From contig JABFQY010000001.1 of assembly GCA_013141415.1 (NCBI GenBank), forward strand, positions 310,001 to 374,000: a stretch of 64,000 bases of DNA. Reading direction: 5' to 3'. Below the pieces are notes generated by a model that saw nothing but the letters and a program-made list of their open reading frames with translations, made no database searches and had not been told where the DNA came from. Origin of the DNA: Kiritimatiellaceae bacterium (lineage in GTDB: Bacteria; Verrucomicrobiota; Kiritimatiellia; Kiritimatiellales; Tichowtungiaceae). Positions within the stretch are counted from its first letter, which is position 1. Each line of letters begins with the position of its first letter. Below are positions 1 to 64,000 of this stretch, piece after piece. Both the position numbers and the translations under genes were made by a program.

Positions 1-447
1 AAGGATGCCGCCGGGTTCCTTGGGCACCTTGAAGAGGTTCAGGAAAATGTTTTTTCGCGGGAAGGCGAACATGTCGAACTCGGCGCGCGGCCTGAAATCG
101 GCATGTCGGATGTCAGCATCTTTGATTTAATCAGTGCACTGAATCAGGCGCTGGATCGCGCGCCGAAAGAAGAACTGAACGAAATTTTCGCCGAGCAGTT
201 CACGGTCAGCGAAAAAGTGGACTACCTTTTGGAAACGACAAAAAACGGCAAACCGCTGACGCTGGGCCGTCTGTTCCGCGGGATGCGCTCGCGCCAGGAA
301 ATCGTTTGTACGTTTCTCGCTGTGCTGGAGCTGATGAAACTCAACCGGCTGGCGGCGCGGCAGGATAATCATTTCGGTGAAATTGTCATTGAGCAGGTGG
401 AGGGCGGCGAGTCCGAACCGGTTTTGCAGGAGAATGAACAACCATGA
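1..447 (+). CDS. scpA: Segregation and condensation protein A, C-terminal part (cut by window edge)
   Basis: ScpA is the kleisin subunit that bridges the SMC heads in the bacterial condensin complex with ScpB. The reading frame is open from base 1, so the gene begins outside the window; an internal ATG at 103 is probably not the start. The visible 148 residues include the winged-helix end of the kleisin (FAEQFTVSEKVDYLL, then a helix ending VLELMKLNRLAARQ), which in the family binds SMC. The stop overlaps the start of scpB by 4 bases (ATGA), the usual scpA-scpB coupling, and this neighbour makes the assignment firm. Confidence 0.9.
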   Translation, partial: KDAAGFLGHLEEVQENVFSREGEHVELGARPEIGMSDVSIFDLISALNQALDRAPKEELNEIFAEQFTVSEKVDYLLETTKNGKPLTLGRLFRGMRSRQEIVCTFLAVLELMKLNRLAARQDNHFGEIVIEQVEGGESEPVLQENEQP

Positions 448-1136
448 GCAATATTGAAGTACTTCCTGAACTCAAACAGATTATCGGCTCGCTGCTGTTC
501 GCGGCGAAGAAACCGATGACTTCCAAGGAGCTGCGCAAGGTGCTGACCGATGCAGGCGCCGGCTACGGAGGTTCTTACGAACAGTTTTCCGCCATCAAGG
601 AGGACGAAATCGTTTCCGCCGTCGAGGAACTGAAAAACGAGCTGGCGCGCAGCAGTAGCGGTTTGTGCATTGCTGAAATAGCGCACGGCTACCGGTTGCA
701 GAACGAAATCAACTGCGGCCCATGGGTGCGCACGTTGCTCGACAAAGACCACGCTGCCCGGCTTTCCAAGCCCGCGCTTGAAACGCTGGCCATCATCGCT
801 TACCGCCAGCCGATCCTGCGTTCTGAGATTGAATCGGTGCGCGGCGTCGCAGTTGATCAGGTTCTCCGCAATCTGGTCGAAATGCAGTTGGTCAAGGTGG
901 TCGCCCGCAGTGACCTGCCGGGCCGTCCGTGGCTTTTCGGAACGACCCAGCGCTTCCTCGAACACTTCGGCCTGCGGGCGCTCGACGAGATGCCCGGTAT
1001 GGAAGAACTGAAGCGGATGGAAAAACCAGAGCGGACAAAAACTTTCCCTGCGATGGAAAAAGAGCTAGAACTGCGGGCGGAACAGGCGGAAACGGAGGGC
1101 GATCATGAGTCTGGAGAAGCTGAGGAAGCAGATTGA
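444..1136 (+). CDS. scpB: Segregation and condensation protein B
   Basis: ScpB dimerises and binds the ScpA kleisin in the SMC-ScpAB complex that organises and segregates the chromosome. The 230-residue product has the two winged-helix domains of the family. The second contains the conserved ETLAIIAYRQPILRSEIESV stretch around residues 112-131, followed by GRPWLFGTTQRFLEHFGL. A charged, Glu-rich tail follows residue 190. The ATG overlaps the scpA stop by 4 bases. The 3' end overlaps the start of pheA by 32 bases, so all three are probably one transcript. Confidence 0.95.
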   Translation: MSNIEVLPELKQIIGSLLFAAKKPMTSKELRKVLTDAGAGYGGSYEQFSAIKEDEIVSAVEELKNELARSSSGLCIAEIAHGYRLQNEINCGPWVRTLLDKDHAARLSKPALETLAIIAYRQPILRSEIESVRGVAVDQVLRNLVEMQLVKVVARSDLPGRPWLFGTTQRFLEHFGLRALDEMPGMEELKRMEKPERTKTFPAMEKELELRAEQAETEGDHESGEAEEAD

Positions 1137-2166
1137 CGGTCTCGATGCGGAGCTGGTGAAGCTCCTCAACGAGCGGATCAAAGTCGCGCTCGAAATCGGG
1201 AAAACCAAAAAAGAGCAAGGCGGCGAAATTTATGTTCCGTCCCGCGAGAAAGCCGTCTTTGACCGGATTGCCGCGCTGAATAACGGCCCGCTCCCCGCCG
1301 AGTCGGCGCGCGCCATCTACCGCGAAATCATGTCGGCCGCACTGGCACTGGAAAGCAATCTGAAGATTGCTTATCTCGGCCCTCCGGCCACATTCACGCA
1401 TCAGGCGGCGCACGCCAAGTTCGGCGCCAGCGTCGATTACCATCCGGTCGGCACCATCACCGATGTGTTCACCGCCGTCGAGCGCGGAACCGCCGACTAC
1501 GGCGTCGTACCGATTGAAAACTCCATCGAAGGTGCGGTTACGCACACCTTCGATCAGTTCACCGGAACGCCGCTCAAAATCTGTGCGGAAATTTATCTGC
1601 CAGTCGCGCTTTATCTGCTCGCCTCCGTACCGAAGGAAAAAATCACGCGGGTTTGCAGTAAGCAGGAAGCCATCGGCCAGTGCCGCCGCTGGCTCAGCGA
1701 AAATCTTTCCGGCGTGGAAATGGATGCGGTCAACAGTACTGCGCTGGCCGCTGAAATGGCTGCGAAAAGTGACTGCGCCGCCATTGCCAGCGCGCTGGCC
1801 GCCGACCTCTACGGTCTGAACGTCATCGCCGATAATATTCAGGACTCCAGCGGCAACACGACCCGCTTTCTGGTCATCGGTAAAAAATACAGCGAACCGA
1901 CCGGTGAAGATAAAACATCGATCTACTTCGGCATCAAGGACGAAGTCGGCGCTCTGCACGACGCGCTCGACGCGCTCAAAATTAACCGGATCAATATGAC
2001 CAAGATTGAGTCTCGCCCCAGCAAAAACAAGGCGTGGGAATACTATTTCTTCGTCGACTTCGAAGGCCATGCGGACGATCCGCATGTGAAGGACGCCCTC
2101 AAAGCGCTCTCAAAGCACTGTGCCGTGCTCAATATTCTCGGTTCATATCCGAAAGCAGAAATGTAA
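1105..2166 (+). CDS. pheA: Bifunctional chorismate mutase / prephenate dehydratase (P-protein)
   Basis: Converts chorismate to prephenate and then to phenylpyruvate in phenylalanine biosynthesis. Residues 1-85 form an AroQ chorismate mutase helical domain (LRKQIDGLDAELVKLLNERI). Residues 90-265 are the prephenate dehydratase domain with the ENSIEGAVTHTFD signature. Residues 270-353 are an ACT domain carrying the ESRPS Phe-binding motif, so feedback inhibition by phenylalanine is expected. GGAGGG at 1094-1099 lies 5 bases before the ATG, which supports this start despite the 32-base overlap with scpB. A hisC-family aminotransferase two genes downstream could finish the pathway. Confidence 0.96.
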   Translation: MSLEKLRKQIDGLDAELVKLLNERIKVALEIGKTKKEQGGEIYVPSREKAVFDRIAALNNGPLPAESARAIYREIMSAALALESNLKIAYLGPPATFTHQAAHAKFGASVDYHPVGTITDVFTAVERGTADYGVVPIENSIEGAVTHTFDQFTGTPLKICAEIYLPVALYLLASVPKEKITRVCSKQEAIGQCRRWLSENLSGVEMDAVNSTALAAEMAAKSDCAAIASALAADLYGLNVIADNIQDSSGNTTRFLVIGKKYSEPTGEDKTSIYFGIKDEVGALHDALDALKINRINMTKIESRPSKNKAWEYYFFVDFEGHADDPHVKDALKALSKHCAVLNILGSYPKAEM

Positions 2167-2185
2167 ATGTTCAAGGGATGGAAGA

Positions 2186-3376
2186 ATGAGTGACTTTTTT
2201 CCGGAGTTCGGAGCCGCAGAAGCACCGTCTCCGTCGCGTTTTCTGAAACGGGATGGATCGGGCGATAAGCTGAAACTTTCGGTCGGCGTGGTGGCTTGGA
2301 ATGAAGAATCCGGTATCGTGCAGGCCTTGGAATCTGTTCTTAAGCAGACCATTTTTCGCAACGCGGCTGGATCGGGCTTTGAAACAGAATTAATTGTTAT
2401 CGCCAACGGCTGCACCGATTCCACCGTCGAAGTGACGGCGGAGTTTTTCGAAAAGGCCCGCCGCGAATTTCCGGAGAATGGTACAGTTTCCCTGCGGCTT
2501 GAAACAGTTCCTGAAGCGGGCTTTGCCAATGCCTGGAACCTGCTGGCGCATACCTACAGCCGGGCCGACGCCGACTTCATCTATTTCGTCAACGCCGACA
2601 TTGTTATTGATCAGGACGACGCGTTTGAGTGGATGCTCAACGAGCTTCAGAAAGATTCCGGTATGCAGGTCGTTTCGCCGGTCGGTCGCAAACACATTGA
2701 AGCGGCGAAATGCCGAACTTTCTGCGACCGGCTGAATTTGGCCGTCACTCGCTTCACGGAAAAAAACCAGACGGCACAGGTGCGCGGACACTGCTTCTGC
2801 GCACGCGCCGCCGCAATGCGCTCCGTCTGGCTCCCTAAATATTTCCCCGGCGCGGTGGACGGCTGTTTCAAGCGGATGATTGTCAGCAATATGGCATCGA
2901 CGCAGGACAAACCGATGCGGATTGGTCTCGCACGCAATGCCGCCTATACCTTTGAAGCGTATCGTACGTTCACCGATATTTATCATCGCCGTGTGCGTCT
3001 CTTTGTTGGGCAGACCTTTATTGAAACACTCATGAGCCATCTCAAGACGATGCGTACGGAACAGCCGAATCTTAATTTAATGGCTTACCTGCGCGCACGC
3101 GACGAGACTGACCCGTCGTGGCTGCACCGCCTCGTCCAGCTCAACATCCACGTGAACGGACTCTACGCAACGATGCCGTCGCCGTGGTTCCGCTTCCGCT
3201 TCTGGAAAAACCCGAAGATCGGAACGGTTAAAAAACTCGGCATGCTTCCGGTGGCCGTCATGGCCTTTATTTTTGACATCCCCGTTATTCTTTCCGCCGC
3301 ATGGCGCCTTAAAACCGGTCGCATTTCCGATGTCTGGAAATTTGCGAGAAATAAAATGAGAGCCCCTGTCGCGTGA
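2186..3376 (+). CDS. Glycosyltransferase family 2 protein
   Basis: A 396-residue GT-A fold transferase. Residues 29-45 give the GT2 nucleotide-binding start (SVGVVAWNEE), followed by NGCTDST and the acidic FVNADI motif near residue 140, which stands in for the DxD metal site. A hydrophobic segment near residues 352-372 (MLPVAVMAFIFDIPVILSAAW) probably anchors it at the inner membrane. The ATG at 2186 follows AAGGGA by 8 bases and lies 19 bases after pheA; an upstream in-frame ATG at 2120 lies inside pheA and is less likely. The stop overlaps the next start. Acceptor and donor cannot be read from the sequence, and its place between two aromatic amino-acid genes is odd. Confidence 0.8.
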   Translation: MSDFFPEFGAAEAPSPSRFLKRDGSGDKLKLSVGVVAWNEESGIVQALESVLKQTIFRNAAGSGFETELIVIANGCTDSTVEVTAEFFEKARREFPENGTVSLRLETVPEAGFANAWNLLAHTYSRADADFIYFVNADIVIDQDDAFEWMLNELQKDSGMQVVSPVGRKHIEAAKCRTFCDRLNLAVTRFTEKNQTAQVRGHCFCARAAAMRSVWLPKYFPGAVDGCFKRMIVSNMASTQDKPMRIGLARNAAYTFEAYRTFTDIYHRRVRLFVGQTFIETLMSHLKTMRTEQPNLNLMAYLRARDETDPSWLHRLVQLNIHVNGLYATMPSPWFRFRFWKNPKIGTVKKLGMLPVAVMAFIFDIPVILSAAWRLKTGRISDVWKFARNKMRAPVA

Positions 3377-4464
3377 TGCAAACGAACGAATGGATTTCCA
3401 GTGTGCCGGTTTACGAGCCGGGCAAACCGATTGAAGAGGTGGCGCGCGAACTCGGGTTCGCTGACATTTCCGAAATCATCAAAGTCGCTTCGAACGAAAA
3501 CGAACTCGGCCCGTCGCCGAAGGCGATGAAAGCGATGGCCGTCGCGGCGGCAGAAATGCACCGCTATCCTGACGGCGGATGCTTTTACCTGAAAGAAAAG
3601 CTGGCCGGAAAACTCGGTGTGAAACCGCAGAACCTGCTTTTCGGTAACGGCAGTAACGAGCTGATTGAATTCCTTGGCCACGTTTATCTTGGCGCCGGAA
3701 CCAATCTGGTCATGAGCGAAGGCGCTTTCGTCGTTTACCGCCTCGTCGCCATGCTCTTCAACGCGAAGGTGATTGCCGCGCCGATGAAGAAGTTCTCGCA
3801 CGACCTCGACGCAATGCTGGAGGCGGTGACGCCGGAAACCCGCATGGTGATCATCTGTAATCCGAATAATCCGACCGGCACCATTGTTTCGCCTGCCAAG
3901 ATCAAGGCCTTCCTGAAGAAACTTCCCGCGCATGTGCTGGCCGTTTTTGACGAAGCCTACTTTGAATTCATGCCCGACAGCTCGAAGCCCGATCTGGTCA
4001 AAGAAATCCAGAAGGGCAGAGAGAATGTCATCGTTCTGCGCACCTTCTCCAAAGCGTACGGACTGGCCGGACTGCGCATCGGCTACGCCGTCGGGCACGA
4101 AAAGCTGATCGCACTGCTCAACCGCGTCCGCCAGCCGTTCAACGTCAACGCCATGGCGCTGGCCGCCGCGCTCGCCGCGCTCGACGATGACAAACATTTA
4201 GAAAAAACGCGGAAGACAAATTTTCAGGGTCTGGAACTTTTCGCATCGAGTTTTTCCGCGCTCGGTCTGGCTTATGTTCCTTCGTATGCGAACTTCATTC
4301 TCGTTAAAACCGGTAACGGACGAAAAGTTTTCGGCGAACTGCAGAAACGCAAAGTTATCGTCCGCCCGATGGACGGCTACGGCTTGCCCGAATGGATTCG
4401 CATTACCGTTGGCACACCGGTTCAGAACCGAGTTGTTTTGAAAGCCCTCAAAGAGATCCTGTGA
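3376..4464 (+). CDS. hisC: HisC-family aminotransferase (histidinol-phosphate or aromatic)
   Basis: A fold-type I PLP enzyme of 362 residues, the normal size for HisC. It contains NPNNPTGT, the DEAYFEF segment that holds the PLP-pyridine Asp, and the lysine motif TFSKAYGLAGLRIGY. HisC transfers the amino group from glutamate to imidazole-acetol phosphate, and close paralogues also make Phe and Tyr. No other histidine genes are nearby while pheA is, so a role in aromatic amino acids is plausible. A GTG at 3373 is an alternative start; ATG at 3376 is chosen. It overlaps the preceding glycosyltransferase stop by one base. Confidence 0.88.
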   Translation: MQTNEWISSVPVYEPGKPIEEVARELGFADISEIIKVASNENELGPSPKAMKAMAVAAAEMHRYPDGGCFYLKEKLAGKLGVKPQNLLFGNGSNELIEFLGHVYLGAGTNLVMSEGAFVVYRLVAMLFNAKVIAAPMKKFSHDLDAMLEAVTPETRMVIICNPNNPTGTIVSPAKIKAFLKKLPAHVLAVFDEAYFEFMPDSSKPDLVKEIQKGRENVIVLRTFSKAYGLAGLRIGYAVGHEKLIALLNRVRQPFNVNAMALAAALAALDDDKHLEKTRKTNFQGLELFASSFSALGLAYVPSYANFILVKTGNGRKVFGELQKRKVIVRPMDGYGLPEWIRITVGTPVQNRVVLKALKEIL

Positions 4465-4835
4465 AAAGAATTTTTACCGCAATGAATAGGCGGCTGGAAA
4501 AAGTGGCGGCGGACGAAGTGGCGGCGGTGCTCGCGGCACTGCCGAAGCCACTGGCCGGGCCGGCGAAGCAGGTGCCGGTTTTGTTTAAGGCACAACCTGA
4601 TCCGGACGACGGACTGGAAGATGATCTGCTTGGCCTTTTCACCGGCCCGGAACTCGCCTGTGCGGGAGACGAGCCGATGCCGCCGCAAATCATCCTGTTT
4701 CTTGCAAATCTCTGGGACGAAGCAGAAGGGAATGAATCCGCCTTCCGGAACGAGGTTCGCATCACCTATCTGCACGAATTAGGCCATTACCTCGGCCTCG
4801 ACGAAGACGACTTGTTTAAGCGCGGGTTAGAATAA
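4461..4835 (+). CDS. Metallopeptidase-like (zincin fold) small protein
   Basis: A 124-residue protein resembling the small MMP-like zincin family (PF06262 type). The C-terminal third holds the zinc motif HELGHYLGLDEDD, in which HExxH supplies two ligands and the catalytic Glu. Upstream is the hydrophobic PPQIILFLANLWDEA strand and helix typical of this family. Function in the family is poorly defined. A GTG at 4461 overlaps the hisC stop (GTGA) and suggests translational coupling; ATG at 4482 is the alternative. It is last in the operon, facing the oppositely oriented sulfatase gene. Confidence 0.78.
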   Translation: MKRIFTAMNRRLEKVAADEVAAVLAALPKPLAGPAKQVPVLFKAQPDPDDGLEDDLLGLFTGPELACAGDEPMPPQIILFLANLWDEAEGNESAFRNEVRITYLHELGHYLGLDEDDLFKRGLE

Positions 4836-4870
4836 ATTCGCTTCCGGAAATCGACCGGATACGCCCGTCT

Positions 4871-6661
4871 CTATTCCAGTGAGGTTACCTCGACGGATCG
4901 CATGCCCGTCTGACGGGAGTCACTTCCCAGAACGGCTTCAAGCATCGCCGGACCTTTGGGCAGGTGAATCTTCGGCAGTACAACGATCGTTTCGCCGGCG
5001 GGGATTTTCTGCTGAAGCCTAACATCCGCCAGCGTGAGTTTGGCGGTGGACGGCTGTTTCGTTTTCTCGAAGCGCAGTGTGATCTTGTAATCGCCAGCCC
5101 GCCGGACATCCACCTGCCAATAGCCCGCACCCACCGGCGTCCAGCGCGCGCCCTGCACACGCCAGTCCTGGCGGGTCAGCAGTACATTTTTCTGTTCCGG
5201 CGCGCCGATATAGATACGCGGCGGCACCGTGTAATCTCTGGCTCCGGTGACGTCCTTAAACCAGGCTTCGTAATCGCGCCGCATCTGCATGACGACATCT
5301 GGAGTCGGCGCAGCGATGTTATTCATTTCCAGCGGATCGATTTCACGGTTGTAGAGTTCAAAATCCGATTGTCCGGCTTCCAGACGAAAAGCGCTCTTCG
5401 GCTGTACCAGCTTGTACTGTTGTGAGATCGCGGCACAAGCCCGGTTCATCTCTGGCATGTCGCCGCGATGCCACTGAAAATAGATCGTACGGTCAGGCCA
5501 GTTGGTGGCATTGCCCGTCAGCAAAGGCAGAAGGCTGAGGCCGTCCAGTTTCACGCCTTCCGGTTTTTCCGCACGACACAGATCAAGCAGTGTCGGCAGT
5601 ACATCAATGTGCGCGGTCAGCCGGTCTATGGACTGACCGGCCCGGAAATGTCCCGGCCAGTACGCAAAAAACGGCACGCGGATTCCGCCTTCATGGGTGC
5701 TGTGCTTGAGGTCGAGCTGGCCGCCGTTGTAGCGCATCTGTTCCGGGCCGTTATCGCTCATGAAAATCACAACGGTATTTTCAGCAAGCTTGAGCTGATC
5801 CAGACGGTTCAGCAGACGGCCGATGTTGTCATCCAGGCATTCGACCATTGCGTAAACGCGGGCGGTGGTTTCATGGTCGAATTTCGGAACGGGGTGGCCG
5901 CCGGTCTGCGGAACGCGCAGATCGGCGTCTTTATAGTGCGCATAATATTTTTCCGGCACCTGTAACGGGATGTGCGGCGCATTATAGGGCAGATAGATAA
6001 AGAACGGCTGATCCGTTTTCTTTTCTATGAAAGCAAGCGCCGCGTCGGTGAGGACATCGGTGATGTAGCCCTTCGTTCGAGTCCACTCTCCGTTGTGCTG
6101 AAGCCATGGATCGAAATAAGCGCCGTTGGGGCTGATCTCGAACGGCGCGTCGCCGCCTTGCGCCAGCCCGCCGCCGTTCATGACGAGCGATTCCTGAAAA
6201 CCTTTGTCCATCGCTCTCATCGGGTGGTTGTCACCCAGATGCCACTTACCGAAAATGCCGGTACGGTATCCGGCGGTGCCGAGCATTTGGGCAACGGTTG
6301 TTTCGTCGGGAAACATCATTGAACGCCCGTTGCATGTGTCCACGACGCCGGTACGGTAATAGTAACGTCCGGTCATCAGGCTGGCCCGCGTGGGTGAGCA
6401 GACCGGGTTGACGTGGAACTGCTCGAAACGGACTCCTTCGCGCGCCAGACGATCAATATTCGGTGTGCGGATTTTGGGATTATTGTTGAACCCGATGTCG
6501 CCGAAGCCTTGATCGTCGGTGAGAATCAGGATCACGTTCGGTCGTTCACCACCGGGCGCAACCGGCTTTTCGAGAGGCAGGGAATGTTGTTCCGCTGTCA
6601 CGCTGCCCGCCAGACCAAGACCGAGGATTTTTACAAGGTTAAGGCTTAAGCTAAGTTTCAT
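4871..6661 (-). CDS. Secreted sulfatase (arylsulfatase family, S1 type)
   Basis: Hydrolyses sulfate esters, probably on sulfated polysaccharides or glycoconjugates. After a signal peptide (about residues 1-23, ending SVTA) come the metal-binding ILTDDQG (Asp49, Asp50) and CSPTRASLMTGR. Cys88 in the latter would be converted to formylglycine by a sulfatase-modifying enzyme not seen here. The FMSDNGPE motif lies near residue 300. A C-terminal beta-rich domain after about residue 470 is extra. The ATG at 6661 is preceded by GGAG; an upstream in-frame TTG has no ribosome site. It is third in a likely operon with a secreted esterase and a carbohydrate-binding-like protein, which suggests glycan breakdown. 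Confidence 0.92.
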   Translation of the reverse strand: MKLSLSLNLVKILGLGLAGSVTAEQHSLPLEKPVAPGGERPNVILILTDDQGFGDIGFNNNPKIRTPNIDRLAREGVRFEQFHVNPVCSPTRASLMTGRYYYRTGVVDTCNGRSMMFPDETTVAQMLGTAGYRTGIFGKWHLGDNHPMRAMDKGFQESLVMNGGGLAQGGDAPFEISPNGAYFDPWLQHNGEWTRTKGYITDVLTDAALAFIEKKTDQPFFIYLPYNAPHIPLQVPEKYYAHYKDADLRVPQTGGHPVPKFDHETTARVYAMVECLDDNIGRLLNRLDQLKLAENTVVIFMSDNGPEQMRYNGGQLDLKHSTHEGGIRVPFFAYWPGHFRAGQSIDRLTAHIDVLPTLLDLCRAEKPEGVKLDGLSLLPLLTGNATNWPDRTIYFQWHRGDMPEMNRACAAISQQYKLVQPKSAFRLEAGQSDFELYNREIDPLEMNNIAAPTPDVVMQMRRDYEAWFKDVTGARDYTVPPRIYIGAPEQKNVLLTRQDWRVQGARWTPVGAGYWQVDVRRAGDYKITLRFEKTKQPSTAKLTLADVRLQQKIPAGETIVVLPKIHLPKGPAMLEAVLGSDSRQTGMRSVEVTSLE

Positions 6662-6701
6662 TTTATTCTCCAATACAAGGGTAGAAGTGAATCGTCTTCA
6701 T

Positions 6702-7349
6702 TTAATGGGTTGATGTCGCCGCCGAGCCGGTTTCGGAAATCACAAACGTGATGTCGTCAACGAGGATTTCGCTGTCGGTGTCGTTGACGAGAAAATGGAA
6801 GTTGTAAACGTTATTGCTGGTGACCGGCATGTCGTTTATGACGCACTCGCGCCACACGGAGTCACACTTGCCTGCGCCTTTATTGTGCTGAGGATAGGTC
6901 AAGAATCCCTTGGGAACCATTGTCCACGGGGAATGGTTTAGAAAGGCCTCGAACCGCGCAAAGACCTTTGAGTCAGCGCCATCCGCCCGGCCGCTCCGCA
7001 CCCAGAATTTGATCTGCATTTTGGTCGCACCTAGAGCATAAACGTCAGCGCCGGTTGTCGTAATTGGCGCGATGATCCGGTCGAACTTCGGCTTTACAGC
7101 CCCGACGGTATCGGCCTTGATTCTCATGCATCCGGGGGCGTTGTGTCCGTTTATTTTGTCCCATGTGACAATATTGTTTGTGCTAACAGACCAGTCGTGG
7201 CCGTTATTGAGCAGGAGCATTTTAGTTGTTGTCGTGATGGGCGCAGAAAAGTCGCCATTGTAAATGTAGTTGGTTTGCGCCGACGACACCGAAGCAGAAA
7301 CGCCGAGTGCGAGCATGATCGCGCGAAACGCTTTTCCTGAGAGAGACAT
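6702..7349 (-). CDS. Secreted protein of unknown function, carbohydrate-binding-like
   Basis: A 215-residue exported protein. Residues 1-24 are a signal peptide ending SVSSAQ. The mature part starts NYIYNGDFSAP, a pattern common at the start of family 4/9-type carbohydrate-binding or galactose-binding-like beta-sandwich domains, and ends with LVDDITFVIS, the usual last strand of such domains. No catalytic motif is visible. AGGAGG lies just before the ATG on the minus strand (7355-7360) and fixes this start over one 78 bases upstream. It lies 28 bases before the sulfatase. The binding role is inferred from pattern and context. Confidence 0.6.
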   Translation of the reverse strand: MSLSGKAFRAIMLALGVSASVSSAQTNYIYNGDFSAPITTTTKMLLLNNGHDWSVSTNNIVTWDKINGHNAPGCMRIKADTVGAVKPKFDRIIAPITTTGADVYALGATKMQIKFWVRSGRADGADSKVFARFEAFLNHSPWTMVPKGFLTYPQHNKGAGKCDSVWRECVINDMPVTSNNVYNFHFLVNDTDSEILVDDITFVISETGSAATSTH

Positions 7350-7423
7350 AAAAACCTCCTGTTTGCAGAGAATGATGTAACCCCGATTCCGGTGTCGTTT
7401 GTACAGCGGCCGGATAGGGCGGG

Positions 7424-8269
7424 TCAAGGACGTCGTGTTGCGACCGGCTCACCCGCCAGCTTCAGGATATATTCGCGCAGCAGCTTTTGCTCCGATGGCG
7501 GGAACGCATGGCCGGTGCCGGGCATTTCATGAGTGACCACTTTTTGAGATAACGCTGAAAGCTCCGCCGCCTTTTTCTGAAACTGATTAATGAATTCCTG
7601 CCGCCAATCCTGCCGGTCGTCGCCCCATGCCATATAGTAGGTCGCGTCTGCCGGAGCAATGACCGGATCGATTTCATCGCCGCCTTCAATGAGGAAAAAA
7701 TTCCTGAAATACTTCAGGAGCCCGTCGCGGGTTTCCGGATGGCTCAACAGGGCGGCGGTGGTATTCGCCCCGTTGGAAAAACCGCCGATAAAACACCGGC
7801 GCGGGTCGGCATTCGGAATCATCTCAAAAGCCGCCGCAAGCAGTACCTTATACTGGGCCCAGATAAACCCGGCTTCCGACGGAGCAATGTACATACGCGA
7901 CCACTTGTTCGATCCGTTCTCAGCCAACGGGTCAAGGTGTTCCAGAAAAAGCGGCAGACTGATGCAGATGAAATCCCGGTCGCCGAAAATTCTGCGGACG
8001 GGTTGCGCTGAGAGTCCGCTGTGGCCTTGTGATCCGCCCATGAACAGGACAACCGGATAACTTTTGGTCGCATCGTAATCCAGCGGAAAAGAAACGGACA
8101 CCGCGGGCGGCTCGTCAATTCCTCGTATTTTTTTAAACAGCGTGTCCGGCAGTTCCGGAAACGTTTTTGTCTTCTCTATTCCTTGGAACGGCAACTCTTC
8201 GCCGGATACCGCCTGTGAAAACATGAAAACAAACAGCACAGCACCCAACGATCTAACAAGCGTCTGCAT
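7424..8269 (-). CDS. Secreted alpha/beta-hydrolase (esterase-like)
   Basis: A 281-residue exported hydrolase. Residues 1-23 form a signal peptide. The fold is marked by VVLFMGGSQGHSG (oxyanion region, residues 73-85), the nucleophile elbow GGFSNGAN with Ser165, and the likely catalytic His in GTGHAFPP near residue 258. It resembles the PHB-depolymerase/feruloyl-esterase type, but the substrate is not readable. It is first in the group esterase, carbohydrate-binding-like protein, sulfatase, which suggests removal of ester groups from a polysaccharide. Confidence 0.75.
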   Translation of the reverse strand: MQTLVRSLGAVLFVFMFSQAVSGEELPFQGIEKTKTFPELPDTLFKKIRGIDEPPAVSVSFPLDYDATKSYPVVLFMGGSQGHSGLSAQPVRRIFGDRDFICISLPLFLEHLDPLAENGSNKWSRMYIAPSEAGFIWAQYKVLLAAAFEMIPNADPRRCFIGGFSNGANTTAALLSHPETRDGLLKYFRNFFLIEGGDEIDPVIAPADATYYMAWGDDRQDWRQEFINQFQKKAAELSALSQKVVTHEMPGTGHAFPPSEQKLLREYILKLAGEPVATRRP

Positions 8270-8418
8270 AGGTTCCGCCCCTTCATCTCAGAATCGGTGA
8301 ATCATTAATCCGCGGAGCTGGTTTCTTCAAGGTCGCAGAACATGTATTCCTGATGACCATCTATGAACCGGCTGTCGCCTCGGCTATGCCGAAGATGATT
8401 TATTGGAGCGGGGAGCTT

Positions 8419-8480
8419 TTCTCGCAAAGGCGCAAAGACGCCAGGAAACTCTGCGGTCTCTGAATCTCTGCGAGGGTGAA
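8419..8480. repeat. Palindromic intergenic repeat, CTCGCAAAGGCGCAAAG type
   Basis: Lies in the 222-base gap between the YchJ-like gene and the esterase gene. The element starts TTCTCGCAAAGGCGCAAAG and ends CTCTGCGAGGGTGAA, so its ends are imperfectly inverted (CTCGCA/TGCGAG). Similar units recur between genes in many bacterial genomes. No promoter or small gene is evident in the rest of this gap. Confidence 0.5.
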
Positions 8481-8491
8481 ATTTTGGAAAA

Positions 8492-8887
8492 TTACTGAAT
8501 GGCTTCGGCGTAATACCAGATGCCGCGGACTTTCTTGAACAGCGAGCGCTCGTGGTGGCGGTCGGCACCGCGCGGGCCGATAAACTCGGCGATGAATTCA
8601 ACCGTGCCTTCGTTATCGGAACGTCCGCCGGCTCCAACCTGGAGCACATGCAGTTTCTGCCACGTCACCTGACCGATCCAGTCCCGGATTGATTCCGCCA
8701 GATCGGGTTCGCGCGACGCGGGCAGGGCGGTCTTCACCAGATAATCGACATTCTTCAAAACGTAGGCGGTATAGCGCGAACGCATCAGCGCCTCCGCCGT
8801 CGGTGCGCTTTGTTTTCCGGAAAGCCACTGCCCGCAACAGCCCTGAAAATTTTTCCCGCTCCCGCACGGGCATTCGATTATCTCCAT
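8492..8887 (-). CDS. ychJ: YchJ-like SEC-C motif protein
   Basis: A 131-residue protein of the YchJ (UPF0225) type. The N-terminus holds a zinc-binding SEC-C motif (CPCGSGKNFQGCCG, residues 6-19). It is followed by the conserved LMRSRYTAYVLKNVDYL segment and a central NTF2-like part (VEFIAEF). The family's biochemical role is unknown. It is 46 bases downstream of the AT-rich membrane protein gene on the same strand. The ATG at 8887 starts immediately before the SEC-C motif, as in other family members. Confidence 0.85.
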   Translation of the reverse strand: MEIIECPCGSGKNFQGCCGQWLSGKQSAPTAEALMRSRYTAYVLKNVDYLVKTALPASREPDLAESIRDWIGQVTWQKLHVLQVGAGGRSDNEGTVEFIAEFIGPRGADRHHERSLFKKVRGIWYYAEAIQ

Positions 8888-8933
8888 AGCAGATCCAAAT
8901 TTACTAGATTACGGGACTGACTTTTTTGCCTGA

Positions 8934-9584
8934 TTAAAATCCGTACATGGCAATATTGATAGCTAGTGAAATAAGCGTTACAAGCTCCATGGCAAAAACA
9001 AAAATAAAAACCGAACAGATTCTATAGCGGCCAATAAAAATCGGACCGCTATTTTTTGCATAGTACAAACTGGTAATAAGTATCCAGATGAGAATGAAGA
9101 TGCTCGTAAAAGCGATTCCTCCCGTTCTAACACCCTCGCTTTCTTCCAGTTTAATCCACAGAGGTGTAAATAACGGCGTCCACACTGCTGATGCGATGAT
9201 GATCCAAAAAATCTCTTTTCGTCGTGAATGGGGTTTTGAGGTTCTCCACGGTGGTTCCAGTTCGGCTTTTTTGATTTCGGCAACTAAATCTAGGTATTTA
9301 TCGCACACGGCTTTTTTGGGAGCGTACTTGCCGGTGAGTAGATTGAAAGACAAGATATCTAATGCTTGTTGAAAGGCCATTCTTCTTTTTTCAAGGCGCT
9401 TGTTCTCAAAATGAAAATCAACCGATCTCCACTTTTCAAGCCACGTTATTAGTGGCGTTGGGAATTCATCGTTTAAGCAAGAAGACTCTTCGTACAAATA
9501 CTGGATGTGCGCTGATTTAACAGGGAGTTCATCCAGTAAAGCTACAGTTAAGTCTATATCCCGCTGGCTGACGTAATTTTTCAT
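8934..9584 (-). CDS. Membrane protein of unknown function (AT-rich gene)
   Basis: A 216-residue protein not recognised. Residues 1-120 are soluble, charged and mostly helical. Three hydrophobic segments follow: FWIIIASAVWTPLF, AFTSIFILIWILITSLY and ICSVFIFVFAMELVTLISLA, so the N-terminal part probably lies in the cytoplasm. The gene starts 15 bases after alaS. Its base composition is clearly AT-richer than both neighbours, with AAA/AAT/ATA-rich codons, which suggests later acquisition. No catalytic motif is visible. Confidence 0.6.
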   Translation of the reverse strand: MKNYVSQRDIDLTVALLDELPVKSAHIQYLYEESSCLNDEFPTPLITWLEKWRSVDFHFENKRLEKRRMAFQQALDILSFNLLTGKYAPKKAVCDKYLDLVAEIKKAELEPPWRTSKPHSRRKEIFWIIIASAVWTPLFTPLWIKLEESEGVRTGGIAFTSIFILIWILITSLYYAKNSGPIFIGRYRICSVFIFVFAMELVTLISLAINIAMYGF

Positions 9585-9599
9585 TTGCGGTTTAAGCGA

Positions 9600-12335
9600 C
9601 TAGATCGATTTCCCTGCACTATCCAGAGCCTCCGCCAGTTTTTCGGGCAGTTTGCCGCCAGCCTGGGCGCGGTCGGGTTTGCCGCCGCCGCCGCCGCCGC
9701 ACTGCTTGGCAATCGCGCCGACGATTTTTCCGGCGTTCTTTCCGGCTTTGACTAAATCCGGTGTGACGGCGCAAACCAAAGCGACTTTACCGTCGGAAAC
9801 TCCGCCGAGGATGACGACGGCACTGGTGAGTTTCGGCTGAAGCGCGTCCATGACGGCGCTGAGCAATTCGGCGTCGGCTTCGCCCATGTTTTCGATGAGC
9901 AATCCGTCTTTGATTTTGCCGAGCAGTTCTTCCGCAATCGCCGGAGCCTTCGCTTGCATTTCGGCCTGTCTTTGCTTGGCGAGCTGTTTCTGGCGTTCCA
10001 CTTCTTTGGTGCGTTCCGCTTCAGCGGCGCCGGCGGCCTTTTGCTCTTCGATAAACTGTTTGGCGAATTTTCCGCAGACGGCTTCGATACGGCGGATACC
10101 GGCGGCGATGGCCGATTCGCGCATGACTTTGAAGAGACCGATGTCGCCGGTGTTGCGGACGTGACAGCCACCGCACAGTTCCATCGAGAAACCGTCGAAC
10201 TTACCTTTGTGTCCGCCCATCTGGAGAACGCGGACGGTGTCGCCGTATTTTTCGCCGAAGAACTGCTGGATGCTGGGTTGTTTCTGTACTTCGGTGAACG
10301 GAACTTCGGTCCAGTAAACCGGCTCGTTGGCTTTAATCCGGTCGTTGACCAGCTTTTCGATTTTGGCGATCTGTTCGTCGGAAATTTTTTCCGGCGAGTT
10401 GAAGTCGAAGCGCATCCGTTCCGGCGCGACGAGCGAGCCGCGCTGGCGGGATTCTTTACTGACGACGTTGTGCAGCGCCCAGTGGAAAAGGTGGGTGGCG
10501 GTGTGGTGGCGCTGAATATCGGCGCGGCGCTCCGCATCGACGTCAACGAGCACGCCTTCGCCCGGCTCCGGCGCGCGGCCGGAAACCAGCTTGGCGCGGT
10601 GGACGATCAGTTCGCCCTGTTTTTGCGTATCGAGAATCTGCAATTCGCCGATCAGATTTTCGTCGGCGATGAGCCGGATTCTACCGGTGTCGCCGGACTG
10701 TCCGCCCATTTCGGCGTAGCACGGAGTTTTGTCCAAGATGATGTTATATTCTGTAGCCGCGATCCCTGATCGCGGACCGAGGTCACGGACCTCGGCTACA
10801 GAAGAACCGCGATCAGGGATCGCGGCTACAACTGGGGAGATCGCTTCAACCAGCGCTTCGGCTTCGAGGTTATCGAAACCGATGAAGACGGTCGGGTTCA
10901 CTTCGAGACCTTCGCTCTCGACGGTGACGACGGTTTTCTTTTTGGCGTGGTCGGCGCGGGCGCGGTTGCGCTGTTCTTCCATCAGTTTTTCAAAACCGGG
11001 GACATCGACGGTCAGGCCGCGTTCGCGGGCCAGCAGTTCGGTGAGATCGAGCGGGAAACCGTAGGTGTCGTAAAGCCGGAAGGCTTCGTTGGCCGGGAAA
11101 ACTGTAGTCGCGATCCCTGATCGCGGACCGAGGTCGCGGACCTCGGCTACAGAAGAAAGGGTTGAAACAACCTGCTCGAACAGGTCGAGGCCGCGGTCGA
11201 GGGTGCGGTTGAAGGATTCTTCTTCGGCTTTGAGGGTTTTCTGAACGCGGTCCGCATTTTTGCGCAGTTCGGGGAAGGCGTCGCCGAAGCTGTCGGCGAC
11301 GGTGTCGGCGAGTTTGTAGAAGAAGGGCTCGCGGAAACCGAGGGCGCGACCGTAGCGGACGGCGCGGCGCAAGATGCGGCGCAGAACGTAGCCGCGGCCT
11401 TCGTTCGACGGCGCGATGCCGTCGGCGATGGAAAAGCTGAGACAGCGGATGTGGTCGGCGATAACGCGGAAGGCGATGTCGGTCGGATCGGTGAGCGAAC
11501 TGCCGTATTTTTTGCCGCTCATGTTTTCCAGAGCTTGGAAGATCGGTGTGAAGACATCGGTTTCATAGTTGGAGATGACGCCGGAGAAATCCTTGAAGCC
11601 TTTGGTGCACTGGATGACGGAACAGGCGCGCTCGAAGCCCATACCGGTGTCAACGTGTTTGGCCGGGAGCGGCGAGAAGGTTCCGTCGGGGTTGGCGTTA
11701 AACTGGATGAAGACGAGGTTCCATATTTCCATGCATTGCGCGGAACCGGCGTTGACCATCTTTGCGCCGCCGTCGCCTTTCGGGGAAAGGTCAACGTGCA
11801 GTTCGGAGCACGGGCCGCACGGGCCGGTATCGCCCATCATCCAGAAGTTGTCTTTGCGGTTGCCGGGGACGACGTGGTCGGCCGGGAGATATTTCAGCCA
11901 GAAGTTCTGCGCTTCGGTGTCGGCGGGCATTTTGTCGTCGCCGCCGAAGTAGGTGGCGTAGAGGCGCTCTTTCGGGAAGCCCCAGACTTTGGTGATCAGT
12001 TCCCACGCCCAGTCGATAGCTTCTTTTTTGAAGTAGTCGCCGAAGGACCAGTTGCCGAGCATTTCAAAAAAGGTGTGGTGGTAGGTGTCGAGGCCGACGT
12101 CGTCGAGGTCGTTATGCTTGCCACCGGCGCGGATGCACTTCTGGGTGTCGGCGGCGCGGCCCGGCGAGTAGGGGCAGTTCGACTGGCCGAGGAAGATCGG
12201 CACGAACTGGTTCATTCCGGCGTTGGTGAACAGCAAGTTCGGGGAGTCGGGCAGCAGGCTGCCGGATTTGACGAGGGTGTGCTGTTTCGATTGGAAGAAA
12301 TCGAGGAACGACTGGCGGATTTCGTTAGAAGTCAT
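9600..12335 (-). CDS. alaS: Alanine-tRNA ligase with two repeat-derived insertions
   Basis: Charges tRNA-Ala. The 911-residue protein has the class II catalytic domain (motif 1 region TNAGMNQFVPIFLG, then GDTGPCGPCSE), the tRNA-recognition helices, the editing domain (HTATHLFHWALH and CGGCHVRNTGDIG zinc-site motifs) and the glycine-rich C-Ala end (CGGGGGGKPDRAQAGG). Two palindromic repeats are inserted in frame. One (about residues 393-411) precedes AFRLYDTYGFPLDLT, and one (about 502-528) precedes the start of the editing domain at ILDKTPCYAEMGGQSGD. Both add the sequence SSVAEVRDLGPRSGIA. They fall in positions where family members have variable loops, so the enzyme is probably functional. 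It is divergent from the purF-like gene. Confidence 0.96.
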   Translation of the reverse strand: MTSNEIRQSFLDFFQSKQHTLVKSGSLLPDSPNLLFTNAGMNQFVPIFLGQSNCPYSPGRAADTQKCIRAGGKHNDLDDVGLDTYHHTFFEMLGNWSFGDYFKKEAIDWAWELITKVWGFPKERLYATYFGGDDKMPADTEAQNFWLKYLPADHVVPGNRKDNFWMMGDTGPCGPCSELHVDLSPKGDGGAKMVNAGSAQCMEIWNLVFIQFNANPDGTFSPLPAKHVDTGMGFERACSVIQCTKGFKDFSGVISNYETDVFTPIFQALENMSGKKYGSSLTDPTDIAFRVIADHIRCLSFSIADGIAPSNEGRGYVLRRILRRAVRYGRALGFREPFFYKLADTVADSFGDAFPELRKNADRVQKTLKAEEESFNRTLDRGLDLFEQVVSTLSSVAEVRDLGPRSGIATTVFPANEAFRLYDTYGFPLDLTELLARERGLTVDVPGFEKLMEEQRNRARADHAKKKTVVTVESEGLEVNPTVFIGFDNLEAEALVEAISPVVAAIPDRGSSVAEVRDLGPRSGIAATEYNIILDKTPCYAEMGGQSGDTGRIRLIADENLIGELQILDTQKQGELIVHRAKLVSGRAPEPGEGVLVDVDAERRADIQRHHTATHLFHWALHNVVSKESRQRGSLVAPERMRFDFNSPEKISDEQIAKIEKLVNDRIKANEPVYWTEVPFTEVQKQPSIQQFFGEKYGDTVRVLQMGGHKGKFDGFSMELCGGCHVRNTGDIGLFKVMRESAIAAGIRRIEAVCGKFAKQFIEEQKAAGAAEAERTKEVERQKQLAKQRQAEMQAKAPAIAEELLGKIKDGLLIENMGEADAELLSAVMDALQPKLTSAVVILGGVSDGKVALVCAVTPDLVKAGKNAGKIVGAIAKQCGGGGGGKPDRAQAGGKLPEKLAEALDSAGKSI
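10752..10830. repeat. In-frame palindromic repeat inside alaS, copy 1
   Basis: A 79-base element within the coding sequence. The outer arms are exact 24-base inverted repeats, 10752-10775 and 10807-10830, beginning TGTAGCCGCGATC and ending GATCGCGGCTACA. Between them sits a second hairpin, CCGAGGTC/GGACCTCGG, followed by CTACAGAAGAA. The first 55 bases match copy 2 at 11103-11157 with two differences. It is read without a stop in the alaS frame. Confidence 0.9.
11103..11157. repeat. In-frame palindromic repeat inside alaS, copy 2
   Basis: A 55-base element with hairpins CGCGATC/GATCGCG and CCGAGGTC/GACCTCGG, beginning TGTAG and ending CTACAGAAGAA. It matches 10752-10806 at 53 of 55 positions, in the same orientation and the same reading frame. 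It encodes SSVAEVRDLGPRSGIATT in the AlaS protein, between the tRNA-recognition helices and the conserved AFRLYDTYG motif. Confidence 0.9.
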
Positions 12336-12529
12336 GGGGCAACTCTCAGTTATAAGTTATCAGTGCTAAGCGGGCCGAAAATCTACCACGAACCGCCCCG
12401 ATTTCACGGATTTTTTTTGACTGTTTGGGGAAGGGCGCGGATGTTCGGTTAGATTTCCGTTTGACCGGGGCGGGGCCGGATGCAAGGATGTGCGCTCAAT
12501 CTTATCCGGAACCAAGGAGTGTATGGGAT

Positions 12530-14425
12530 ATGAGTGACTGGATTGGCCATGAATGCGGCATCGCCGCGATCCGGCTCTTGAAGCCGTTCGAATATTACGT
12601 CGAAAAGTACGGTTCACCCGCTTTCGCCATTAACCGCCTGTATCTGCTGATGGAAAAGCAGCATAACCGCGGGCAGGACGGTGCTGGCGCGGCGGTCATC
12701 AAGTTGGATGTCGAGCCGGGCAAGCCGTTTATCTTCCGTTCGCGTTCCGCAGACAAAGACCCGATTGCGCGGGTTCATCAGGAAATGCTGGCGGCGCTGG
12801 CGGAATCGCAGGCCGAAAATCCGGCGAACGCAAACGATCCGGTCTGGCTGAAGCGCAACGCGAAGTTTGCCGGCGAACTGCTGCTGGGCCATCTGCGTTA
12901 CGGCACACGCGGCCGCGGCGGCATTGATTTCTGTCATCCGTTCCTGCGGCCGAGCAACTGGCGCAGCCGCAATCTGGTGCTGGCGGGTAATTTTAATCTG
13001 ACCAACAACGATGAACTTTTTGACGCGCTGGTCGAGTTGGGTCAGCATCCGATCGATGAAACCGATACGGTGATGGTGCTGGAAAAGATCGGCCATTTCC
13101 TCGACGAAGAGAACGACCGTCTTTTTCGTGAGTTCCGCAAGGAAGGTGTGGAGCGCTCGGCGATTTCAGAAAAAATTTCCGATCATCTCGATTTGGTAAC
13201 CGTGCTGAAGCGGGCCGTGAAGAATTTTGACGGCGGCTACACGATGGCGGGTATTATCGGTAACGGCGATCTGTTTGTCATGCGCGACGCCTGCGGTATC
13301 CGCCCCGGATTTTTCTACCACGACGATGAGTTTGTGGTGGTGGCTTCTGAGCGACCGGCCATTCAAACGGCGTTTGATGTGCCGATTGACGCGGTTCAGG
13401 AAATCAAACCGGGTCATGCGCTGATTGTCCGTAGAAACGGCGAGGTGCTGCATGAACCGATTTCAGACGTGCAGGAAATCCGGCCGTGTTCCTTTGAGCG
13501 GATTTATTTTTCGCGCGGAACCGACCGCGACATTTACGGCGAGCGCAAACAGCTGGGCCGCCAGCTGACCGAGCCGGTTCTGAAGGCGGTGGACTATGAT
13601 CTCGATAACACCGTGTTCTCCTACATTCCGAACACGGCCGACGCCGCATTTTACGGTTTGATGGAAGGGGCGAAAGCCTACGTCGCCGACCGGGCAAAAT
13701 ATCACATTCTGCATGAACGGAACCTGACCGCCGAGCGAATCGCCGAGCTGGTGAATTATCAGCCGCGCATGGAAAAGATCATGACGAAGGACGCCAAGCT
13801 GCGCACCTTTATCACCGCTGACGCCGACCGGCGCGATCTGGTTTCGCTGGTGTATGACACGACCTACGGCGTGGTCAAAAAAACCGACACGCTGGTGATC
13901 CTCGACGATTCGATTGTGCGCGGCACGACGCTCCGCGAGAGTATCTTGCGGATTCTTGACCGGCTGAATCCGAAGAAAATCGTTATCGTTTCCTCGGCTC
14001 CGGAAATCCGCTATCCGGACTGCTACGGCATCGATATGTCGAAGCTGAAGGATTTCGTTGCGTTTCAGGCGGCCGTCGCGCTGGTGAAGGAAACCGGACG
14101 CGATACGATCCTGAAGAATATCTATGACGCCTGTAAAGCGAGCCTCGAACTGCCGCGCGATCAGGTTCAGAACGAAGTGCAGGCGCTTTACAAACTCTTC
14201 AAACCGAATGAAGTGGAGAAAAAAATCGCGGCGATTCTGCGACCGTCCGACCTCAAGGCTGAGTTTCAGGTGATCTACCAGAGCATCGAAGGATTGCACG
14301 CCGCCTGTCCGAAGCATAAGGGCGACTGGTATTTTACCGGCGACTATCCCACGCCCGGCGGCAATCGCGTCGTCAACCGCTCGTTTGTCAACTTCATGGA
14401 AAACAGCGACGCGAGGGCTTACTGA
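12530..14425 (+). CDS. purF: Amidophosphoribosyltransferase-type protein (PurF family)
   Basis: Catalyses the first step of purine synthesis, PRPP plus glutamine to phosphoribosylamine. The N-terminal glutaminase domain begins HECGIAAIR, where Cys9 would be the nucleophile after removal of an eight-residue propeptide. RYGTRGRGG and the [12 protein letters not shown] segment follow. The C-terminal phosphoribosyltransferase domain holds the PRPP motif [16 protein letters not shown] near residue 460. At 631 residues it is longer than E. coli PurF (505), with insertions in the glutaminase part and an extended C-terminus. AAGGAG at 12513-12518 supports the ATG at 12530 rather than an upstream one. 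Confidence 0.85.
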
Positions 14426-14427
14426 TA

Positions 14428-16335
<1,908 letters not shown>

Positions 16336-16347
16336 GTTTTAAAGTGT

Positions 16348-16476
16348 GGACGCGACGCCCTCGTCGCGTTTCTCATTCATTTACATGCGACGAGGGCGTC
16401 GCATCTACGTTGTGACCAGCGGCAAAGATGCCGCTTCCACATTCCGAGGCCGTCGGCCTCGGCTACAGAAGAAAAT
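16348..16476. repeat. Cluster of three hairpin repeats in the glgB-amtB gap
   Basis: Fills the first part of the 400-base gap between glgB and amtB. Unit 1 has exact 16-base inverted arms, 16352-16367 and 16387-16402 (GCGACGCCCTCGTCGC). Unit 2 is AGCGGCA/TGCCGCT at 16418-16435. Unit 3 is CCGAGGCC/GGCCTCGG at 16444-16462, followed by CTACAGAAGAA. That last string also ends both repeats inside alaS, so unit 3 is a relative of them. It may also act as a transcription stop after glgB. Confidence 0.7.
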
Positions 16477-16660
16477 ACAAAACTGGCGGCGGGACAAATT
16501 TCGGCGCGGACGGACCAGATTTGTCTGATTTGTTCACCAAAAAATACAGGCGTGTAACATTGGTCAGTTCTGGCGGCGCGACGGATCGTTGCAGAAAATA
16601 ATTCTAATCCATTCACCTCCAGCATCTAAGACCGCGGTGTTGCGGCGGCATTTTTGGCTG

Positions 16661-16677
16661 GGGCATAGATCGTGCTT
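16661..16677 (+). promoter_or_regulatory. Possible sigma-54 promoter of amtB-glnK
   Basis: GGGCATAGATCGTGCTT has the sigma-54 spacing: GG at 16662-16663 and GC at 16674-16675, ten bases apart, with CA after GG and T before and after GC. The match to TGGCACG-N4-TTGCW is partial. A start near 16687 would leave a leader of about 50 bases before amtB. Sigma-54 control of amtB-glnK is well known in other bacteria. Confidence 0.45.
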
Positions 16678-16735
16678 TTCTCGGGTCTTTACTTTTCACG
16701 GAAAAATTGACGCTGACAAACGGAGGAAAACAAAG

Positions 16736-18010
16736 ATGTGGTTTAGAAAAAGATGGAGTCTGTTCTTACTTACGGTTTTGTCGGTCGGTGCCGCGCAGGC
16801 GGCGGAAAGCGCACCGAGCGAACTGGCGCAATCTTCCAATACGCTGTTCATTCTGATCGGCGCAGTGATGATTCTGGCGATGCACGGCGGGTTCGCCTTC
16901 CTGGAGGTCGGTTCGGTGCGCCGGAAAAACCAGGTGAACGCGCTCAATAAGATCATCTGCGAGTGGGGCTTCTCGACCATCGTCTATTTCTTGATCGGCT
17001 ATCCGATTGCACGCGGCGTTTCCTTTCTGGTTCCGGTTGAAGTGTTGACGGTTGATCACGGTTTCGCCTATGTGAAGTTTTTCCTGCTGCTCGGTTTTGC
17101 GGCCTGCGTTCCGGCGATTATTTCCGGCGGCGTGGCGGAACGTTCCAAGTTCTGGACGAACTCGCTGGCGGGCGGAATTTTTGTCGGTCTGGTTTATCCG
17201 CTGGTCGAAGGTTCGCTGTGGGGTCAGTTCTCGAATACGCTGGCGGGAGCTACCGGCTGGCTGGCGACAACCTTCGGCGCGCCGTTCCATGATTATGCCG
17301 GTTCCGTGGTGGTACACGCCGTCGGCGGCTGGCTGGCACTCCCGGCGATTATGCTGCTCGGTGCGCGGCTGAAGCGCTACGAAACCAATTCGATCAAAGT
17401 CAGCAGTATTCCGTTCCTCGCGCTGGGAAGCTGGACGCTGATCGTCGGCTGGTTCGGCTTTAATGTGATGAGCGCCGGTTCGGTCGAAGCCATTTCCGGT
17501 CTGGTGGCAATCAATTCACTGATGGCGATGGTCGGCGGCACGATGGCGGCGATGTTTATTTCCAAGAACGACGCCGGTTTCGTGCATAACGGCGCACTGG
17601 CCGGACTGGTGGCGGTCTGCGCCGGTTCGGATATTTATCATCCGGTGAGTGCGCTGGTTGTCGGCGCGATGGCCGGCGCGATTTTTGTTTTCCTGTTCGA
17701 AACCGAAACGGTCAAGTGGAAGATCGACGACGTACTCGGCGTCTGGCCGCTGCACGGTGTCTGCGGCGCATGGGGCGGGATCGCCGCCGGTATTTTCGGC
17801 CAGAAGGCGCTCGGCGGAGTCGGTGGCGTTTCGTTCTTCTCTCAGCTGATTGTGACACTGGCGGTGATTCTATTCTGTCTGGCCGCCAGCACCATCGTGT
17901 ACGGTCTGATGAAAATTACCGTCGGCATCCGGCTGAATCCGCACGAAGAACTGATCGGCTCCGATCTCGCGGTACACCGGATTGAAGCACATCCTGAAGA
18001 CGCGCTCTAA
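16736..18010 (+). CDS. amtB: Ammonium transporter
   Basis: An inner-membrane channel for NH4+/NH3 uptake. The 424-residue product has a cleavable signal peptide (residues 1-21, ending AQAA), then eleven predicted membrane segments typical of AmtB. Conserved stretches include [15 protein letters not shown], the twin-His pore regions [18 protein letters not shown] and [19 protein letters not shown], and NAL-type loops. GGAGG at 16722-16726 sits 9 bases before the ATG, so a start 147 bases upstream is rejected. It lies 20 bases before a P-II gene, the classical amtB-glnK pair. Confidence 0.95.
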
Positions 18011-18030
18011 ACCTGAAAGGAACTTTTGCC

Positions 18031-18372
18031 ATGAAAATGATTATTGCCATTATCCAGCCTGAAAAACTCGAAGACGTTAAAGCGGCGCTGTTCAACGCTG
18101 AGGTGCATAAAATGACCGTCAGCCGCGTGCGCGGCTGCGGCCAGCAGATGGGGTTTACCGAGCACTACCGCGGGCAGGTTCGCTCCGTTAACCTGATCGA
18201 AAAGGTGCGGCTGGAAATCGCCGTGAATGACGATTTCGTCGATCTCACCATCAAGACGATTATCAAAGCGGCCAAGAGCGGTAAAATCGGCGACGGCAAA
18301 ATTTTTGTCATGCCGCTGGAACAGTGCATCCGCATCCGCACCGATGAAACCGGTTCGGAAGCGATTGGTTAA
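18031..18372 (+). CDS. glnK: P-II nitrogen regulatory protein lacking Tyr51
   Basis: P-II trimers bind ATP/ADP and 2-oxoglutarate and plug the AmtB channel. The 113-residue protein has the usual length and the signatures [11 protein letters not shown] and [11 protein letters not shown]-like [16 protein letters not shown]. In the T-loop Tyr46 is present (HYRG), but the position of the uridylylated Tyr51 of enterobacterial GlnB/GlnK is Arg (QVRSVN). Classical GlnD uridylylation is therefore not expected. It follows amtB by 20 bases, so direct control of that transporter is the likely role. A hairpin with a T-run follows the stop. Confidence 0.93.
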
Positions 18373-18377
18373 GATGA

Positions 18378-18473
18378 TTTGGAGTGCTCCGGCAAACGAA
18401 TAGTGCGACGGAGCTTTTTGCCGAAAGTTTGTGAAAAAGCGGCCTCGCGCTCCGCTTGCGTCCGCACTCCAAA
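18378..18473. repeat. TTTGGAGTGC inverted repeat element with terminator-like hairpin
   Basis: A 96-base element bounded by exact 10-base inverted ends, TTTGGAGTGC at 18378-18387 and GCACTCCAAA at 18464-18473. Inside, GCTCCG (18386-18391) pairs with CGGAGC (18409-18414) and is followed by TTTTT, so it probably also terminates amtB-glnK transcription. It occupies most of the gap before serC. Confidence 0.65.
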
Positions 18474-18556
18474 GAGAATTTCAACATTCCGTTTGCCCGC
18501 GCGGGGCTCGCCGTGCTAGATGTCTTCCGTCGTTTTTAACCGAAAGGAATGTCAAT

Positions 18557-19639
18557 ATGGCGCGTGCGTATAATTTCAGTGCGGGGCCGGCAATTCTGCC
18601 GACCGAAGTTCTTCTCGAAGCTCAACGGGATCTGCTGGATTTCAAAGGAACCGGCATGTCCATTATGGAGATGAGTCACCGCGGCAAGGAATACACCGCT
18701 GTGCACGAAGAGGCTGTCGCCAATCTTAAGACGCTGCTGAACGTTCCGGACAATTACAGCATTCTATTCATGACCGGCGGCGCAACCAGCCAGTTTTCTT
18801 TTATTCCGATGAATCTGCTCGGTGCCGGACAGAGCGCCGACTACATCAATGCCGGCTCGTGGGGCGCAGGAGCGGTCAAGGCCGCCAAGAAGCTCGGCAA
18901 AGTCAACGTGATTGCCGACACCTCGAAAGAAATTCCGACCCGTATGCCGGCCAACAGCGAACTGAAGTTCACTGATGGCGCCGCATACGTTCACATCACG
19001 TCCAACGAAACCATCGCCGGAACGCAGGTTAAGGAATTTCCGAAAACCAAAGCGCCGCTGATCGCCGATATGTCGTCCGACATTCTTTCGCGTCCGATCG
19101 ACGTTTCGCAGTTCGGCCTCATCTACGCCGGTGCGCAGAAAAACCTTGCTCCGGCGGGTGTGACGCTGGTCATCATCCGTAACGACCTGGCTGAACTTGC
19201 ACCGAAAGAAACGCTGCCGGAACTGTTTCAGTATCGCGCCTTCATCGAAGAAAACTCGCTCAAGAACACGCCGCCGACGTTCCCGATCTACATCATCATG
19301 CTGGTCACCCGCTGGCTGATCGCGCAGGGCGGACTCGAAGGAATGCAGAAGATCAACGACGCCAAAGCGGCCAAGCTCTATGCCGCGATTGACGCTTCAA
19401 GCTTCTACAAAGGCACTGCGGTGAAGGAATACCGTTCGCCGATGAACGTCACCTTCCGTCTGCCGACCGAAGAGCTGGAAGAAGCCTTTATCAAAGCGGC
19501 GTCCAAGCTGGGAATGACCAGCCTCAAAGGTCACCGTTCCGTCGGCGGCGTTCGCGCCTCGATCTACAATGCTTTCCCGACCGAAGGTGTCGATGCGCTG
19601 GTTGCCTTCATGAAGGATTTCGAAGCCAAGAATAGCTAA
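18557..19639 (+). CDS. serC: Phosphoserine aminotransferase
   Basis: Makes 3-phosphoserine from 3-phosphohydroxypyruvate and glutamate in serine synthesis, and also acts in pyridoxal phosphate synthesis. The 360-residue product has the N-terminal YNFSAGPAILP, MTGGATSQF and the PLP-lysine segment YAGAQKNLAPAGVTLVI. The C-terminus has KGHRSVGGVRASIYNA, typical of SerC. The ATG at 18557 follows AAAGGAAT; longer versions from 18431 would run through the repeat element. A rho-independent terminator follows. Confidence 0.95.
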   Translation: MARAYNFSAGPAILPTEVLLEAQRDLLDFKGTGMSIMEMSHRGKEYTAVHEEAVANLKTLLNVPDNYSILFMTGGATSQFSFIPMNLLGAGQSADYINAGSWGAGAVKAAKKLGKVNVIADTSKEIPTRMPANSELKFTDGAAYVHITSNETIAGTQVKEFPKTKAPLIADMSSDILSRPIDVSQFGLIYAGAQKNLAPAGVTLVIIRNDLAELAPKETLPELFQYRAFIEENSLKNTPPTFPIYIIMLVTRWLIAQGGLEGMQKINDAKAAKLYAAIDASSFYKGTAVKEYRSPMNVTFRLPTEELEEAFIKAASKLGMTSLKGHRSVGGVRASIYNAFPTEGVDALVAFMKDFEAKNS

Positions 19640-19660
19640 GCCTGATTCCGGCTCGACCGA

Positions 19661-19700
19661 AAATCCGCCACCGCGTTCGCGTGGTTGCGGATTTTTTATT
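19661..19700 (+). terminator. Rho-independent terminator after serC
   Basis: AAATCCGCCACCGCG pairs with CGCGTGGTTGCGGATTT across a two-base loop with a small bulge, followed directly by TTTTTATTT. It begins 21 bases after the serC stop. Confidence 0.75.
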
Positions 19701-19794
19701 TGGAGCATGTAGCAATTTAAGCGACGCATCCAGCGACCCCGCCTTTGCCGGAAGCATCGTGTGGGCCGCCTTCTCCAATAATGAGGCCGTCTTT

Positions 19795-19865
19795 GGCAAG
19801 GCATGTAGTCCCGCCTTCAGGCGGCATGACCTGCTCCGGCTAAAGCCGGTACTACATACCTTGCC
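19795..19865. repeat. Palindromic repeat with TGTAGT/ACTACA ends
   Basis: Lies in the 307-base gap between serC and the MFS gene. The outer arms GGCAAGGCATGTAGT and ACTACATACCTTGCC are inverted with one mismatch. Inside are hairpins CCGCCTTCAGGCGG and CCGGCTAAAGCCGG. The TGTAG...CTACA termini match those of the repeats inside alaS, nadE and lplA, though the core differs. The rest of the gap holds the serC terminator and nothing else recognisable. Confidence 0.65.
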
Positions 19866-19946
19866 ATGAAAAAGGGACTCCCGCTGACTTTTTACCGAAT
19901 ATCCAACGTAAATGGCGTGAGCACTAGTTCCGGCTGTACCGGCATT

Positions 19947-21153
19947 TCAATCGCGAAAAGCTACAGCAGTTTTGACAGGAATGCGGATCTGTAGCGCGGA
20001 GACCAGATTGACGCAGGCCACGGCGGCGCCGATCAGAAAAACGTATTGGTAGCCGAATTTCTGCCAGATGCATCCGCACAGGATGGCGGTCGAAATAGAA
20101 AATATATGGTCGATGCTGGTCGAGGCCGACAGCGCGGGCATGATGTGATCCGGTGAGAGCGCGATTTTTTTCAGGTACGTGGCGCGGGCCATGCCGACGG
20201 ACATCAAAAGCTGGTCGGCGATATAGCATCCGCCGGTGACGAGCAGGGCGATGGACGTGGAGAACAGTTTTCCGGCGAAGCCGTAAAGCAAACAGACGCC
20301 GATCAGCACCAGCGCTTCACCGGCCAGCACAAACCGTTCGCCTCGGGTGTCGATCAGCCGTCCGAGCATTGGCTGGAGAATGATTCCGAGAATTCCGCCG
20401 ATGGTCATCAGGATGGCGATGTTCTGCACCGGCTGGGCGAATACTTTAACCAGCACCCACGGCGCGAAGGTGAGGAAGATTTGTTTGCGGGTTCCGTAGA
20501 GAATGGAGAGCCAGTAAAACAGCCGGTATTTTTTATGAAGCTTCAGATGCATCGACGGCGGATGCGGGCGGCTGGCTTTCATCCGGTAGAGCATGATCGC
20601 TCCGCAGAGAAATCCCGCCGAGGCCGTCAGGAAAGCGTATGAAAAGTTGAGGTGCAGCCAGTGAAATCCGGCGAAGACGAAGAAGGCGCCGCCGATCGCG
20701 CAGAAATTACGGATGGCGTTGATTTGGCCGAGCCGCCGTCCGTCCTGTCCTTCGCGGGCCAGCTCCATACCGATGCCGGACTGAAGCGGAATCATCAGGT
20801 GCTGGCCGGTGCTGTAAATAAAGAGGCAGGCCAGAGCGATGATCAGCGAATTTGAACTGAAGGCGATCAGTGTCAGTCCGACGGAGCACAGCGCCAGTGC
20901 GAAGGCCGCCAGCCGACGATTGCACAGAAAAAAATAGCAGGGCGGAGAAGAACATCACCAGCAGGCCTGGCGTTTCGCGCGGGATTTCAATCAGCGTCCG
21001 GGTCAGACTGCTGATGGTGAACGTTTCGTTCAGGAAGTTATTAAAGACGGCTTCCACGATACTGCCGGAAAAGCTGGCGATGGCAATGGCCCCCAGAAAT
21101 CGGCGGACATCGCCGCTGGTGCTTGCAAAACGCTGTTTCAAACGCCTGATCAT
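19947..21153 (-). pseudogene. MFS transporter with a frameshift at a run of seven T
   Basis: Two adjoining frames together encode about 401 residues of a major-facilitator transporter. The first runs from the ATG at 21153 (RRFLGAIAIASFSGSIVEAVFNNF, first membrane helices) to a T7 run at 20934-20928 on the minus strand. Skipping one T there joins exactly to the second frame, which continues CNRRLAAFALALCSVGLTLI and then GIGMELAREGQDGRRLGQINAIRNF and runs to the stop at 19947. The cause could be a true mutation, a sequencing or assembly error in the homopolymer, or slippage that makes a full protein. Substrate unknown. It starts 34 bases downstream of tRNA-Arg. Confidence 0.75.
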
Positions 21154-21186
21154 AGTGAGTCTCTGCGCTTCGCTTCGAGCGAAGGC

Positions 21187-21261
21187 TGGTGCACCTGCCG
21201 GGAGTCGAACCCAGATCACCGGCTTCGGAGGCCAGTGTTCTATCCATTGAACTACAGGTGC
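21187..21261 (-). tRNA. tRNA-Arg (anticodon CCG), CCA encoded
   Basis: Reading the minus strand, the acceptor GCACCTG (21261-21255) pairs with CAGGTGC (21197-21191), followed by the discriminator A and an encoded CCA. The D-arm GTTCAATGGATAGAAC, anticodon stem CTGGC/GCCGG with loop CTCCGAA (anticodon CCG), and T-arm GGGTTCGACTCCC are all present. It reads the CGG codon. No integrase or repeat of its 3' end is seen, so there is no sign of use as an attachment site. Confidence 0.95.
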
Positions 21262-21388
21262 GTTCAAAAAGAGTGTTATCTGTTAGCGGTTAATGCCTGC
21301 GGAGAAAAGCCAAAACATTTTAAATCTGTTTTGAAATATAAGCGGCAACCCGCATAATGCGCCCGTTAAACCAAAAGGAGAACGAACC

Positions 21389-21961
21389 ATGGAACTCAGA
21401 GGAAGCCAAACCGAGAAGAACCTGATGGCCGCATTCGCCGGCGAATCGCAGGCCCGCAACCGTTACACCTATTACGCCAGCGCAGCCAAAAAGGAAGGCT
21501 ACGTTCAGATCGCCGATATTTTTGAAGAAACCGCCAATCAGGAAAAAGAACATGCCAAACGTCTGTTTGGACTGATGCAGGGCGGCGAAATTTCGATCGC
21601 CGGATGTTTTCCGGCCGGACCTGTTGGAACAACCGTTGACAATCTGCTGGCCGCCGCCGCAGGCGAAGAGCACGAATGGACCGATATGTATCCGTCCTTC
21701 GCCAAAATCGCCAAAGAAGAAGGCTTCGTTTTGATCTCCGCTGTGTTCAGCGCCATAGCTGTCGCTGAAAAGCAGCACGATAAGCGCTACCGTGAACTCG
21801 CCGCCAACATCAAAGCGGGCAAGGTGTTTGAACGCGGAGAAAAGGTTGTATGGCGCTGCCGCAACTGCGGCTATCTGCATACCGGCAATAAGGCTCCTGT
21901 CAAATGCGCCGCCTGCGACCATCCCCAGGCTCACTTTGAACTGCTCGGCGAAAACTGGTAA
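21389..21961 (+). CDS. rbr: Rubrerythrin
   Basis: A cytoplasmic peroxide-reducing diiron protein, common in anaerobes. The 190-residue product has the ferritin-like four-helix domain, with metal ligands in FAGESQARNRYTYY, FEETANQEKEHAKR and AAAGEEHEW...AEKQHDKRY. A C-terminal rubredoxin domain (CRNCGY and CAACDHP) follows from residue 155. AAGGAG precedes the ATG, and a strong terminator follows. It suggests an anaerobic or microaerobic lifestyle with peroxide stress. It is transcribed alone, next to an iron-regulation locus. Confidence 0.95.
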   Translation: MELRGSQTEKNLMAAFAGESQARNRYTYYASAAKKEGYVQIADIFEETANQEKEHAKRLFGLMQGGEISIAGCFPAGPVGTTVDNLLAAAAGEEHEWTDMYPSFAKIAKEEGFVLISAVFSAIAVAEKQHDKRYRELAANIKAGKVFERGEKVVWRCRNCGYLHTGNKAPVKCAACDHPQAHFELLGENW

Positions 21962-21979
21962 GCGGGTTTTGTCTGTGTA

Positions 21980-22021
21980 AATGCGGAGTTTCCAAATATT
22001 GGAAGCTCCGCATTCTTTTTT
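21980..22021 (+). terminator. Rho-independent terminator after rubrerythrin
   Basis: A near-perfect stem, AATGCGGAGTTTCCAA with TTGGAAGCTCCGCATT, closes on an ATA loop and is followed by CTTTTTT. It lies between the convergent rubrerythrin and dtxR-like genes. Confidence 0.9.
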
Positions 22022-22040
22022 CCGATGTTTGGAAGGCAGG

Positions 22041-22520
22041 TTATTCGGCGAGATTGCATTTTTCGCAGGCGATCTGGCCGGATCCTTGAGCTTTGCAGAA
22101 ATAGCCCTTGGTTTTTCCCTGCCAGACTGCGCCGCTGTTCGGGCAGCGTTCGACAAATTCTGCGAAACCGATAAAACGCTCTAACACATGGTCGGGAATC
22201 GCGTGTTCCATCTGGCAGGCAAACTCTTCGGCTTCTTCGCGCGGGATATCCAGCACATTGGCGAAAAAGTTCAGAAGCGCCTTGTGTTTTCCGGCAATTT
22301 TTTTCGCGGCCCGGTTGCCGGACGGTGTCAGCGTGACGATGTCGTACGGGGTGTAATTAATCAGCTCTTTTTCAGCCAGCTGGCGGAGGGCTCCCGTTAC
22401 CGAAGCGGCTTTCACATTCAGCCGGTCGGCAATGTCCTTGGGCCGTGCGGCGCCTTTTTCTCCGGCAACGGTCAGGATGGCTTCCAGATAATCTTCAAGG
22501 CTGGCGCTGAGTTTTTCCAT
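22041..22520 (-). CDS. DtxR/MntR-family metal-dependent transcriptional repressor
   Basis: A 159-residue iron- or manganese-sensing repressor. Residues 1-65 are the winged helix-turn-helix (SLEDYLEAILTVA, then RPKDIADRLNVKAASVTGALRQL). Residues 70-130 form the dimerisation and metal-binding domain with the family segment EEAEEFACQMEHAIPDHVLERF, supplying Cys, Glu and His ligands. A C-terminal extension holds CPNSG and CEKC cysteines, as in the FeoA-associated iron repressors of anaerobes. It is divergent from the outer-membrane protein-feoBAC genes, so these are the likely targets. The ATG at 22520 matches family N-termini; 12 upstream residues look spurious. Confidence 0.88.
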   Translation of the reverse strand: MEKLSASLEDYLEAILTVAGEKGAARPKDIADRLNVKAASVTGALRQLAEKELINYTPYDIVTLTPSGNRAAKKIAGKHKALLNFFANVLDIPREEAEEFACQMEHAIPDHVLERFIGFAEFVERCPNSGAVWQGKTKGYFCKAQGSGQIACEKCNLAE

Positions 22521-22590
22521 GCCGCAAAGCCTAGCAGGCTTCCTTCTGTTTCCCAAGAGCCGGAGCGCTGTTTTTTTGGACAGAAACGGA

Positions 22591-22618
22591 TTGACTAAAA
22601 GTTAGGCCAAGCTAAATT
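22591..22618 (+). promoter_or_regulatory. Candidate promoter overlapped by a DtxR-like operator
   Basis: TTGACT (-35, 22591-22596) and TAAATT (-10, 22613-22618) are 16 bases apart, ahead of the outer-membrane protein-feoBAC genes. The imperfect palindrome TTAGGCCAAGCTAA (22602-22615), with TTAG/CTAA arms like those of DtxR-family boxes, covers the spacer and part of the -10. Metal-loaded repressor bound here would block transcription. This is inferred from sequence only. Confidence 0.5.
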
Positions 22619-22648
22619 GTTTCGCTTTGGCAAAATAAGGGGGCGTCG

Positions 22649-23416
22649 ATGACTTGCAGCGGATTGCGTTGGAGAAAGGGTTTGGCTGGGCTGGTGCTGG
22701 CGGCGGGGCTGGATGTTCAGGCCGGTGCGCGTAGTTTTGCTTATAACTATGAGACCACAGTGATGCCTAAAGGGGTGTGGGAATATGAGCAGCACCTGAA
22801 TTGGAAGACTCACAAGCATGATACGGACAGCTCGTTTGACCGGCTGGATATCCGGCACGAGATCGAATACGGGCTGACAGATCGTCTGCAGACAGCGCTA
22901 TACTTCGACTGGCGCTATCAGGACGGCGAATCAGTTGAGCGGGATCGTGCGCGGTTTCGCGATGTGGCCTGGGAGACAATTTATCAGCTGACCGATCCCG
23001 ATCAGGAGGCTTTCGGCAGTGCGTTGTACGGGGAAGTTAAGCTGGGCGACGAAATTATCGAAACGGAGGGCAAGCTGCTGTTGCAAAAAAACATCGGTGA
23101 CTGGGCGCTGGTCTGGAACGGTTCCGTCGCCGCGAAATGGGAAAGCAAAGGCTATGATGAGAAGAAGGGTGAGGTGGGGCAGACCGTTGGCGCCTCATAT
23201 CGCCTTTGTGATCGTCTCTCTCTTGGCGTAGAGGCTGTGCATGAGCTGGAGATCGGAAATTGGGAGCAGGCCGGTCGTAATGTCGTTTATGCCGGACCAT
23301 CTCTGTCTGTTCAGGCGTTGGGCGGATATTTCACCGTCAGCCAGCTGGCGCAGGTTTCAGATGTCCAGGACGAAGCGGATTATCAAACCCGTTTAATCGC
23401 CGCGTTTCTTTTCTAA
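22649..23416 (+). CDS. Predicted outer-membrane beta-barrel protein in the iron locus
   Basis: A 255-residue exported protein with a signal peptide (about residues 1-26, LAGLVLAAGLDVQA). The mature chain is a run of alternating beta-strands with aromatic girdles (WEYEQHLNWKTHK, LQTALYFDWRYQD, GSVAAKWESKGY) and ends LIAAFLF. A terminal Phe is the usual signal for BAM-assembled barrels. Function is not recognised. Its position directly behind the DtxR-like operator and 64 bases before feoB suggests a role in passage or handling of Fe(II) or another metal at the outer membrane. Confidence 0.65.
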   Translation: MTCSGLRWRKGLAGLVLAAGLDVQAGARSFAYNYETTVMPKGVWEYEQHLNWKTHKHDTDSSFDRLDIRHEIEYGLTDRLQTALYFDWRYQDGESVERDRARFRDVAWETIYQLTDPDQEAFGSALYGEVKLGDEIIETEGKLLLQKNIGDWALVWNGSVAAKWESKGYDEKKGEVGQTVGASYRLCDRLSLGVEAVHELEIGNWEQAGRNVVYAGPSLSVQALGGYFTVSQLAQVSDVQDEADYQTRLIAAFLF

Positions 23417-23480
23417 CGGATTATTGTACCGTTATTTCATGAACCTGACGGGTTTAGTCTTATCTCTGAATTGAGGCGGA

Positions 23481-25589
23481 ATGAAGCAGTTCACTATAGC
23501 TCTGGCGGGGAATCCTAATTGCGGGAAGACCACGCTGTTTAACGCGTTGACCAGCTCGCGAGGGCGGGTCGGCAACTGGCCCGGCGTTACCATTGAACAC
23601 CTCGAAGGCGAATATCAGCATGACGGCGCGGCTGTTCGAGTGGTTGACCTGCCCGGTATCTACTCCTTCTCGGCCGGATCTCCCGACGAAAACGCCGCCC
23701 GCAATTATATCCTCAAGGAAAAACCCGATGCGGTCGTGAACATCATCGACGCCCGTAACGTCGAGCGCGGACTTTATTTGACGGCGCAACTTCTGGAGAT
23801 GCGTGTGCCGCTGATCGTTGTGCTCAACATGATGGATTTGGCAAAGCGACGGAGTATTGAAGTGCAGGTGGATCATCTCGCACGGCACCTTGACTGTCCC
23901 GTTCTATCGATGGTCGCCGCCCGCAAGGAAGGGTTGGACATTTTGCAAGCCGCCGTGGCGGAAGCCGCCGCAACGCACTGGGTGAGTGCCACGAATGTGA
24001 CGTATGACGAGCAGGTTGAAAAGGCGCTGGCCCGGCTGATTCCTGAAGTTACGCCCGCCGCCGAGCGGGTTTCTGTACCGGCCCGCTGGCTCGCCGTCAA
24101 ACTGCTGGAGCGCGATCCGGTTGCGGAAGAGTTGACGATCGGGGTCTGTGACGAACTGCTGGCGGCGGAAATCGCGAAGGTCGAAAAGCACATCGGCGAA
24201 GACATCGAAATTGTCATGGCGGACGGCCGCTACGGTTTTGTCCATGGCCTTGCGCTCGACGTTTCGCGCCGCACCGGCGAGCTGCGGAAAAATCTTTCCG
24301 ATGCGATTGATCAGATTGTCCTCAGCCGACCGCTCGGCATTCCGCTTTTTCTGGCTGTGATGTATCTGGTATTCACCGTCACCATTACGTTTTCCGCTCC
24401 GATCACCGGCTGGATCGGCACCGCTTTCGGTGCGCTGCTGGTTGACGGCTTCGGCGGCTGGCTCACCGGAATCGGCGCGCCGGTCTGGCTGAAGGTTCTG
24501 CTGGCCGACGGCCTCGGCGGCGGCATTCAGACCGTCGCAACGTTCATTCCGCCGATCTTTTTTATGTTCCTCTGTCTGTCTTTGCTGGAGGAGTCCGGTT
24601 ACATGGCGCGTGCGGCGTTTGTGATGGATCGCAGTTTGCGGGCCATTGGCCTGCCGGGCAAAGCCTTCATTCCGATGCTGGTCGGCTTCGGCTGCAACGT
24701 CCCCGGCATCATGGCGGCGCGGACACTTGAAAATCAGCGCGACCGTACACTCACGATTCTGCTGAATCCGTTTATGTCCTGCGGCGCGCGCCTGCCGGTT
24801 TATGCGCTGTTTGCCGGCATCTTTTTTCCGCAGACCGGCGGCGCGGTGATCTTCGCGCTGTATCTCACCGGCATTCTGCTGGCTGTGGGGAGCGGACTGC
24901 TTTTCCGTCGTACGATTCTGAAAGGCGACGCCACGACCTTTGTCATGGAACTGCCGCCGTACCACCTGCCGCGCGCTGTGGCGATCGTTCACCACACCTG
25001 GGAGCGCCTCAAAGAATTTATTCTGCGTGCCGGGAAAATCATTCTGATTCTCGTGCTGGTTCTGAGCGTTCTCTGGTCCATCGGCACGGACGGAAGTTTC
25101 GGCAACGAAACATCAGAACGCTCGGTTCTAAGCGCGTTCAGCCGTGCGGTGACGCCGCTATTCCAACCGATGGGAATCACCGTTGACAACTGGCCCGCTA
25201 CGCTCGGACTCATCACCGGCGTCTTTGGCAAGGAACTGGTCGTCGGCACACTCAACACGTTTTACAGCGCCAACGGCGCCGATCCGGCTGCGACCATGCT
25301 CGCCGCGTTCGACGGCCAGGCGGGCGCGTTTGCCTATCTGCTTTTTGTGCTGATCTACTCGCCGTGCGTGGCATCCATCGCCGCCATTCAGCGCGAAACC
25401 GGCTGGAAGTGGATGACTTTCAGTGTCAGCTATCTCACCGTGCTGGCGTGGACGCTGGCGACGCTCTTCTATCAATTTGCCACATTCGCCGCGCATCCTG
25501 TACGGTCGGCCGGATGGCTCGGCGCGATTTTTCTGGCGGGACTTTTATTTGCGCTCACACTTAAATTGATTTCTCGAAGAAAAGGATAA
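23481..25589 (+). CDS. feoB: Ferrous iron transport protein B
   Basis: The inner-membrane Fe(II) transporter with a cytosolic G domain. The 702-residue protein begins with the GTPase motifs GNPNCGKTT (G1, residues 10-18), DLPGIYSF (G3) and NMMD (G4). The helical GDI-like domain and the membrane core follow, with Gate motifs (SGYMARAAFVMDRSLRAIGLPGKAFIPMLVGFGCNVPGI region, MSCGARLPVYALF). The cysteines in GCNVPG and SCGAR are conserved in the family. It is followed within 4 bases by feoA and then feoC, an order different from the enterobacterial feoABC. Confidence 0.97.
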   Translation: MKQFTIALAGNPNCGKTTLFNALTSSRGRVGNWPGVTIEHLEGEYQHDGAAVRVVDLPGIYSFSAGSPDENAARNYILKEKPDAVVNIIDARNVERGLYLTAQLLEMRVPLIVVLNMMDLAKRRSIEVQVDHLARHLDCPVLSMVAARKEGLDILQAAVAEAAATHWVSATNVTYDEQVEKALARLIPEVTPAAERVSVPARWLAVKLLERDPVAEELTIGVCDELLAAEIAKVEKHIGEDIEIVMADGRYGFVHGLALDVSRRTGELRKNLSDAIDQIVLSRPLGIPLFLAVMYLVFTVTITFSAPITGWIGTAFGALLVDGFGGWLTGIGAPVWLKVLLADGLGGGIQTVATFIPPIFFMFLCLSLLEESGYMARAAFVMDRSLRAIGLPGKAFIPMLVGFGCNVPGIMAARTLENQRDRTLTILLNPFMSCGARLPVYALFAGIFFPQTGGAVIFALYLTGILLAVGSGLLFRRTILKGDATTFVMELPPYHLPRAVAIVHHTWERLKEFILRAGKIILILVLVLSVLWSIGTDGSFGNETSERSVLSAFSRAVTPLFQPMGITVDNWPATLGLITGVFGKELVVGTLNTFYSANGADPAATMLAAFDGQAGAFAYLLFVLIYSPCVASIAAIQRETGWKWMTFSVSYLTVLAWTLATLFYQFATFAAHPVRSAGWLGAIFLAGLLFALTLKLISRRKG

Positions 25590-25593
25590 ATTC

Positions 25594-25872
25594 ATGTTCA
25601 GACGTCTTTTTCAAAAACGGCAGCAGCAGCGGTGTGGACGGCGCGCCGGGCAGGGAATTTGCTGTGCTCATCCGCTTAGCGACTTCGCGCAAGGCGCCGA
25701 TGTGGTCGTTATTTCCAATGGCGACCGCAAGACGCTTGAGATGGGACTCTTCAGCGGTGCGCTGGTTCATGTCATGAAAAACCGTCCCGGCGATACCAGC
25801 ATGGTGGTTGCCGCCGGCGAAAGCCGTTACATCATTTCTAAGGAAGCCGCGACGAAAATTCAGGTGCGCTGA
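25594..25872 (+). CDS. feoA: FeoA-type SH3-domain protein
   Basis: A 92-residue cytosolic partner of FeoB. The SH3-like core begins at PLSDFAQGADVVVIS, with GLFSGALVHVMKNRPGDTSMVVAAGESRYIISKEAATKIQV in the typical FeoA order (strand, GL.PG-like turn, final E.A..I.V). The N-terminal 25 residues are basic and Cys-containing (RRLFQKRQQQRCGRR), an extension beyond the usual 75-residue FeoA. It starts 4 bases after feoB and overlaps feoC by one base. Confidence 0.85.
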   Translation: MFRRLFQKRQQQRCGRRAGQGICCAHPLSDFAQGADVVVISNGDRKTLEMGLFSGALVHVMKNRPGDTSMVVAAGESRYIISKEAATKIQVR

Positions 25873-26099
25873 TGCTGACAGAAATCATCAAACTGCTGAA
25901 AGAACGCGGGCCGATGTCGCTCGCCGATCTGGCACGCCATTTTCAAACCGACGTCCCAGCGATGGAAGGTATGCTGGAGATGCTGGAACGCAAGGGCCGC
26001 ATTCAGCGGCTGGACACCAAATGCTCGCGCTGCAAAGGTTGCGCTGAAGTGAAACCCGAAGACGCCGCGATTTTCCAATACCGGAACGGCGGACACTGA
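25872..26099 (+). CDS. feoC: FeoC-like winged-helix protein
   Basis: A 75-residue winged-helix protein (LTEIIKLLKERGPMSLADLARHFQTDVPAMEGMLEMLERKGRI) followed by a cysteine cluster, CSRCKGC, of the kind that holds an Fe-S cluster in FeoC of Klebsiella. FeoC is thought to protect or regulate FeoB. The start codon overlaps the feoA stop (TGATG). It completes a feoB-feoA-feoC group. Confidence 0.85.
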   Translation: MLTEIIKLLKERGPMSLADLARHFQTDVPAMEGMLEMLERKGRIQRLDTKCSRCKGCAEVKPEDAAIFQYRNGGH

Positions 26100-26160
26100 A
26101 TATTGAGCATTGATCATTTCCGCTGAGCAGGCTTATGCTCCGGGCCTTTGGAGAATAATT

Positions 26161-26742
26161 ATGTTCGATGGCATTTATGACAAAATCGGGATGGCGGGCG
26201 TGGTGCTGGCGTTCCTGCCGTTATTCAGTCTCTACTTTTTTATACAACCGCTGATTTATCTGGCATGGGTTCCGCGCGGATTCAGAACGTTTTGCGCGGC
26301 ATTTGAAAAGCCCGCTCCGGCAGTAACGGAAAGTCAGGCGCGCTGTAATCCGCTCAGTTCTGTACTTTGGGATGTGCTGAAGCATCAGACGCCGCGCGGA
26401 GAAGTTCAGGAAGAAGTTCAGTATCTCTTTCAGCGCACGTTTGGACGCACCTACGTCGCGGTCACGGTGCTGCGGCTGATCTCCGTGATTTCGCCGCTGC
26501 TGGGGCTGTACGGAACGGTGCTGGGGATGTCGAAAGTATTTCGCGAAATCGGTGCAAAGGCGGTCGCGGTTGATCAGTCGGTGCTGGCCAATGGGATTTG
26601 GGAGGCACTGATCACTACCATTATGGGGCTGACGATCGCCATTCCTACGCTGGTCTTTTACTATCTGGTTCGTCTGCGCATCCGGTCTCTGATGATCGAA
26701 TGTATTGAAACCGCCCGGGATTTGCAGAGAAGTTCAAAATAG
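26161..26742 (+). CDS. exbB: ExbB/TolQ-family proton channel
   Basis: The inner-membrane stator subunit that feeds proton-motive force to TonB. The 193-residue protein has a first membrane helix at residues 9-34 (MAGVVLAFLPLFSLYFFIQPLIYLAW). Two further helices lie in the C-terminal half, in the conserved LRLISVISPLLGLYGTVLGMSKVFREIG and ALITTIMGLTIAIPTLVFYYLV blocks. GGAGAA lies just upstream of the ATG. It follows feoC by 61 bases and precedes exbD and tonB. Confidence 0.9.
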   Translation: MFDGIYDKIGMAGVVLAFLPLFSLYFFIQPLIYLAWVPRGFRTFCAAFEKPAPAVTESQARCNPLSSVLWDVLKHQTPRGEVQEEVQYLFQRTFGRTYVAVTVLRLISVISPLLGLYGTVLGMSKVFREIGAKAVAVDQSVLANGIWEALITTIMGLTIAIPTLVFYYLVRLRIRSLMIECIETARDLQRSSK

Positions 26743-26752
26743 AAATCCTGCC

Positions 26753-27157
26753 ATGTTCGAACACTTTTCACTGGATGATGAATTCGATGCGGAAATTGAT
26801 CTGACGCCGCTGGTGGATACGATCTTTATTCTGCTCATTTTTTTCTTTCTCACGACGACATTTGTGAGTCCGTCCATGCAGGTCAATCTGGCGAAGGCCG
26901 CCTCGGCGGCGATAACGGACGAGCGGAAAGACCAGCTGGAGATTACGGTGGATCGGCAGGGTTCAATTTTTCACGGCGGCAAACTGTTGACCCGTGAAGA
27001 CATTCCCTCGCTGCTTAAAGCGAATCCGGAAAAGGGCATCAACCTGTTTGTCGCCGAGACCGCGCCGTTTCAGTCGTTTTTGACGGTGGTGGATGAAGCG
27101 CGTCTTTTGAACCGCAAAGATATTTCGATCACCACGCGTCCGGCAGACCGTGAATAG
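26753..27157 (+). CDS. exbD: ExbD/TolR-family biopolymer transport protein
   Basis: A 134-residue partner of ExbB. A short N-terminal cytosolic part is followed by the single membrane helix that carries the proton-relay aspartate (DLTPLVDTIFILLIFFFLTTTF, Asp near residue 22). A periplasmic domain ending ISITTRPADRE follows. It starts 10 bases after exbB and overlaps tonB by 8 bases. Confidence 0.9.
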   Translation: MFEHFSLDDEFDAEIDLTPLVDTIFILLIFFFLTTTFVSPSMQVNLAKAASAAITDERKDQLEITVDRQGSIFHGGKLLTREDIPSLLKANPEKGINLFVAETAPFQSFLTVVDEARLLNRKDISITTRPADRE

Positions 27158-27869
27158 CTTTCGTACATCCGAGCGGCTTAGCAGTCTGCTGGCCTTTGCG
27201 CTCAGTGGACTATCGTATATTTCAGTCGGAGTGCTGGTTATTGTTCTGGCGCAGAGAAACAGTGTCGAAAAGCAGCCCGCGATGGGGCCGAAAGCGGTCA
27301 GCCTGAGTTTTGCGCAGATCGAACTGCAGGCCGTTGCCGCTTCGCCCGCGGAATCGGCCCCGGTTCCGGTGCTGCCAAGACCACCGCCTGAACCGGCGGA
27401 TGTGGCACTGGAAGAAATTCAGAAAGCGCCGGAACCCGAACCAAAAATTCAACCTGAGGTGTCGCCCTCTGATGCAGTCCGAGAGTCCAAGGCGCCCGCC
27501 ATGGCACAAGTGGCACAGGAAGCCTCCGCGTCAGGAGTGCAGGTGAATGCCGCGGAATCAATGGCGGGCACGGCACAGAAAGCGGACTGGCGGGCGCTGG
27601 CGATTGCAAAACTCCGCGCGATGGTTGAGCGCGAAAAATTCTATCCGGCGGCGGCGCAGAAAGCAGGCTATACCGGAGAGTTCAAGGCACTTATCCGACT
27701 TGAGCCGGACGGTACGATTTCCGGCTGTTCCATTACGGCGCGGCGCGGACATCCGCTGATTGGAAAAGCCGTCGAAACGACGCTGGATAAAATCAGGGGC
27801 CGGTCGATTGGCCAGACCCTGCCGGAGCGGTTTGATATTCTGCTGCCGATCGAATACGAGTTGAGATGA
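27150..27869 (+). CDS. tonB: TonB-type energy transducer
   Basis: Spans the periplasm to power TonB-dependent outer-membrane receptors. The 239-residue protein has an N-terminal membrane helix (residues 9-35), then a Pro/Glu-rich spacer (PVPVLPRPPPEPADVALEE...PEPEPKIQPE). The C-terminal TonB fold is YPAAAQKAGYTGEFKALIRLEPDGTI to the final LPIEYELR. The start is a GTG at 27150 inside the end of exbD. No TonB-dependent receptor is in the window, so its client is elsewhere. Confidence 0.85.
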   Translation: MNSFRTSERLSSLLAFALSGLSYISVGVLVIVLAQRNSVEKQPAMGPKAVSLSFAQIELQAVAASPAESAPVPVLPRPPPEPADVALEEIQKAPEPEPKIQPEVSPSDAVRESKAPAMAQVAQEASASGVQVNAAESMAGTAQKADWRALAIAKLRAMVEREKFYPAAAQKAGYTGEFKALIRLEPDGTISGCSITARRGHPLIGKAVETTLDKIRGRSIGQTLPERFDILLPIEYELR

Positions 27870-27870
27870 G

Positions 27871-28047
27871 ATGAACTGGGGTTCAGTCAGTATATGGTCG
27901 GCGGTTATTCTGTTGCTGGATGCGGCGTTCGGGCTTTGGAATCACGAGCGGGTTCGGGCGCTGGCACCGAAGATTAATGTTCCGCGCATCGCGCTGATTG
28001 AGGCGTTTGCCGCGCTGGTTCTGGTTTTGCTTGGTCTGTGGCTGTGA
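27871..28047 (+). CDS. Small membrane protein, 58 residues
   Basis: An ATG one base after the tonB stop opens a 58-codon frame ending with TGA at 28045-28047. The product has two hydrophobic helices, WSAVILLLDAAFGLW and LIEAFAALVLVLLGLWL, joined by a short basic loop (NHERVRALAPKINVPR). It is probably translated by coupling to tonB. Function unknown. The tight spacing and clean two-helix pattern favour a real gene. Confidence 0.55.
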   Translation: MNWGSVSIWSAVILLLDAAFGLWNHERVRALAPKINVPRIALIEAFAALVLVLLGLWL

Positions 28048-28124
28048 TTGCCTTTGCTCAGCCTTCTATGCTTATATCCACGCCCTGCGAGTGGTGGTTT
28101 TAAGGGGCGTGCGGAGTAATTTAT

Positions 28125-30671
28125 ATGGCTGGTTCCATGTTGATACGGGCTTCCGGTGTGATTCTTTTTCTGAGCCTTCTGCTTTCCCCGCCAGCGGGGC
28201 GAGGCGCTGAAGGAGGCGGATCCGAATTTCCACCATTGACGAAAATTGCTCTCACGCACGGCGATTTTGACGTCAGGCTTTATGCGACAGAGGGTAATGA
28301 TCCGCGTGCGCTGGTTGTTTTCGGATCGGGGGACGGCGGCTGGAGCGCGTGGGAGCATGTGATTGCCACCTGGTTGCAAGAGGCTAATCTGGCGGTTGTT
28401 TCTTTTGATTTTGAAAAATATTCAGCGACAGATTTTGACCAGCCAACTGTTGCGAAGGATATGGCCGCCGTGGCGGATTTTGCGGCGAAGAAGTTACATG
28501 CCGACGGCCTGCCGGTTCTTTACGGCGGGTGGAGTATGGGCGCGGCTCAGGCAATTGCCGCCGCCAAGGGAACAAACCGTCCGCCGGAACTTGCCGGCCT
28601 GCTGCTGATGAGTCTGGACAGCCGCGGACGTTACGGTATTCGCGCGCCGGATCTGGTCGGTATCACGCCAACCGGGCCGGGAACATTTGATCTGAATGAG
28701 TTTAATCCGGATCTGCGCGACATCAGAGTGGTTCAGTATCACGGTACGGCAGACTTCATGGCCCAAACGACGTGGATCCGTTTGTTGAAGTCGCCGCATC
28801 AGTTGTACCTGCTGAAGGGAATGAACCATGGCTTTGACGGGCTTGGCCCTGAGTTCCAATCCGTATTGCTGCAGGGCGTGGCCTGGGCGCTGGGGGACGA
28901 TTCCGCCGCCGCTCCGCCGGAAGAAGGCCGGCATTTGCGCCCGGTACGGATGACCATATATGGAATTCTTCTGCTCATGCTGTTGGCCGGAATGGTTTCG
29001 CGCCGGGCCTCGCTGGTGCTTCTGCCGGCTTCGGTGGCTCTGTGCGGATTCTCAAACATTCTCGACTCCATCATTCCGGCATCCCCCGCGATTATTGATA
29101 AAATACAGGAATGGATTCCATTGGAAGTCAGTCAGCACGGACGGTTTGTTCTGTTTCTATCCGGCGCGATGCTTCTTGCTCTGGCCCGTGGATTGCGCCG
29201 GCGTAAACGGGTTGCATGGAATATGACAGCCGCTATTCTGTCGGCGGCTGCGGTTCTGGATTTCACACAAACCTTTAACTGGAACCGCTCAGCGGTTGCG
29301 CTGGTGATCCTGATGGCGCTGTTCCGGCGGCGTAGTCTGTTTGATGCCCGCTCCGATGCGCCTTCTTTCCGGCTTGGTATTGCCGCTGCCGGTGTCATGT
29401 TCCTATTGCTTGCGAGTTATGGAACAATAGCCATTCACGGACTGGGCGCACGCGGGGTTTTCGGGGATCCGCTGTCTTGGAGCGAGGCGTTTCACGGAGC
29501 GGTTTCTGCCGCCCTGCAGATCAAAACCGAGCTTAATGAACTTGCCGGGCGGGAAGCTTCTCATTTTTTGCATACGATCCGCCTTCAGGGTCTGTTTATC
29601 GGATTTTTTGCGCTGATTATGGTTTTACGCCCGGTGATTCTGAGAAAACAGGCACACAGTCCGGAAGATTTTGAAAACGTCAAATGGCTGGTGGACACCT
29701 ATTCGGATGATCCGATGGCCGTGTTTGCTCTGCTTCCGGATAAGCACTATTACTTTGAAGAAGGCGTTGAAGGTGTTGTCGCTTACGCGCTCTGGTGGAA
29801 TGTCGCCGTGGTGCTGGCCGATCCGATTTGCAAACCGGACTGCCGGGAAAAACTGGTGCACGGATTTATCCGCCATTGCCGCAGTTGCGATTGGAAGCCG
29901 GTTTTTTACTGTTCCCACTACACCAATCGCGACATTTACGAGCGGATCGGATTTCAGCTCATCCGGATTGCCGAGGAGGCCCGGCTCCGGCTGGCGGATT
30001 TCAAATTGGACGGTGCACGCTTTCAGAATTTGCGCACGGCCCGGAACAAGGCCCGGAAAAACGGACTGATATTCGGGTGGTACGGGGGCGAAGGGTCTCT
30101 GCCGGATGAGCAGATGGAAGGGCAGCTTCTGGAGCTATCCAAAGAATGGCTGAAACGGAAACGCGGCGGAGAAATGGGTTTTGATCTCAGCTCATTTGAT
30201 CTGCAGGCCATTCGCGAAAAAGGCGCTGCGGTGGTCCGTTCGCCGGATGGCCGGCTGGAAGCTTTTGCAACATGGCACACCTATGACCATAACAAAGGCC
30301 GCTGTCTTGACATCATGCGGAGTCGTGCCGAAACCCGGGATGTGATGGATTTTCTGATTCTGGAAGCCATTCAGTCGTTCCGTGATCAAGGGATCGAAGA
30401 AATCAGTTTTGGCAGCGCGCCGCTTGCGAACACAGCGGATCCGAGCGAGCACAGCATGTATGACCGCTCCATCCGGTTTGTCTTTGAAAATCTCGAACGG
30501 TTCTACGGCTATAAACGGCTGTTCTTCTTTAAGCAGAAATATCAGCCGTGCTGGGAGGCCCGCTATCTGTCCTATCCTTGCGGCACATCGCTTCTGCTGG
30601 TCGGTATGGCGATTGCCGGCGTTCACCTCACGCACGGATTCCGGAGTCTGTTGAGTTCCCGGAAACTATAG
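28125..30671 (+). CDS. mprF: Fusion: AcvB/VirJ-like hydrolase + MprF-like aminoacyl-phosphatidylglycerol synthase
   Basis: An 848-residue protein with a signal peptide (about residues 1-27). The periplasmic alpha/beta-hydrolase domain (residues 40-255) has FGSGDGGWS and the elbow GGWSMG (Ser137), with His in MNHGF. This is the pattern of AcvB/VirJ, which in Agrobacterium hydrolyses lysyl-phosphatidylglycerol. About seven membrane segments (275-505) follow. The cytosolic C-terminal half (about 515-830) resembles the MprF GNAT-like synthase domain (DDPMAVFALLPDKHYYF, FYCSHYTNRDIYERIGFQLIRI, FGSAPLANT). MprF transfers an amino acid from tRNA to phosphatidylglycerol. Synthesis and removal of the same lipid could thus reside in one chain. 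The MprF flippase half is reduced. Confidence 0.82.
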   Translation: MAGSMLIRASGVILFLSLLLSPPAGRGAEGGGSEFPPLTKIALTHGDFDVRLYATEGNDPRALVVFGSGDGGWSAWEHVIATWLQEANLAVVSFDFEKYSATDFDQPTVAKDMAAVADFAAKKLHADGLPVLYGGWSMGAAQAIAAAKGTNRPPELAGLLLMSLDSRGRYGIRAPDLVGITPTGPGTFDLNEFNPDLRDIRVVQYHGTADFMAQTTWIRLLKSPHQLYLLKGMNHGFDGLGPEFQSVLLQGVAWALGDDSAAAPPEEGRHLRPVRMTIYGILLLMLLAGMVSRRASLVLLPASVALCGFSNILDSIIPASPAIIDKIQEWIPLEVSQHGRFVLFLSGAMLLALARGLRRRKRVAWNMTAAILSAAAVLDFTQTFNWNRSAVALVILMALFRRRSLFDARSDAPSFRLGIAAAGVMFLLLASYGTIAIHGLGARGVFGDPLSWSEAFHGAVSAALQIKTELNELAGREASHFLHTIRLQGLFIGFFALIMVLRPVILRKQAHSPEDFENVKWLVDTYSDDPMAVFALLPDKHYYFEEGVEGVVAYALWWNVAVVLADPICKPDCREKLVHGFIRHCRSCDWKPVFYCSHYTNRDIYERIGFQLIRIAEEARLRLADFKLDGARFQNLRTARNKARKNGLIFGWYGGEGSLPDEQMEGQLLELSKEWLKRKRGGEMGFDLSSFDLQAIREKGAAVVRSPDGRLEAFATWHTYDHNKGRCLDIMRSRAETRDVMDFLILEAIQSFRDQGIEEISFGSAPLANTADPSEHSMYDRSIRFVFENLERFYGYKRLFFFKQKYQPCWEARYLSYPCGTSLLLVGMAIAGVHLTHGFRSLLSSRKL

Positions 30672-32804
30672 GTAAAGCGCGGTCTGCGGCTTGCTTTCGA
30701 GAACGTTGTACTGCCGCAGCGCCATCATCCACCACGGTGCCAGTTTTTCCGGCGGCAGAAGCCATATCTGCTCATGGAGCCATGCCATGCATTCCGGATT
30801 CATCAGCAGTGCCATTTGTTCGCGGCGGCTCAGCACGTCGGGGCCTTCGGTCACGACGCGATCCTGAAGCTGTGTGAAGTAGGTGCCTTCCAGCCGGCGT
30901 TTGTTGTGCCGCCGCAACAAGGCAATGTGGATGGCGTTGACGTAGGGATCAATGACAACCTGCATGAAGCCGTAATTTTTACGCAACGGTTCGAGCGGCG
31001 GCACATGCTGAGTGCAGACATCCAGGCTGACCTGCAGTTCCGCCAGTTCGACCGGCGGATTGCTTTCCTGCGGGGTAATGAAAAGTTTCATCCGGCGGGC
31101 GGCGGCTCCTGCCGATACTTTGCCGAGCAGTAACGAAACCGGAATGGCGACGACGAGGCCGATAAAAATGGGGCTCATCCACCAGAAAAAAGCCGGGTTG
31201 ATATGCCAGGCCATTGCGCCCCAAAGGATGCCGATGATCGTGTGTCCACCGTACGCTTCGATCGCTTCGCCCCAGTCGATGCCGTTTTCGCCGCCGCGCC
31301 GCTGAGGCCCCCAGCCGACTTCCTGTCCAGCCATAACGCCGAGGACAAACCGGGAGTGGAAGAGCATGAGGATCGGGGTGATGAGCATGGAGAAGAAGTG
31401 TTCCAGGAAAACGCTGATGGTGGCGCGCAGGCGTCCGCCAAACGGCAGGGCGGCCTGCCGGCTGCGCAGAATTAAAATCAGGCTGAGCAGTTTGGGGAGG
31501 AAGAGCAGTGAGATGGTGGTGGCGAAAAGAATAATGGCCAGCTGATTGCCGCCGATGTCGAGCAGTGAAGAGAGTCCGACATCATAGTCGAATGTGCGAA
31601 CGGTCAGCCGGGAGGCGATCCAGAACTGGAGCGTGCCAATGATCATGAAAAAGAGCCAGAGCGGAGAGGAAAGATAGCTCATGATGCCAAGGGCAAGGTG
31701 CAGGCGGTTAATCGGCCGGACGTGTGGCGACAGCACAAGCCAGCTGTGCTGAAAGTTTCCGCGGCACCAGCGCCGGTCGCGTTTGGCCATGTCGAGGAGC
31801 GTCGGCGGGCCGCCTTCGTAGCTTCCGTCAAGGCCGTAGGCCAGCCAGACTTCGTAACCGGCGCGGCGCATGAGAGCCGCTTCGACGTAGTCGTGGCTCA
31901 TGAATTTGGCGCGGGGCGTTTTGCTGGCCGGCAGATCGGGTAAAGCGCAGTGTTCGATGAATGGAGCAAGGCGGATGATGGCGTTGTGGCCCCAGTAGTT
32001 GCCTTCGTCGGCCTGCCAGAAATTCAGTCCGGCCTGAAAGACGGGGCCGTATAATGAGCCGGCGAACTGCATACCGCGCCCGAAGAGGCTTTCGCTGAGC
32101 GCCTGAACCGGGGCGGCCTGAATGATGCCGGCCTGCGGATTCAGTTCCATGAGCTGTGCCAGTTTGACGAGGCAGTCTCCGCTTATCACGCTGTCGGCAT
32201 CGAGAATGACCATGTAGCGGTATTTGCTGCCCCAGCGGCGGCAGAAATCGCTGATGTTGCCGCTCTTGCGGTTAAGGGCGGTTTTGCGTTTGCGGTAGAA
32301 GATGCGTCCGAAGCCCGAGACCTGTTTACAGAGTTCAGCCCAGGCCATTTCTTCTTCGATCCATTTGTTGGGATCGTTGGAGTCGCTCAGGATGAAGAAG
32401 TCGAAGCGCGAAAGATTTCCGGTTCGTTCGACAGATCGGTAGATGGCGCGCAGGCCTTCGTATACGCGGCTGACGTCTTCATTAAAGATGGGCAGAACAA
32501 CCGCTGTGACGGGGAGTTCCGGAAGGTCTTTTGTTTTTTCAAGCAGGGAAAGAATGCGTGCCGGATCCTTTTGCCGCCAGAGAACGATGAATCCTGTCAG
32601 CGCCTGAACGATTCCGAGAGAGACCGGTGTGAAGAGGATGGCAAAGAGAATCAGGATGGCGACTTCGCAGCTGTTCATGCCGCCACGCCAGAGAATGTCT
32701 GCCATGACCCAGGTGGCCAGCGTGATGAGCAGGAACACCAGCGAAAAGAAGATAATGCGCCGGCGTATTTTTTGAATGCCAGATAAAAGTTTTACTGCCG
32801 TCAT
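30666..32804 (-). CDS. opgH: Glucans biosynthesis glucosyltransferase H
   Basis: The inner-membrane GT2 enzyme that makes the beta-1,2 backbone of osmoregulated periplasmic glucans. The 712-residue protein has two N-terminal helices, then the GT domain (AVVLPIFNEDVSRVYEGLRA, ILDADSVISGD, the KRDRRWCRGNFQHSWL motif corresponding to Q/RxxRW) and about six C-terminal helices. It is shorter than E. coli OpgH (847) because the long cytosolic N-terminal region is missing. The start overlaps the upstream 197-residue gene by 4 bases. Its 3' end overlaps the convergent mprF-like gene by 6 bases. Confidence 0.93.
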   Translation of the reverse strand: MTAVKLLSGIQKIRRRIIFFSLVFLLITLATWVMADILWRGGMNSCEVAILILFAILFTPVSLGIVQALTGFIVLWRQKDPARILSLLEKTKDLPELPVTAVVLPIFNEDVSRVYEGLRAIYRSVERTGNLSRFDFFILSDSNDPNKWIEEEMAWAELCKQVSGFGRIFYRKRKTALNRKSGNISDFCRRWGSKYRYMVILDADSVISGDCLVKLAQLMELNPQAGIIQAAPVQALSESLFGRGMQFAGSLYGPVFQAGLNFWQADEGNYWGHNAIIRLAPFIEHCALPDLPASKTPRAKFMSHDYVEAALMRRAGYEVWLAYGLDGSYEGGPPTLLDMAKRDRRWCRGNFQHSWLVLSPHVRPINRLHLALGIMSYLSSPLWLFFMIIGTLQFWIASRLTVRTFDYDVGLSSLLDIGGNQLAIILFATTISLLFLPKLLSLILILRSRQAALPFGGRLRATISVFLEHFFSMLITPILMLFHSRFVLGVMAGQEVGWGPQRRGGENGIDWGEAIEAYGGHTIIGILWGAMAWHINPAFFWWMSPIFIGLVVAIPVSLLLGKVSAGAAARRMKLFITPQESNPPVELAELQVSLDVCTQHVPPLEPLRKNYGFMQVVIDPYVNAIHIALLRRHNKRRLEGTYFTQLQDRVVTEGPDVLSRREQMALLMNPECMAWLHEQIWLLPPEKLAPWWMMALRQYNVLESKPQTALYL

Positions 32805-33394
32805 CGTGTCATCCAGAAAAGATAAGTTAGGAATGCCAGAAAAATCAGCCAGCCGACCAATGCTTTGATAACCGGCATGCGGTTTAAGGCATCCATGGCG
32901 TCGTCGGCAAATTCAGGAATCAGCCCCAGATCAATCGGACGCGGCACCATGTTGCTGATCTGAAGTTCGGGCCCGGCGCGGATAAGGCTTTTGCGCATGG
33001 CGACTTTCAGGTCGGTCGGGATCTGGCGGGATTCAAGGAATGCGTAGGGCCAGCGCAACGGCCCGTCACAGAGGAACAGGGCGACACGACCGTCGGCGGC
33101 GGTAAAACTGGTATTGGTTCCGGCGGGTAGCTCCATAATCATAGTGAACCATTCGTTTAACAGACGATTCGCTTCTTCGATGACCAAGGTTGCCAGAGGC
33201 GCTGCCGGGCGTTGATCCTGCCATCGGCGGCTGACACGGCGAAGAATCATGGTGTTAAGGTGAGCTCGGTGTAAATGGCTATCCACCTCATGAGCCCGCA
33301 GGTAGCTCTCGAGTTTTTCGTAGGCGCTGTTCCATTCCTCCGGGCTGCCCCAGGTGGGAACGAAGGGTTCTATGGGTTCCAGAAGTAGGTCCAC
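32801..33394 (-). CDS. Unknown protein between opgG and opgH
   Basis: A 197-residue protein not recognised, with a GTG start. It is soluble over residues 1-170 with many Trp and Arg (SRRWQDQRPAAPLATLVIEEANRLL, SFTAADGRVALFLCDGPLRWPYAFLESRQIP). It ends with one membrane helix (VIKALVGWLIFLAFLTYLFWMTR), so it is tail-anchored with the bulk in the cytoplasm if the orientation is as for tail-anchored proteins. It overlaps opgG by 25 bases and opgH by 4, so it is co-translated with both and probably works with them. It might replace the cytosolic N-terminal region that this OpgH lacks. Confidence 0.7.
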   Translation of the reverse strand: MDLLLEPIEPFVPTWGSPEEWNSAYEKLESYLRAHEVDSHLHRAHLNTMILRRVSRRWQDQRPAAPLATLVIEEANRLLNEWFTMIMELPAGTNTSFTAADGRVALFLCDGPLRWPYAFLESRQIPTDLKVAMRKSLIRAGPELQISNMVPRPIDLGLIPEFADDAMDALNRMPVIKALVGWLIFLAFLTYLFWMTR

Positions 33395-34902
33395 GTTTCG
33401 CTCCGCGGCAGTCCGCCTGATTGCAGGAAACAGCGCATTTCGACAGGTTTGGTGCGGTCAACCGGCTCGACATCAAAGAAGACGCGCCACGTGTTGCCGA
33501 GATCGTTGCGCTGAAGATGCTTACCTTTCAGGTTTCCGTTGGTGACGGAGATGATCGGCTCCACACTGTCCGGGTTGTTCCGGTCAAGGCCCGGGTGGTT
33601 GCTGAAATCGAGTACAAATTTTTTGGCACCGGGATATTCACTGGCATCACCGATCCGGGTGGATGCGGCCCGTGCCAGAGGCGGCAGGGCTGCGTCATCT
33701 CTGAACCAGTGCAGACGGTATGAAAACTCGATGGGATTTTCCGGGGTGAGCGGTTTTTCAGGCATCCAGAACGCAACGATATTGTCGGCATATTCCATGT
33801 GAGTTGGGAGCTCGACGAGCCGGATTTCGCCGCGGCCCCAGTCTGCGCCAGGCTCTATCCACGCGCTGGGACGGTTCTGGTAGAATGTTTCAAGATCTTC
33901 GTAGTTGGGAAAATTCCGGTCGCGCTGAAGAAGTCCGAATCCGCGCGGATTTTCTCCGGCGAAACAGGATACTTTGATGCCGCCTTCGTTGGAGAGCGGG
34001 CGCCATAGCCATTCGTCAGTGCCGGTGTGGATCAAAAGTCCGTCGGAGTCATGCACTTCGGGACGGAAGTCTCCATGCCGCGAAGTGGAGTTTTCACCGA
34101 ACCAGAACATACTGGTCAGCGGGGCCAGACCGAGACCTTCGACCGTCTGGCGGGCAAAGAGTGCCGCTTTGATTTCCATGACCGTGTCGATGCCGGGAAT
34201 GAGCAGCATTTCGTAGGCCCCGGCGAGGCTCGGGCTGTTCAGCAGAGCGTAAATTTTGATGCTGGCGGATCGGCTGTTTGGTTTTTCGATCCAGAATTCA
34301 GTGAACTCTGGAAATTCTTCCGGCGTTTTTCCGACTACGTTGATGGCCAGTCCGCGTGCGGAAAGACCGTAGTGAAGTCCTTTGCCCAGCGCCCGGAAAT
34401 AGGAAGCGCCCTGAAAGACGATGATCTCGTCAAGGTATTCCATGGAGTTGAGCGGATAATGGATGCGGAAGCCGTTGAAGCCTAAATCGTCGGGAAGGCG
34501 CCCGTTTATTTTAACCTGCGAATAGTTGAACAGATTTTTGGAAAACGGGATCAGTTCTGCCCGCCCGTCTTCAATGGAGTTCACGGTGATGTGTCCGTTT
34601 TGCGGGCCGCCGCGATGAACAAACTGGAGCTGGAAGGGAAGCCGTTCCATGCGCCAGATGGCGGATTTCGGATCGAACCGGATGTTGCGCATATTATCGT
34701 AATTAAAGCGCTGCAACTCGTCGGGCAGGCTTCGATCCGAAGGCTGATATGGCGCGGCGGCCAGATTCTGCGCCCGGTTTTTGAGCGCGTTAAAGTCGAA
34801 AGCCGAACTTTCATTCTGCGCGAACCCGTTGAGCGTTGCGCAAAGCAGTATCACTGGAGCAAGTCTGTATTTATTCACGCGCGAAGCATATTCAAGATGC
34901 AT
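33370..34902 (-). CDS. opgG: Periplasmic glucan biosynthesis protein G
   Basis: Needed for branching and formation of osmoregulated periplasmic glucans; acts in the periplasm. The 510-residue product is the length of E. coli MdoG (511). A signal peptide ends LNGFAQ. Family stretches include FDFNALKNRAQNLAAAPY, YFRALGKGLHYGLSARGLAI, FWFGENSTS and the acid-rich DEWLWRPLSNE block. The ATG at 34902 gives a normal signal peptide but has no clear ribosome site; ATG at 34935 is the alternative. The gene order opgG-unknown-opgH is one overlapping operon. Confidence 0.92.
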   Translation of the reverse strand: MHLEYASRVNKYRLAPVILLCATLNGFAQNESSAFDFNALKNRAQNLAAAPYQPSDRSLPDELQRFNYDNMRNIRFDPKSAIWRMERLPFQLQFVHRGGPQNGHITVNSIEDGRAELIPFSKNLFNYSQVKINGRLPDDLGFNGFRIHYPLNSMEYLDEIIVFQGASYFRALGKGLHYGLSARGLAINVVGKTPEEFPEFTEFWIEKPNSRSASIKIYALLNSPSLAGAYEMLLIPGIDTVMEIKAALFARQTVEGLGLAPLTSMFWFGENSTSRHGDFRPEVHDSDGLLIHTGTDEWLWRPLSNEGGIKVSCFAGENPRGFGLLQRDRNFPNYEDLETFYQNRPSAWIEPGADWGRGEIRLVELPTHMEYADNIVAFWMPEKPLTPENPIEFSYRLHWFRDDAALPPLARAASTRIGDASEYPGAKKFVLDFSNHPGLDRNNPDSVEPIISVTNGNLKGKHLQRNDLGNTWRVFFDVEPVDRTKPVEMRCFLQSGGLPRSETWTYFWNP

Positions 34903-34980
34903 GTAAATGCACGAAAAAAGAGCGGCGGGACGCATAAATCCGCTTTTAGCTGATGCAATTTTTCTCTTTCCCGTTTTAAT

Positions 34981-35009
34981 TTGACAACGATAGGGGCTCT
35001 TTTTATGGT
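34981..35009 (+). promoter_or_regulatory. Sigma-70-type promoter of tRNA-Gln
   Basis: A perfect TTGACA (34981-34986) is followed after 17 bases by TATGGT (35004-35009). Transcription would begin near 35016, some 44 bases before the tRNA. It may also serve prs downstream. Confidence 0.6.
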
Positions 35010-35059
35010 TCAACGCTTCTCTCGGGGGAGAGGGGTGTTTTTTTTGGTACTAAAAGGGC

Positions 35060-35130
35060 TGCCCGATAGTGTAATGGTAGCACACAAGATTTTGATTCTT
35101 GGCGTCTAGGTTCAAATCCTAGTCGGGCAA
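35060..35130 (+). tRNA. tRNA-Gln (anticodon TTG)
   Basis: Acceptor TGCCCGA pairs with TCGGGCA (35123-35129), discriminator A. D-arm AGTGTAATGGTAGCAC, anticodon stem CAAGA/TCTTG with loop TTTTGAT (anticodon TTG), T-arm CTAGGTTCAAATCCTAG. CCA is not encoded, unlike the tRNA-Arg in this window. Confidence 0.95.
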
Positions 35131-35193
35131 ATCCACTAGGACGGGTAAAGCGACCGGCTGAAAAGAACGCAATGGTATTAAGGAAATGAAACG

Positions 35194-36123
35194 GTGAAAA
35201 TTTTAGCAGGTACAGCCCATCCGGAACTGGCGGAACGCATTGCCGCCAAAGTCGGCGAAAAGCTCTGTGATGTTCAGATCAGCCGCTTTCCGGACGGGGA
35301 AATCTTCGTGAAGATTGCCGAAAATGTCCGCGGGCGTGATGTGTACATTATTCAGCCGACGTCCTATCCCCCGAATGAAAACCTGATGGAACTGCTGATT
35401 ATGATTGATGCGGCCAAGCGCGCTTCGGCGTCCCGCATCACGGCTGTGATGCCGTTCTACGGCTATGCCCGGCAGGATCGCAAAGATCAGCCGCGCGTTC
35501 CGATCACGGCCAAGCTGGTGGCTAATCTTTTGGTGGCGGCAGGAACCAACCGTCTGCTGACCATGGATCTGCACGCTCAGCAGATTCAGGGCTTTTTCGA
35601 TATTCCTGTTGATCATCTCTATGCCGCGCCGGTTTTTGTAAAATACCTGCGCGAGAAAAAACTTAAAGATCTGGTCGTTGTGGCACCGGATACAGGCGGC
35701 ATGAAGCTGGCTGCGGCCTATGCGGATATGCTGGATGCCGGTGTCGCTGTGGTCGGTAAAGAACGCAAAAGCGCTGAGCGGGTTGAGGCAACTCATCTGG
35801 TTGGCGATGTAAAAGGTTGTAACGCGGTGCTGGTGGACGACATGACATCAACCGCTGGCACGCTGACGGCTGCCGCCAAACTTTTGGAACAGGCCGGAGC
35901 TTCTTCGATCCGTGCAGCGGTGAGTCACTCCCTGCTGAACTGCAAAGGAGTAGAGCGGTTGAATGAATCGCCGATTATCGAACTGGTGACCACCGACAGC
36001 GTGCCGGCCCGTTGTGAGACCGGCAGTAAAGTAAAGGTTCTTTCTGTGGCGGAGTTGCTGGCCGAAGCAATCCGCCGCATTCATGACAATAATTCGGTAA
36101 CATCACTTTTCAGAATAACTTGA
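35194..36123 (+). CDS. prs: Ribose-phosphate pyrophosphokinase
   Basis: Makes PRPP from ribose 5-phosphate and ATP for nucleotide, histidine and tryptophan synthesis. The 309-residue product contains SRFPDGEIFVKI, the ATP-loop segment PFYGYARQDRKDQPR, MDLHAQQIQGFF and the PRPP-binding signature VLVDDMTSTAGTL. The start is GTG, with AAGGA 9 bases upstream. The flexible-loop KERK motif (GKERKSAERVEA) is intact. It is the first protein gene of a translation-related group (rplY, pth). Confidence 0.97.
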   Translation: MKILAGTAHPELAERIAAKVGEKLCDVQISRFPDGEIFVKIAENVRGRDVYIIQPTSYPPNENLMELLIMIDAAKRASASRITAVMPFYGYARQDRKDQPRVPITAKLVANLLVAAGTNRLLTMDLHAQQIQGFFDIPVDHLYAAPVFVKYLREKKLKDLVVVAPDTGGMKLAAAYADMLDAGVAVVGKERKSAERVEATHLVGDVKGCNAVLVDDMTSTAGTLTAAAKLLEQAGASSIRAAVSHSLLNCKGVERLNESPIIELVTTDSVPARCETGSKVKVLSVAELLAEAIRRIHDNNSVTSLFRIT

Positions 36124-36136
36124 GGAGAAGAAAGCT

Positions 36137-36790
36137 ATGGACGCAAAAATTATAGTAATGAGCAGAGATGAGAAGGGTTCCGCCAGTGCACGCAGACTGC
36201 GCCGCGACGGCCGGGTACCAGGTGTAATTTACAGTGAAGGCACGGCGGCCCGCTCTGTTTCGCTGCCGAAACATGAGTTCGAGCAGATGCTGCGGCATCA
36301 CACGAGCGAGCATGTGATGATTAAGATTCAGATCGAAGGCGGCAAAGAGGAATCTGTACTTCTGAAAGATGTTCAGCATGACGCTCTTTCCGGCGGCGTG
36401 GTTCATGTCGATATGCAAAAAGTTGCAATGGACAAGAAGCTGCACATCGAAGTTCCGGTCGAGCTTATCGGCGAGCCCGAAGGCGTTAGAAATCAGGGCG
36501 GCGTGCTGGATCATCTGCTGCACCACATCGAAATTTCGTGCTTCCCGGCTGATATTCCTGAGGCGATCAATGTGGACGTCAGCGCACTGAAACTTGGTGA
36601 CGTTCTTGCCGTTAAAGATATTCAGATAGACGCTTCGAAATACACGATTTTACTGGATGCTGACACCGGTGTGGCCTCGGTTTCGCTGCCGAAGGTTGTT
36701 GAAGAGCCGGCGGCTGAAGAAGGTGCTGTTGCGGCACCGGGCGAGCCCGAAGTGATCCGCGAGAAAAAACCGGAAGAAGCCGCGGAGTAA
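36137..36790 (+). CDS. rplY: 50S ribosomal protein L25 (CTC form)
   Basis: Binds 5S rRNA. The 217-residue long form has the N-terminal L25 domain (SRDEKGSASARRLRRDGRVPGVIY) and the C-terminal TL5/CTC beta domain (EVPVELIGEPEGVRNQGGVLDHLLHHIEISCFPADIPEAINVDVS), followed by an acidic Ala/Glu tail. It lies 13 bases after prs, with pth next; prs-rplY-pth is a widespread order. Confidence 0.95.
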   Translation: MDAKIIVMSRDEKGSASARRLRRDGRVPGVIYSEGTAARSVSLPKHEFEQMLRHHTSEHVMIKIQIEGGKEESVLLKDVQHDALSGGVVHVDMQKVAMDKKLHIEVPVELIGEPEGVRNQGGVLDHLLHHIEISCFPADIPEAINVDVSALKLGDVLAVKDIQIDASKYTILLDADTGVASVSLPKVVEEPAAEEGAVAAPGEPEVIREKKPEEAAE

Positions 36791-36820
36791 ACCCCGCTGT
36801 TTTCTGAGGAGACCGTCTGC

Positions 36821-37387
36821 GTGAAGGTTATCGTCGGACTTGGAAATCCCGGGCGGGAATATGCAATGACCCGCCATAACATCGGATTTCTGGTGCTGGA
36901 TGAACTCGCCGGGCGCTCAGGAGTTTCTTTTCGCCGGAATTGGTGGTTCCCGGCGCAGACGGCCAAAGGAACAATCGGTGGTGAAGCAGTTCGGCTGGTA
37001 AAACCTCAGACGTTCATGAATCGCAGCGGATTGGCGGTCGGAACAGCGCTTCGCAAGGCAGGCGGGAAAGCAGATGGCCTGATTGTGGTGTTTGACGATG
37101 TGGCGCTCGGCTGGGGTCAGTTGCGCGTAAGAGCGCAAGGTTCGGCGGGCGGACACAACGGAGTGCAGTCTGTAACGGATGTGCTGGGGAGCGGCGCTTT
37201 CGGCAGGATTCGGATTGGCATCGGCCCGAAACCTGATAGTGTGTCGCTCTCAAATTATGTCTTGGGGCCGTTTTCGGATGCCGAGGAACAGGATTTGAAG
37301 GATGTGGTTCGCCGCGCCGCAGATGCGGTGGAGAAGGTCTGCACTGCAGGGATTGAGCAGGCCATGAACTGCTTTAATAGAGTATAG
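36821..37387 (+). CDS. pth: Peptidyl-tRNA hydrolase
   Basis: Releases peptides from prematurely dropped peptidyl-tRNA. The 188-residue protein has the GLGNPGREYAMTRHNIGF signature with the catalytic His20 equivalent, KPQTFMNRSG, VVFDDVALGWGQLRVRAQGSAGGHNGVQS and FGRIRIGIG. The start is GTG at 36821, preceded by GAGGAG. It follows rplY by 30 bases and rpsF begins 17 bases later. Confidence 0.96.
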   Translation: MKVIVGLGNPGREYAMTRHNIGFLVLDELAGRSGVSFRRNWWFPAQTAKGTIGGEAVRLVKPQTFMNRSGLAVGTALRKAGGKADGLIVVFDDVALGWGQLRVRAQGSAGGHNGVQSVTDVLGSGAFGRIRIGIGPKPDSVSLSNYVLGPFSDAEEQDLKDVVRRAADAVEKVCTAGIEQAMNCFNRV

Positions 37388-37404
37388 GAGCAAGGAGAGA
37401 GAAA

Positions 37405-37716
37405 TTGAAAACACTGTACGAGGGGCTTTATATTTTCCCCGAAACACTGGACGAGGCACAGCTGGATCAGGCTCTTGAGGCCGTGAAGGTTGAATTGGAA
37501 AAGCTGGGCGGCACACTGGAAAGTTCGACACGGCTCGGCAAGCGTTCGTTTGCGCGTCCGCTCAGAAAGAAAAAGGGCGGCATTTATGTGGTGAACATGT
37601 TCCGTCTCGAAGGCGGACAGATGGCCGCGTTCAAGCACCGTTTGAAGCTCACCACCAATGTGTTCCGTGCACAATTTATGCAGAAGGACGAGGCGGCTAC
37701 AGCTCAGGAGGCGTAA
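37405..37716 (+). CDS. rpsF: 30S ribosomal protein S6
   Basis: A 103-residue S6 that pairs with S18 on the platform of the small subunit. It starts with TTG at 37405 behind AAGGAGAG. The fold is visible in LYEGLYIFPETLDEAQLDQALEAVKVELEKLGGTLESSTRLGKRSFARPLRKKKGG. First gene of rpsF-ssb-rpsR-rplI. Confidence 0.93.
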   Translation: MKTLYEGLYIFPETLDEAQLDQALEAVKVELEKLGGTLESSTRLGKRSFARPLRKKKGGIYVVNMFRLEGGQMAAFKHRLKLTTNVFRAQFMQKDEAATAQEA

Positions 37717-37719
37717 AAT

Positions 37720-38148
37720 ATGTCGACCCTGAATCGAGTATTCCTGATGGGCAATCTGACCCGCGATCCGGAAGTGCGCTATACGCCTTCTGGAACTGCG
37801 GTCGGCGACCTCGGTCTGGCCATCAACGAAAGCTACAAAAACAAAGCCGGCGAAACAGTTGAAAGCACGGTGTTTGTTGATGTGGAAGTGTGGGCCCGCC
37901 AGGCGGAGACCTGCGCGGAATACCTTTATAAAGGGTCGCCCGTTTTCGTCGAAGGACGTTTGAAGCTCGATCAGTGGACGAATCCGCAGGGAGAAAAGCG
38001 CAGTAAGTTGAGAGTGCGCGCGGACCGGGTGCAGTTTCTCGGTGCGCCAAAACGCGGCGCCGAAACAGCTGATGCTCCCCATAACAGCATGCCGACGTCA
38101 GCAGGATTTGAAGTCCCGGCGGCGGATGAAGACGATATTCCGTTTTGA
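37720..38148 (+). CDS. ssb: Single-stranded DNA-binding protein
   Basis: Coats single-stranded DNA in replication and repair. The 142-residue product has the OB-fold start LNRVFLMGNLTRDPEVRYTPSGTAVGDLGLAINE, the VEVWARQAE and VEGRLKLDQW strands, and the acidic C-terminal tip DEDDIPF that recruits partner proteins. It starts 3 bases after rpsF, in the conserved position between S6 and S18. Confidence 0.96.
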   Translation: MSTLNRVFLMGNLTRDPEVRYTPSGTAVGDLGLAINESYKNKAGETVESTVFVDVEVWARQAETCAEYLYKGSPVFVEGRLKLDQWTNPQGEKRSKLRVRADRVQFLGAPKRGAETADAPHNSMPTSAGFEVPAADEDDIPF

Positions 38149-38168
38149 TAAGGAAAGGATCATAGAAC

Positions 38169-38372
38169 ATGGCATACGACAAAGAGGAAAAAGGCGGTCG
38201 GCTTCTGGAAGGCGTGACCGAAATTGATTACAAGGATGCGGAGCTGCTCCGTAAATTTATGACCGAACGCGGCAAAATTCTTTCGCGCCGTTATACTGGT
38301 GTAACATCCAAACAGCAGCGTCAGGTGAAACGGGCAGTCCGTCAGGCGCGCGTAATGGGACTTTTGCGCTAA
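38169..38372 (+). CDS. rpsR: 30S ribosomal protein S18
   Basis: A 67-residue S18 with the conserved core [49 protein letters not shown]. The N-terminal cysteines of some S18 proteins are absent. It lies between ssb and rplI, as in most bacteria. Confidence 0.95.
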
Positions 38373-38395
38373 GGCGCGAATAGAGGAGAATTGAA

Positions 38396-38845
38396 ATGGC
38401 TGTAGAAGTTTTATTGATGAATGCGGTGCCCGGACTCGGCATCGAAGGCGATGTGGTTCGTGTGGCCGACGGCTATGCACGGAACTATCTTTTTCCAAAC
38501 GGGCTGGCCTCGGAAGTAACCGCGGGCAAAAAACGCCAGATTGAGAAGAAACGCATTGAGCGTCTTGAGCTGATGCGCAAAGAACAGACCGCCGCTGAAG
38601 AGCTGGCCAAAAAGTTTGAGAGCATTTCCTGCACGATTGCGGTGAAGACCTCGGAAGGCGGTAAGATGTTCGGCTCCGTTACAGCGGCGCAGATTATCGA
38701 AAAACTGGCCGAACAGGGTATCACGCTGGAACGCGCTCAGTTGAAGTTGGATGCTCCGTTGCATGAATTGGGTGTATTTGACGTTATTGTGACCCTCCAC
38801 CCGGAAGTGAAACCTGTGCTGAAGGTATGGATCGTTGAAGAATGA
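38396..38845 (+). CDS. rplI: 50S ribosomal protein L9
   Basis: A 149-residue L9 with the N-terminal rRNA-binding domain (VEVLLMNAVPGLGIEGDVVRVADGYARNYLFPNGLA), the long connecting helix and the C-terminal domain (GKMFGSVTAAQIIEKLAEQGITLERAQLKLDAPLHELGVFDVIVTLHPEVK). The stop overlaps the dnaB start by 4 bases. Confidence 0.96.
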   Translation: MAVEVLLMNAVPGLGIEGDVVRVADGYARNYLFPNGLASEVTAGKKRQIEKKRIERLELMRKEQTAAEELAKKFESISCTIAVKTSEGGKMFGSVTAAQIIEKLAEQGITLERAQLKLDAPLHELGVFDVIVTLHPEVKPVLKVWIVEE

Positions 38846-40215
38846 GTTCTATCGATCAGAGCGGGCGTCGTCTTCCGCCCTATAGTGAGGAAGCCGAACG
38901 AGGCGTTCTCGGCTCCGCTCTGATCGAATCCAACCGGGTTATTGAACTCTGCCTGATCAAGTCGCTGTCCACTGATTCATTTTACGTTCCCGCCCACCGG
39001 TTGCTCTTTGAGCAGCTTCTGGGAATGTATCAAAGCGCGCGTGCCGTCGACCTGCTGACGGTCGGCGAAGATCTTAAAAAAAGCGGACGGCTCGATCAGG
39101 TTGGCGGGTACGCCTTTCTTGAAGGGCTGATCGACAGTACGCCAACATCGGCGCATGCCGACTACTACATTGATATCGTCCAGCAGAAACACCTGCTGCG
39201 TCGCATCATCAGTCAGGCGGCCGAAGCCATTGACCATTGCTACACGGACGATGATGCAGAAGAACTGCTCAGCCGGACCGAAGAGGCGTTTTTTGAACTC
39301 AGCGATAAAAAGACGGCGTCTTCCGAAGCTTGGAAAGACATAGTCTATAAGACCGCCGGGCAGATTATCAATGGCAACATGCTCGACAACGGCGTACCGA
39401 CCGGGTTTGCCGGTCTCGATAAGGAACTGCGCGGTCTCCATAATACCGACATGATCGTTTTGGCGGCGCGCCCCTCCATGGGAAAAACGTCGCTCGCCAT
39501 GAACATTGCGGAACACGCCGCGCTCGGCCGGGGCGGAGATAAAAAACATGCGGTTGGTGTATTCAGTCTCGAAATGTCGCAGGAACAGCTTGTCCGCCGC
39601 ATGCTTTACAGCAAAGCCGGCGTGCCGGCCTGGAAAGATTATTTTTCGGAAGTCGATCAGAGAAAAATTTCGTCCGCCGCCGACCAGCTGGGGAAAGCCT
39701 CCATCATCGTGGATGATTCTGCCGGTCTGGATGTGATGGATTTGCGCGCCCGCGCCCGCCGGATGAAACGAATCCACAATGTCGATTTAATCGTGATCGA
39801 CTATTTGCAATTGCTGGCGGATAAGCGCCGCTCTCGCGAAGGCCGGCAGCAGGAAACCGCTTCGATTTCCAACAGCATCAAAGCGATGGCGAAAGAGTTG
39901 AAAATTCCGGTTCTGATTCTCAGCCAGCTCAGCCGCGCTCCGGAGCAGGGAACCCGCGACGGCAAGCCGCGACTTTCCGACCTGCGCGATTCCGGTGCGA
40001 TTGAACAGGATGCCGATGTCGTGCTTTTGCTTCAGCGTCCATCTTACTATAACAAAGAGCTGGACGCAGCTTCCGGGGAGGACACACTGGCCATTGTTGA
40101 TATTGCCAAACATCGTAATGGGCCTACCGGCGAAGTGAAGTTGAATTTCTTTAGAGAGATTACGCGGTTCGAGGATCGGGACGAACGGCACGGGGTAGAT
40201 GGATCGGCGGAGTAA
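38842..40215 (+). CDS. dnaB: Replicative DNA helicase
   Basis: The hexameric fork helicase. The 457-residue protein has the N-terminal helical domain (LPPYSEEAERGVLGSALIE) and linker. The RecA-like motor shows Walker A ARPSMGKTSLAMNIA, Walker B VDLIVIDYLQLL, LSQLSRAPE and the DLRDSGAIEQDADVVLLLQRP segment with the arginine finger region. No intein is present. It is coupled to rplI by a 4-base overlap; the rplI-dnaB pair is widespread. Confidence 0.97.
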   Translation: MSSIDQSGRRLPPYSEEAERGVLGSALIESNRVIELCLIKSLSTDSFYVPAHRLLFEQLLGMYQSARAVDLLTVGEDLKKSGRLDQVGGYAFLEGLIDSTPTSAHADYYIDIVQQKHLLRRIISQAAEAIDHCYTDDDAEELLSRTEEAFFELSDKKTASSEAWKDIVYKTAGQIINGNMLDNGVPTGFAGLDKELRGLHNTDMIVLAARPSMGKTSLAMNIAEHAALGRGGDKKHAVGVFSLEMSQEQLVRRMLYSKAGVPAWKDYFSEVDQRKISSAADQLGKASIIVDDSAGLDVMDLRARARRMKRIHNVDLIVIDYLQLLADKRRSREGRQQETASISNSIKAMAKELKIPVLILSQLSRAPEQGTRDGKPRLSDLRDSGAIEQDADVVLLLQRPSYYNKELDAASGEDTLAIVDIAKHRNGPTGEVKLNFFREITRFEDRDERHGVDGSAE

Positions 40216-40221
40216 AACATA

Positions 40222-42594
40222 ATGAAAAAAACAAAATTACTTTTTGGACTGCTGCTGTTGACAACCGGGCTGGCGGCTTCCGGTTTTTCTGCTCTGGTGC
40301 TCAGTGAAGTCCGCATTGAAAACATCGAAAGCGCCGTGCTTGACGAATCGTTTGTGCGGGCCTACGTCTCGTTGCGGGCCGGTCAGGAAATCGGAAGTGA
40401 ATTTGAGCTGAACGCGGCGGTTGCTCACGATGTTGATAATCTTAAAAAATCCGGACGGTTCGCTTATGTGCGCGCTGTTATCGAGCAGTTCGGCGATAAA
40501 TTTACGCTGGTGTACAAGGTGGCCAGCCGGTTGCGTCTCCGGCAGATTGATATTATCGGTGCCGAAGAGATTGGTAATCGCAAAATCAAAAAGGAACTTG
40601 ATCTGACGCTGGGCGATTATGTGGATGAGGCGCTGATTGGTGAGAAGGTGCGTAAAGTCGAAGCCTATTGCCGGAAAAACAAATATCCCGACGCCACCAT
40701 CACATGGGAACTGAAGCCGGATGAAAAAACCGGCGCAGGCGATCTTTCACTGAAGGTGACGGAAGGTGAAAAACTGCGGGTTAAGCGGATATCTTTTGAG
40801 GGCGATAACATTGCGAGCGACAGCGTTTGCCGGAGGATGACGCCCAACATTTTTCCGTCCCGGAAAGCTTCCGATAAGTTCAATCCATGGGAACTGCGGA
40901 AGGTGATGCAGCAGAAAAAGACCTGGTGGATCACTCCCTGGTTCGGCGCGTATAAGCCGGAAATGAAGGAAGCCGATCTGGCCGCCATCCGTAAGCTTTA
41001 TCAGGATCGCGGGTTTCTGGATGTGCAGGTGGAGGGTCCGGAGATCAAGCCTCTTGGCGACGGGAATGTAGAGCTGGTTTATCGCGTGCAGGAAAAAGTT
41101 AAGTATCAAATCGGCCCGATTGAATTTGATGGAAATACTCTGTATGACCGCGCAGAACTCGAAAAGCAGATAAAAATACAGTCCGGTGCGCTGGCTTCCC
41201 GCACGGCGATTGACGATTCCGCTTCTGCTGTGAACCATTATTACGGCAACCGCGGATATATTCGCAACGACGTTCAGCCGTTGATTACAACGGATCCGGC
41301 GACAAAAACAGCGTCCATCCGGTTTGTCGTTCGTGAGGGTGAACTGGCACACATCAATGAGATTGATATCCGCGGCAGCGAAAAAACCCGCGACGAAGTG
41401 ATGCGCCGTGAACTGGCGGTTTATCCCGGCGAGCTCTTCCATCAGGGCAAAGTTGAAACCAGCGAGAGTCGGCTTAAAAATCTTGGCTACTTCGAAACCG
41501 TTAGTAGTTCATACACTCCGGCGGCAACCACCAATACTTATGATCTCGCGTTTAAGGTTAAAGAAAAGGCGATGGGCAGTTTCTTAATCGGTGCAGGCTT
41601 TTCCAGCGTGGACAGTCTGGTCGGCTTCGCCGAACTTTCCCACGGCAACTTTGATATCCAGCGCTGGCCGCCGGTCGGCGACGGGCAGAAGATGAAAGTG
41701 CGGGTACAGGCCGGTACGAAACGCAGTGACTTGGAAGTTTCGTTTATTGAGCCTTGGTTTATGGATCGCAAGTTGGCACTGGGTCAGGATTTGTATTATC
41801 GCAATGCCAGCTATTACAGCGATCAATTCGATTTACAGACCGTGGGAAGTAAGACCTCGCTGACGAAACCGATTTGGGATCCGTTTACTCGCGGAACGGT
41901 GAGCTATTCACTCGAACAGTTTAATGTCGATAATGTGACGGCTCCAGCTGGCTCCGATATATTGAACGATGCGGGAACTTGGCTAAAATCAACAGTCGGA
42001 ACCAGTATTTCGCGCGACACGCGTGATCAGTTCTTTATTCCGACTAAAGGAAATTTCAGTTCGGTCGGTGTCGAGTTGTCCGGCGGACCGCTTGCAGGCG
42101 ATGAAAGCATCTATGCGCTGGAGGCAAAATCTTCCCAGTTCTGGCCGGTGCTGAATGATCATGTGTTTAATCTCAAGGGCGAGGTTCGTACGGTTGATAG
42201 TTATGGCGATTCGAGTCGGGTTCCGATTTTCGACCGCCTTTTTCTTGGTGGACCGCGCACGATTCGCGGTTTTGCCTATCGGGATATCAGCCCGCGCGAT
42301 TCGATCAATGGTAATGAACCAATGGGTGGCTTGAGTAGCTGGTACGCAACAGCCGAATACACGGTTCCGCTTTGGAGTAAAATCCGTGGCGCTGTTTTCT
42401 ATGACATTGGGGCGGTTTCGGCAAACTCGTTTGATTTCTTCAGTGCGGATATTAATTCCAGCTATGGAATCGGCGCCCGCGTTGACTTGCCGATGTTCCC
42501 GTTGCGTCTGGACTATGCAATTCCGCATATTATGGATGAAAACAATTCAGGGGCCAGCGGGCGGTTCAGTTTTCTGCTGGGATACTCGTTTTAA
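40222..42594 (+). CDS. bamA: Outer-membrane protein assembly factor BamA
   Basis: The core of the machine that inserts beta-barrel proteins. The 790-residue protein has a signal peptide (residues 1-25) and then POTRA repeats to about residue 430 (for example IDIIGAEEIGNRKIKKEL, EFDGNTLYDRAELEKQI, IDIRGSEKTRDEVMRRELAVYPGELF). The 16-stranded Omp85 barrel includes FDRLFLGGPRTIRGFAYRDISPRD (the conserved RGF motif of loop 6) and ends LLGYSF. It is followed by skp and lpxD, the same order as in E. coli. Confidence 0.96.
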   Translation: MKKTKLLFGLLLLTTGLAASGFSALVLSEVRIENIESAVLDESFVRAYVSLRAGQEIGSEFELNAAVAHDVDNLKKSGRFAYVRAVIEQFGDKFTLVYKVASRLRLRQIDIIGAEEIGNRKIKKELDLTLGDYVDEALIGEKVRKVEAYCRKNKYPDATITWELKPDEKTGAGDLSLKVTEGEKLRVKRISFEGDNIASDSVCRRMTPNIFPSRKASDKFNPWELRKVMQQKKTWWITPWFGAYKPEMKEADLAAIRKLYQDRGFLDVQVEGPEIKPLGDGNVELVYRVQEKVKYQIGPIEFDGNTLYDRAELEKQIKIQSGALASRTAIDDSASAVNHYYGNRGYIRNDVQPLITTDPATKTASIRFVVREGELAHINEIDIRGSEKTRDEVMRRELAVYPGELFHQGKVETSESRLKNLGYFETVSSSYTPAATTNTYDLAFKVKEKAMGSFLIGAGFSSVDSLVGFAELSHGNFDIQRWPPVGDGQKMKVRVQAGTKRSDLEVSFIEPWFMDRKLALGQDLYYRNASYYSDQFDLQTVGSKTSLTKPIWDPFTRGTVSYSLEQFNVDNVTAPAGSDILNDAGTWLKSTVGTSISRDTRDQFFIPTKGNFSSVGVELSGGPLAGDESIYALEAKSSQFWPVLNDHVFNLKGEVRTVDSYGDSSRVPIFDRLFLGGPRTIRGFAYRDISPRDSINGNEPMGGLSSWYATAEYTVPLWSKIRGAVFYDIGAVSANSFDFFSADINSSYGIGARVDLPMFPLRLDYAIPHIMDENNSGASGRFSFLLGYSF

Positions 42595-42615
42595 TCAACG
42601 AAACAAGGAGATGGT

Positions 42616-43254
42616 ATGAAGAAATTTTTGTTATCGATCGCTGCTGTTTTTCTGCTGGCCGGCTCAGCGATGTCGGTGGAAAGTATCGTTTTCATAGATC
42701 TTGAACGGACGTTTAACGAGTTCTACAAAACACAGCTGGCTAAATCAAAGGTCGAAGTTCAGCAGCAGGACATTGAGGCTGAGCGGAAGATCATGGTGGA
42801 TGAAATGACCATCATTAACAACGAAGTTGATGCGCTGAAAAAAGAAGCGCGCGACGTCACGTTGACGGATGAAATTCGCGACAGTAAGCGCATGCTTTAC
42901 GAAGAACGGCTACTTACATTGCGAGCCAAGCAAAAAGAGATTGAAGAGTTCACCTCTCGGCGGCAGCAGCAGCTTCAGCTTCAGGTTTCCCGTATGAGCC
43001 AGACCATTATGGATGAAATACGCCAAACCGTCGTGGAGTATGCAAAAAAAGAAGGATTTACTGCCGTGGTGGATAACTCATCACGCCGCGCAGCCATCGG
43101 CGTTTTTATCTACACCCATCCTGATGTCGAAATCACGGAGGCCATTCTGGTTATACTCAATAGCAAGCACCCTGATGTATCCCGAGGGGGAGGTCTGTTC
43201 GATGATGGAACAGAAACAAATAAACCCTCCGCGAAGGAAAATAAAAAGCCATGA
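42616..43254 (+). CDS. skp: OmpH/Skp-family periplasmic chaperone
   Basis: Escorts unfolded outer-membrane proteins to BamA. The 212-residue protein has a signal peptide (residues 1-20, ending GSAMS). A short beta-strand start (ESIVFIDLERTFNEFY) precedes a long coiled-coil (residues 35-135, KSKVEVQQQDIEAERKIMVDEM...LRAKQKEIEEFTSRRQQQLQLQV), and the closing strands are FTAVVDNS and the end of the fold. A Lys-rich tail follows. The stop overlaps the lpxD start by 4 bases. Confidence 0.88.
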   Translation: MKKFLLSIAAVFLLAGSAMSVESIVFIDLERTFNEFYKTQLAKSKVEVQQQDIEAERKIMVDEMTIINNEVDALKKEARDVTLTDEIRDSKRMLYEERLLTLRAKQKEIEEFTSRRQQQLQLQVSRMSQTIMDEIRQTVVEYAKKEGFTAVVDNSSRRAAIGVFIYTHPDVEITEAILVILNSKHPDVSRGGGLFDDGTETNKPSAKENKKP

Positions 43255-44288
43255 AGCTTTCTGATTTAGCCAGGCAGATCGGCGGCTCTTTCGATGGCGA
43301 TGGGGCGGTGGAAATCTGCGGCGTTTCCGGTATTCGGGAAGCCGAGGCGGGCGACGTTTCCTTTATTGCCAACCCGCGTTACGCCCCGGAAGCCGCTTTA
43401 ACTAAAGCATCAGCTGTAATTGTTGCCGAGGACTGGGCTACAGATTGTCCGGCGACACTTATCCGTGTCAAAAATCCTGATGCGGCGTTTGCCAAGGTTG
43501 CCTTGCTTTTCTATGTTCCCGCGCCAGACCCCTCGTCCGGCGTGCATCCGACAGCGGTTGTTGCAAAAGATGTCGAGCTGGGGTCTGGAGTTAGCGTTGG
43601 CCCGTTTTGCGTAATCGAATCAGGTGTAAAAATCGGTGAAGGAACGGTGATTTCTGCTCAGTGCTACATTGGATTCCGGTCCGTTATCGGCGCAAAAAGT
43701 TTTCTTTACCCTCAGGTATCCCTGCGTGAATTTACACAAATCGGAAACCGTACGATTATCCACAACGGAACGGTGGTTGGCAGCGACGGGTTTGGTTACT
43801 CGGTGGACGGCGAAGGAGTCCGTACGAAGATTCCCCAGATCGGTCACGTTGAAATCGGCGACGATGTTGAAATCGGCGCGAACGTAACCATTGATCGTGC
43901 CCGTTTCGGGAAAACCCGGATCGGGAAAGGCGTTAAAATCGATAATTTGGTGCAGATTGCCCACAATGTCACCATTGGTGATCATGCCGTTATCGTTTCA
44001 CAGACAGGTATTGCCGGGAGCACATCCATCGGGGATAAAACTATTTTAGCTGCACAGGCCGGCATTGCCGGCCATCTCAACATAGGATCCGGGGTGATCG
44101 TTGGCCCAAGATCCGGCGTCACCAAGGACCTCCCGGATGGAATCCACGTTATGGGTGCGCCTGCAATGCCGGCCGATAAAATGAAGAGAATGAACGCCAG
44201 TGTTATGCTCCTTCCGAAAATGAAGGAACGTATCGCCGCATTGCAGGACAGAGTGAGTAAGCTGGAGGAGCGCAACAAATCTGAATAA
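43251..44288 (+). CDS. lpxD: UDP-3-O-acylglucosamine N-acyltransferase
   Basis: The third step of lipid A synthesis. The 345-residue protein has the N-terminal uridine-binding domain (LSDLARQIGGSFDGDG, GDVSFIANPRY), then a left-handed beta-helix of hexapeptide repeats (VGPFCVIESGVKIGEGTVI...IGDDVEIGANVTIDRARFGKTRIGKGVKIDNLVQIAHNV) with the catalytic His in the IAHNV segment. It ends in a C-terminal coiled helix. Its presence shows a lipid A-bearing outer membrane. Confidence 0.96.
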   Translation: MKLSDLARQIGGSFDGDGAVEICGVSGIREAEAGDVSFIANPRYAPEAALTKASAVIVAEDWATDCPATLIRVKNPDAAFAKVALLFYVPAPDPSSGVHPTAVVAKDVELGSGVSVGPFCVIESGVKIGEGTVISAQCYIGFRSVIGAKSFLYPQVSLREFTQIGNRTIIHNGTVVGSDGFGYSVDGEGVRTKIPQIGHVEIGDDVEIGANVTIDRARFGKTRIGKGVKIDNLVQIAHNVTIGDHAVIVSQTGIAGSTSIGDKTILAAQAGIAGHLNIGSGVIVGPRSGVTKDLPDGIHVMGAPAMPADKMKRMNASVMLLPKMKERIAALQDRVSKLEERNKSE

Positions 44289-44354
44289 GCGGAACACAAT
44301 TGTATTTTAAATTTCAAATAAAATACACTTTGGTATCTAGTCGTCCGGGAAAAT

Positions 44355-44386
44355 AATTGCGAGGCGGCGACTATGTTGTCGCAATT
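44355..44386. promoter_or_regulatory. Inverted repeat upstream of the glutamine synthetase promoter
   Basis: AATTGCGA (44355-44362) and TCGCAATT (44379-44386) are exact 8-base inverted arms with a 16-base spacer. They lie about 50-80 bases before the sigma-54-like promoter, where activators of sigma-54 usually bind. The regulator is unknown and the site does not match the NtrC consensus. Confidence 0.35.
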
Positions 44387-44434
44387 TGTTGTTAATAAAT
44401 ATGTTGAGGATGTTATGTGGTCTATGGCGCTTAG

Positions 44435-44450
44435 AGGTACGCTTGTTGCT
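44435..44450 (+). promoter_or_regulatory. Sigma-54-type promoter of glutamine synthetase
   Basis: AGGTACGCTTGTTGCT aligns with TGGCACG-N4-TTGCW: GG at 44436-44437, ACG following, and TTGCT at 44446-44450, with the required ten bases between GG and GC. The expected start near 44461 leaves a leader of about 85 bases. The rest of the 258-base gap shows only an AT-rich stretch and the inverted repeat. Confidence 0.6.
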
Positions 44451-44546
44451 AAGACAAAGGGCGCCTTCGACTGAAGTTGTCGGCAGAAGAGCTGATATTG
44501 ATTTATTTGAAAAAGAACTGAACCCACTACGCTAAGGAGACATAAA

Positions 44547-46598
44547 ATGGCCAATCCCACCGAACTGTTTGGAGAAAACGTATTCAGCATGCGCATTATG
44601 CGCGAGCACCTCTCTGAGAAGACCGTTAAATCGCTCGAAGCGACCATTAAAACCGGCAAAAGCCTTGATGCTGGTATCGCAGATGAAGTCGCTGAAGCGA
44701 TGAAAGAATGGGCCATTGCTAAAGGTGCGACTCACTTCACCCACTGGTTCCAGCCATTGACCGGCTCAACCGCCGAAAAACACGACTCCTTTATTGTTCC
44801 GGACGGAGAAGGTTCTGTTGTTTGTAAATTTTCCGGTGCTGAGCTGATTCAGGGTGAACCCGACGCATCCAGTTTTCCGTCCGGCGGGCTGCGCGCCACC
44901 TTTGAAGCCCGCGGTTATACCGGTTGGGATCCCAGCAGCCCAGCATTCATCAAAGACAACACCCTGTGCATTCCGACCGTTTTCTGCGGCTACCATGGCG
45001 AAGCGCTGGACAAGAAAACTCCACTGTTGCGCTCTATGAAGGCCCTCAGCGAGCAGGCCGAACGTTTGGCTAAGCTTTTCAAGCTTCCTTGCAAGCAGAC
45101 CGCGTTTTCTACGCTGGGCGCAGAGCAGGAATATTTCCTGATCGACGAAGAGATGTACAATGCCCGTTTGGATCTTCAGCAGACCGGTCGCACTCTTTTC
45201 GGCAGCAAGCCAGCCAAGCATCAGCAGATGGAAGATCACTATTTCGGCGCCATTAAGACCCGTGTGGTGGCCTTCATGGAAGACCTTGACTTGGAGCTCT
45301 GGCGTTTAGGCGTTCCGTCCAAAACCCGCCACAACGAAGTGGCTCCCGGCCAGTTTGAAATCGCTCCGATATTCGAAAGCCTGAACCTCGCGGTAGACCA
45401 CAACATGATCACCATGGAAGTTCTCCGCAAGACGGCTGAACGACATGGGTTTGTCTGTCTTTTGCACGAAAAACCCTATGCGGGCGTTAACGGATCCGGC
45501 AAACACAACAACTGGTCGCTCTGCGGTCCGGATGGGAAGAACTGGCTTTCGCCCGGCGACAATCCGCACGAAAACGCCAAGTTCATGACCATGATTTGCG
45601 CGCTGATGAAAGCGGTCGATACCCACGCGGACATTCTTCGCGCCACAGTTGCCACTGCCGGTAACGATCATCGTCTGGGAGCCAATGAAGCGCCCCCGGC
45701 GATCATTTCCATTTTCCTCGGCGATCAGCTCTCCGACATCGTGGAGCAGATCGAAAAAGGCGGAGCGAAGAGCTCTAAGGCGGGCGGGCACATCAACCTC
45801 GGTGTGGACACACTGCCAGCCCTGCCGCGCGGTAATACCGACCGCAACCGCACATCGCCGTTTGCCTTCACAGGAAACAAATTCGAGTTCCGCGCTGTCG
45901 GATCCAACCAGAGCTGTGCTGGTTCCAATGTGACGATCAACACCATCGTCGCGGAAGCCCTCGATGAAATCTGCACGAAACTCGAAGCCGACGTAAAAGA
46001 CGGCAAGAAGTTTAATGATGCCCTCCAGACCCTGTTGGCCTCGATCATCAAAAAGCACAAACGGATTCTTTTCAACGGCGACAACTACACCGAAGCCTGG
46101 GCCAAAGAAGCTGCCAAGCGCGGCCTGCCGAACGTCAAAAAGACCCCGGATTCACTCAAAGCCTTCAACACACCTAAAGCGAAGAAGCTCTTTGAGAAGT
46201 ACGGTGTGTTGTCTGAGAAGGAACTGCACTCCCGCTTCGATATCTACAACGAGACCTATGAAAAGACGGTTGAGATTGAAGCCGGCGTGACGCTGACCAT
46301 GGCGAAAACCATGTTTATTCCGGCGGCCGTGACTGCGCAAAGCGAACTGGCCGCATCCATCAAGGCGATTGCAGCGGCTGGCGGAACGGTGACTGGCGCC
46401 AAAGCGGAGCTCAAAGCCATGAGTGCTGAGACCGAAAAACTCTATAAGGCTGCGGCTGCGCTTGAAAAAGCGCACGGTGCGGAAAAACTGATTGCCGCGA
46501 TGGGCAAAGTCCGCGCTTCAGTTGATGCGCTTGAGAAGATGGTTCCGGATGATATCTGGCCGGTTCCGACCTACGTCGAGATGCTGTTCATGATGTAA
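44547..46598 (+). CDS. glnN: Glutamine synthetase, type III
   Basis: Fixes ammonium on glutamate. The 683-residue length and sequence are those of GSIII, not Gln[21 protein letters not shown] at the start, [46 protein letters not shown] (metal-ligand Glu residues), [18 protein letters not shown] and the late [23 protein letters not shown] is common in Bacteroidetes, cyanobacteria and PVC bacteria. AAGGAG precedes the ATG. The sigma-54-type promoter and the distant amtB-glnK suggest shared nitrogen control. A strong terminator follows. Confidence 0.96.
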
Positions 46599-46621
46599 TT
46601 CGCGTCAGCGCATCAAAACCG

Positions 46622-46656
46622 AAAAGGCTCCCTGCAAAAAGGGAGCCTTTTTATTT
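46622..46656 (+). terminator. Rho-independent terminator after glutamine synthetase
   Basis: AAAGGCTCCCT and AGGGAGCCTTT form an 11-base stem with loop GCAAAA, followed by TTATTTT. On the minus strand the A-run upstream gives a weaker T-run, so it may also stop the convergent receiver-protein operon. Confidence 0.9.
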
Positions 46657-46673
46657 TGTAAAAAAACCGGGGC

Positions 46674-47342
46674 TCAGCGGGTCAGAAAATGACTTTGACT
46701 GAAAATGTCGATTCCCAGATAACTTTTTACGAAATAGATAATCAGCATAATGCAAATGCCAACGCTCAGGGCGAGGACTCCTAGAGCCAGCATGAGCGCC
46801 AGAATGTTGCCAAAGAGCGGCGCGCCGTAGCGGAAGGATTGCTGAGAGATCACTCGTAGCCGGTAAAGCCAGTAAGGTGCGCTGTAGACCTGCTTGTCAA
46901 TTTCCTTCTGGTTGAGCGCCAGTTGCTGCTGTAAGGATTCGATATCGTATTGGCGTACGGCCGCATGGACGGCCTGCTGAATGTCGGCAGGCGAGGCAGG
47001 CTTCTTTATAAAACGGAAAATCTGGCCCTCGTTAATGGCTTTAATAAACAGATCAGTTTCAAGCGCTGCGCTGAAGAGTACGCTTTTGATCTGGGCATTC
47101 CGCTGTTTTAGTGTGACCAGAAAGTCGAGGCCGCTTTGGCCCGGCAGGATATGGTCGCACAGGATGGCTTTGATATTCCGTCCGCGCAGAACCTCAACGG
47201 CTTCTTCGGCCGATCCGGCCTGATAGATGACGTATTCTTTTTGAAGAACCCGGTAGAGAACTTTCAGCATGAACGCGTCGTCGTCAATAACCAGAACGGC
47301 GTCCTTTTCCTTCGCGGCAAACTCTTGAGTTTTTTCAGTCAC
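46674..47342 (-). CDS. Membrane-tethered response-regulator receiver protein
   Basis: A 222-residue protein. Residues 14-130 form a CheY-like receiver with the acidic pocket Asp20-22, phosphoacceptor Asp63 (LCDHILPGQSG), Ser91 and Lys113 (FIKKP). A helical linker follows (residues 130-170). A membrane helix (residues 178-204, FGNILALMLALGVLALSVGICIMLIIY) and a short tail come last. There is no DNA-binding output domain, and receivers followed by a membrane anchor are uncommon. The GTG at 47342 is spaced well from AAGGAG; a TTG nine bases earlier is too close. It is last in a five-gene overlapping operon with glycan-type enzymes. Confidence 0.8.
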   Translation of the reverse strand: MTEKTQEFAAKEKDAVLVIDDDAFMLKVLYRVLQKEYVIYQAGSAEEAVEVLRGRNIKAILCDHILPGQSGLDFLVTLKQRNAQIKSVLFSAALETDLFIKAINEGQIFRFIKKPASPADIQQAVHAAVRQYDIESLQQQLALNQKEIDKQVYSAPYWLYRLRVISQQSFRYGAPLFGNILALMLALGVLALSVGICIMLIIYFVKSYLGIDIFSQSHFLTR

Positions 47343-48489
47343 TAAAGCCAAGCTCCTTGTGCATTAGATGATAGATTTGGCGGATGTTTGTCAAGTCTGC
47401 CGGCAGTTCACGGTTGGAACAAATAGAGGCGGCGGAATCCGCATCCTGAGGGTCGTAGCCGTGCAGCCCTTTGATTTGCTTGACGCCCATGAAGCCGGGA
47501 ACGATTTGCAGACCTGAATGAATCAGAAAAATAAGATCGCCGTACATGCCGTTCCCAAACCATACGCCTTCGCGTTTCAGCTCGTCATCGGTCAGAACCC
47601 GGCCCTTCGGGTGACGGCTCAATAGAGCTGTAATCGCCTGTCGCGCGCCGTCATTGAGAAACCAGAACCGCGCCATCGTAGAGTCATAGAATGCGACATA
47701 ATCTTTATTCCAGCGCAGGCCGGTTTTTTTGATGTCGGCAATCAAGTCGTATCCTGCGGTGACATCGTGCATGCCGTGGTCGGTAAAAACATACCACGCC
47801 ACTTCGTCATAATTTTTTTCCGCTGTCGCAATCAGTTGACGTATCTGCAGATCGTACCTGTGAATCAGTTCTGTAACTTTCGGGTCGTGTGTGCCGACAG
47901 CGTGCATCAGGGCATCCAGCTTTCCGAGGGAGCAGTAGGCAAACTCAATCCGTTGTGTTTCTATGTCGGTCGTGAGGCGTGCCAGCTTGGTTTCATCGCT
48001 TACCGCACTGTCGTGAACGTAGTGCGGAATGCCGCGCCGCACCAGTTCATCAAAAATGGTTTCGCCGCGCAGCAATCCGCCCGGCTCCCAGATACGTCTC
48101 TTTTCGGCGTAGTTGAACAGCGGCAGAATTTTGAACGGTACGCCGTAGAGCTGGAAATAACCGGTGAACCCCAGAGTCTTCTTAATAATTTTACTTAGAT
48201 AGTGCCGAACCCGTCCGCGCCGGAAAATGATGTCTGGCAAAACCGCCAGCACGTTTGTCCACTTGAACGGCGAGCCTTTCGGGTCATAGTAGAATGACGA
48301 CCACATCAAATGTTCACTGGGGAGCTTGCCGGAAATAATGGACGGGTCGCACGCCGAAGAATAGCCCAGAATGGTATCCAGTTTTTTGTGGTCACGGATC
48401 AACCCGTGCAGGAAGAACGGGTGCCGGAGAAAAATTTCCCGGCCGAACGCATCAATAAAAATGAAAAGACTCAGCTTGGGCTTTTTCAT
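47335..48489 (-). CDS. Alkaline-phosphatase-superfamily enzyme
   Basis: A 384-residue protein without signal peptide. The metal-site pattern of the alkaline phosphatase/nucleotide pyrophosphatase superfamily is readable: Asp13 (FIDAFG), nucleophile candidate Ser44 or Ser45 (LGYSSACDPS), Asp192 and His196 (KLDALMHAVG), Asp237-His238 (FTDHGMHD) and His343 (GLHGYDP). It probably hydrolyses or transfers a phosphate ester or phosphodiester. The cytosolic location fits a nucleotide-sugar or lipid-linked substrate rather than phosphate scavenging. It overlaps the nucleotidyltransferase-like gene by 4 bases and the receiver gene by 8. Confidence 0.8.
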   Translation of the reverse strand: MKKPKLSLFIFIDAFGREIFLRHPFFLHGLIRDHKKLDTILGYSSACDPSIISGKLPSEHLMWSSFYYDPKGSPFKWTNVLAVLPDIIFRRGRVRHYLSKIIKKTLGFTGYFQLYGVPFKILPLFNYAEKRRIWEPGGLLRGETIFDELVRRGIPHYVHDSAVSDETKLARLTTDIETQRIEFAYCSLGKLDALMHAVGTHDPKVTELIHRYDLQIRQLIATAEKNYDEVAWYVFTDHGMHDVTAGYDLIADIKKTGLRWNKDYVAFYDSTMARFWFLNDGARQAITALLSRHPKGRVLTDDELKREGVWFGNGMYGDLIFLIHSGLQIVPGFMGVKQIKGLHGYDPQDADSAASICSNRELPADLTNIRQIYHLMHKELGFSD

Positions 48490-49595
48490 GAGAATCTCTG
48501 CTGAAGGGCATAAAATTCACTGCACAGTTTTTCAAATTCGGTTTCATAGGAACAAAGCAGGTGGCCGATGACATCGCGATCCGCATGTTTCGTCAGCAGT
48601 AACGGCAGCACCGCATAAAGCCGCAGGCGGGGGTGAGCAAATCCATAGCGGAGAGCGCCCGGCCCGAAGGTGCGCAGGTTGTGTATTGTGTTTTTCACCG
48701 GCGACCCTTCTTTTCCGAGGTGCGGAAAATAGTGAGCATATTTTTCCAGTGTCTGGAACTTCCGGTTAAGCCGGCGCCGCTCATACCAGAGAAAGAACTG
48801 CTCGTAACGTTGCACGGTTTCTGCAAAGCGCAAATGGACATTTCCGTTGTCCAGAGCCTGGAAATCGACCCGTTCCTTGAAATCAATCGCTTGGCTGTAG
48901 GCGCTCATGAAGGTTCGCGCATCGTCCAGCCCGGAAAGATCGATTTCCGGCAGACGGTGCCGTTTAACAACATACGAGGGGTCGTAAGCGCCGCGCATCA
49001 GCAGCGCGCAGTCGCCGAAGGCAAGATCGGCTTTGAAAAGGAACTTCAAAAAGCGCTCTTTTTCATCGTGTGTCAGTATTTCCGGCTGGGCGAGCCGCCG
49101 TTTGATATCGAGCAGCAGTTTACCCCGGTTCATCAGCAGTCGCGTACCTTCGGAAAGCGGAATGGCGTTGCGCGGATAAGCCGGCATGGCGCTGAGAATT
49201 TTTTGATTTCCGCGGATCACCCGGTGGCCGTATTTCATTTCGTAGTTGAGCAGGGAAAATTCGCACTTCGGCAGTGCGGAGGAAAGATAAGGGTAGAGGT
49301 CAACCGGCAGGCCGATCTCTCCGGAAAGTTCTTTCTCCAGTTTTTTGAGAGCCCTCTTCAGTAGCGGATCCAGTGTATCGGTCACCACAATCAAGTCGTA
49401 GTCGTTGAAGGGGAGCTCTTGTCCGCTGGGGCCGATCATCGGCGATCCTTCGCCGCGTCCATAGCCGCCGAGCAGGATCAGCGCCATCCAATGTCTTGAA
49501 AAAGGCGATGCGTACAACGCGTCGGCGATACGTTTCATGTCTGCGTCAATGCGGGCATCGAATGCCGGAGACCCTTTGACGGAATATTTACCCAC
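48486..49595 (-). CDS. Nucleotidyltransferase-fold protein
   Basis: A 369-residue protein with a GTG start. The N-terminal part has the pol-beta-type nucleotidyltransferase pattern: GGYGRGEG (residues 43-50), the Asp pair in NDYDLIVV (Asp65, Asp67) and a third Asp in LPVDLYPY (Asp99). Residues 110-369 are mostly helical and Arg-rich with no recognised domain. The substrate could be a small molecule, sugar phosphate or protein. It overlaps the GT2 gene by 8 bases and the phosphatase-like gene by 4. It is not a clear GlnE, GlnD or antibiotic nucleotidyltransferase. Confidence 0.68.
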   Translation of the reverse strand: MGKYSVKGSPAFDARIDADMKRIADALYASPFSRHWMALILLGGYGRGEGSPMIGPSGQELPFNDYDLIVVTDTLDPLLKRALKKLEKELSGEIGLPVDLYPYLSSALPKCEFSLLNYEMKYGHRVIRGNQKILSAMPAYPRNAIPLSEGTRLLMNRGKLLLDIKRRLAQPEILTHDEKERFLKFLFKADLAFGDCALLMRGAYDPSYVVKRHRLPEIDLSGLDDARTFMSAYSQAIDFKERVDFQALDNGNVHLRFAETVQRYEQFFLWYERRRLNRKFQTLEKYAHYFPHLGKEGSPVKNTIHNLRTFGPGALRYGFAHPRLRLYAVLPLLLTKHADRDVIGHLLCSYETEFEKLCSEFYALQQRFS

Positions 49596-50427
49596 GGGAG
49601 CCTTCTTTCAGTCCGCGGTAGAGGGCCGTATGGATGACGGCGCGATAGGCGATGTTATAGGGAATTGTATCGGGCCGTCCTTTGCGCAGGGCATAAAACA
49701 AATCGCGCGCCCACTCCTTGCAGAGTTCCATGGTTTGGGAAAACAGATTCGTCCGGCGGCCATAGGTGTGCGCGAACCGCAGTCCGTGCCGGAATTTTTT
49801 TCGGTAAAGCTCCTTGAGCGTGTAATTGTGGGAATGCTCCACAACGGAATCGGCTGCCAGCTTGAATCGTGCGCCCTGTGCGCGGCATTCATGTGCCCAT
49901 GCGACATCTTCAGCGTAACCCTTTTCCGGGAATTTGATTTTTTGCCAGAGATCGCGCCGGAACGCGCAGGTGACGGCGGAAAAAAAGTCGGCATTGTCAC
50001 CCTTGATGTTTTTCGGATCATAGGCGCGCAGGTAATCGTAGGTGATGATGAAGCGGGCGTCGGAGCGCGTGACCTGTGCGCTCATCACGGCGTCGGCTTC
50101 GCCGTCAAACAGCGGGCGGAGCAATTTTTCGAGCGCGTCTTCGCTTTGGAAAATCGCATCGGCATTCTGAAAAACAATAAACTCCTGCGTGGCACGCGCC
50201 GACATATCATTCAGCACCTTACCCGGAAGGTATGATTCCGGCGGAATACAGATCAGGTGCTCCGGATTAATCGTGTTGCGCAAAATATCGAGCGACCCGT
50301 CCGTCGAGCCGGAATCTACCGCGAACAGCTCGATGTCTTTGAACGTTTGACGCCTCAGGCTGGCGATGGCCTCCGGAAGATAGGGCATCTCGTTCTTTGA
50401 GCGCATGATGACGGCGACGCGACTCAT
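49588..50427 (-). CDS. Glycosyltransferase family 2 protein
   Basis: A 279-residue GT-A enzyme. It starts VAVIMRSKNEMPYLPEAIASLRRQTF, followed by VDSGSTDGSLDILR and the metal-site region FQNADAIFQSEDALEK; AVTCAFRRDLW and GYAEDVAWAHECRAQG follow (ED catalytic motif). It resembles rhamnosyl- or similar transferases of surface polysaccharides. It overlaps GT4 upstream by 4 bases and the nucleotidyltransferase-like gene by 8. Product glycan unknown. Confidence 0.85.
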   Translation of the reverse strand: MSRVAVIMRSKNEMPYLPEAIASLRRQTFKDIELFAVDSGSTDGSLDILRNTINPEHLICIPPESYLPGKVLNDMSARATQEFIVFQNADAIFQSEDALEKLLRPLFDGEADAVMSAQVTRSDARFIITYDYLRAYDPKNIKGDNADFFSAVTCAFRRDLWQKIKFPEKGYAEDVAWAHECRAQGARFKLAADSVVEHSHNYTLKELYRKKFRHGLRFAHTYGRRTNLFSQTMELCKEWARDLFYALRKGRPDTIPYNIAYRAVIHTALYRGLKEGSRG

Positions 50428-51560
50428 AATCCGGCGACCCTTTCGTAGATGTCGAGAGTCTGCCTTGCCGTGCGGTTCCAGTCAAACTCCGCCGCATACT
50501 CAACGCCTTGGCGGCGTTTCGCATAGCTCCAGCCTTCGGAAAGCGTTTTTTCCAGACACTGAAAAATTTCCTCCGTGCTGTGCGGATTAAACTTTGGCAC
50601 CACATTGCCGGCAATTTCGCGCATGGAGGACGTGTTGGAACAGATCACCGGCGCTCCGCAAGCCAGCGCTTCAATGATCGGGAAGCCGAAGCCTTCGAAA
50701 AGCGACGGAAACGCCATCAGGTCGCAGGCGTTGTAGAAAAGCGGCATATCCTCCAACGGCACGAAGCCGGGGAAAAGAATATCGTCGTGTACCGGGCTGG
50801 TGGCGGCGCGTGCGCGAATCACGTCCGCGCCGTTCCAGTCGGCTCCCGGCAGGACCAGTTTATGCGGGCTGTCGGTTGCCGTCTTAAACTGTTCGAAGGC
50901 CTCGATCAGCCGGACGTGATTTTTCGCCGGATGCTCCAGCCGGGAAACATAAACGATGAAGGGCTTGTCGAGTTTGTACTTTTCGGCGAGTTGTGCGCGG
51001 GCGGATGATTTTTCCGCAGGGCAGAAAATCTGATGGTTGATGCCGGAGTAGAGCACGGTGATTTTTTCCGGCGCAACGCCGACGCGTTCGACGATGTCCT
51101 TCTTGGAATAATGGCTGACGGTGATGATGTGGTCGGCATTGCGAATCTGCGATGGAACAATGCGGCGGTTATAGAACATTCGCGCGGCATCATATTTGGC
51201 GTCCATCGAAAGCGTGGCGACATCGTGAACGGTCGCGACAATCGGACATTCCTTTACCAGCGGAATCCGCCGGTAGCTTGGCACATGCAGCAGGTCAAAC
51301 TTTCTGAGTTTTGCCAGAACCGGAAGAACGGTGTTGTGCCACGCAATGTTGACCACCGGATGGGAAATAAAATCCGAATAGAGCCGCTTCTGGAAATTCG
51401 GCGACGTCAGCTTAATCAGCTCGGCTTCGCGCATCGGCATCATGATGTCGTACCGGCTGACCGGATCCTCCTGCTGGAGGTGCCGGAGCAGTTCGCGGAT
51501 GTAGGAAGCCACGCCGGAGCGCCCGCCCTGCATTACAAAAGCTGAAAATCCAATCTTCAT
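50424..51560 (-). CDS. Glycosyltransferase family 4 protein
   Basis: A 378-residue GT-B enzyme, probably the first gene of the operon. The N-terminal domain has the glycine-loop region MQGGRSGVASYIRELLRHL. The C-terminal domain has ITVLYSGINHQIF, FIVYVSRLEHPAKNH and the donor-binding EX7E motif EGFGFPIIEALACGAPVICS. It is likely to act at the cytoplasmic face on a lipid-linked acceptor. With the following GT2 it could build a short saccharide. Confidence 0.87.
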   Translation of the reverse strand: MKIGFSAFVMQGGRSGVASYIRELLRHLQQEDPVSRYDIMMPMREAELIKLTSPNFQKRLYSDFISHPVVNIAWHNTVLPVLAKLRKFDLLHVPSYRRIPLVKECPIVATVHDVATLSMDAKYDAARMFYNRRIVPSQIRNADHIITVSHYSKKDIVERVGVAPEKITVLYSGINHQIFCPAEKSSARAQLAEKYKLDKPFIVYVSRLEHPAKNHVRLIEAFEQFKTATDSPHKLVLPGADWNGADVIRARAATSPVHDDILFPGFVPLEDMPLFYNACDLMAFPSLFEGFGFPIIEALACGAPVICSNTSSMREIAGNVVPKFNPHSTEEIFQCLEKTLSEGWSYAKRRQGVEYAAEFDWNRTARQTLDIYERVAGL

Positions 51561-51668
51561 TGCCGCCGGATTCTAACCACACCGCCGCGCATTTAAAATA
51601 AACTTCCCCCGCAAAGTTGGTAACAGCCTTGGCAGGGAATCGGCTGCCGGTGTACAGTGCCGTCCGTG

Positions 51669-52793
51669 ATGAACGCGAAGACCATTTTTAGAATTCTGGC
51701 GGCCATGGTTCTCTGCGGAATCGCGCGCGGCGCGGAGCCGGTACAGGTCGATTTCTTTTTCGAGCCGGGCTGTCATGAGTGCGAGCGGATCGAAACGGAG
51801 CTTCTTCCGGAGATCGGAAAGAGGTTTCCCGGAACCTGCTCAATTCGGCGTCATGACATCGGCGTCGAGACAAACTTCCTGCATCTGCTCCAGCTGGAGC
51901 ATGAGCTGGGCTATACAAGTCCGGATCGGGCTTACCTGATCGTCAACCGGCAGGTTGTTTTCGGCCCATCGCCGTCGCACGAGGATTTTTTCGCCGCAGT
52001 CTCCAATCTGCTGACCCAAAGCACCGTCAGTCCGGCGACGCAAACGGTCGCGCCGGATCTGGCAGAGAAATGGTACAGCGGATTTACGTTTTCCGCGGTG
52101 ATCGCCGCCGGACTGATTGACGGAATCAATCCGTGCGCGATTTCAACGCTGGTCTTTTTCATGAGCCTGCTGGCAGTTGCTAAAGTCCGGAACCGCCAGC
52201 TCATCCTGCTGGGAATCTCATTCTGTACCGCTTCATTTCTGACCTATCTGGGTATCGGCTTCGGACTGTTCCGCATCATACATCTGTTCTCCGGCTTTAC
52301 CGCACTGCGCAGCGCGGTGGAATTGGGAATGGTCACGGCCTTGCTGGTTCTCGCCGTCCTGTCGTTCCGCGACGCCATTCGCTTCCGGAAAACCGGCCGC
52401 GCCGCCGATGTGACGCTTCAGCTTTCCGCCGGCATGAAGAAGCGCATTCACGACGTCATGCGCCGCGGACTTGGCAGTACCAGCATCATCTGGGGCGGAT
52501 TGCTGATCGGTTGCGCGGTGACGGTACTGGAAAGTGTCTGCACCGGGCAGGTCTATGTCCCGACGCTGGTTCTGATTCTGAAAGACAGCGCCTTCTCCGA
52601 ATTCCGGGCGTGGATGCTTCTGCTGCTTTATAACGCGCTGTTTATTCTGCCGCTGGTTGTCGTATTCGCCGCGGTTTACTTCGGCCTGCGGACGGAAACG
52701 CTGCTCGCCTGGAGCCGCCGGAACGTAGTCGTCTCCAAGCTTCTCCTCGGACTTTTCTTCGTCCTGATGGCGCTGTTTATCTTCTGCGGGTGA
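51669..52793 (+). CDS. CcdA/DsbD-like membrane protein with N-terminal CxxC domain
   Basis: A 374-residue predicted thiol-electron carrier. After a signal sequence (residues 1-18) comes a thioredoxin-like segment with CHEC near residue 32 (FFFEPGCHECERIETELLPEI). The membrane part (from about residue 140) has the CcdA-type motif DGINPCAISTLVFFMSLLA and a second conserved Cys in ESVCTGQVYVPTL, within six to eight helices. It may pass electrons from the cytoplasm to the attached thiol domain. The order thioredoxin-like domain first, channel second is the reverse of classical DsbD gamma. It is divergent from the GT operon. Confidence 0.75.
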   Translation: MNAKTIFRILAAMVLCGIARGAEPVQVDFFFEPGCHECERIETELLPEIGKRFPGTCSIRRHDIGVETNFLHLLQLEHELGYTSPDRAYLIVNRQVVFGPSPSHEDFFAAVSNLLTQSTVSPATQTVAPDLAEKWYSGFTFSAVIAAGLIDGINPCAISTLVFFMSLLAVAKVRNRQLILLGISFCTASFLTYLGIGFGLFRIIHLFSGFTALRSAVELGMVTALLVLAVLSFRDAIRFRKTGRAADVTLQLSAGMKKRIHDVMRRGLGSTSIIWGGLLIGCAVTVLESVCTGQVYVPTLVLILKDSAFSEFRAWMLLLLYNALFILPLVVVFAAVYFGLRTETLLAWSRRNVVVSKLLLGLFFVLMALFIFCG

Positions 52794-52806
52794 GTATCAC
52801 ACCAAA

Positions 52807-52852
52807 GCCGCCGGGACGGCGGCGATACGTGTACCGCAAGCGTCCCGCTTGC
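52807..52852. repeat. Two hairpin repeats between convergent genes
   Basis: GCCGCCGGGACGGCGGC (52807-52823) and GCAAGCGTCCCGCTTGC (52836-52852) are two perfect or near-perfect hairpins in the 66-base gap between the CcdA-like gene and ugd. They may stop transcription from both sides, though no T-run follows. Confidence 0.6.
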
Positions 52853-52859
52853 CGAAGTC

Positions 52860-54227
52860 TCAGATGTGCTTCCGCGCGGCTTTGCCAATGGAATAGACGT
52901 TGAAGCCGACCTTGTGAAGCGCCTTGTGATCGAGGTGATTGCGTCCGTCGAACAGAAACGCGGGCTGAACCATGCCGTCGAAAATCTTCTTATAGTCGAG
53001 CGTTTTGTATTCCTTCCACTCGGTCAGCAGAGCAATGGCATGCGCGCCTTTGGCCGCCTTGTACGGATCAGCCTCGAACTTGACGCGGTCGATCACATCG
53101 GCCAGATCAACCTTGGCGTGTTCCATGGCCTGCGGGTCGGTGATCACCACTTCGGCATTTTCCGCCAGCAGTTCGCGGGCGATCAGGATGGCCGGGCTTT
53201 CGCGCGTATCACCGGTATCGGCCTTAAACGCGAAACCGAACAGCGCGATCCGCTTGCCGGCAATCGTGTTGAACATTTCCTTGAGCATCCGGGCGACAAA
53301 GCGGCGTTCCTGATATTCGTTCATCTTCACAACCTGCCGCCAGTATTCGGCCACTTCGTGCAGTCCGTAGCTTTCGCAGAGGTAAACGAGGTTCAAGATG
53401 TCTTTCTTAAAGCACGATCCGCCGAAACCGACGCTGGCTTTCAGGAACTTCGGGCCGATCCGGCTGTCCATGCCGATGGCGCGCGCCACTTCGCCGACGT
53501 CGGCGTCGGTTGCTTCGCACAGCGCGGAAATGCTGTTGATTGAACTGACGCGCTGGGCGAGGAACGCATTGGCCGTCAGCTTGGAAAGCTCGCTCGACCA
53601 GAGATTGGTCGTCAGGATTTTTTCCGGCGGAACCCATGCGGCGTAAACATCTGCCAACGCCTTAATCGCCTTCTTGCCTTTAGATGTCGGATGTCCGCCG
53701 ATTAAAATACGGTCGGGGTTTTCGAGGTCGGCGATGGCGGTGCCTTCGGCGAGAAACTCCGGATTGGAGAGAACGTCGAAATGCACGCCGTTCTTACCGC
53801 TGTTCAGAATACGTTCCATCGCGGCGGCGGTACGGACGGGCAGGGTGCTCTTTTCGACCACGATTTTATCGGAAGTCGAAACTTCCAGAATCTGGCGGGC
53901 GCACTTTTCCCAGTACTGGAGGTCGGCGGCGCAGCCCGCGCCGTGACCGAACATTTTGGTCGGCGTGTTCACGCTCACGAAAATAATATCGGCATCCTTG
54001 ATGCCCTTCACCACGTTGGTGGAGAAAAAGAGATTCTTGCCGCGGGCGGCCTTAACCACCTCGTCGAGACCCGGCTCGTAGATCGGCAATGTGTCGGAGT
54101 TCCAGGCGTCGATGCGCTTCTGGTTGATGTCCACCACGGTCACTTTGACCTTCGGATTCTTCTTGGCGATCATCGCCATGGTTGGCCCGCCGACATAACC
54201 CGCACCGATGCAAAGAATTTTAACCAT
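52860..54227 (-). CDS. ugd: UDP-glucose 6-dehydrogenase
   Basis: Oxidises UDP-glucose to UDP-glucuronate for surface polysaccharides. The 455-residue protein has the NAD-binding start [18 protein letters not shown], the STLPVRTA and [12 protein letters not shown] segments, [18 protein letters not shown], and the catalytic cysteine in [10 protein letters not shown]. The length and the N-terminus resemble the animal/plant-type enzyme rather than the shorter E. coli form. AGGAG precedes the ATG on the minus strand. Upstream lies a repeat-filled gap. Confidence 0.95.
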
Positions 54228-54236
54228 AATTAACTC

Positions 54237-54409
54237 CTAGCCTGATCTATTCACTTCCTTCATAGCCACCTGCAAATCAAGCTTATGCTCGTCTTGCAGG
54301 TTTCGACTCGCCCTTGGCTCGCTCAAGGCTAGCCCTGAGCGAACCCTTTCAAGGGTTCTGTCGAAGCCCCTCCGGGGTGAATAATTCATTCATGAATTAT
54401 TCAGGCTAG
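54237..54409. repeat. Composite repeat filling the gap upstream of ugd
   Basis: Bounded by exact inverted ends CTAGCCTGA (54237-54245) and TCAGGCTAG (54401-54409). Inside are TTTCGAC/GTCGAA arms (54301-54307, 54360-54365), hairpin GAACCCTTTCAAGGGTTC (54341-54358), CCCCTCCGGGG, and GAATAATTCA/TGAATTATTC (54379-54402). The left end overlaps the ugd ribosome site, so it may influence ugd expression. Confidence 0.65.
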
Positions 54410-54492
54410 AAGGTTCTAGAAACTGGCAGGATGTATAACCGTTTTCCGCACCGCCCGCCAGCCCTTGCTATTGGAAAGTTCTTTGAGCGTTT

Positions 54493-54804
54493 TTATAGGC
54501 CGCACGACAGGCCGTCGACGATTTTTTTGACGGTACTGTTACTCGCGAGAAGGGACATCAGGACCAATGATATTCCAAATAGGGTAAGTCCGGAGCCTAC
54601 TATCAAACAGAGCGTGTGATTGGATGGAGTTCCCGACATCAGGTCTTTAAGGAAAAGTCCTCCGAGTCCGCAACATAGCAGGCCTGCAACAAATGCAATT
54701 ACACGAAAACCTCCTTCTCGTTTTTTCCCTATAGCAAAATTACCGAGGAAGTAGAGGATTATGGCCACGAGAAGAATTCCAGCAGTAAACAGCAATCTAT
54801 TCAT
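54493..54804 (-). CDS. Small membrane protein of unknown function
   Basis: A 103-residue protein not recognised, with three hydrophobic segments: LLFTAGILLVAIILYFLGNF, FRVIAFVAGLLCCGLGGLFL and LCLIVGSGLTLFGISLVLMSLLA. Basic residues lie between the first two (GKKREGGFR). It starts 15 bases after nadE on the same strand and is AT-richer than its neighbours. It is probably the last gene of the guaB-lipoprotein-nadE transcript. Confidence 0.55.
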   Translation of the reverse strand: MNRLLFTAGILLVAIILYFLGNFAIGKKREGGFRVIAFVAGLLCCGLGGLFLKDLMSGTPSNHTLCLIVGSGLTLFGISLVLMSLLASNSTVKKIVDGLSCGL

Positions 54805-54818
54805 CTTTATTGATCCAG

Positions 54819-56507
54819 TTACCCGCGGTAGCGGTTGGTGATGGGCATGCGGCGGTCACGTCCGAAGGCTTTCGGTGTGATCTTAATGCCGGGCGGACCT
54901 TGTCGGCGTTTGTATTCGCTGAGGTCAACCAGCCGGACGGCTTTACGCACGGCGGCTTCGTCGAATCCGGCGGCGAGCATTTCGGCGACGCCCATATCTT
55001 TTTCGACGTAGGCTTCGAGAATCGGATCGAGCACGTCGTACGGCGGGAGCGAGTCGCTGTCTTTCTGGTCGGGCCGCAGTTCAGCCGTTGGCGGACGGTC
55101 GATGGTGGACGGCGGAATGACAACGCCCTGCCGGTTGCGCCAGCGGCAGAGATCGAACACCAGTGTTTTCGGAACGTCTTTGATGACGGCGAAGCCGCCA
55201 GCCATATCGCCGTAGAGCGTGCAGTAGCCGGTGGCAAACTCGCTCTTATTGCCGGTGGTGAGCACCAGCCAGCCGAACTTATTCGAGAGCGCCATAATCA
55301 GCGTACCGCGAATGCGCGCCTGGAGATTTTCTTCGGTCAGATCCGGCTGCGCGCTTTTCCAGACTTCGGCCAGCGCGCCGGTGAATTTTTCGTAGATCGG
55401 GAAAATCGGAATGGTGTGGAATTCAACGCCGAGGTTTTTGGTGATCAGTCCGGCGTCGGAAAGGGTTTCGTTTGATGAATACTGCGACGGCATGGTGACG
55501 GCGGCGACGCGGTCTTTGCCGAGCGCGTCAACCGCCAGCGTCAGTACCAGCGCGGAATCAATTCCGCCGCTGACGGCGACCACGGTTTTCTTGAAGCCGT
55601 TCTTGTTTACATAATCACGCAGACCGAGCTTGAGCGCTTCATAAACCTCCTCGACCGGATCGAGCGAGTCCCAATCCTTGGAACTTGTAGGACGCGCTTC
55701 CCGTATTCGGGAGCGTGTGTCATTTTGCTCGCATGCAGAACACAAGCTCTCTGGATACAGAGAAGCTTGTCCTACAACGGTCGGTATCAGCGTGTGTTCA
55801 ACAAAAAGCGGAGCGCGGGCGGTGACGTTTCCGGCGGCATCGAAAGCGGCGCTGCCGCCGTCGAAGACCAGTTCATCCTGTCCGCCGACCTGATTGCAAA
55901 AGAGCAGCGCCGCGTTGAGTTTCCTGGCGGCGGCGGCGAAAACCGCTTCGCGCTCAAACCGCTTGCCGCGGTGATATGGTGACGCCGACAGATTAATCAC
56001 CAGTTCCGGCCTTTCAGCGGCGAGTGCGCGGCAGGCGTCGCCGTCGGGCTGCCACGAATCTTCGCAGATGTGAATGCCGACTTTGGTGCCGAAGGCGTCA
56101 AAAGTGAAGGCTTCGTTTCCTGCATCAAAGACCCGTTTTTCGTCAAAGACGCCGTAGTTCGGCAGAAGCATTTTGCGGTAGATGCCGACGACTTTACCGG
56201 CGTGAAAAACCACGGCGGCGTTATAGCGGCCGGTGCCGTCGGTCAGCGGCGCGCCGACGACGGTGTAAACCTGTTTCGGCAGATTATCCGCCAGCCGCTT
56301 GAGCTGTTTATCGCAGTCCTGAATGAATTGCGGACGGAGGACAAGGTCTTCCGGCGGATAACCGCACAGCGCCAGTTCCGGAAAAACGATCAGCTGTGCG
56401 CCGGTTCCCGCCGCGCCTTCGGCATCGGCGATCATGCGTCCGGCATTTTCCTCCAGCGCCCCGACGGCGGGGTTCATCTGGATTAAAGCTGTTTTTAGAT
56501 GGTTCAT
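54819..56507 (-). CDS. nadE: Glutamine-dependent NAD+ synthetase with a repeat-derived linker
   Basis: Amidates nicotinate adenine dinucleotide to NAD+. The 562-residue protein joins an N-terminal nitrilase-type glutaminase (catalytic triad Glu in FPELALCGYPPEDL, Lys in KMLLPNYGVFDEKR, Cys in HICEDSW) to a C-terminal synthetase with the ATP loop SGGIDSALVL. Residues about 244-275 come from an in-frame 93-base palindromic repeat (GQASLYPESLCSACEQ and following) and lie exactly between the two domains, just before DPVEEVYEALKLGLRDY. The insertion is therefore probably tolerated. It follows the lipoprotein gene by one base. Confidence 0.95.
   Translation of the reverse strand: MNHLKTALIQMNPAVGALEENAGRMIADAEGAAGTGAQLIVFPELALCGYPPEDLVLRPQFIQDCDKQLKRLADNLPKQVYTVVGAPLTDGTGRYNAAVVFHAGKVVGIYRKMLLPNYGVFDEKRVFDAGNEAFTFDAFGTKVGIHICEDSWQPDGDACRALAAERPELVINLSASPYHRGKRFEREAVFAAAARKLNAALLFCNQVGGQDELVFDGGSAAFDAAGNVTARAPLFVEHTLIPTVVGQASLYPESLCSACEQNDTRSRIREARPTSSKDWDSLDPVEEVYEALKLGLRDYVNKNGFKKTVVAVSGGIDSALVLTLAVDALGKDRVAAVTMPSQYSSNETLSDAGLITKNLGVEFHTIPIFPIYEKFTGALAEVWKSAQPDLTEENLQARIRGTLIMALSNKFGWLVLTTGNKSEFATGYCTLYGDMAGGFAVIKDVPKTLVFDLCRWRNRQGVVIPPSTIDRPPTAELRPDQKDSDSLPPYDVLDPILEAYVEKDMGVAEMLAAGFDEAAVRKAVRLVDLSEYKRRQGPPGIKITPKAFGRDRRMPITNRYRG
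55685..55777. repeat. In-frame palindromic repeat inside nadE
   Basis: A 93-base element (31 codons) with exact inverted ends TTGTAGGAC (55685-55693) and GTCCTACAA (55769-55777). Inner hairpins are CTTCCCGTATTCGGGAG and CTCTCTGGATACAGAGA. The right-hand 38 bases occur again, inverted and with one mismatch, at 61918-61955. The left-hand part recurs near 61976. It has no stop in the nadE frame. Confidence 0.9.
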
Positions 56508-56508
56508 G

Positions 56509-56799
56509 TTACTTGGCCAGCAGAGCGGCCGCCTGAACGGCCGTGGAGTCTCCTCCGGCGCTTTTTGCCACTTTGGTTCCGGCTTTTACGCCAGCTACGG
56601 TGACATCTCCGGCGACGCCGATCGACGTGGTGGCTACTTTTCCGGCGGCTTTAATCGGCGTGGTAATCATTTTGGTACAGCCGGATGTCAGGACGACAAG
56701 GAGAACCGCAGAACACCGAACAGAGAATAACGAATTTCTAAGTGAAGAGCCTTTCACCCGCCCTTCGGAGTTCAGAGTTCCTTGTTCGATATTCGGCAT
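56509..56799 (-). CDS. Small lipoprotein with a repeat-derived N-terminus
   Basis: A frame of 96 codons encoding a lipoprotein signal (SAVLLVVLTSGC, lipobox LTSGC). The mature tail, TKMITTPIKAAGKVATTSIGVAGDVTVAGVKAGTKVAKSAGGDSTA, is rich in Ala, Gly, Thr and Val. The first 30 or so codons coincide with a repeat element. The start could be the ATG at 56799, 3 bases after guaB, or a GTG at 56757 that would give a compact signal peptide (VKGSSLRNSLFSVRCSAVLL). It ends one base before nadE. Function unknown. Confidence 0.55.
   Translation of the reverse strand: MPNIEQGTLNSEGRVKGSSLRNSLFSVRCSAVLLVVLTSGCTKMITTPIKAAGKVATTSIGVAGDVTVAGVKAGTKVAKSAGGDSTAVQAAALLAK
56711..56794. repeat. Repeat with GAACACCGAACA/TGTTCGATATTC ends
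   Basis: Imperfect inverted ends (10 of 12 positions), GAACACCGAACA at 56711-56722 and TGTTCGATATTC at 56783-56794. The sequence type (short blocks like GAATATCGAACAAGGAA and TTCGTTATTCTCTGTTC) resembles repeats seen widely between genes in PVC genomes. Here it overlaps the 5' part of the lipoprotein gene. Confidence 0.5.
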
Positions 56800-56802
56800 T
56801 CC

Positions 56803-58293
56803 CTACCGCCGGTAGTTCGGGGCTTCTTTGGTGATCTTGATGTCGTGGGCGTGGCCTTCGAGCGCTCCGGCGTGGGAAACGCGGATGAACTGTCCGTTTT
56901 CCTGCAGTTCAGGAATGGTGCGGCATCCGCAGTAGCCGAGACTGGCCTGCAGGCCGCCGCTGTACTGCTTGAGCATTTTGCTGACGGCTCCGGCGTAGGG
57001 AACAACACCTTCGATACCCTGCGGAACGAGATCGTCTTCTGCGCCGTCTTTCTGTCCGTAGCGCTGGCGGGAGCCTTCGCGCGACTTCATGGCGTCGAGA
57101 CTGCCCATGCCGCGATAGACGACGAACTGGCGGCCTTCGTAAAGAATTTTTTCACCGGGGCTTTCGTCGGTACCGGCGAGAACGGAACCCATCATGACGC
57201 TGGACGCACCGGCGACGAGCGCTTTGGCGATGTCGCCGGAGTGGCGGACGCCGCCGTCGGCGATGATCGGAATAGAACCTTTGAGCGCATCTGCGCAGTT
57301 ATAAATCGCGCTGATCTGCGGAATGCCGACTCCGGCGACGACGCGGGTGGTGCAGATGGAGCCGGGGCCGATGCCGACTTTTACGGCGTCTGCGCCCGCT
57401 TTGCGCAGAGCGAGCGCTGCTTCGCCGGTGGCGATGTTGCCCGCGATGACGTCGATACCGGGAAGATTCTTTTTGACCCACGCGGTCATTTCGATCACGC
57501 CTTTGCTGTGGCCGTGCGCGGTGTCAACGACCAGCACATCGACTTCGGCTCCGGCGAGGGCTTCGGCGCGGACATAGTCGCCGGGGCCGATGCCTGCGGC
57601 GGCGCGCAGGCGGTAGTGTTCGTCACGGTTATAGAGCGGGCGGGTGTTTTCGATCAGGTCGGCGACGTCGGTGTAACTGTAGAGACCGATCAGCTTGCCG
57701 TTTTTAACCAGCGGCAGTTTGCCGATTTTATTGGCCTTCATGATTTCGTAGGCCTGTCGCAGGTCGGTGCCTTCTGCCGCGGTGATGACATCCTTTGTCA
57801 TGATGTCGCCAGCGTGGACATTTTTATTGGCGGCGTACTTAATATCTTTGGTGGTCAGAATGCCGGCGAGGTTGCCGCCGTCGTCCAGAATCGGGAAGCC
57901 GCTGAAGCTGTAGCCTTTTTCCAGCCGGTGATGCTGAATCTGTGCGAGCGTCTGGTTGATGTTGAACGTGACCGGCTTGCTGATCAGTCCGTTGAGATAA
58001 TGTTTAACGCGAGCCACATCGCCCGCCTGCCGGTCTGGATCGAGATTTTTGTGGATGACGCCGATGCCGCCGTGAAGCGCCATCGCGATGGCCATGTCGG
58101 CTTCGGTCACGGTGTCCATCGCCGCGCTGAGGAACGGAATGTTCACCTTGATATTAGCGGTCAGGCGGCTGGTGATGTCGGTATCGCCGGGCAGGAAGTC
58201 GGCGTACTGGGTGATGAGGGAGACGTCGTCAAAGGTGAGCCCTTCAAAAGGAAAGGTGCTCATAAATTTATCGAGATACTTGTTCTGGCTCAT
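56803..58293 (-). CDS. guaB: Inosine-5'-monophosphate dehydrogenase
   Basis: Oxidises IMP to XMP, the committed step to GTP. The 496-residue protein has the TIM-barrel start [25 protein letters not shown]. Paired CBS domains occupy about residues 95-215 ([26 protein letters not shown]). The catalytic loop is [17 protein letters not shown], and the flap is [20 protein letters not shown]. First gene of guaB-lipoprotein-nadE on the minus strand, divergent from the RluA-type gene. Confidence 0.96.
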
Positions 58294-58449
58294 GGAATGT
58301 GTCCTTTTGCCGCAACAGCTTGGCGTTCAGTGCGGGTCGAGTCAATCCTGTTTTACGATTCTGCGCGTCTCGCCGGGTTTCGCAGATAAAACGGCGCTTT
58401 CAGGTTGTCCGTATTGATACGCGGAGGTTTTGAGGTACAGTTCGCACGG

Positions 58450-59349
58450 ATGAATTCATACAGCAAATCGGCGATTCCGTCTTATGTGACTCTTCCTGAG
58501 GGCGGCGGCTTTGCGACCATTTATGAGTTTATTGTGTTTCGGTTCCCGCGCATTCCGGAACCGGTCTGGCGCGAACGGATCGAACTCAACAAGGTGCGTT
58601 TCGATGATGGCAAGCTGATCGGTTTTGTTACCCCTTATCAGGCGCACCGCCGCATCTGTTATTTCCGGGAGGTCATCAATGAAACAAAGATTCCCTTTGA
58701 GGAAGAGGTGATCTTTGAGAATGACGACTTTCTGGTGGCCGATAAACCCCATTTTCTGCCGGTTCATCCTGCAGGGGAATATGTAAACGAGACGTTGATC
58801 ACGCGACTGCGCGCCAAGTATGGATATAAAGAGCTTGGCAGCGCGCACCGGATCGACCGATCAACCGCCGGCTTGGTGCTCTGCGTAAAAAACTGTTCAA
58901 AGCGTGGTTTGTACCAGCAGATGTTTAAGGAGGGATTGGTAAAAAAGATTTACCTCGCGGCGGGAACTCTTCCGGCGGAGACCGACCAAACTCACTGGCA
59001 CATTAAGGCGCGCATGGAACCCCGCGACCATTTTCATATGCAGATTGTTCCGGATGGGCCGGTCAATTCGGAGAGTATCATTAATCTCGTTGACCGCCGT
59101 GACGGGATCGGGTTGTTCCACCTGCAACCGGTAACGGGAAAAAAACATCAACTGCGCGTCCATCTCTGTGCGATCGGATCGGCCATTATCGACGACCCGT
59201 TGTATTCGGAGTATTCAGACATCGACGGGGATGATTATCAGCGGCCAATGCAGCTGCTGGCGCACCGCCTTGAATTCACGGATCCGGTCACGGGGAAACC
59301 GATGGAGTTCACGAGCAGACGGTCACTCCGCTCTTTCAGAGTTTTGTAG
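58450..59349 (+). CDS. RluA-family pseudouridine synthase
   Basis: Converts uridine to pseudouridine in RNA. The 299-residue protein has the catalytic motif SAHRIDRSTAGLVLCVKN with the essential Asp, preceded by EVIFENDDFLVADKPHFLPVHPAG. It continues KKIYLAAGTLP and PVTGKKHQLRVHLCAIGSAIIDDPLY. The N-terminal 60 residues form an S4-like region (PEPVWRERIELNKVRFDDGKLI). It resembles YfiF/RluA-like paralogues; the RNA target is uncertain. The ATG at 58450 is chosen over one 45 bases upstream from similarity of length. Confidence 0.88.
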   Translation: MNSYSKSAIPSYVTLPEGGGFATIYEFIVFRFPRIPEPVWRERIELNKVRFDDGKLIGFVTPYQAHRRICYFREVINETKIPFEEEVIFENDDFLVADKPHFLPVHPAGEYVNETLITRLRAKYGYKELGSAHRIDRSTAGLVLCVKNCSKRGLYQQMFKEGLVKKIYLAAGTLPAETDQTHWHIKARMEPRDHFHMQIVPDGPVNSESIINLVDRRDGIGLFHLQPVTGKKHQLRVHLCAIGSAIIDDPLYSEYSDIDGDDYQRPMQLLAHRLEFTDPVTGKPMEFTSRRSLRSFRVL

Positions 59350-59382
59350 CCGAAGCGCCGGGGAGCTGGTAGTTTTCGGCCC

Positions 59383-60243
59383 ATGTTAATTGTTCAATCC
59401 CAAAGCACGGATGTGTACCGCAATCTGGCGGTGGAAGAGTGGCTGCTCGACCACGCCGAAGGGCGCGGGCCGATTCTGTTTCTCTGCGTCAATGCGCCGT
59501 GCGTGGTGATCGGTAAAAACCAGAATCCGTGGCGCGAATGCCGGTTGTCGCTGATGGAAAAAGAGGGCGTGCCGCTGGCGCGGCGTATTTCCGGCGGCGG
59601 AGCGGTCTATCACGACGAAGGCAATCTGAACGTCGGCGTCATTGTGCCGCGTACAGAATACCGCGAAGAAAAGCAGTACGAACTGATTTTCCAAACTCTG
59701 GAAGAATTCGGAGTGAAAGCTTCCAAGCTTCGGAAAAACTCGCTGGCGGTGGATGGAAAGAAATTTTCCGGACAGGCTTTTAGCTTTCGCGGACAGCACG
59801 TTTTGCATCACGGCACATTGCTGGTGAACAGCGATCTGAACCGGCTGGGCCGCTACCTCGGCTCCGAAATTGAAGGAATCGAAACCAAAGCCGTCGCTTC
59901 CGTTCCGGCGGACGTCGCCAATCTTTCAACATTTGCGCCGGAGCTGACGGTTGAAAAAATTTCCGCTGCGCTGATTGAAACGTTCCGTGAGATGTATGGC
60001 AGGAATGTAGGACAGGCATCTTGCCTGTCTGAACAGGCTGGAAGCCTGTCCTACGTTGAGAAAAATATCACAGAAGTGGAGCTTCTTTCGATCATCGAAA
60101 AACTTTCTTCCAACGACTGGAAACTTTGCCACACTCCGTACTTTCAGGTGACGATCAGCGGCCAGACGCTTGATGTCGAAAAGGGCCGCATTACAAATCT
60201 GGAAGGCAGTCCGCCGTTTGGGGAGTGGGGACGGAGTCGATAA
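59383..60243 (+). CDS. lplA: Lipoate-protein ligase with a repeat-derived insertion
   Basis: Attaches lipoate to E2 and GcvH-type proteins. The 286-residue product has RRISGGGAVYHDEGNLNVGVI, the LRKNSLAVDGKKFSGQAFSF lysine motif, HHGTLLVNSDLNRLGRYLG and KAVASVPADVANL, all typical of LplA. Residues about 208-225 (VGQASCLSEQAGSLSYVE) come from an in-frame 50-base palindrome and fall in the linker before the small C-terminal domain, where family members vary. It follows the RluA-type gene by 33 bases. Confidence 0.93.
   Translation: MLIVQSQSTDVYRNLAVEEWLLDHAEGRGPILFLCVNAPCVVIGKNQNPWRECRLSLMEKEGVPLARRISGGGAVYHDEGNLNVGVIVPRTEYREEKQYELIFQTLEEFGVKASKLRKNSLAVDGKKFSGQAFSFRGQHVLHHGTLLVNSDLNRLGRYLGSEIEGIETKAVASVPADVANLSTFAPELTVEKISAALIETFREMYGRNVGQASCLSEQAGSLSYVEKNITEVELLSIIEKLSSNDWKLCHTPYFQVTISGQTLDVEKGRITNLEGSPPFGEWGRSR
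60006..60055. repeat. In-frame palindromic repeat inside lplA
   Basis: TGTAGGACAGGC at the left and GCCTGTCCTACG at the right are inverted ends (last base differs). Inside are two hairpins, GACAGGCATCTTGCCTGTC and ACAGGCTGGAAGCCTGT. It shares the TGTAGGAC/GTCCTAC ends with the nadE element and lacks a stop in the lplA frame. Confidence 0.88.
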
Positions 60244-60321
60244 TTAATAGGCGCCTTACGGCATTAACGGCTTTGGGCGGGAGCAAATCAATCGCCGCCG
60301 GGAATTTTCCGGCAATTGAGT

Positions 60322-60420
60322 AAAGCCGGAACTTAGAGCGGAGCTCGTAGATCCGGCTTAGAGGCGGGCGGTGCGACCGGATTTGCCGGATCCACGCCGG
60401 GATACGGCTGAGTTCCGGCA
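60322..60420. repeat. Hairpin repeats upstream of the alanine/sodium symporter
   Basis: Part of the 287-base gap after lplA. AAGCCGGA (60323-60330) pairs with TCCGGCTT (60352-60359), and the CCGGATTTGCCGG and TGCCGGAA-type blocks follow to 60420. The remaining gap up to 60530 shows a good ribosome site (GGAGG, about 60516-60520) but no clear promoter. No glycine riboswitch pattern could be traced. Confidence 0.45.
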
Positions 60421-60530
60421 GTACTTTCGTGCTGATTAGCGTCCATTCGCGGTTAAAAACTCTCTGTTCGCTTGCAGACGGCGGTCGGAATGTTTAACAC
60501 TTTCCGCATTCATCCGGAGGAAAAACTCTT

Positions 60531-61868
60531 ATGCAAACATTTGAAAAACTGATTTCCATTCTGTCGGGCTGGGTATGGGGTCCGCCGATGCTGATTCTGC
60601 TGGTCGGAACTGGCCTTTACCTGACGATCCGGCTCAAAGGGTTGCAATTTCGTGCTCTGCCGATGGCGTTCCGCATGATCTGGGAAAAAGACCACGGCCA
60701 CGCGGGCGATATCAGCCATTTTCAGGCGCTGATGACGGCGCTGGCGGCGACGGTCGGTATCGGCAATATCGTCGGCGTGGCGACGGCGATTACGCTCGGC
60801 GGCCCCGGCGCGGTGTTCTGGATGTGGATGACCGGTCTGGTCGGGATGGTGACGAAGTATTCTGAGGCGGTGCTGGCGGTGAAATACCGCGAACACGGCC
60901 CGCACGGAATGCGCGGCGGCCCGATGTATTATCTTTCCAAAGGCGTCGGCCTTCCGTGGCTCGGAACGCTGTTCGCCATCTTTACCGCGCTGGCGACATT
61001 CGGGATCGGCAATATGACGCAGGCCAATGCGACCGCCGGAATTTTTGCGACGGTCTTTCATGTCGAACCGTGGATCACCGGGCTGGTGCTGATGGTGCTG
61101 ACGGCGCTGGTGATTATCGGCGGCATCCGCTCCATCGGCAAATTCACCTCGTTCCTCGTGCCGGTGATGATTCTCGGCTACGTGATCGCCTCGCTGGTGG
61201 TGCTGGTGCTGAACGCAGGCGAGATTCCACACGCCTTCATGCTGATTTTCCGCCACGCGTTTTCTCCGGCGGCGGCCACCGGAGGATTCGCCGGAGCCAC
61301 GATAGCCGCCGCGATGCGTTTCGGGATTGCACGCGGCGTGTTTTCCAACGAGTCCGGGTTGGGCTCCGCGCCGATCGCCGCCGCAGCGGCCCGTACGCAT
61401 GATCCGGTCAAGCAGGCGCTGGTGAGCATGACTCAGACGTTTATTGACACGCTGGTGGTCTGCACGATGACCGCGCTGGTGATTCTGACGGCGACGTCCT
61501 GGACGAAAGGTATCGCTCCCGGCGAACTGACGAGCGCCAGTTTTGCCGAAACGCTGGGTGAAACGGGACGGATTATCGTGGCGATTTCCACCGCGCTGTT
61601 CGCCTATTCGACGCTGATCGGCTGGAACTATTACGGCGAGAAAGCGATCGAGTATTTGCTCGGGCCGCGCTCCATCCGCATCTACCGCATTATTTTCATC
61701 GCGGCGGTCATGGTCGGCTGTATGACCAAGCTGGAGCTGGTCTGGAATGTTTCCGACCTGATGAACGGGCTGATGGCGATTCCGAATCTGATCGGGCTGC
61801 TGGTGCTGTCCAAGGTGATCAAAGACGAAACCGACCGCTACTTCGAATCCGGCAAAAAGAAAAAATAG
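60531..61868 (+). CDS. Alanine or glycine/sodium symporter (AGCS family)
   Basis: An inner-membrane Na+-coupled amino-acid carrier. The 445-residue protein has about ten membrane helices and the family signatures GLQFRALPMAFRMIW, FQALMTALAATVGIGNIVGVATAI, GGPGAVFWMWMTGLVGMVTKYSEAVLAVKYRE, GPMYYLSKGV, and FGIARGVFSNESGLGSAPIAAAAART. Substrate choice between alanine and glycine cannot be told. GGAGG precedes the ATG. Transcribed alone, with a repeat region on each side. Confidence 0.95.
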   Translation: MQTFEKLISILSGWVWGPPMLILLVGTGLYLTIRLKGLQFRALPMAFRMIWEKDHGHAGDISHFQALMTALAATVGIGNIVGVATAITLGGPGAVFWMWMTGLVGMVTKYSEAVLAVKYREHGPHGMRGGPMYYLSKGVGLPWLGTLFAIFTALATFGIGNMTQANATAGIFATVFHVEPWITGLVLMVLTALVIIGGIRSIGKFTSFLVPVMILGYVIASLVVLVLNAGEIPHAFMLIFRHAFSPAAATGGFAGATIAAAMRFGIARGVFSNESGLGSAPIAAAAARTHDPVKQALVSMTQTFIDTLVVCTMTALVILTATSWTKGIAPGELTSASFAETLGETGRIIVAISTALFAYSTLIGWNYYGEKAIEYLLGPRSIRIYRIIFIAAVMVGCMTKLELVWNVSDLMNGLMAIPNLIGLLVLSKVIKDETDRYFESGKKKK

Positions 61869-61917
61869 TTCAGGGCCTGATTAGAGCATTTCACGAATGA
61901 AATGCCGCACCCATATT

Positions 61918-62067
61918 TTGTAGGACGAGCTTCTCTGTATCCAGAGAGCTTGTGTCCCATGCACGGGCAGGAGCACACACGCTCCCGAATACGGGACTCG
62001 ACCAAGGGGAGAGAGGCTTCACTATCGTGAAGCAACGCCCGAAGGAAGTGGCAACCGCGTCCTACAA
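61918..62067. repeat. Composite palindromic repeat, inverted partner of the nadE element
   Basis: Occupies most of the 223-base gap between convergent symporter and YdcF-like genes. It starts TTGTAGGACGAGC and ends GTCCTACAA (62059-62067). Bases 61918-61955 match the right part of the nadE repeat in inverted orientation with one mismatch. Bases near 61976-61991 (CACGCTCCCGAATACGGGA) match its left part. The extra middle contains GGCTTCACTATCGTGAAGC, a further hairpin. Confidence 0.88.
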
Positions 62068-62091
62068 GCGAATCGCACGGCATCTCAATTG

Positions 62092-62904
62092 TTAAGTGCT
62101 ATAAGGTGTGTACCTTGGACGGATGTGGCCGGAAAAGTTTTCGGTCAGCCGGTTGAAAGAATCCAGCACGGAGGCCGGAATATCGACGTGATTGATGAAA
62201 TTGTGTCCTTTGGGGCCGTAGCCGTTTTCGTCGTCACGCAGTCGCGGGATTTCGCCCATTACCAGCTTCAGGAAGCCGTCCATTTTATAATATCCGGCGT
62301 GAACCGGATTTTCAAAAGCGATTGCTCCGTTCTGAACCGTCAGAAGCGGAATGACCGGCGCGACGCAGTCGAAGGTGGTTGGCTCAGTTTCCCATCCGCG
62401 CAAAAACGCTTCACAGGTTCGGCGCTCCATCGTTGGATCCTGCAGGATAACCGCCGTCCGGGGCACAGCATTTTCTTTTCGTGCGACTTCCAGCGCGAAG
62501 GTTGCGTTGTTTCCGCAGTTGGTGGATTGGCGTTCGACCAGAATCCGTTCCGGCGGGACGCCGAGGAAGGTCGTCAGAATATCAAACAGCATGTCGGCCT
62601 CCGGACGGCCTACGGTCGGAACTTTTCCGTAGCGCGGATGGCGGGCAATATTGTCGCGCAGGTTTTGCGTGGAGTGCCCGATTCCGCCGACCACCATCAG
62701 CCCCGCCGCGAATCCGTTATGAAACGCTTCGGCGGTGATCTCGGCAAAGTCGGGCGACGTGATGCCGCCCAGCAGAATCAGGCGGTCGACCTGACGGATG
62801 CCGCGCCGGGCGAACAGTTCGGCGGAAGTCAGCTCCGTCAAATCCTGCCGGGCAAGAAAGCGGATGACGCAGTTGAGATCGTCAATTTGACGGCTATGCA
62901 TCAT
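62092..62904 (-). CDS. ydcF: YdcF-like DUF218 protein
   Basis: A 270-residue protein resembling E. coli YdcF over its whole length. Shared stretches include VVGGIGHSTQNLRDNIARHP, GRPEADMLFDIL, ESQSTNCGNNA-type RQSTNCGNNATFALEVAR, QDPTMERRTCEAFLR and LVMGEIPRLRDDENGYGPKGHNFINHVDIPA. E. coli YdcF binds S-adenosylmethionine and its role is unknown. It has no signal or membrane segment, unlike other DUF218 members (SanA, ElyC). It follows the aquaglyceroporin gene by 28 bases. Confidence 0.9.
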   Translation of the reverse strand: MMHSRQIDDLNCVIRFLARQDLTELTSAELFARRGIRQVDRLILLGGITSPDFAEITAEAFHNGFAAGLMVVGGIGHSTQNLRDNIARHPRYGKVPTVGRPEADMLFDILTTFLGVPPERILVERQSTNCGNNATFALEVARKENAVPRTAVILQDPTMERRTCEAFLRGWETEPTTFDCVAPVIPLLTVQNGAIAFENPVHAGYYKMDGFLKLVMGEIPRLRDDENGYGPKGHNFINHVDIPASVLDSFNRLTENFSGHIRPRYTPYST

Positions 62905-62932
62905 GCCTTGTTTTCCGTGACGACGCAGTTAT

Positions 62933-63874
62933 CTAACAGCAGCACCCGGATGACCGGGGCTTGTCTGTCGAGCAATCGCACTGGCAGGCCGATTTGGTTG
63001 CAGATACGGATTTATCCGTCGAGCAGTCGCATTCGCAGGACGTTTTTTTTGCGGCGTCGGTTTTATCCGGCGCACAGCAGCAGGAATTGGCAGGTTGTTT
63101 CATGGCTTTCTCCAATATGTGAATAAAAAAGAGCGCGGCGGTTACGCCGCCGACTAACGGGGCGGCGATGTAAACATAAAAGAACCCGCCGGAGCGATCT
63201 GGAAATGCGGCGTCGCCCCAGCCCGCAAGCCAGGCCACCAGACGCGGGCCGAAATCGCGCGCCGGATTCAGTCCCGCCTGAGTCAGCGGCGCGATCAGGC
63301 AAATGATGGATGTCACGGTCAGGCCGATGAATACCGGTGCCAGCGCATTGTCCGGGCGGCCGACATTACAGCCTTCCGTCAGCGCAAAAATCATCAGTAC
63401 CAGCAGGAACGTACCAAACGCTTCCGCGCCGATGGCCAGTGGAAGAGAAACAACGGCGCCGGAGCCGGAATAATATTCGCCGAACATTCGGGCGGTCGCC
63501 ACCGATTCCGCCGTGCCGCGCACAATGCCGTGAGCATTTTCGTAGGCCGCGATGGACGGGGCGAATAGCGCGTACACCGTCAGACCGGCGAGAATCGCGC
63601 CAGCGAACTGGGCGGTGATATAGACCGGCAGTTTCCGAACCGGCATGCGTCCGCTGGCGGCCATCGCCACGCTCACCGCCGGGTTGAGATGCGCACACGA
63701 CAGATGCCGCGTGAGATAAATCGCCAGCGTCACGCCGATTCCCCACGCCAGAGCGATCTGCATCAAACTCTGATACGCATTAAACAGAATGGAAACTGCG
63801 ACCGATCCGCATCCGAACAGCACCAGCAAAAAGGTGCCCAGTGCTTCACCGATGAATTCCCGCCTGCAGATCAT
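62933..63874 (-). CDS. Aquaglyceroporin with a cysteine-rich C-terminal tail
   Basis: A 313-residue MIP-family channel for glycerol or other small neutral solutes. The two pore motifs are HLNPAVSVAM and GLNPARDFGPR; the Asp after the second NPAR is the mark of GlpF-type glycerol channels. Six membrane helices end near residue 255. The last 55 residues hold 12 cysteines in the pattern CCC, CECDC, CQCDC, CCC with two copies of a CDCSTDK unit, like a metallothionein-type metal-binding tail. No such tail occurs in ordinary GlpF or AqpZ. It shares a strand and close spacing with the partial upstream gene and ydcF. Confidence 0.88.
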   Translation of the reverse strand: MICRREFIGEALGTFLLVLFGCGSVAVSILFNAYQSLMQIALAWGIGVTLAIYLTRHLSCAHLNPAVSVAMAASGRMPVRKLPVYITAQFAGAILAGLTVYALFAPSIAAYENAHGIVRGTAESVATARMFGEYYSGSGAVVSLPLAIGAEAFGTFLLVLMIFALTEGCNVGRPDNALAPVFIGLTVTSIICLIAPLTQAGLNPARDFGPRLVAWLAGWGDAAFPDRSGGFFYVYIAAPLVGGVTAALFFIHILEKAMKQPANSCCCAPDKTDAAKKTSCECDCSTDKSVSATKSACQCDCSTDKPRSSGCCC

Positions 63875-63898
63875 TTCCGGAACTTCTCCTTGGAAGAA

Positions 63899-64000
63899 TT
63901 ATGGCTTGGCGGCGTCGGAGTCCTGATAGTCGGAAAACTTCATGGACATGGTGCGCGAGACGCCGCGGTTGGGCATGGTTACGCCGTAGATCACGTCGGC
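63899..64000 (-). CDS. C-terminal end of an unidentified protein (cut by window edge)
   Basis: The last 33 codons of a gene that begins beyond the right edge. The visible end reads ADVIYGVTMPNRGVSRTM, then SMKFSDYQDSDAAKP and the TAA at 63899-63901. It lies 24 bases upstream of the aquaglyceroporin start on the same strand, so both may be co-transcribed. The fragment is too short for recognition. Confidence 0.5.
   Translation of the reverse strand, partial: ADVIYGVTMPNRGVSRTMSMKFSDYQDSDAAKP

Follow-up and report, generated by a model that had tools for sequence, protein, structure and literature searches.

How an essential tRNA synthetase came to carry the same repeat twice within its reading frame is the question raised by alaS in the 64,000-nucleotide stretch of DNA analysed here (the window). 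The gene (9600–12335, minus strand) encodes an alanyl-tRNA synthetase of 911 residues, identified by Pfam matches to tRNA-synt_2c (1e-188), tRNA_SAD and DHHA1 and by Foldseek matches to solved AlaRS structures. Within its 911-codon open reading frame, positions 10752–10806 and 11103–11157 agree at 53 of 55 bases and are read in the same frame, both coding for the peptide SSVAEVRDLGPRSGIA; the first is extended by an exact 24-nt inverted arm (10807–10830 versus 10752–10775). These features, and the placement of the insertions in loops before conserved motifs, had been claimed in an initial annotation and are borne out by sequence comparison, many relatives having alignment gaps directly ahead of AFRLYDTYG and ILDKTPCYAEMGGQ. 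The copy on the 10752 side of the window is the downstream one in the protein and is referred to here as site 2, the other as site 1.

Chance is excluded as the origin of the repeats. The terminal motif CTCGGCTACAGAAGAA has three exact matches in the window, and four when up to three mismatches are allowed, against 0.35 expected. The genome has 21 copies of the motif CCTCGGCTACA, compared with 2 of its reversed control.

Structure of the alaS repeats

The repeats are REPINs, doublets of inverted REP hairpins of the GTAG type, and each is a pair of inverted hairpins as opposed to a single palindrome. The 49-nt unit consists of TGTAG, an 8-bp hairpin, one base, a second 8-bp hairpin with the other stem, and CTACA. 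At site 2, REP 1 (10752–10775, plus strand) comprises TGTAG and the stem CCGCGATC/GATCGCGG around the loop CCT (E 3e-5 in its own genome), and the inverted REP 2 (10777–10800, minus strand) comprises the stem CCGAGGTC/GACCTCGG and CTACA (E 1e-5), the fold being a three-way junction. A third REP (10807–10830, minus strand), the exact inverse of REP 1, lies behind the linker GAAGAA. At site 1, REP 1 (11103–11126, plus strand) has TGTAG and TCGCGATC/GATCGCGG, one changed base shortening this first hairpin to 7 bp, and the inverted REP 2 (11128–11151, minus strand) again has CCGAGGTC/GACCTCGG and CTACA. As single-stranded DNA, the doublet is predicted to fold into a three-way junction closed by TGTAG/CTACA (−19 kcal/mol, z −5.6; z −3.9 for the other copy). 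The 79-nt site-2 element with its third arm folds at −41.9 kcal/mol (z −13.7), giving a range of folding z-scores for the alaS elements from −3.9 to −13.7. One of the three frames on each strand of the REPIN is free of stops (two of six frames open).

The site-2 insert (10752–10830, minus strand) codes for VVAAIPDRGSSVAEVRDLGPRSGIAAT and the site-1 insert (11103–11157, minus strand) for SSVAEVRDLGPRSGIAT. An AlphaFold model from 47 AlaS sequences, which followed one from 9 sequences that reached pLDDT 54, has a mean pLDDT of 86.6 and matches solved AlaRS structures. Values below 50 are confined to residues 399–407, 462–475 and 505–524; the first and third of these segments are the REPIN-encoded stretches, the site-1 loop following a long helix and the site-2 loop lying between two β-strands. 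AlaS has, then, two tolerant loops, one before AF(R/K)LYDTYG and one before ILDKTPCY.

The REP family and its probable transposase

A covariance model of the single REP, searched against the 2.2-Mb genome, yielded 49 clusters, with at least 72 matches at E up to 1. A few of the weakest matches are doubtful, and the count may be low because 150 of 1228 candidates were scored. Stems vary among the copies while base pairing is kept, and the two stems used in alaS are the commonest in the genome. Most clusters are not in recognised genes. A genome search for intragenic copies had been suggested in the initial annotation; eight Pfam-matched proteins contain nine of the 49 clusters in frame, and the others were judged by open frames. 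The eight are AlaS (twice), a U32 peptidase, an FAD-dependent oxidoreductase, a family A DNA polymerase, a GHMP kinase, a fused type I methylase/specificity protein, a lipoate-protein ligase and a TatD DNase, and the peptides coded by the in-frame REPs vary with frame and stem. Outside alaS, the window holds a lone REP of the same family with a CCGAGGCC stem (16444–16467, minus strand) and a related REPIN with GACAGGC stems (60006–60054, plus strand), which lies in frame in the lipoate-protein ligase reading frame (59350–60240), past the catalytic domain. An Rfam scan of positions 5000–25000 at gathering level returned a tRNA and nothing else.

RAYTs are REP-associated transposases of the HUH tyrosine type. 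The genome encodes such enzymes, and one, at C3:579723–580121, is flanked by REPs with the two stem types of the alaS REPINs. A 160-residue protein at L115:4064–4546 scores 104 bits against a cut-off of 80 for NCBIfam NF047646. Its start is overlapped by a CCGCGATC REP and its stop is followed by a CCGAGGTC REP, so the flanking stems are both of the stem types found in the alaS REPINs. We infer that this RAYT moved the alaS copies. The family unites a GTAG tag beside a short GC-rich hairpin, inverted REPs that fold together, many dispersed copies and a RAYT flanked by REPs, the marks of GTAG REPs and of REPINs. Additional RAYT-like genes occur in the source genome and in relatives; in one congener (G013, genome 94% complete) REP elements are present but no RAYT scored above the cut-off.

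Two matches were set aside. The cluster at C7:81357, counted among the 49, is native lysS-like sequence, judged by eye to be a chance match, and a match in an arginyl-tRNA synthetase-like frame, from a motif search of the genome, also looks like chance. The type I methylase/specificity fusion (L128, element at 5567–5591) has a linker with tandem REP-like peptides, NVGRVPPRGV then DVGRVPPRGV, between its two domains. Separately, G008, G012 and G007 (L260, L258 and L265) carry in-frame GTGG REPs at one common position, after MLNLMK, of a large reading frame with a Y1 transposase-like domain; in the G012 copy the repeat is read in a different frame.

Occupants of the AlaS loops in relatives

AlaS was searched in 40 relatives, the source genome being designated G000. 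The alignment, likewise put forward in the initial annotation, revealed different REP families, GTAG and GTGG, in the same loops. GTAG REPINs occupy both loops in G013 (same genus, AlaS 91% identical), and GTGG-tagged REPINs occupy both in three congeners, G007, G008 and G012, in which GTGG units resembling those of AlaS are found again elsewhere. In G009, G010 and G006, of the same genus, AlaS is without such an insert. Across the wider order, GTAG REPINs were found at site 1 only in G033 and G017 and at site 2 in G027, with junctions some codons off in all three; of 346 genomes from the class, three have an exact GTAG end at site 1. The site-2 junctions are common to G000 and G013, and the stems there differ, partly in a compensated way. 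A distant member of the Verrucomicrobiota, a Methylacidiphilales MAG (L140), has two CGTC-tagged repeats in its site-1 loop, which by eye correspond to the other REP superfamily of PMC3733652.

Among the relatives there was no close empty site with the exact junction, and net lengths relative to empty relatives differ from 49 nt; flanking bases have therefore changed too. Long unrelated inserts fill the site-1 loop of G016, G001 and G003, and hence this loop accepts insertions generally. Perfect REP-type hairpins of at least 8 bp, sought in 30 AlaS genes, are confined to the two sites; the remaining hairpins are of other sequence, several being the TTCCAA palindrome described below. The TatD loop after GIHPWFV shows a turnover of occupants resembling that of the AlaS loops: it is empty in G008, G009, G006 and G012, is filled by one type of REPIN in G000 and G004, and by a second type in G013, G005 and G007. 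The picture at the U32 peptidase loop is less distinct than at the AlaS or TatD loops, because unrelated short inserts also vary there.

On an AlaS tree built without the insert columns, G008, with its GTGG inserts, groups with the GTAG-bearing G000 and G013. A single clade of GTGG-bearing AlaS is rejected (p-AU 1.3e-5, for a clade named after the tree had been seen, on a tree with some weak inner branches), and the minimum number of state changes is six at site 1 and five at site 2. Different repeat families occupy the same loops of related species, from which it follows that mobile DNA rewrote the same parts of AlaS several times. Such rewriting might also come about, as the chief alternative, if each loop had received one ancestral insertion, the slot then being inherited and its contents overwritten in each lineage by gene conversion with the local REP family. 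The G000 copies, differing at 2 of 55 positions and carrying the genome's two commonest stems, would fit this course, as would the site-2 junctions shared by G000 and G013 despite their differing stems and the position of G008 beside these two. It is nevertheless doubtful, if a genuine possibility: the junctions in G033, G017 and G027 are displaced by some codons, several intervening lineages are empty, and the GTAG and GTGG families share so little sequence that conversion between them is hard to picture.

Origin of the inserts and known systems

We consider it highly probable that the alaS repeats are RAYT-mobilised GTAG REPINs, sieved by frame and tolerance, in loops that were colonised repeatedly. 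The RAYT of the same genome would presumably mobilise non-autonomous REP doublets as single-stranded DNA. Insertion would probably be broad, genic copies surviving only where the frame is kept and the added residues are tolerated by the protein. Over the history of the order, different REP families would have settled in the two tolerant AlaS loops again and again, the colonist being whichever family the genome carried at the time. We infer that the inserts arose by new insertion, not by conversion of a resident copy, and that they are neutral. The initial annotation had proposed that selection keeps the frame and the loop position, which is best read as survivorship and reuse of tolerant loops; the coded peptide itself is not what is kept, since loop occupants change between species.

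The same annotation had likened the repeat to Rickettsia palindromic elements. Its view of a repeat of this genome invading proteins in frame is supported, such entry having taken place repeatedly and at disordered loops; the likeness of kind is not supported. Those elements are the classical precedent for in-frame palindromic repeats in unrelated proteins, of which there are eight here, but they are about 150 bp long and belong to another lineage (PMC10969869), as against 49-nt GTAG REP doublets in a RAYT-bearing genome. That the present repeats are protein-invading elements of this sort, spread for and by their coding capacity, is very unlikely given the size and structure of the GTAG REPIN, the position of most of the 49 clusters outside recognised genes and the variation of the coded peptides with frame and stem, even though several proteins hold them in frame. 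Retention of the hairpins for a function in alaS, such as slowing ribosomes or tuning mRNA stability, would account for the recurrence of strong hairpins at both positions in several species; it is improbable, however, as many close relatives have neither insert and the site-1 loop of G001, G003 and G016 holds unrelated long ones. An assembly artefact might be suspected in a draft genome of 7 contigs (95.5% complete), but inserts occupy the same loops in the separate assemblies of G013, G007, G008, G012 and G033, leaving this a negligible prospect. Beyond repeated colonisation by RAYT-mobilised REPINs, we suggest tentatively, with somewhat less than even confidence, that tolerant loops of essential enzymes are standing landing sites, refilled or overwritten repeatedly by the current REP population. 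If so, intragenic REPINs would be live members of a mobile population, and the sequence of the AlaS and TatD loops would be set by the RAYT/REP family of the species, not by descent.

The kind of insertion is already known, since in-frame GTAG REPs, dimers, double inserts, GTGG variants and a shared site were reported in 2013 (Di Nocera 2013, PMC3733652). As described in that paper, intragenic REPs of Opitutus terrae (Verrucomicrobia) and others are, as here, GTAG hairpins with stems mostly of 6–9 bp, often dimers and in frame; they encode 20–30 residues, uvrA has a double insert, and GTGG variants exist. The paper also places tRNA synthetases among the targets in other species and records that recB of two Xanthomonas species carries different REPs at nearly the same site. 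Its main text does not name AlaS, and the paper gives no account of the same two loops being reoccupied, across an order, by families of the GTAG, GTGG and, more distantly, CGTC type. What the present comparison of sequences adds is that different REP families have reoccupied the same loops, a point tested on a tree. Among the papers searched, none combined a palindromic element, alanyl-tRNA synthetase and insertion, and none dealt with REPs in Kiritimatiellae. The REPINs of Pseudomonas fluorescens are likewise inverted REP doublets that act as the replicative unit and are predicted to adopt a joint fold in single-stranded DNA or RNA (Bertels and Rainey 2011, PMC3116915); those, however, were studied in extragenic space and number over a thousand REPs, whereas the source genome has about 49 clusters, of which nine lie in frame in proteins, with a spacer down to 1 nt. 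The AlaS loops offer a natural series in which the positions stay constant, in an enzyme that is essential and has been studied well: empty, GTAG-filled, GTGG-filled or filled by another insert. The series lends itself to three questions: are intragenic REPs fossils or still live, how frequently do new protein loops come from bacterial mobile DNA, and is it RAYTs or selection that chooses the targets?

Other repeats were also seen. A further REPIN-like doublet with short stems (TGTAGTCCCGCC...GGTACTACA) lies at 19804–19856 and is absent from the matches of the main model. Positions 55699–55777 and 61918–61996 form a 79-nt inverted repeat, 84% complementary, 6.1 kb apart and with the ends TTGTAGGAC and GTCCTACAA, which is perhaps a longer REP-like element. 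The palindrome TTCCAANNNTTGGAA occurs once exactly in the window (21990–22004), with seven near matches. Its genome-wide count is 71 here and 379 in G013 and reaches 1177 among the relatives, compared with 0–3 for the reversed control. It appears to be a motif in its own right, repeated very many times, and it is also found in coding sequence, where it is read as FQxLE, for example at AlaS residues 265–271 of several relatives.

Follow-up and report, generated by a model that had tools for sequence, protein, structure and literature searches.

A flippase-less membrane protein of Verrucomicrobiota predicted to join an AcvB-like hydrolase and an MprF-type synthase

One open reading frame carries both domains

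We analysed a 64,000-nucleotide stretch of a Kiritimatiellaceae bacterium genome (the window) and found that one of its genes encodes an alpha/beta-hydrolase domain, seven hydrophobic helices detected by hydropathy, and an aminoacyl-lipid synthase domain in a single chain. Judged from its sequence, this protein probably makes and removes an aminoacyl lipid in one cycle. It is predicted to be a new arrangement of known parts, namely a one-chain LpiA-AcvB-like module without a flippase. No described fusion of this kind was found in a literature search that had few subscription papers within reach. The parts of the gene are:

28125..30671, + strand: hydrolase-transmembrane-synthase fusion gene, 848 aa, one open frame
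28125..28208, + strand: N-terminal signal peptide or signal anchor (residues 1-28), hydrophobic stretch at residues 2-20
28227..28910, + strand: alpha/beta-hydrolase domain of the VirJ/AcvB superfamily (residues 35-262), from PF06057, AcvB structure 9xhm and hhalign
28950..29006, + strand: extra junction transmembrane helix (residues 276-294), from hydropathy; kept in fusions, missing from the separate synthases examined
29013..29642, + strand: six helices, counterparts of MprF TM9-14 (subdomain 2, residues 297-506), from the NF033480 match, hydropathy and Lys/Arg in cytosolic loops
29700..30572, + strand: aminoacyl-lipid synthase domain PF09924 (residues 526-816), from Pfam and solved MprF structures

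The reading frame runs from the ATG at 28125 to the stop at 30671 with no internal stop codon or frameshift, and the motifs SGDGGWS and GGWSMG lie at residues 68-74 and 134-139. A preliminary description had placed both domains on one chain in this order, and its coordinates, motifs and count of seven helices were borne out; the Pfam search it proposed matched both VirJ (PF06057) and LPG_synthase_C (PF09924, formerly DUF2156). It had also raised a missed frameshift joining two separate genes, which is excluded by the uninterrupted frame and by full-length orthologues in independent assemblies. The same orthologues rule out a sequencing error or an assembly artefact as the source of the fusion. 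Cleavage motifs of the Ala-X-Ala type are clear in some relatives (e.g. SAHA before Q in L038) and ambiguous in the window protein.

The synthase domain resembles MprF without its flippase half

The C-terminal part matched LPG_synthase_C over residues 526-816 (E=1e-69), and its nearest solved structures were the MprF synthase structures 5vrv, 4v34 and 4v36 (E<=3e-30). The NCBIfam model of bifunctional MprF, NF033480, matched only from model position 318 on, scoring 331.8 bits where the cut-off is 600, and Pfam detected no PF03706 flippase (MprF TM1-8) in the protein. Alignment and a spacing check located the following positions:

30138..30140, + strand: Ser672, probable counterpart of MprF S684
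30309..30320, + strand: D-I-M-R, with Asp729 and Arg732 as probable counterparts of LpiA D750 and MprF R742 (PMC13197417, PMC11630815)

In MprF, S684 and R742 work together to produce aminoacyl-PG (PMC11630815). Ser672 and Arg732 appear to match this pair, and Asp729 appears to match the LpiA D750 position. In the synthase tree, the fused and separate synthases were set apart from flippase-bearing MprF (100/98), in a group that a long-branch Arthrobacter sequence also joins. In an 887-aa Arthrobacter plasmid protein (L021:2600-5263), the same synthase domain is joined to a membrane region with weak rhomboid similarity.

The hydrolase domain is AcvB-like but has an altered pocket

The VirJ profile PF06057 matched residues 63-180 (E=1e-8, 35.8 bits against a gathering score of 22), a partial match that covers profile positions 3-120, i.e. 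118 of 191. The nearest solved structure to the N-terminal part was AcvB, as 9xhm matched the domain with E=3.8e-7, and with E=1.2e-18 when the family profile was used. When 13 related hydrolases were compared as a profile with that of AcvB/VirJ by hhalign, the match had a probability of 98.7% and E=2e-16 over 194 columns. An unrelated esterase family, which the preliminary description had named as a possible origin of this domain, was rejected because AcvB was the top match by both sequence and profile. Four putative active-site positions were identified:

28332..28334, + strand: Asp70, counterpart of AcvB Asp271 by alignment, invariant
28533..28535, + strand: Ser137, nucleophile position and counterpart of AcvB Ser336, invariant in 13/13 family hydrolases and AcvB/VirJ
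28752..28754, + strand: Asp210, acid of the canonical Ser-Asp-His triad, invariant in 13/13 family hydrolases
28827..28829, + strand: His235, counterpart of AcvB His433, invariant in the family alignment and with AcvB/VirJ

All four residues are thus invariant in the 13 family hydrolases. In AcvB, Ser336, His433 and Asp271 have been mutationally tested (PMC13197417; PMC13135905), and Asp271 is needed for Lys-PG hydrolysis (PMC13197417). The hydrolase and synthase halves both look catalytically intact.

The substrate pocket is a different matter. Asp271, Asp340 and Asp370 are the three acids shown to be important for Lys-PG hydrolysis by AcvB, and the latter two contact the lysine in an AcvB docking model. 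In our alignment Asp271 is kept as Asp70, Asp340 is replaced by Ala141 and Asp370 by an invariant Arg169, so that the acidic Glu368/Asp370 of AcvB become basic Arg167/Arg169. The ‘lysyl’ specificity given in the preliminary description is therefore unsupported, since only one of the three acids remains. The Asp370 position is also changed in Ala-PG organisms and Pseudomonas homologues. At position 141 the fusions have Ala, Val or Thr, and the separate hydrolases Glu, Ala or Val. Because some of the latter have no acid there either, losing the Asp340 acid was rejected as a fusion-specific trait. In the hydrolase tree, the fusion-type hydrolases and AcvB/VirJ formed separate clades (100/100) on long branches, with few AcvB/VirJ sequences sampled, and this distance suggests that the substrate may differ.

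These features would also suit a hydrolase that acts on an unrelated ester, with the fusion merely placing two envelope enzymes together: the clade is distant from AcvB/VirJ, Asp340 and Asp370 are lost, and monoglyceride lipases show a weak profile similarity to the domain. An AlphaFold model of the domain, which was poor (pLDDT 49), showed only the alpha/beta-hydrolase fold in Foldseek and, at this low confidence, a likeness to monoglyceride lipases. However, AcvB matched far better than any lipase (E=1.2e-18 against 1.8e-6), and the lasting pairing with the synthase described below argues against chance co-location, making the unrelated-ester reading improbable.

An extra helix would place the two domains on opposite membrane faces

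The counterparts of TM9-14 lie at about residues 297-316, 340-357, 363-382, 387-403, 415-437 and 485-506 by alignment and hydropathy, and the Arg/Lys-rich loops between them fall on the inferred cytosolic side. The junction helix at 276-294 precedes them and was kept in all fusions aligned. The separate synthases examined have no such helix: their basic N-terminus leads straight into TM9, and the separate hydrolases end before any helix. An exported hydrolase joined straight to TM9 would invert the synthase, and the extra helix would restore its orientation. From hydropathy and the positive-inside rule we infer that the hydrolase is outside and the synthase inside. The odd helix count and the Lys/Arg distribution, as read from hydropathy, fit the opposite-face topology proposed earlier. 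The same two features disfavour an extracytoplasmic synthase as in LysX2. The AlphaFold model of the full protein was poor (pLDDT 35).

Fused and adjacent-gene forms occur across eight families

We found the whole fusion in eleven genomes of three Verrucomicrobiota families (G000, G005, G008 and G013 in f1; G470 and G472 in f62; G464, G511, G513, G777 and G859 in f54). It is present end to end in three other species of the genus at 80-87% identity (Verrucomicrobia MAG contigs CAIKWE010000039, CAIKGD010000037 and JADYZA010000178), and at full length in other classes of the phylum at 43-46% identity. In comparison with the three congeneric orthologues, the hydrolase had a dN/dS of 0.06-0.09 and the synthase one of 0.06-0.10, indicating strong purifying selection on both domains. 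The gene is accessory within the genus, as G004, G012 and G006 keep mdoH without it.

In nine genomes of five further families (G402, G404, G538, G589, G665, G694, G703, G768 and G823), the two halves are neighbouring reading frames, hydrolase first, which overlap or lie a few bases (4 nt) apart. The hydrolase-synthase pairing, fused or adjacent, thus spans eight families. G768 was rejected as a twelfth fusion because a stop separates its two reading frames. The halves of G489 are found at two contig ends, compatible with one gene split by an assembly gap. Fused hydrolase domains grouped in a single clade (100/100), as would follow from one fusion event; the fused groups were not resolved in the synthase tree, which speaks neither for nor against such an event. 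The survey of genome contigs used close patterns only, and fusions may also occur outside Verrucomicrobiota. Viral contigs searched held no fusion relatives, and plasmids searched held only partial MprF-type matches, none spanning 80% of the query. In Rhizobium and the verrucomicrobial genomes G506, G522, G312 and G430, too, a hydrolase gene lies next to an MprF gene. In G665, two tandem hydrolase paralogues precede the synthase gene (L073:1108-4647).

A PF03706-type flippase is not a constant partner

The preliminary description did not mention that the flippase half of MprF is missing. Flipping by MprF requires subdomain 1 (TM1-8), the loss of which impairs translocation in S. aureus, and subdomain 2 (TM9-14) connects to the synthase (PMC8131360). 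The window's genome (95.5% complete) has a single synthase gene and no PF03706 match was found in it; nor was one found in G005, G489, G402, G404 (one contig, 100% complete), G538 or G522. Seven other fusion genomes have one or two PF03706 proteins each, not adjacent to the fusion, and in G008 the domain lies within a second, full MprF. A PF03706-type flippase is therefore not a constant partner of the system, as it was not found in several genomes that carry it and is present in others.

The missing flippase half bears on how the lipid would pass from the inner synthase to the outer hydrolase. One reading is that the modification is kept on the cytosolic face and the hydrolase only clears aminoacyl-lipid that leaks into the outer leaflet, which would accord with the absent flippase half and with the lack of PF03706 matches in G000, G005, G402, G404 and G538. 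We regard this as very unlikely, given the PF03706 proteins of the seven other fusion genomes and the possibility of other translocation routes. Another, unlikely but somewhat less so, is a flippase-free one-chain cycle in which the six synthase helices and the junction helix would pass the lipid themselves and the substrate would be other than Lys-PG.

A probable make-and-remove cycle and its relation to known systems

The reading that we favour is the single-chain cycle enzyme. The cytosolic C-terminal domain would load the amino acid of an aminoacyl-tRNA onto a membrane lipid, with phosphatidylglycerol as the likeliest acceptor; the lipid would reach the outer leaflet; and the N-terminal alpha/beta-hydrolase, tethered at the periplasmic face by the extra helix, would cleave the amino acid off again, so that one protein would set the steady-state level of the modified lipid. 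In its favour are the domain identities, the intact catalytic residues, the selection on both halves, the fused/adjacent pattern, the extra helix of the fusions and the LpiA-AcvB precedent; the topology, both activities and the identity of the synthase product with the hydrolase substrate are inferred. The reversible charge switch of the preliminary description is likewise a prediction. Counted against it are the missing flippase, the loss of Asp340 and Asp370, and a clade far from AcvB/VirJ proper.

The precedent is the LpiA-AcvB module found in Agrobacterium and Rhizobium, in which Lys-PG is made by LpiA and removed by AcvB, and the two are binding partners (PMC13197417). The window protein shares the two predicted activities on opposite membrane faces. 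However, LpiA and AcvB are two proteins from neighbouring genes with the synthase gene first, and their module includes a flippase domain and an acidic pocket for Lys-PG, whereas the fusion is one chain with the hydrolase first, no flippase and pocket acids partly lost. Since it lacks the flippase by which bifunctional MprF is defined, and since its hydrolase has an altered pocket and falls outside the AcvB/VirJ clade as sampled, the fusion is not a full member of either family.

The flippase-less MprF1 of C. perfringens (PMC11980842) likewise has only the six MprF helices TM9-14 before its synthase, but no hydrolase domain or extra junction helix has been described for it, and the fusion has both. 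Mycobacterial LysX, an MprF-type synthase too, has few membrane helices and carries an added domain, but this domain is a C-terminal lysyl-tRNA synthetase rather than a hydrolase. In operons of Chroococcidiopsis and Rubrobacter a hydrolase directly precedes a flippase-less synthase as in the fusion, but there as separate genes, the hydrolase belongs to a different family (PF00756), and a separate PF03706 gene follows. This plasmid-borne run of esterase, flippase-less MprF-type synthase and PF03706 flippase (L018:1995-5982, L019:2620-6375) looks like a case of an unrelated hydrolase in the same role.

Opposing enzymes in one chain would be held at a fixed ratio and place, and a single gene with two point mutations would serve to test the turnover of a charged membrane lipid. 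The occurrence of the pair in Verrucomicrobiota, both fused and as adjacent genes, lends independent support to the LpiA-AcvB partnership proposed in 2026. That the flippase half is lost even in complete genomes with this system raises the question of whether a periplasmic hydrolase needs a dedicated MprF flippase to reach its substrate.

Gene neighbourhoods differ by lineage

The fusion gene has ExbB/ExbD/TonB and mdoH/mdoG genes as neighbours in this genus, and DUF1003 and HhH-GPD glycosylase genes in f62. In f54 it lies beside genes for an arginine decarboxylase and a second PLP-dependent decarboxylase (L039:474-7999, L040:163-7299), a pair that suggests a polyamine cluster. The neighbours thus differ by lineage, and none indicates one substrate.

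In the window, the periplasmic-glucan genes mdoH and mdoG face the fusion gene in convergent orientation. Together with the basic Arg167/Arg169 in place of the acidic AcvB residues, this arrangement could point to a transferase or exporter step in which the outer domain passes the amino acid to a periplasmic acceptor or releases it, serving outward delivery and not a reset of lipid charge. We consider such a step doubtful, about on a par with the unrelated ester, as only this genus has the mdoGH neighbourhood among the loci examined, the neighbours in other families being different, and the characterised VirJ/AcvB relatives are hydrolases.

The fusion gene and mdoH share six bases where their stop codons meet (window 30666-30671), and a 197-aa reading frame without a Pfam or NCBIfam match lies between mdoH and mdoG (window 32801-33394, - strand). 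The DUF1003 gene overlaps the fusion start by 4 nt in f62 (L036:2095-2823, L038:2033-2746), and a DUF1003 gene is also found upstream of the Chroococcidiopsis hydrolase-synthase pair (L018:434-1003). An MlaA-type lipoprotein gene adjoins the separate hydrolase/synthase pair of G538 (L042:2956-6301).

Follow-up and report, generated by a model that had tools for sequence, protein, structure and literature searches.

A putative nucleotidyltransferase and phosphodiesterase co-inherited in exopolysaccharide gene clusters suggest a polymer-assembly step not yet described

The window is a 64,000-nucleotide stretch of the genome of a Kiritimatiellaceae bacterium and contains a run of five genes on the minus strand. 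The first two genes, GT4 (positions 50424-51560) and GT2 (49588-50427), match PF00534 (E 2.5e-28) and PF00535 (E 2.2e-21), which bears out the two glycosyltransferases called in an earlier sequence-only reading of this DNA. They are followed by NT (48486-49595, GTG start), encoding a predicted Pol-beta type nucleotidyltransferase with a helical C-terminal domain, PDE (47335-48489; PF01663, E 6.4e-14), encoding a predicted NPP-type phosphodiesterase of the alkaline phosphatase superfamily, and RR (46674-47351; PF00072, E 8e-18), encoding a receiver with one C-terminal transmembrane helix. A terminator-like hairpin on the same strand (46622-46651), which is a consensus match only, follows RR and has a 12-pair stem and a T-rich tail. 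Also on the minus strand is UGD (52860-54227), an NDP-sugar (UDP-glucose-type) dehydrogenase gene that scores 332.9 bits against TIGR03026 (cut-off 189.8); in three relatives (L034, L035 and L078) UGD lies directly upstream of GT4 on the same strand.

GT4 and GT2 overlap by 4 bases, GT2 and NT by 8, and NT and PDE by 4. The overlap between PDE and RR is 17 bases with the TTG start given by the ORF tool and 8 bases with an in-frame GTG at 47342. This GTG, with AAGGAG just 5' of it, is the likely start of RR judging by the sequence, and with it the overlaps agree with the 4-8 bases that had been described. The five-gene order is kept in all four same-genus genomes found within 240 genomes of the phylum, indicating that the arrangement is not due to chance, and the position of GT4 is identical in all four. 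The five genes had been viewed as a pathway that could not be matched to any named one. Relatives often carry the uncharacterised enzymes NT and PDE, or just one of the two, within a Wzx/Wzy exopolysaccharide (EPS) cluster. A stand-alone novel pathway made up of these five genes only is rejected, since many relatives have the pair among EPS genes.

NT is a protein of 369 residues with relatives in 350 genome stretches. It contains the GGYGRGEG and NDYD motifs, and D65, D67 and D99 are all Asp or Glu in 42 of 47 aligned sequences. NT scores 15.9 bits against PF01909, below the gathering cut-off of 21, and PF01909 matches 14 of 27 family members at E <=0.1. No NCBIfam family matched NT at E <=1, and a sequence search of solved structures with NT alone or as a profile gave no match. 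The AlphaFold2 model (pLDDT 95.6) has a predicted nucleotidyltransferase (NTase) fold by Foldseek (best E 3.6e-4) and VIA (best Z 12.7). The best matches are AadA/ANT(3'')(9) and AAD(9), which, like NT, combine an NTase domain with a helical domain at the C terminus (Z 12.7; 219-225 residues aligned at 3.5-4.0 A); NT differs in its low identity to these enzymes (12-14%), its approximately 90 additional C-terminal residues and its location in EPS clusters. Other fold matches include GlnE (Z 9.6), DrrA (Z 10.6) and HalB (Z 10.6), and the modelled fold of NT does not cleanly separate small-molecule (AadA-like) from protein-modifying enzymes. GlnD and NT share an identical GGYGRGE loop with a DxD motif after it (33 columns aligned by hhalign, E 8.2e-6). 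Although the Pfam score falls short, the loop, the carboxylates and the predicted fold agree in placing NT in the Pol-beta nucleotidyltransferase superfamily, in keeping with the fold originally proposed from the two motifs.

PDE scores 52.7 bits against PF01663 (cut-off 23). Its model (pLDDT 94.1) matches ENPP folds with Z of about 28 over about 321 residues, and the fold is alike over its full length in NPP/ENPP proteins (Xac NPP and ENPP1-7), with metal ligands and nucleophile position aligned. The aligned residues are taken here to be metal ligands and nucleophile from the roles familiar in NPP enzymes. The ligands D13, D192, H196, D237, H238 and H343, together with S44 and S45, do not vary across the 39 sequences aligned. 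S44 is at the nucleophile position and aligns with a Thr of ENPP7. PDE further differs from NPP/ENPP proteins in its N terminus, where no hydrophobic segment or signal peptide is present and the first residues form a core strand (residues 3-12). The complete metal set and missing signal peptide noted previously are thus upheld, and PDE is predicted to be a full-length, cytoplasmic NPP-type nucleotide phosphodiesterase.

NT and PDE are a co-inherited pair and behave in evolution as a single unit. Among the 240 genomes, NT was found in 60 (by profile) and PDE in 62; both occur in 58, NT only in two, PDE only in four and neither in 176 (Fisher 3.6e-48, with the kinship of the genomes ignored). 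Counted per genus with a single-sequence NT search, both occur in 30 genera, NT only in two, PDE only in three and neither in 97. PDE at E <1e-40 never occurs without NT in the 240 genomes. PDE is also present in 47 of 53 NT genomes reached through named loci (25/28 plus 22/25), some of which are already counted in the 240. Distances between NT sequences correlate with those between PDE sequences (r 0.93, 41 pairs), also where the two genes are unlinked (r 0.97, 17 pairs). PDE lies downstream of NT in 37 of 89 distinct loci with flanks, and no NT-PDE fusion was present among the ORFs scanned. The pair is found in Verrucomicrobiota and neighbouring groups, Gammaproteobacteria, Cloacimonadota and others, and Lentisphaera marina and Pontiella are among the bearers in culture. 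The survey of gene neighbourhoods proposed with the sequence-only reading finds NT and PDE occurring together in the phylum and the five-gene order kept within the genus.

NT can persist alone, since the near relatives L076 and L079 have an intact NT in genomes with no PDE, close GT2 or full-length HexNTP match. PDE was absent by profile search from G202 (locus L134) and three other NT genomes, and a profile search of seven NT genomes lacking PDE, run without a positive control, gave no match. In one of these seven, G061, an assembly gap is possible, as the contig ends inside Wza.

The neighbours of NT are mostly genes of Wzx/Wzy exopolysaccharide synthesis (Bac_transf, WecG-like, Wzx, Wzy, Wzz, Wza and GT4), to which the NT loci add the NT-PDE module, HexNTP, STAS, RR-SpoIIE and sometimes a uridine-kinase-family gene. 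The 57 large NT loci include 35 with at least three of nine core EPS families, four of them with all nine, and 18, the window's included, with none of the nine within 10.5 kb. Among the 31 PDE genes that lack an NT within 9 kb, 25 have at least two EPS-family genes nearby; in 12 of 83 cases, the gene directly after PDE is Wzx. GT2 is the commonest gene immediately upstream of NT, at 43 of the 89 distinct loci that have flanks, and a single GT2-NT fused ORF was found among the ORFs scanned, in L118, a metagenome assembly in which an indel could have joined the genes. The uridine-kinase-family gene accompanies NT at 16 of 105 loci, and at seven of these the two are no more than 60 bases apart. 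Most NT loci lack the gene, and none was found in the regions read of the window's genome; eight of nine scanned, and also that of L110, pass the NF004018 cut-off. HexNTP, an NTP_transferase-like gene, adjoins NT in several phyla, but genomes that lack NT (G012, G115, G090, G186 and G035) match it strongly too. In the window's genome, homologues of Bac_transf, HexNTP, Wza, Wzz, STAS and RR-SpoIIE are located on another contig (C3); in the regions read, Wzx was not found and the Wzy match is weak (4e-11).

Several known systems were considered and rejected. A teichoic or teichuronic acid pathway, which the sequence-only reading had named as the kind of match that would overturn it, misses the NCBIfam equivalog cut-offs for TuaC (55.8 of 550 bits), TuaG (27.2 of 400) and TuaD (344.6 of 700). 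A defence system found only a weak receiver match in PADLOC. For a phage system, NT, PDE and GT2 had no match in PHROGs and no PDE relative was confirmed in viral contigs, and for a mobile plasmid module, a plasmid search gave no match for PDE or NT.

The location of the NT-PDE pair within polymer gene clusters points to an undescribed step of polymer assembly. The operon may be a detached part of a Wzx/Wzy EPS pathway in which NT nucleotidylates a glycan intermediate and PDE resolves the bond before export, a tentative reading with a little less than an even chance of being correct. On the cytoplasmic side, GT4 and GT2 would lengthen a repeat unit attached to a lipid, and the nearby UGD would supply a uronic-acid precursor. 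NT would then add a nucleotidyl group to a hydroxyl of the intermediate, perhaps taking UMP from UTP, and PDE would hydrolyse the phosphodiester ahead of flipping of the repeat unit, which would set its order relative to Wzx. PDE could be a processor, leaving phosphate on the sugar and freeing the nucleoside, or an eraser that restores the free hydroxyl. In some phyla, the freed nucleoside might be recycled by the uridine-kinase-family gene beside NT. A more specific proposal, a new route for phosphorylating a glycan, is quite unlikely: NT would uridylylate a hydroxyl on the lipid-linked EPS unit, cytoplasmic PDE would remove the nucleoside while the phosphate stays, and a dedicated uridine kinase would recycle the uridine, so that the trio serves as a sugar kinase for a membrane-bound glycan. 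A cytoplasmic route that attaches and trims a phospho- or nucleotidyl-linked glycan had been suggested from the outset; attachment and trimming fit because folds, catalytic residues and gene context agree, while a glycan rather than a protein target is inferred. Searches of open-licence PMC papers gave no description of the NT-PDE module. Pontiella has a sulfated glycosaminoglycan-like EPS according to PMC7356697, whose main text uses neither the word phosphodiesterase nor the word nucleotidyltransferase. A nucleotidyltransferase family whose window protein falls below the Pfam cut-off and an unusual, predicted cytoplasmic NPP branch behave as one unit in EPS clusters. Should NT place a nucleotidyl mark on a glycan or a glycosyltransferase and PDE process it, EPS assembly would involve a form of control or chemistry that has not been described.

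A rather unlikely alternative is a regulatory switch. NT would attach its nucleotidyl group to a protein, with the adjoining GT2 as the likeliest target, in the way that GlnD or GlnE act on theirs, and PDE would take the group off again, so that polymer synthesis is switched on and off. This logic of transfer and removal resembles that of GlnD, the PII uridylyltransferase/uridylyl-removing enzyme with HD and ACT domains, and the loop that NT shares exactly with E. coli GlnD points equally to a protein target. The GlnE and DrrA fold matches, the frequent position of GT2 upstream of NT, the single fusion and the regulators nearby (RR, STAS and RR-SpoIIE) are consistent with such a switch. However, the best structural matches of NT are small-molecule (aminoglycoside) adenylyltransferases, and no HD or ACT domain is among its Pfam matches; removal by the pair would need a separate NPP-type protein. 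Moreover, two genomes keep NT without a close GT2, and Cloacimonadota loci such as L124 and L130 have HexNTP or a uridine-kinase-family gene, not GT2, upstream of NT.

It is unlikely that the two genes merely share EPS clusters without a common substrate, with PDE as a nucleotide-sugar pyrophosphatase or in clean-up of lipid intermediates and NT in a minor role. An NPP3 entry with UDPGlcNAc in the structural list of PDE suggests that NPP folds can bind nucleotide sugars, and L076 and L079 retain NT without PDE. Such co-location is difficult to reconcile with the presence of PDE in 58 of 60 NT genomes and the distance correlation that holds even for unlinked genes, an association tighter than that of the cluster gene HexNTP, which is found without NT.

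Quite unlikely is a Lic/FKRP-type route for adding a phospho-substituent. Here a small alcohol would be activated by a kinase together with a nucleotidyltransferase, NT would pass the phosphate ester of this alcohol on to the glycan, and trimming would fall to PDE. The active-site loop of LicD/FKRP differs from that of NT, which keeps the canonical GG...DxD nucleotidyl-type loop and has no LicD (PF04991) among its Pfam matches at E <=1. The activating step is doubtful because most HexNTP N-termini lack the GxGTR signature; HexNTP was also rejected as a cytidylyltransferase on this basis, and the kinase family is named uridine kinase. In favour of the route, a kinase gene and HexNTP adjoin NT in several phyla, and ENPP6 and ENPP7 with phosphocholine are among the top structural rows of PDE. 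LicD proteins, like NT, have an NTase fold and act in glycan synthesis, using CDP conjugates in capsule synthesis according to PMC11666461.

It is very improbable that NT makes and PDE degrades a nucleotide messenger controlling polymer synthesis, as might be suggested by HalB (one entry is a complex with oligodeoxyadenylate) and by ENPP1 (mouse cGAMP hydrolase by one entry title) among the structural matches, since AadA-type matches outscore HalB for NT, NT and PDE have no match in the defence library, and no receptor or effector family obviously recurs among the named neighbours.

RR matches PF00072 and has one strong hydrophobic stretch (residues 187-205), confirming the receiver domain with a membrane helix; no output domain was found, and the transmembrane helix stands in its stead. 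Control by a phosphorylated membrane protein, as envisaged earlier, is weakly supported, since this receiver is fixed downstream of PDE in the window's genus only, and any such control would be local to the window's lineage. L086 and L092 have related receivers, but encoded on the other strand, and in other lineages STAS and RR-SpoIIE genes lie near the NT and PDE loci.

The minus-strand genes for the two glycosyltransferases (GT4, 50424-51560; GT2, 49588-50427), the nucleotidyltransferase (NT, 48486-49595), the phosphodiesterase (PDE, 47335-48489) and the receiver with a membrane helix (RR, 46674-47351) are present as the sequence-only reading had described, and overlap consecutively by 4, 8, 4 and then 17 or 8 bases. 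The last overlap is set by the choice of RR start; a GTG at 47342, preceded by AAGGAG, gives 8 bases. A terminator-like hairpin lies downstream of RR. The window belongs to a 95.5% complete genome of 2.2 Mb in 7 contigs, and its closest named relatives are metagenome assemblies of Kiritimatiellales and 'Verrucomicrobia bacterium'. GT4, GT2, PDE and RR reach Pfam cut-offs, PDE matching PF01663 at 52.7 bits. NT falls below its cut-off (PF01909, 15.9 bits vs 21), and it found no match in NCBIfam or, as single sequence or profile, among the sequences of solved structures.

A model of NT built from the window and related loci (pLDDT 95.6) retrieved ANT and AadA chains with Foldseek (E 3.6e-4 to about 1e-3). 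VIA-align gave Z scores of 12.7 for AadA/ANT(3'')(9) (219-225 residues, 3.5-4.0 A), 10.6 for DrrA, and 9.6 and 8.9 for the N-terminal and C-terminal domains of GlnE. The catalytic loop of Escherichia coli GlnD, GGYGRGE, is identical in NT, and hhalign pairs the two proteins across 33 columns (E 8.2e-6). NT has three carboxylates, D65, D67 and D99, and 42 of 47 aligned sequences carry D or E at all three positions. By sequence, the PDE profile weakly matches ENPP5, ENPP6 and ENPP7, and the entire PDE model (pLDDT 94.1) follows the NPP fold (Foldseek E 2.6e-18; VIA Z about 28, about 321 residues). Neither its metal ligands nor S44 vary among aligned sequences (39/39), and S44 lies opposite the ENPP7 threonine that acts as the nucleophile. 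No signal peptide-like segment was found in PDE.

Neighbor genes were clustered around 96 distinct NT loci and named with Pfam and NCBIfam. The recurrent families were WecG/TagA-like, Bac_transf, HexNTP, GT4, Wza, Wzz, Wzy, Wzx, STAS, RR-SpoIIE and a uridine-kinase-family protein. A later count covered 105 distinct NT loci with profiles derived from the same loci, and it therefore names recurrence rather than providing an independent test. Among the 89 of these with at least 1.5 kb on each side, 43 have GT2 immediately upstream of NT, 37 have PDE immediately downstream, and 22 have both. When at least 8 kb was available on each side (57 loci), three or more of nine core exopolysaccharide (EPS) families lay within 10.5 kb in 35 and none in 18, the window included. 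Elsewhere in the window's genome, another contig carries HexNTP-STAS-Bac_transf-RR-SpoIIE (about 555.8-560.0 kb) and Wzz with two Wza genes (about 617.7-622.6 kb). PDE adjoins NT in 38 of 83 distinct genes with flanks, and Wzx comes directly after it in 12. PDE genes apart from NT are still mostly in EPS surroundings, with at least two EPS-family genes near 25 of the 31 that lack NT within 9 kb. In four gammaproteobacterial loci (L209, L212, L213, L219), STAS and RR-SpoIIE recur beside PDE, which suggests a partner-switch regulator for this EPS pathway.

The most likely scheme is that NT would attach a nucleotidyl group to an EPS intermediate in the cytoplasm, at one of its hydroxyls, and that PDE would hydrolyze the resulting phosphodiester, both steps preceding flipping of the unit by Wzx; the mark would be either erased or converted into a phosphate. 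UMP is inferred as the likely transferred group from the uridine-kinase-family neighbor and the GlnD-like loop. A GlnD-like reading, in which NT would instead nucleotidylate a protein, and a Lic-like pathway are less likely but plausible alternatives. The type of pathway is already known; for the pairing of NT with PDE and the chemistry predicted for it, no description turned up in the open-licence PMC papers searched.

The uridine-kinase-family gene occurs in 16 of the 105 NT loci and within 60 bases of NT in seven (L129, L130, L134, L136, L140, L145, L146). In these seven, from Lentisphaerae-type, Cloacimonadota and Delongbacteria assemblies, the kinase gene immediately precedes NT and in three overlaps it by 4 bases; the order in L130 is HexNTP, kinase, NT, PDE. 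Eight of nine such genes scanned reach the NF004018 uridine kinase cut-off, two of nine also that of TIGR00235; the copy in L110 reaches NF004018. HexNTP (L124 8579-9976, L157 10819-12255 and others) looks like a sugar-nucleotidyltransferase fused to a left-handed beta-helix; the usual signature is missing from its N-terminus and the loop is degenerate in most members.

Among 240 genomes drawn from Verrucomicrobiota, NT was found in 59 by single sequence and 60 by profile, and PDE in 62. With the profile, both occur in 58, NT only in 2 (G061, G202), PDE only in 4 (G044, G150, G153, G174; strongest PDE E 6e-30) and neither in 176 (Fisher 3.6e-48, which overstates independence because the genomes are related). 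Genus-level counts from the single-sequence search were 30 with both, 2 NT only, 3 PDE only and 97 neither. The NT contig of G061 terminates inside Wza; thus the absence of PDE there may be an assembly gap. A PDE query of 53 genomes carrying 53 of 79 named NT loci, some repeating genomes of the 240, found PDE in 25/28 and 22/25 of the NT genomes in two sets; a profile re-search in seven NT genomes was still negative for PDE. Pairwise distances of NT and PDE correlate over all 41 pairs (r 0.93), the 24 taken as linked (0.90) and the 17 unlinked (0.97), with permutation p 0.001 each, and common species history contributes to this correlation. No strong PDE without NT was seen in the 240 genomes, whereas NT sometimes occurs without PDE, an asymmetry that fits PDE acting on the product of NT.

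The chief result counting against an obligate NT-PDE pair comes from two near relatives, L076 and L079 (NT identity 74% and 58%). There an intact NT (L076 10001-11110; L079 5779-6891) sits between glnN and UGD, a gene for an NDP-sugar dehydrogenase. GT4, GT2, PDE and RR are all absent from the locus, and the whole genomes yielded no PDE, no close GT2 and no full-length match to HexNTP. The five-gene order is kept in all four same-genus genomes among the 240. For the proposed control by RR, the only pointer is its position beside PDE in the window's genus.

In L118 (8505-10538), from a Xanthomonadales metagenome assembly, GT2 and NT lie within one 677-residue open frame, which an assembly indel may explain. 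An opposite-strand block of an ABC transporter and a GNAT-type gene separates GT2 from NT in some Kiritimatiellales-type genomes (L039, about 12269-18692; L081, about 5966-9790). In the window, a plus-strand gene divergent to the operon (51657-52793) encodes a DsbD-like protein with membrane segments and, at its N-terminus, a thioredoxin-like CxxC stretch; neither NCBIfam nor Pfam (E 1 or better) gave a match for it. The gene separates UGD from GT4 in L073, L074 and the window, but not in L078.
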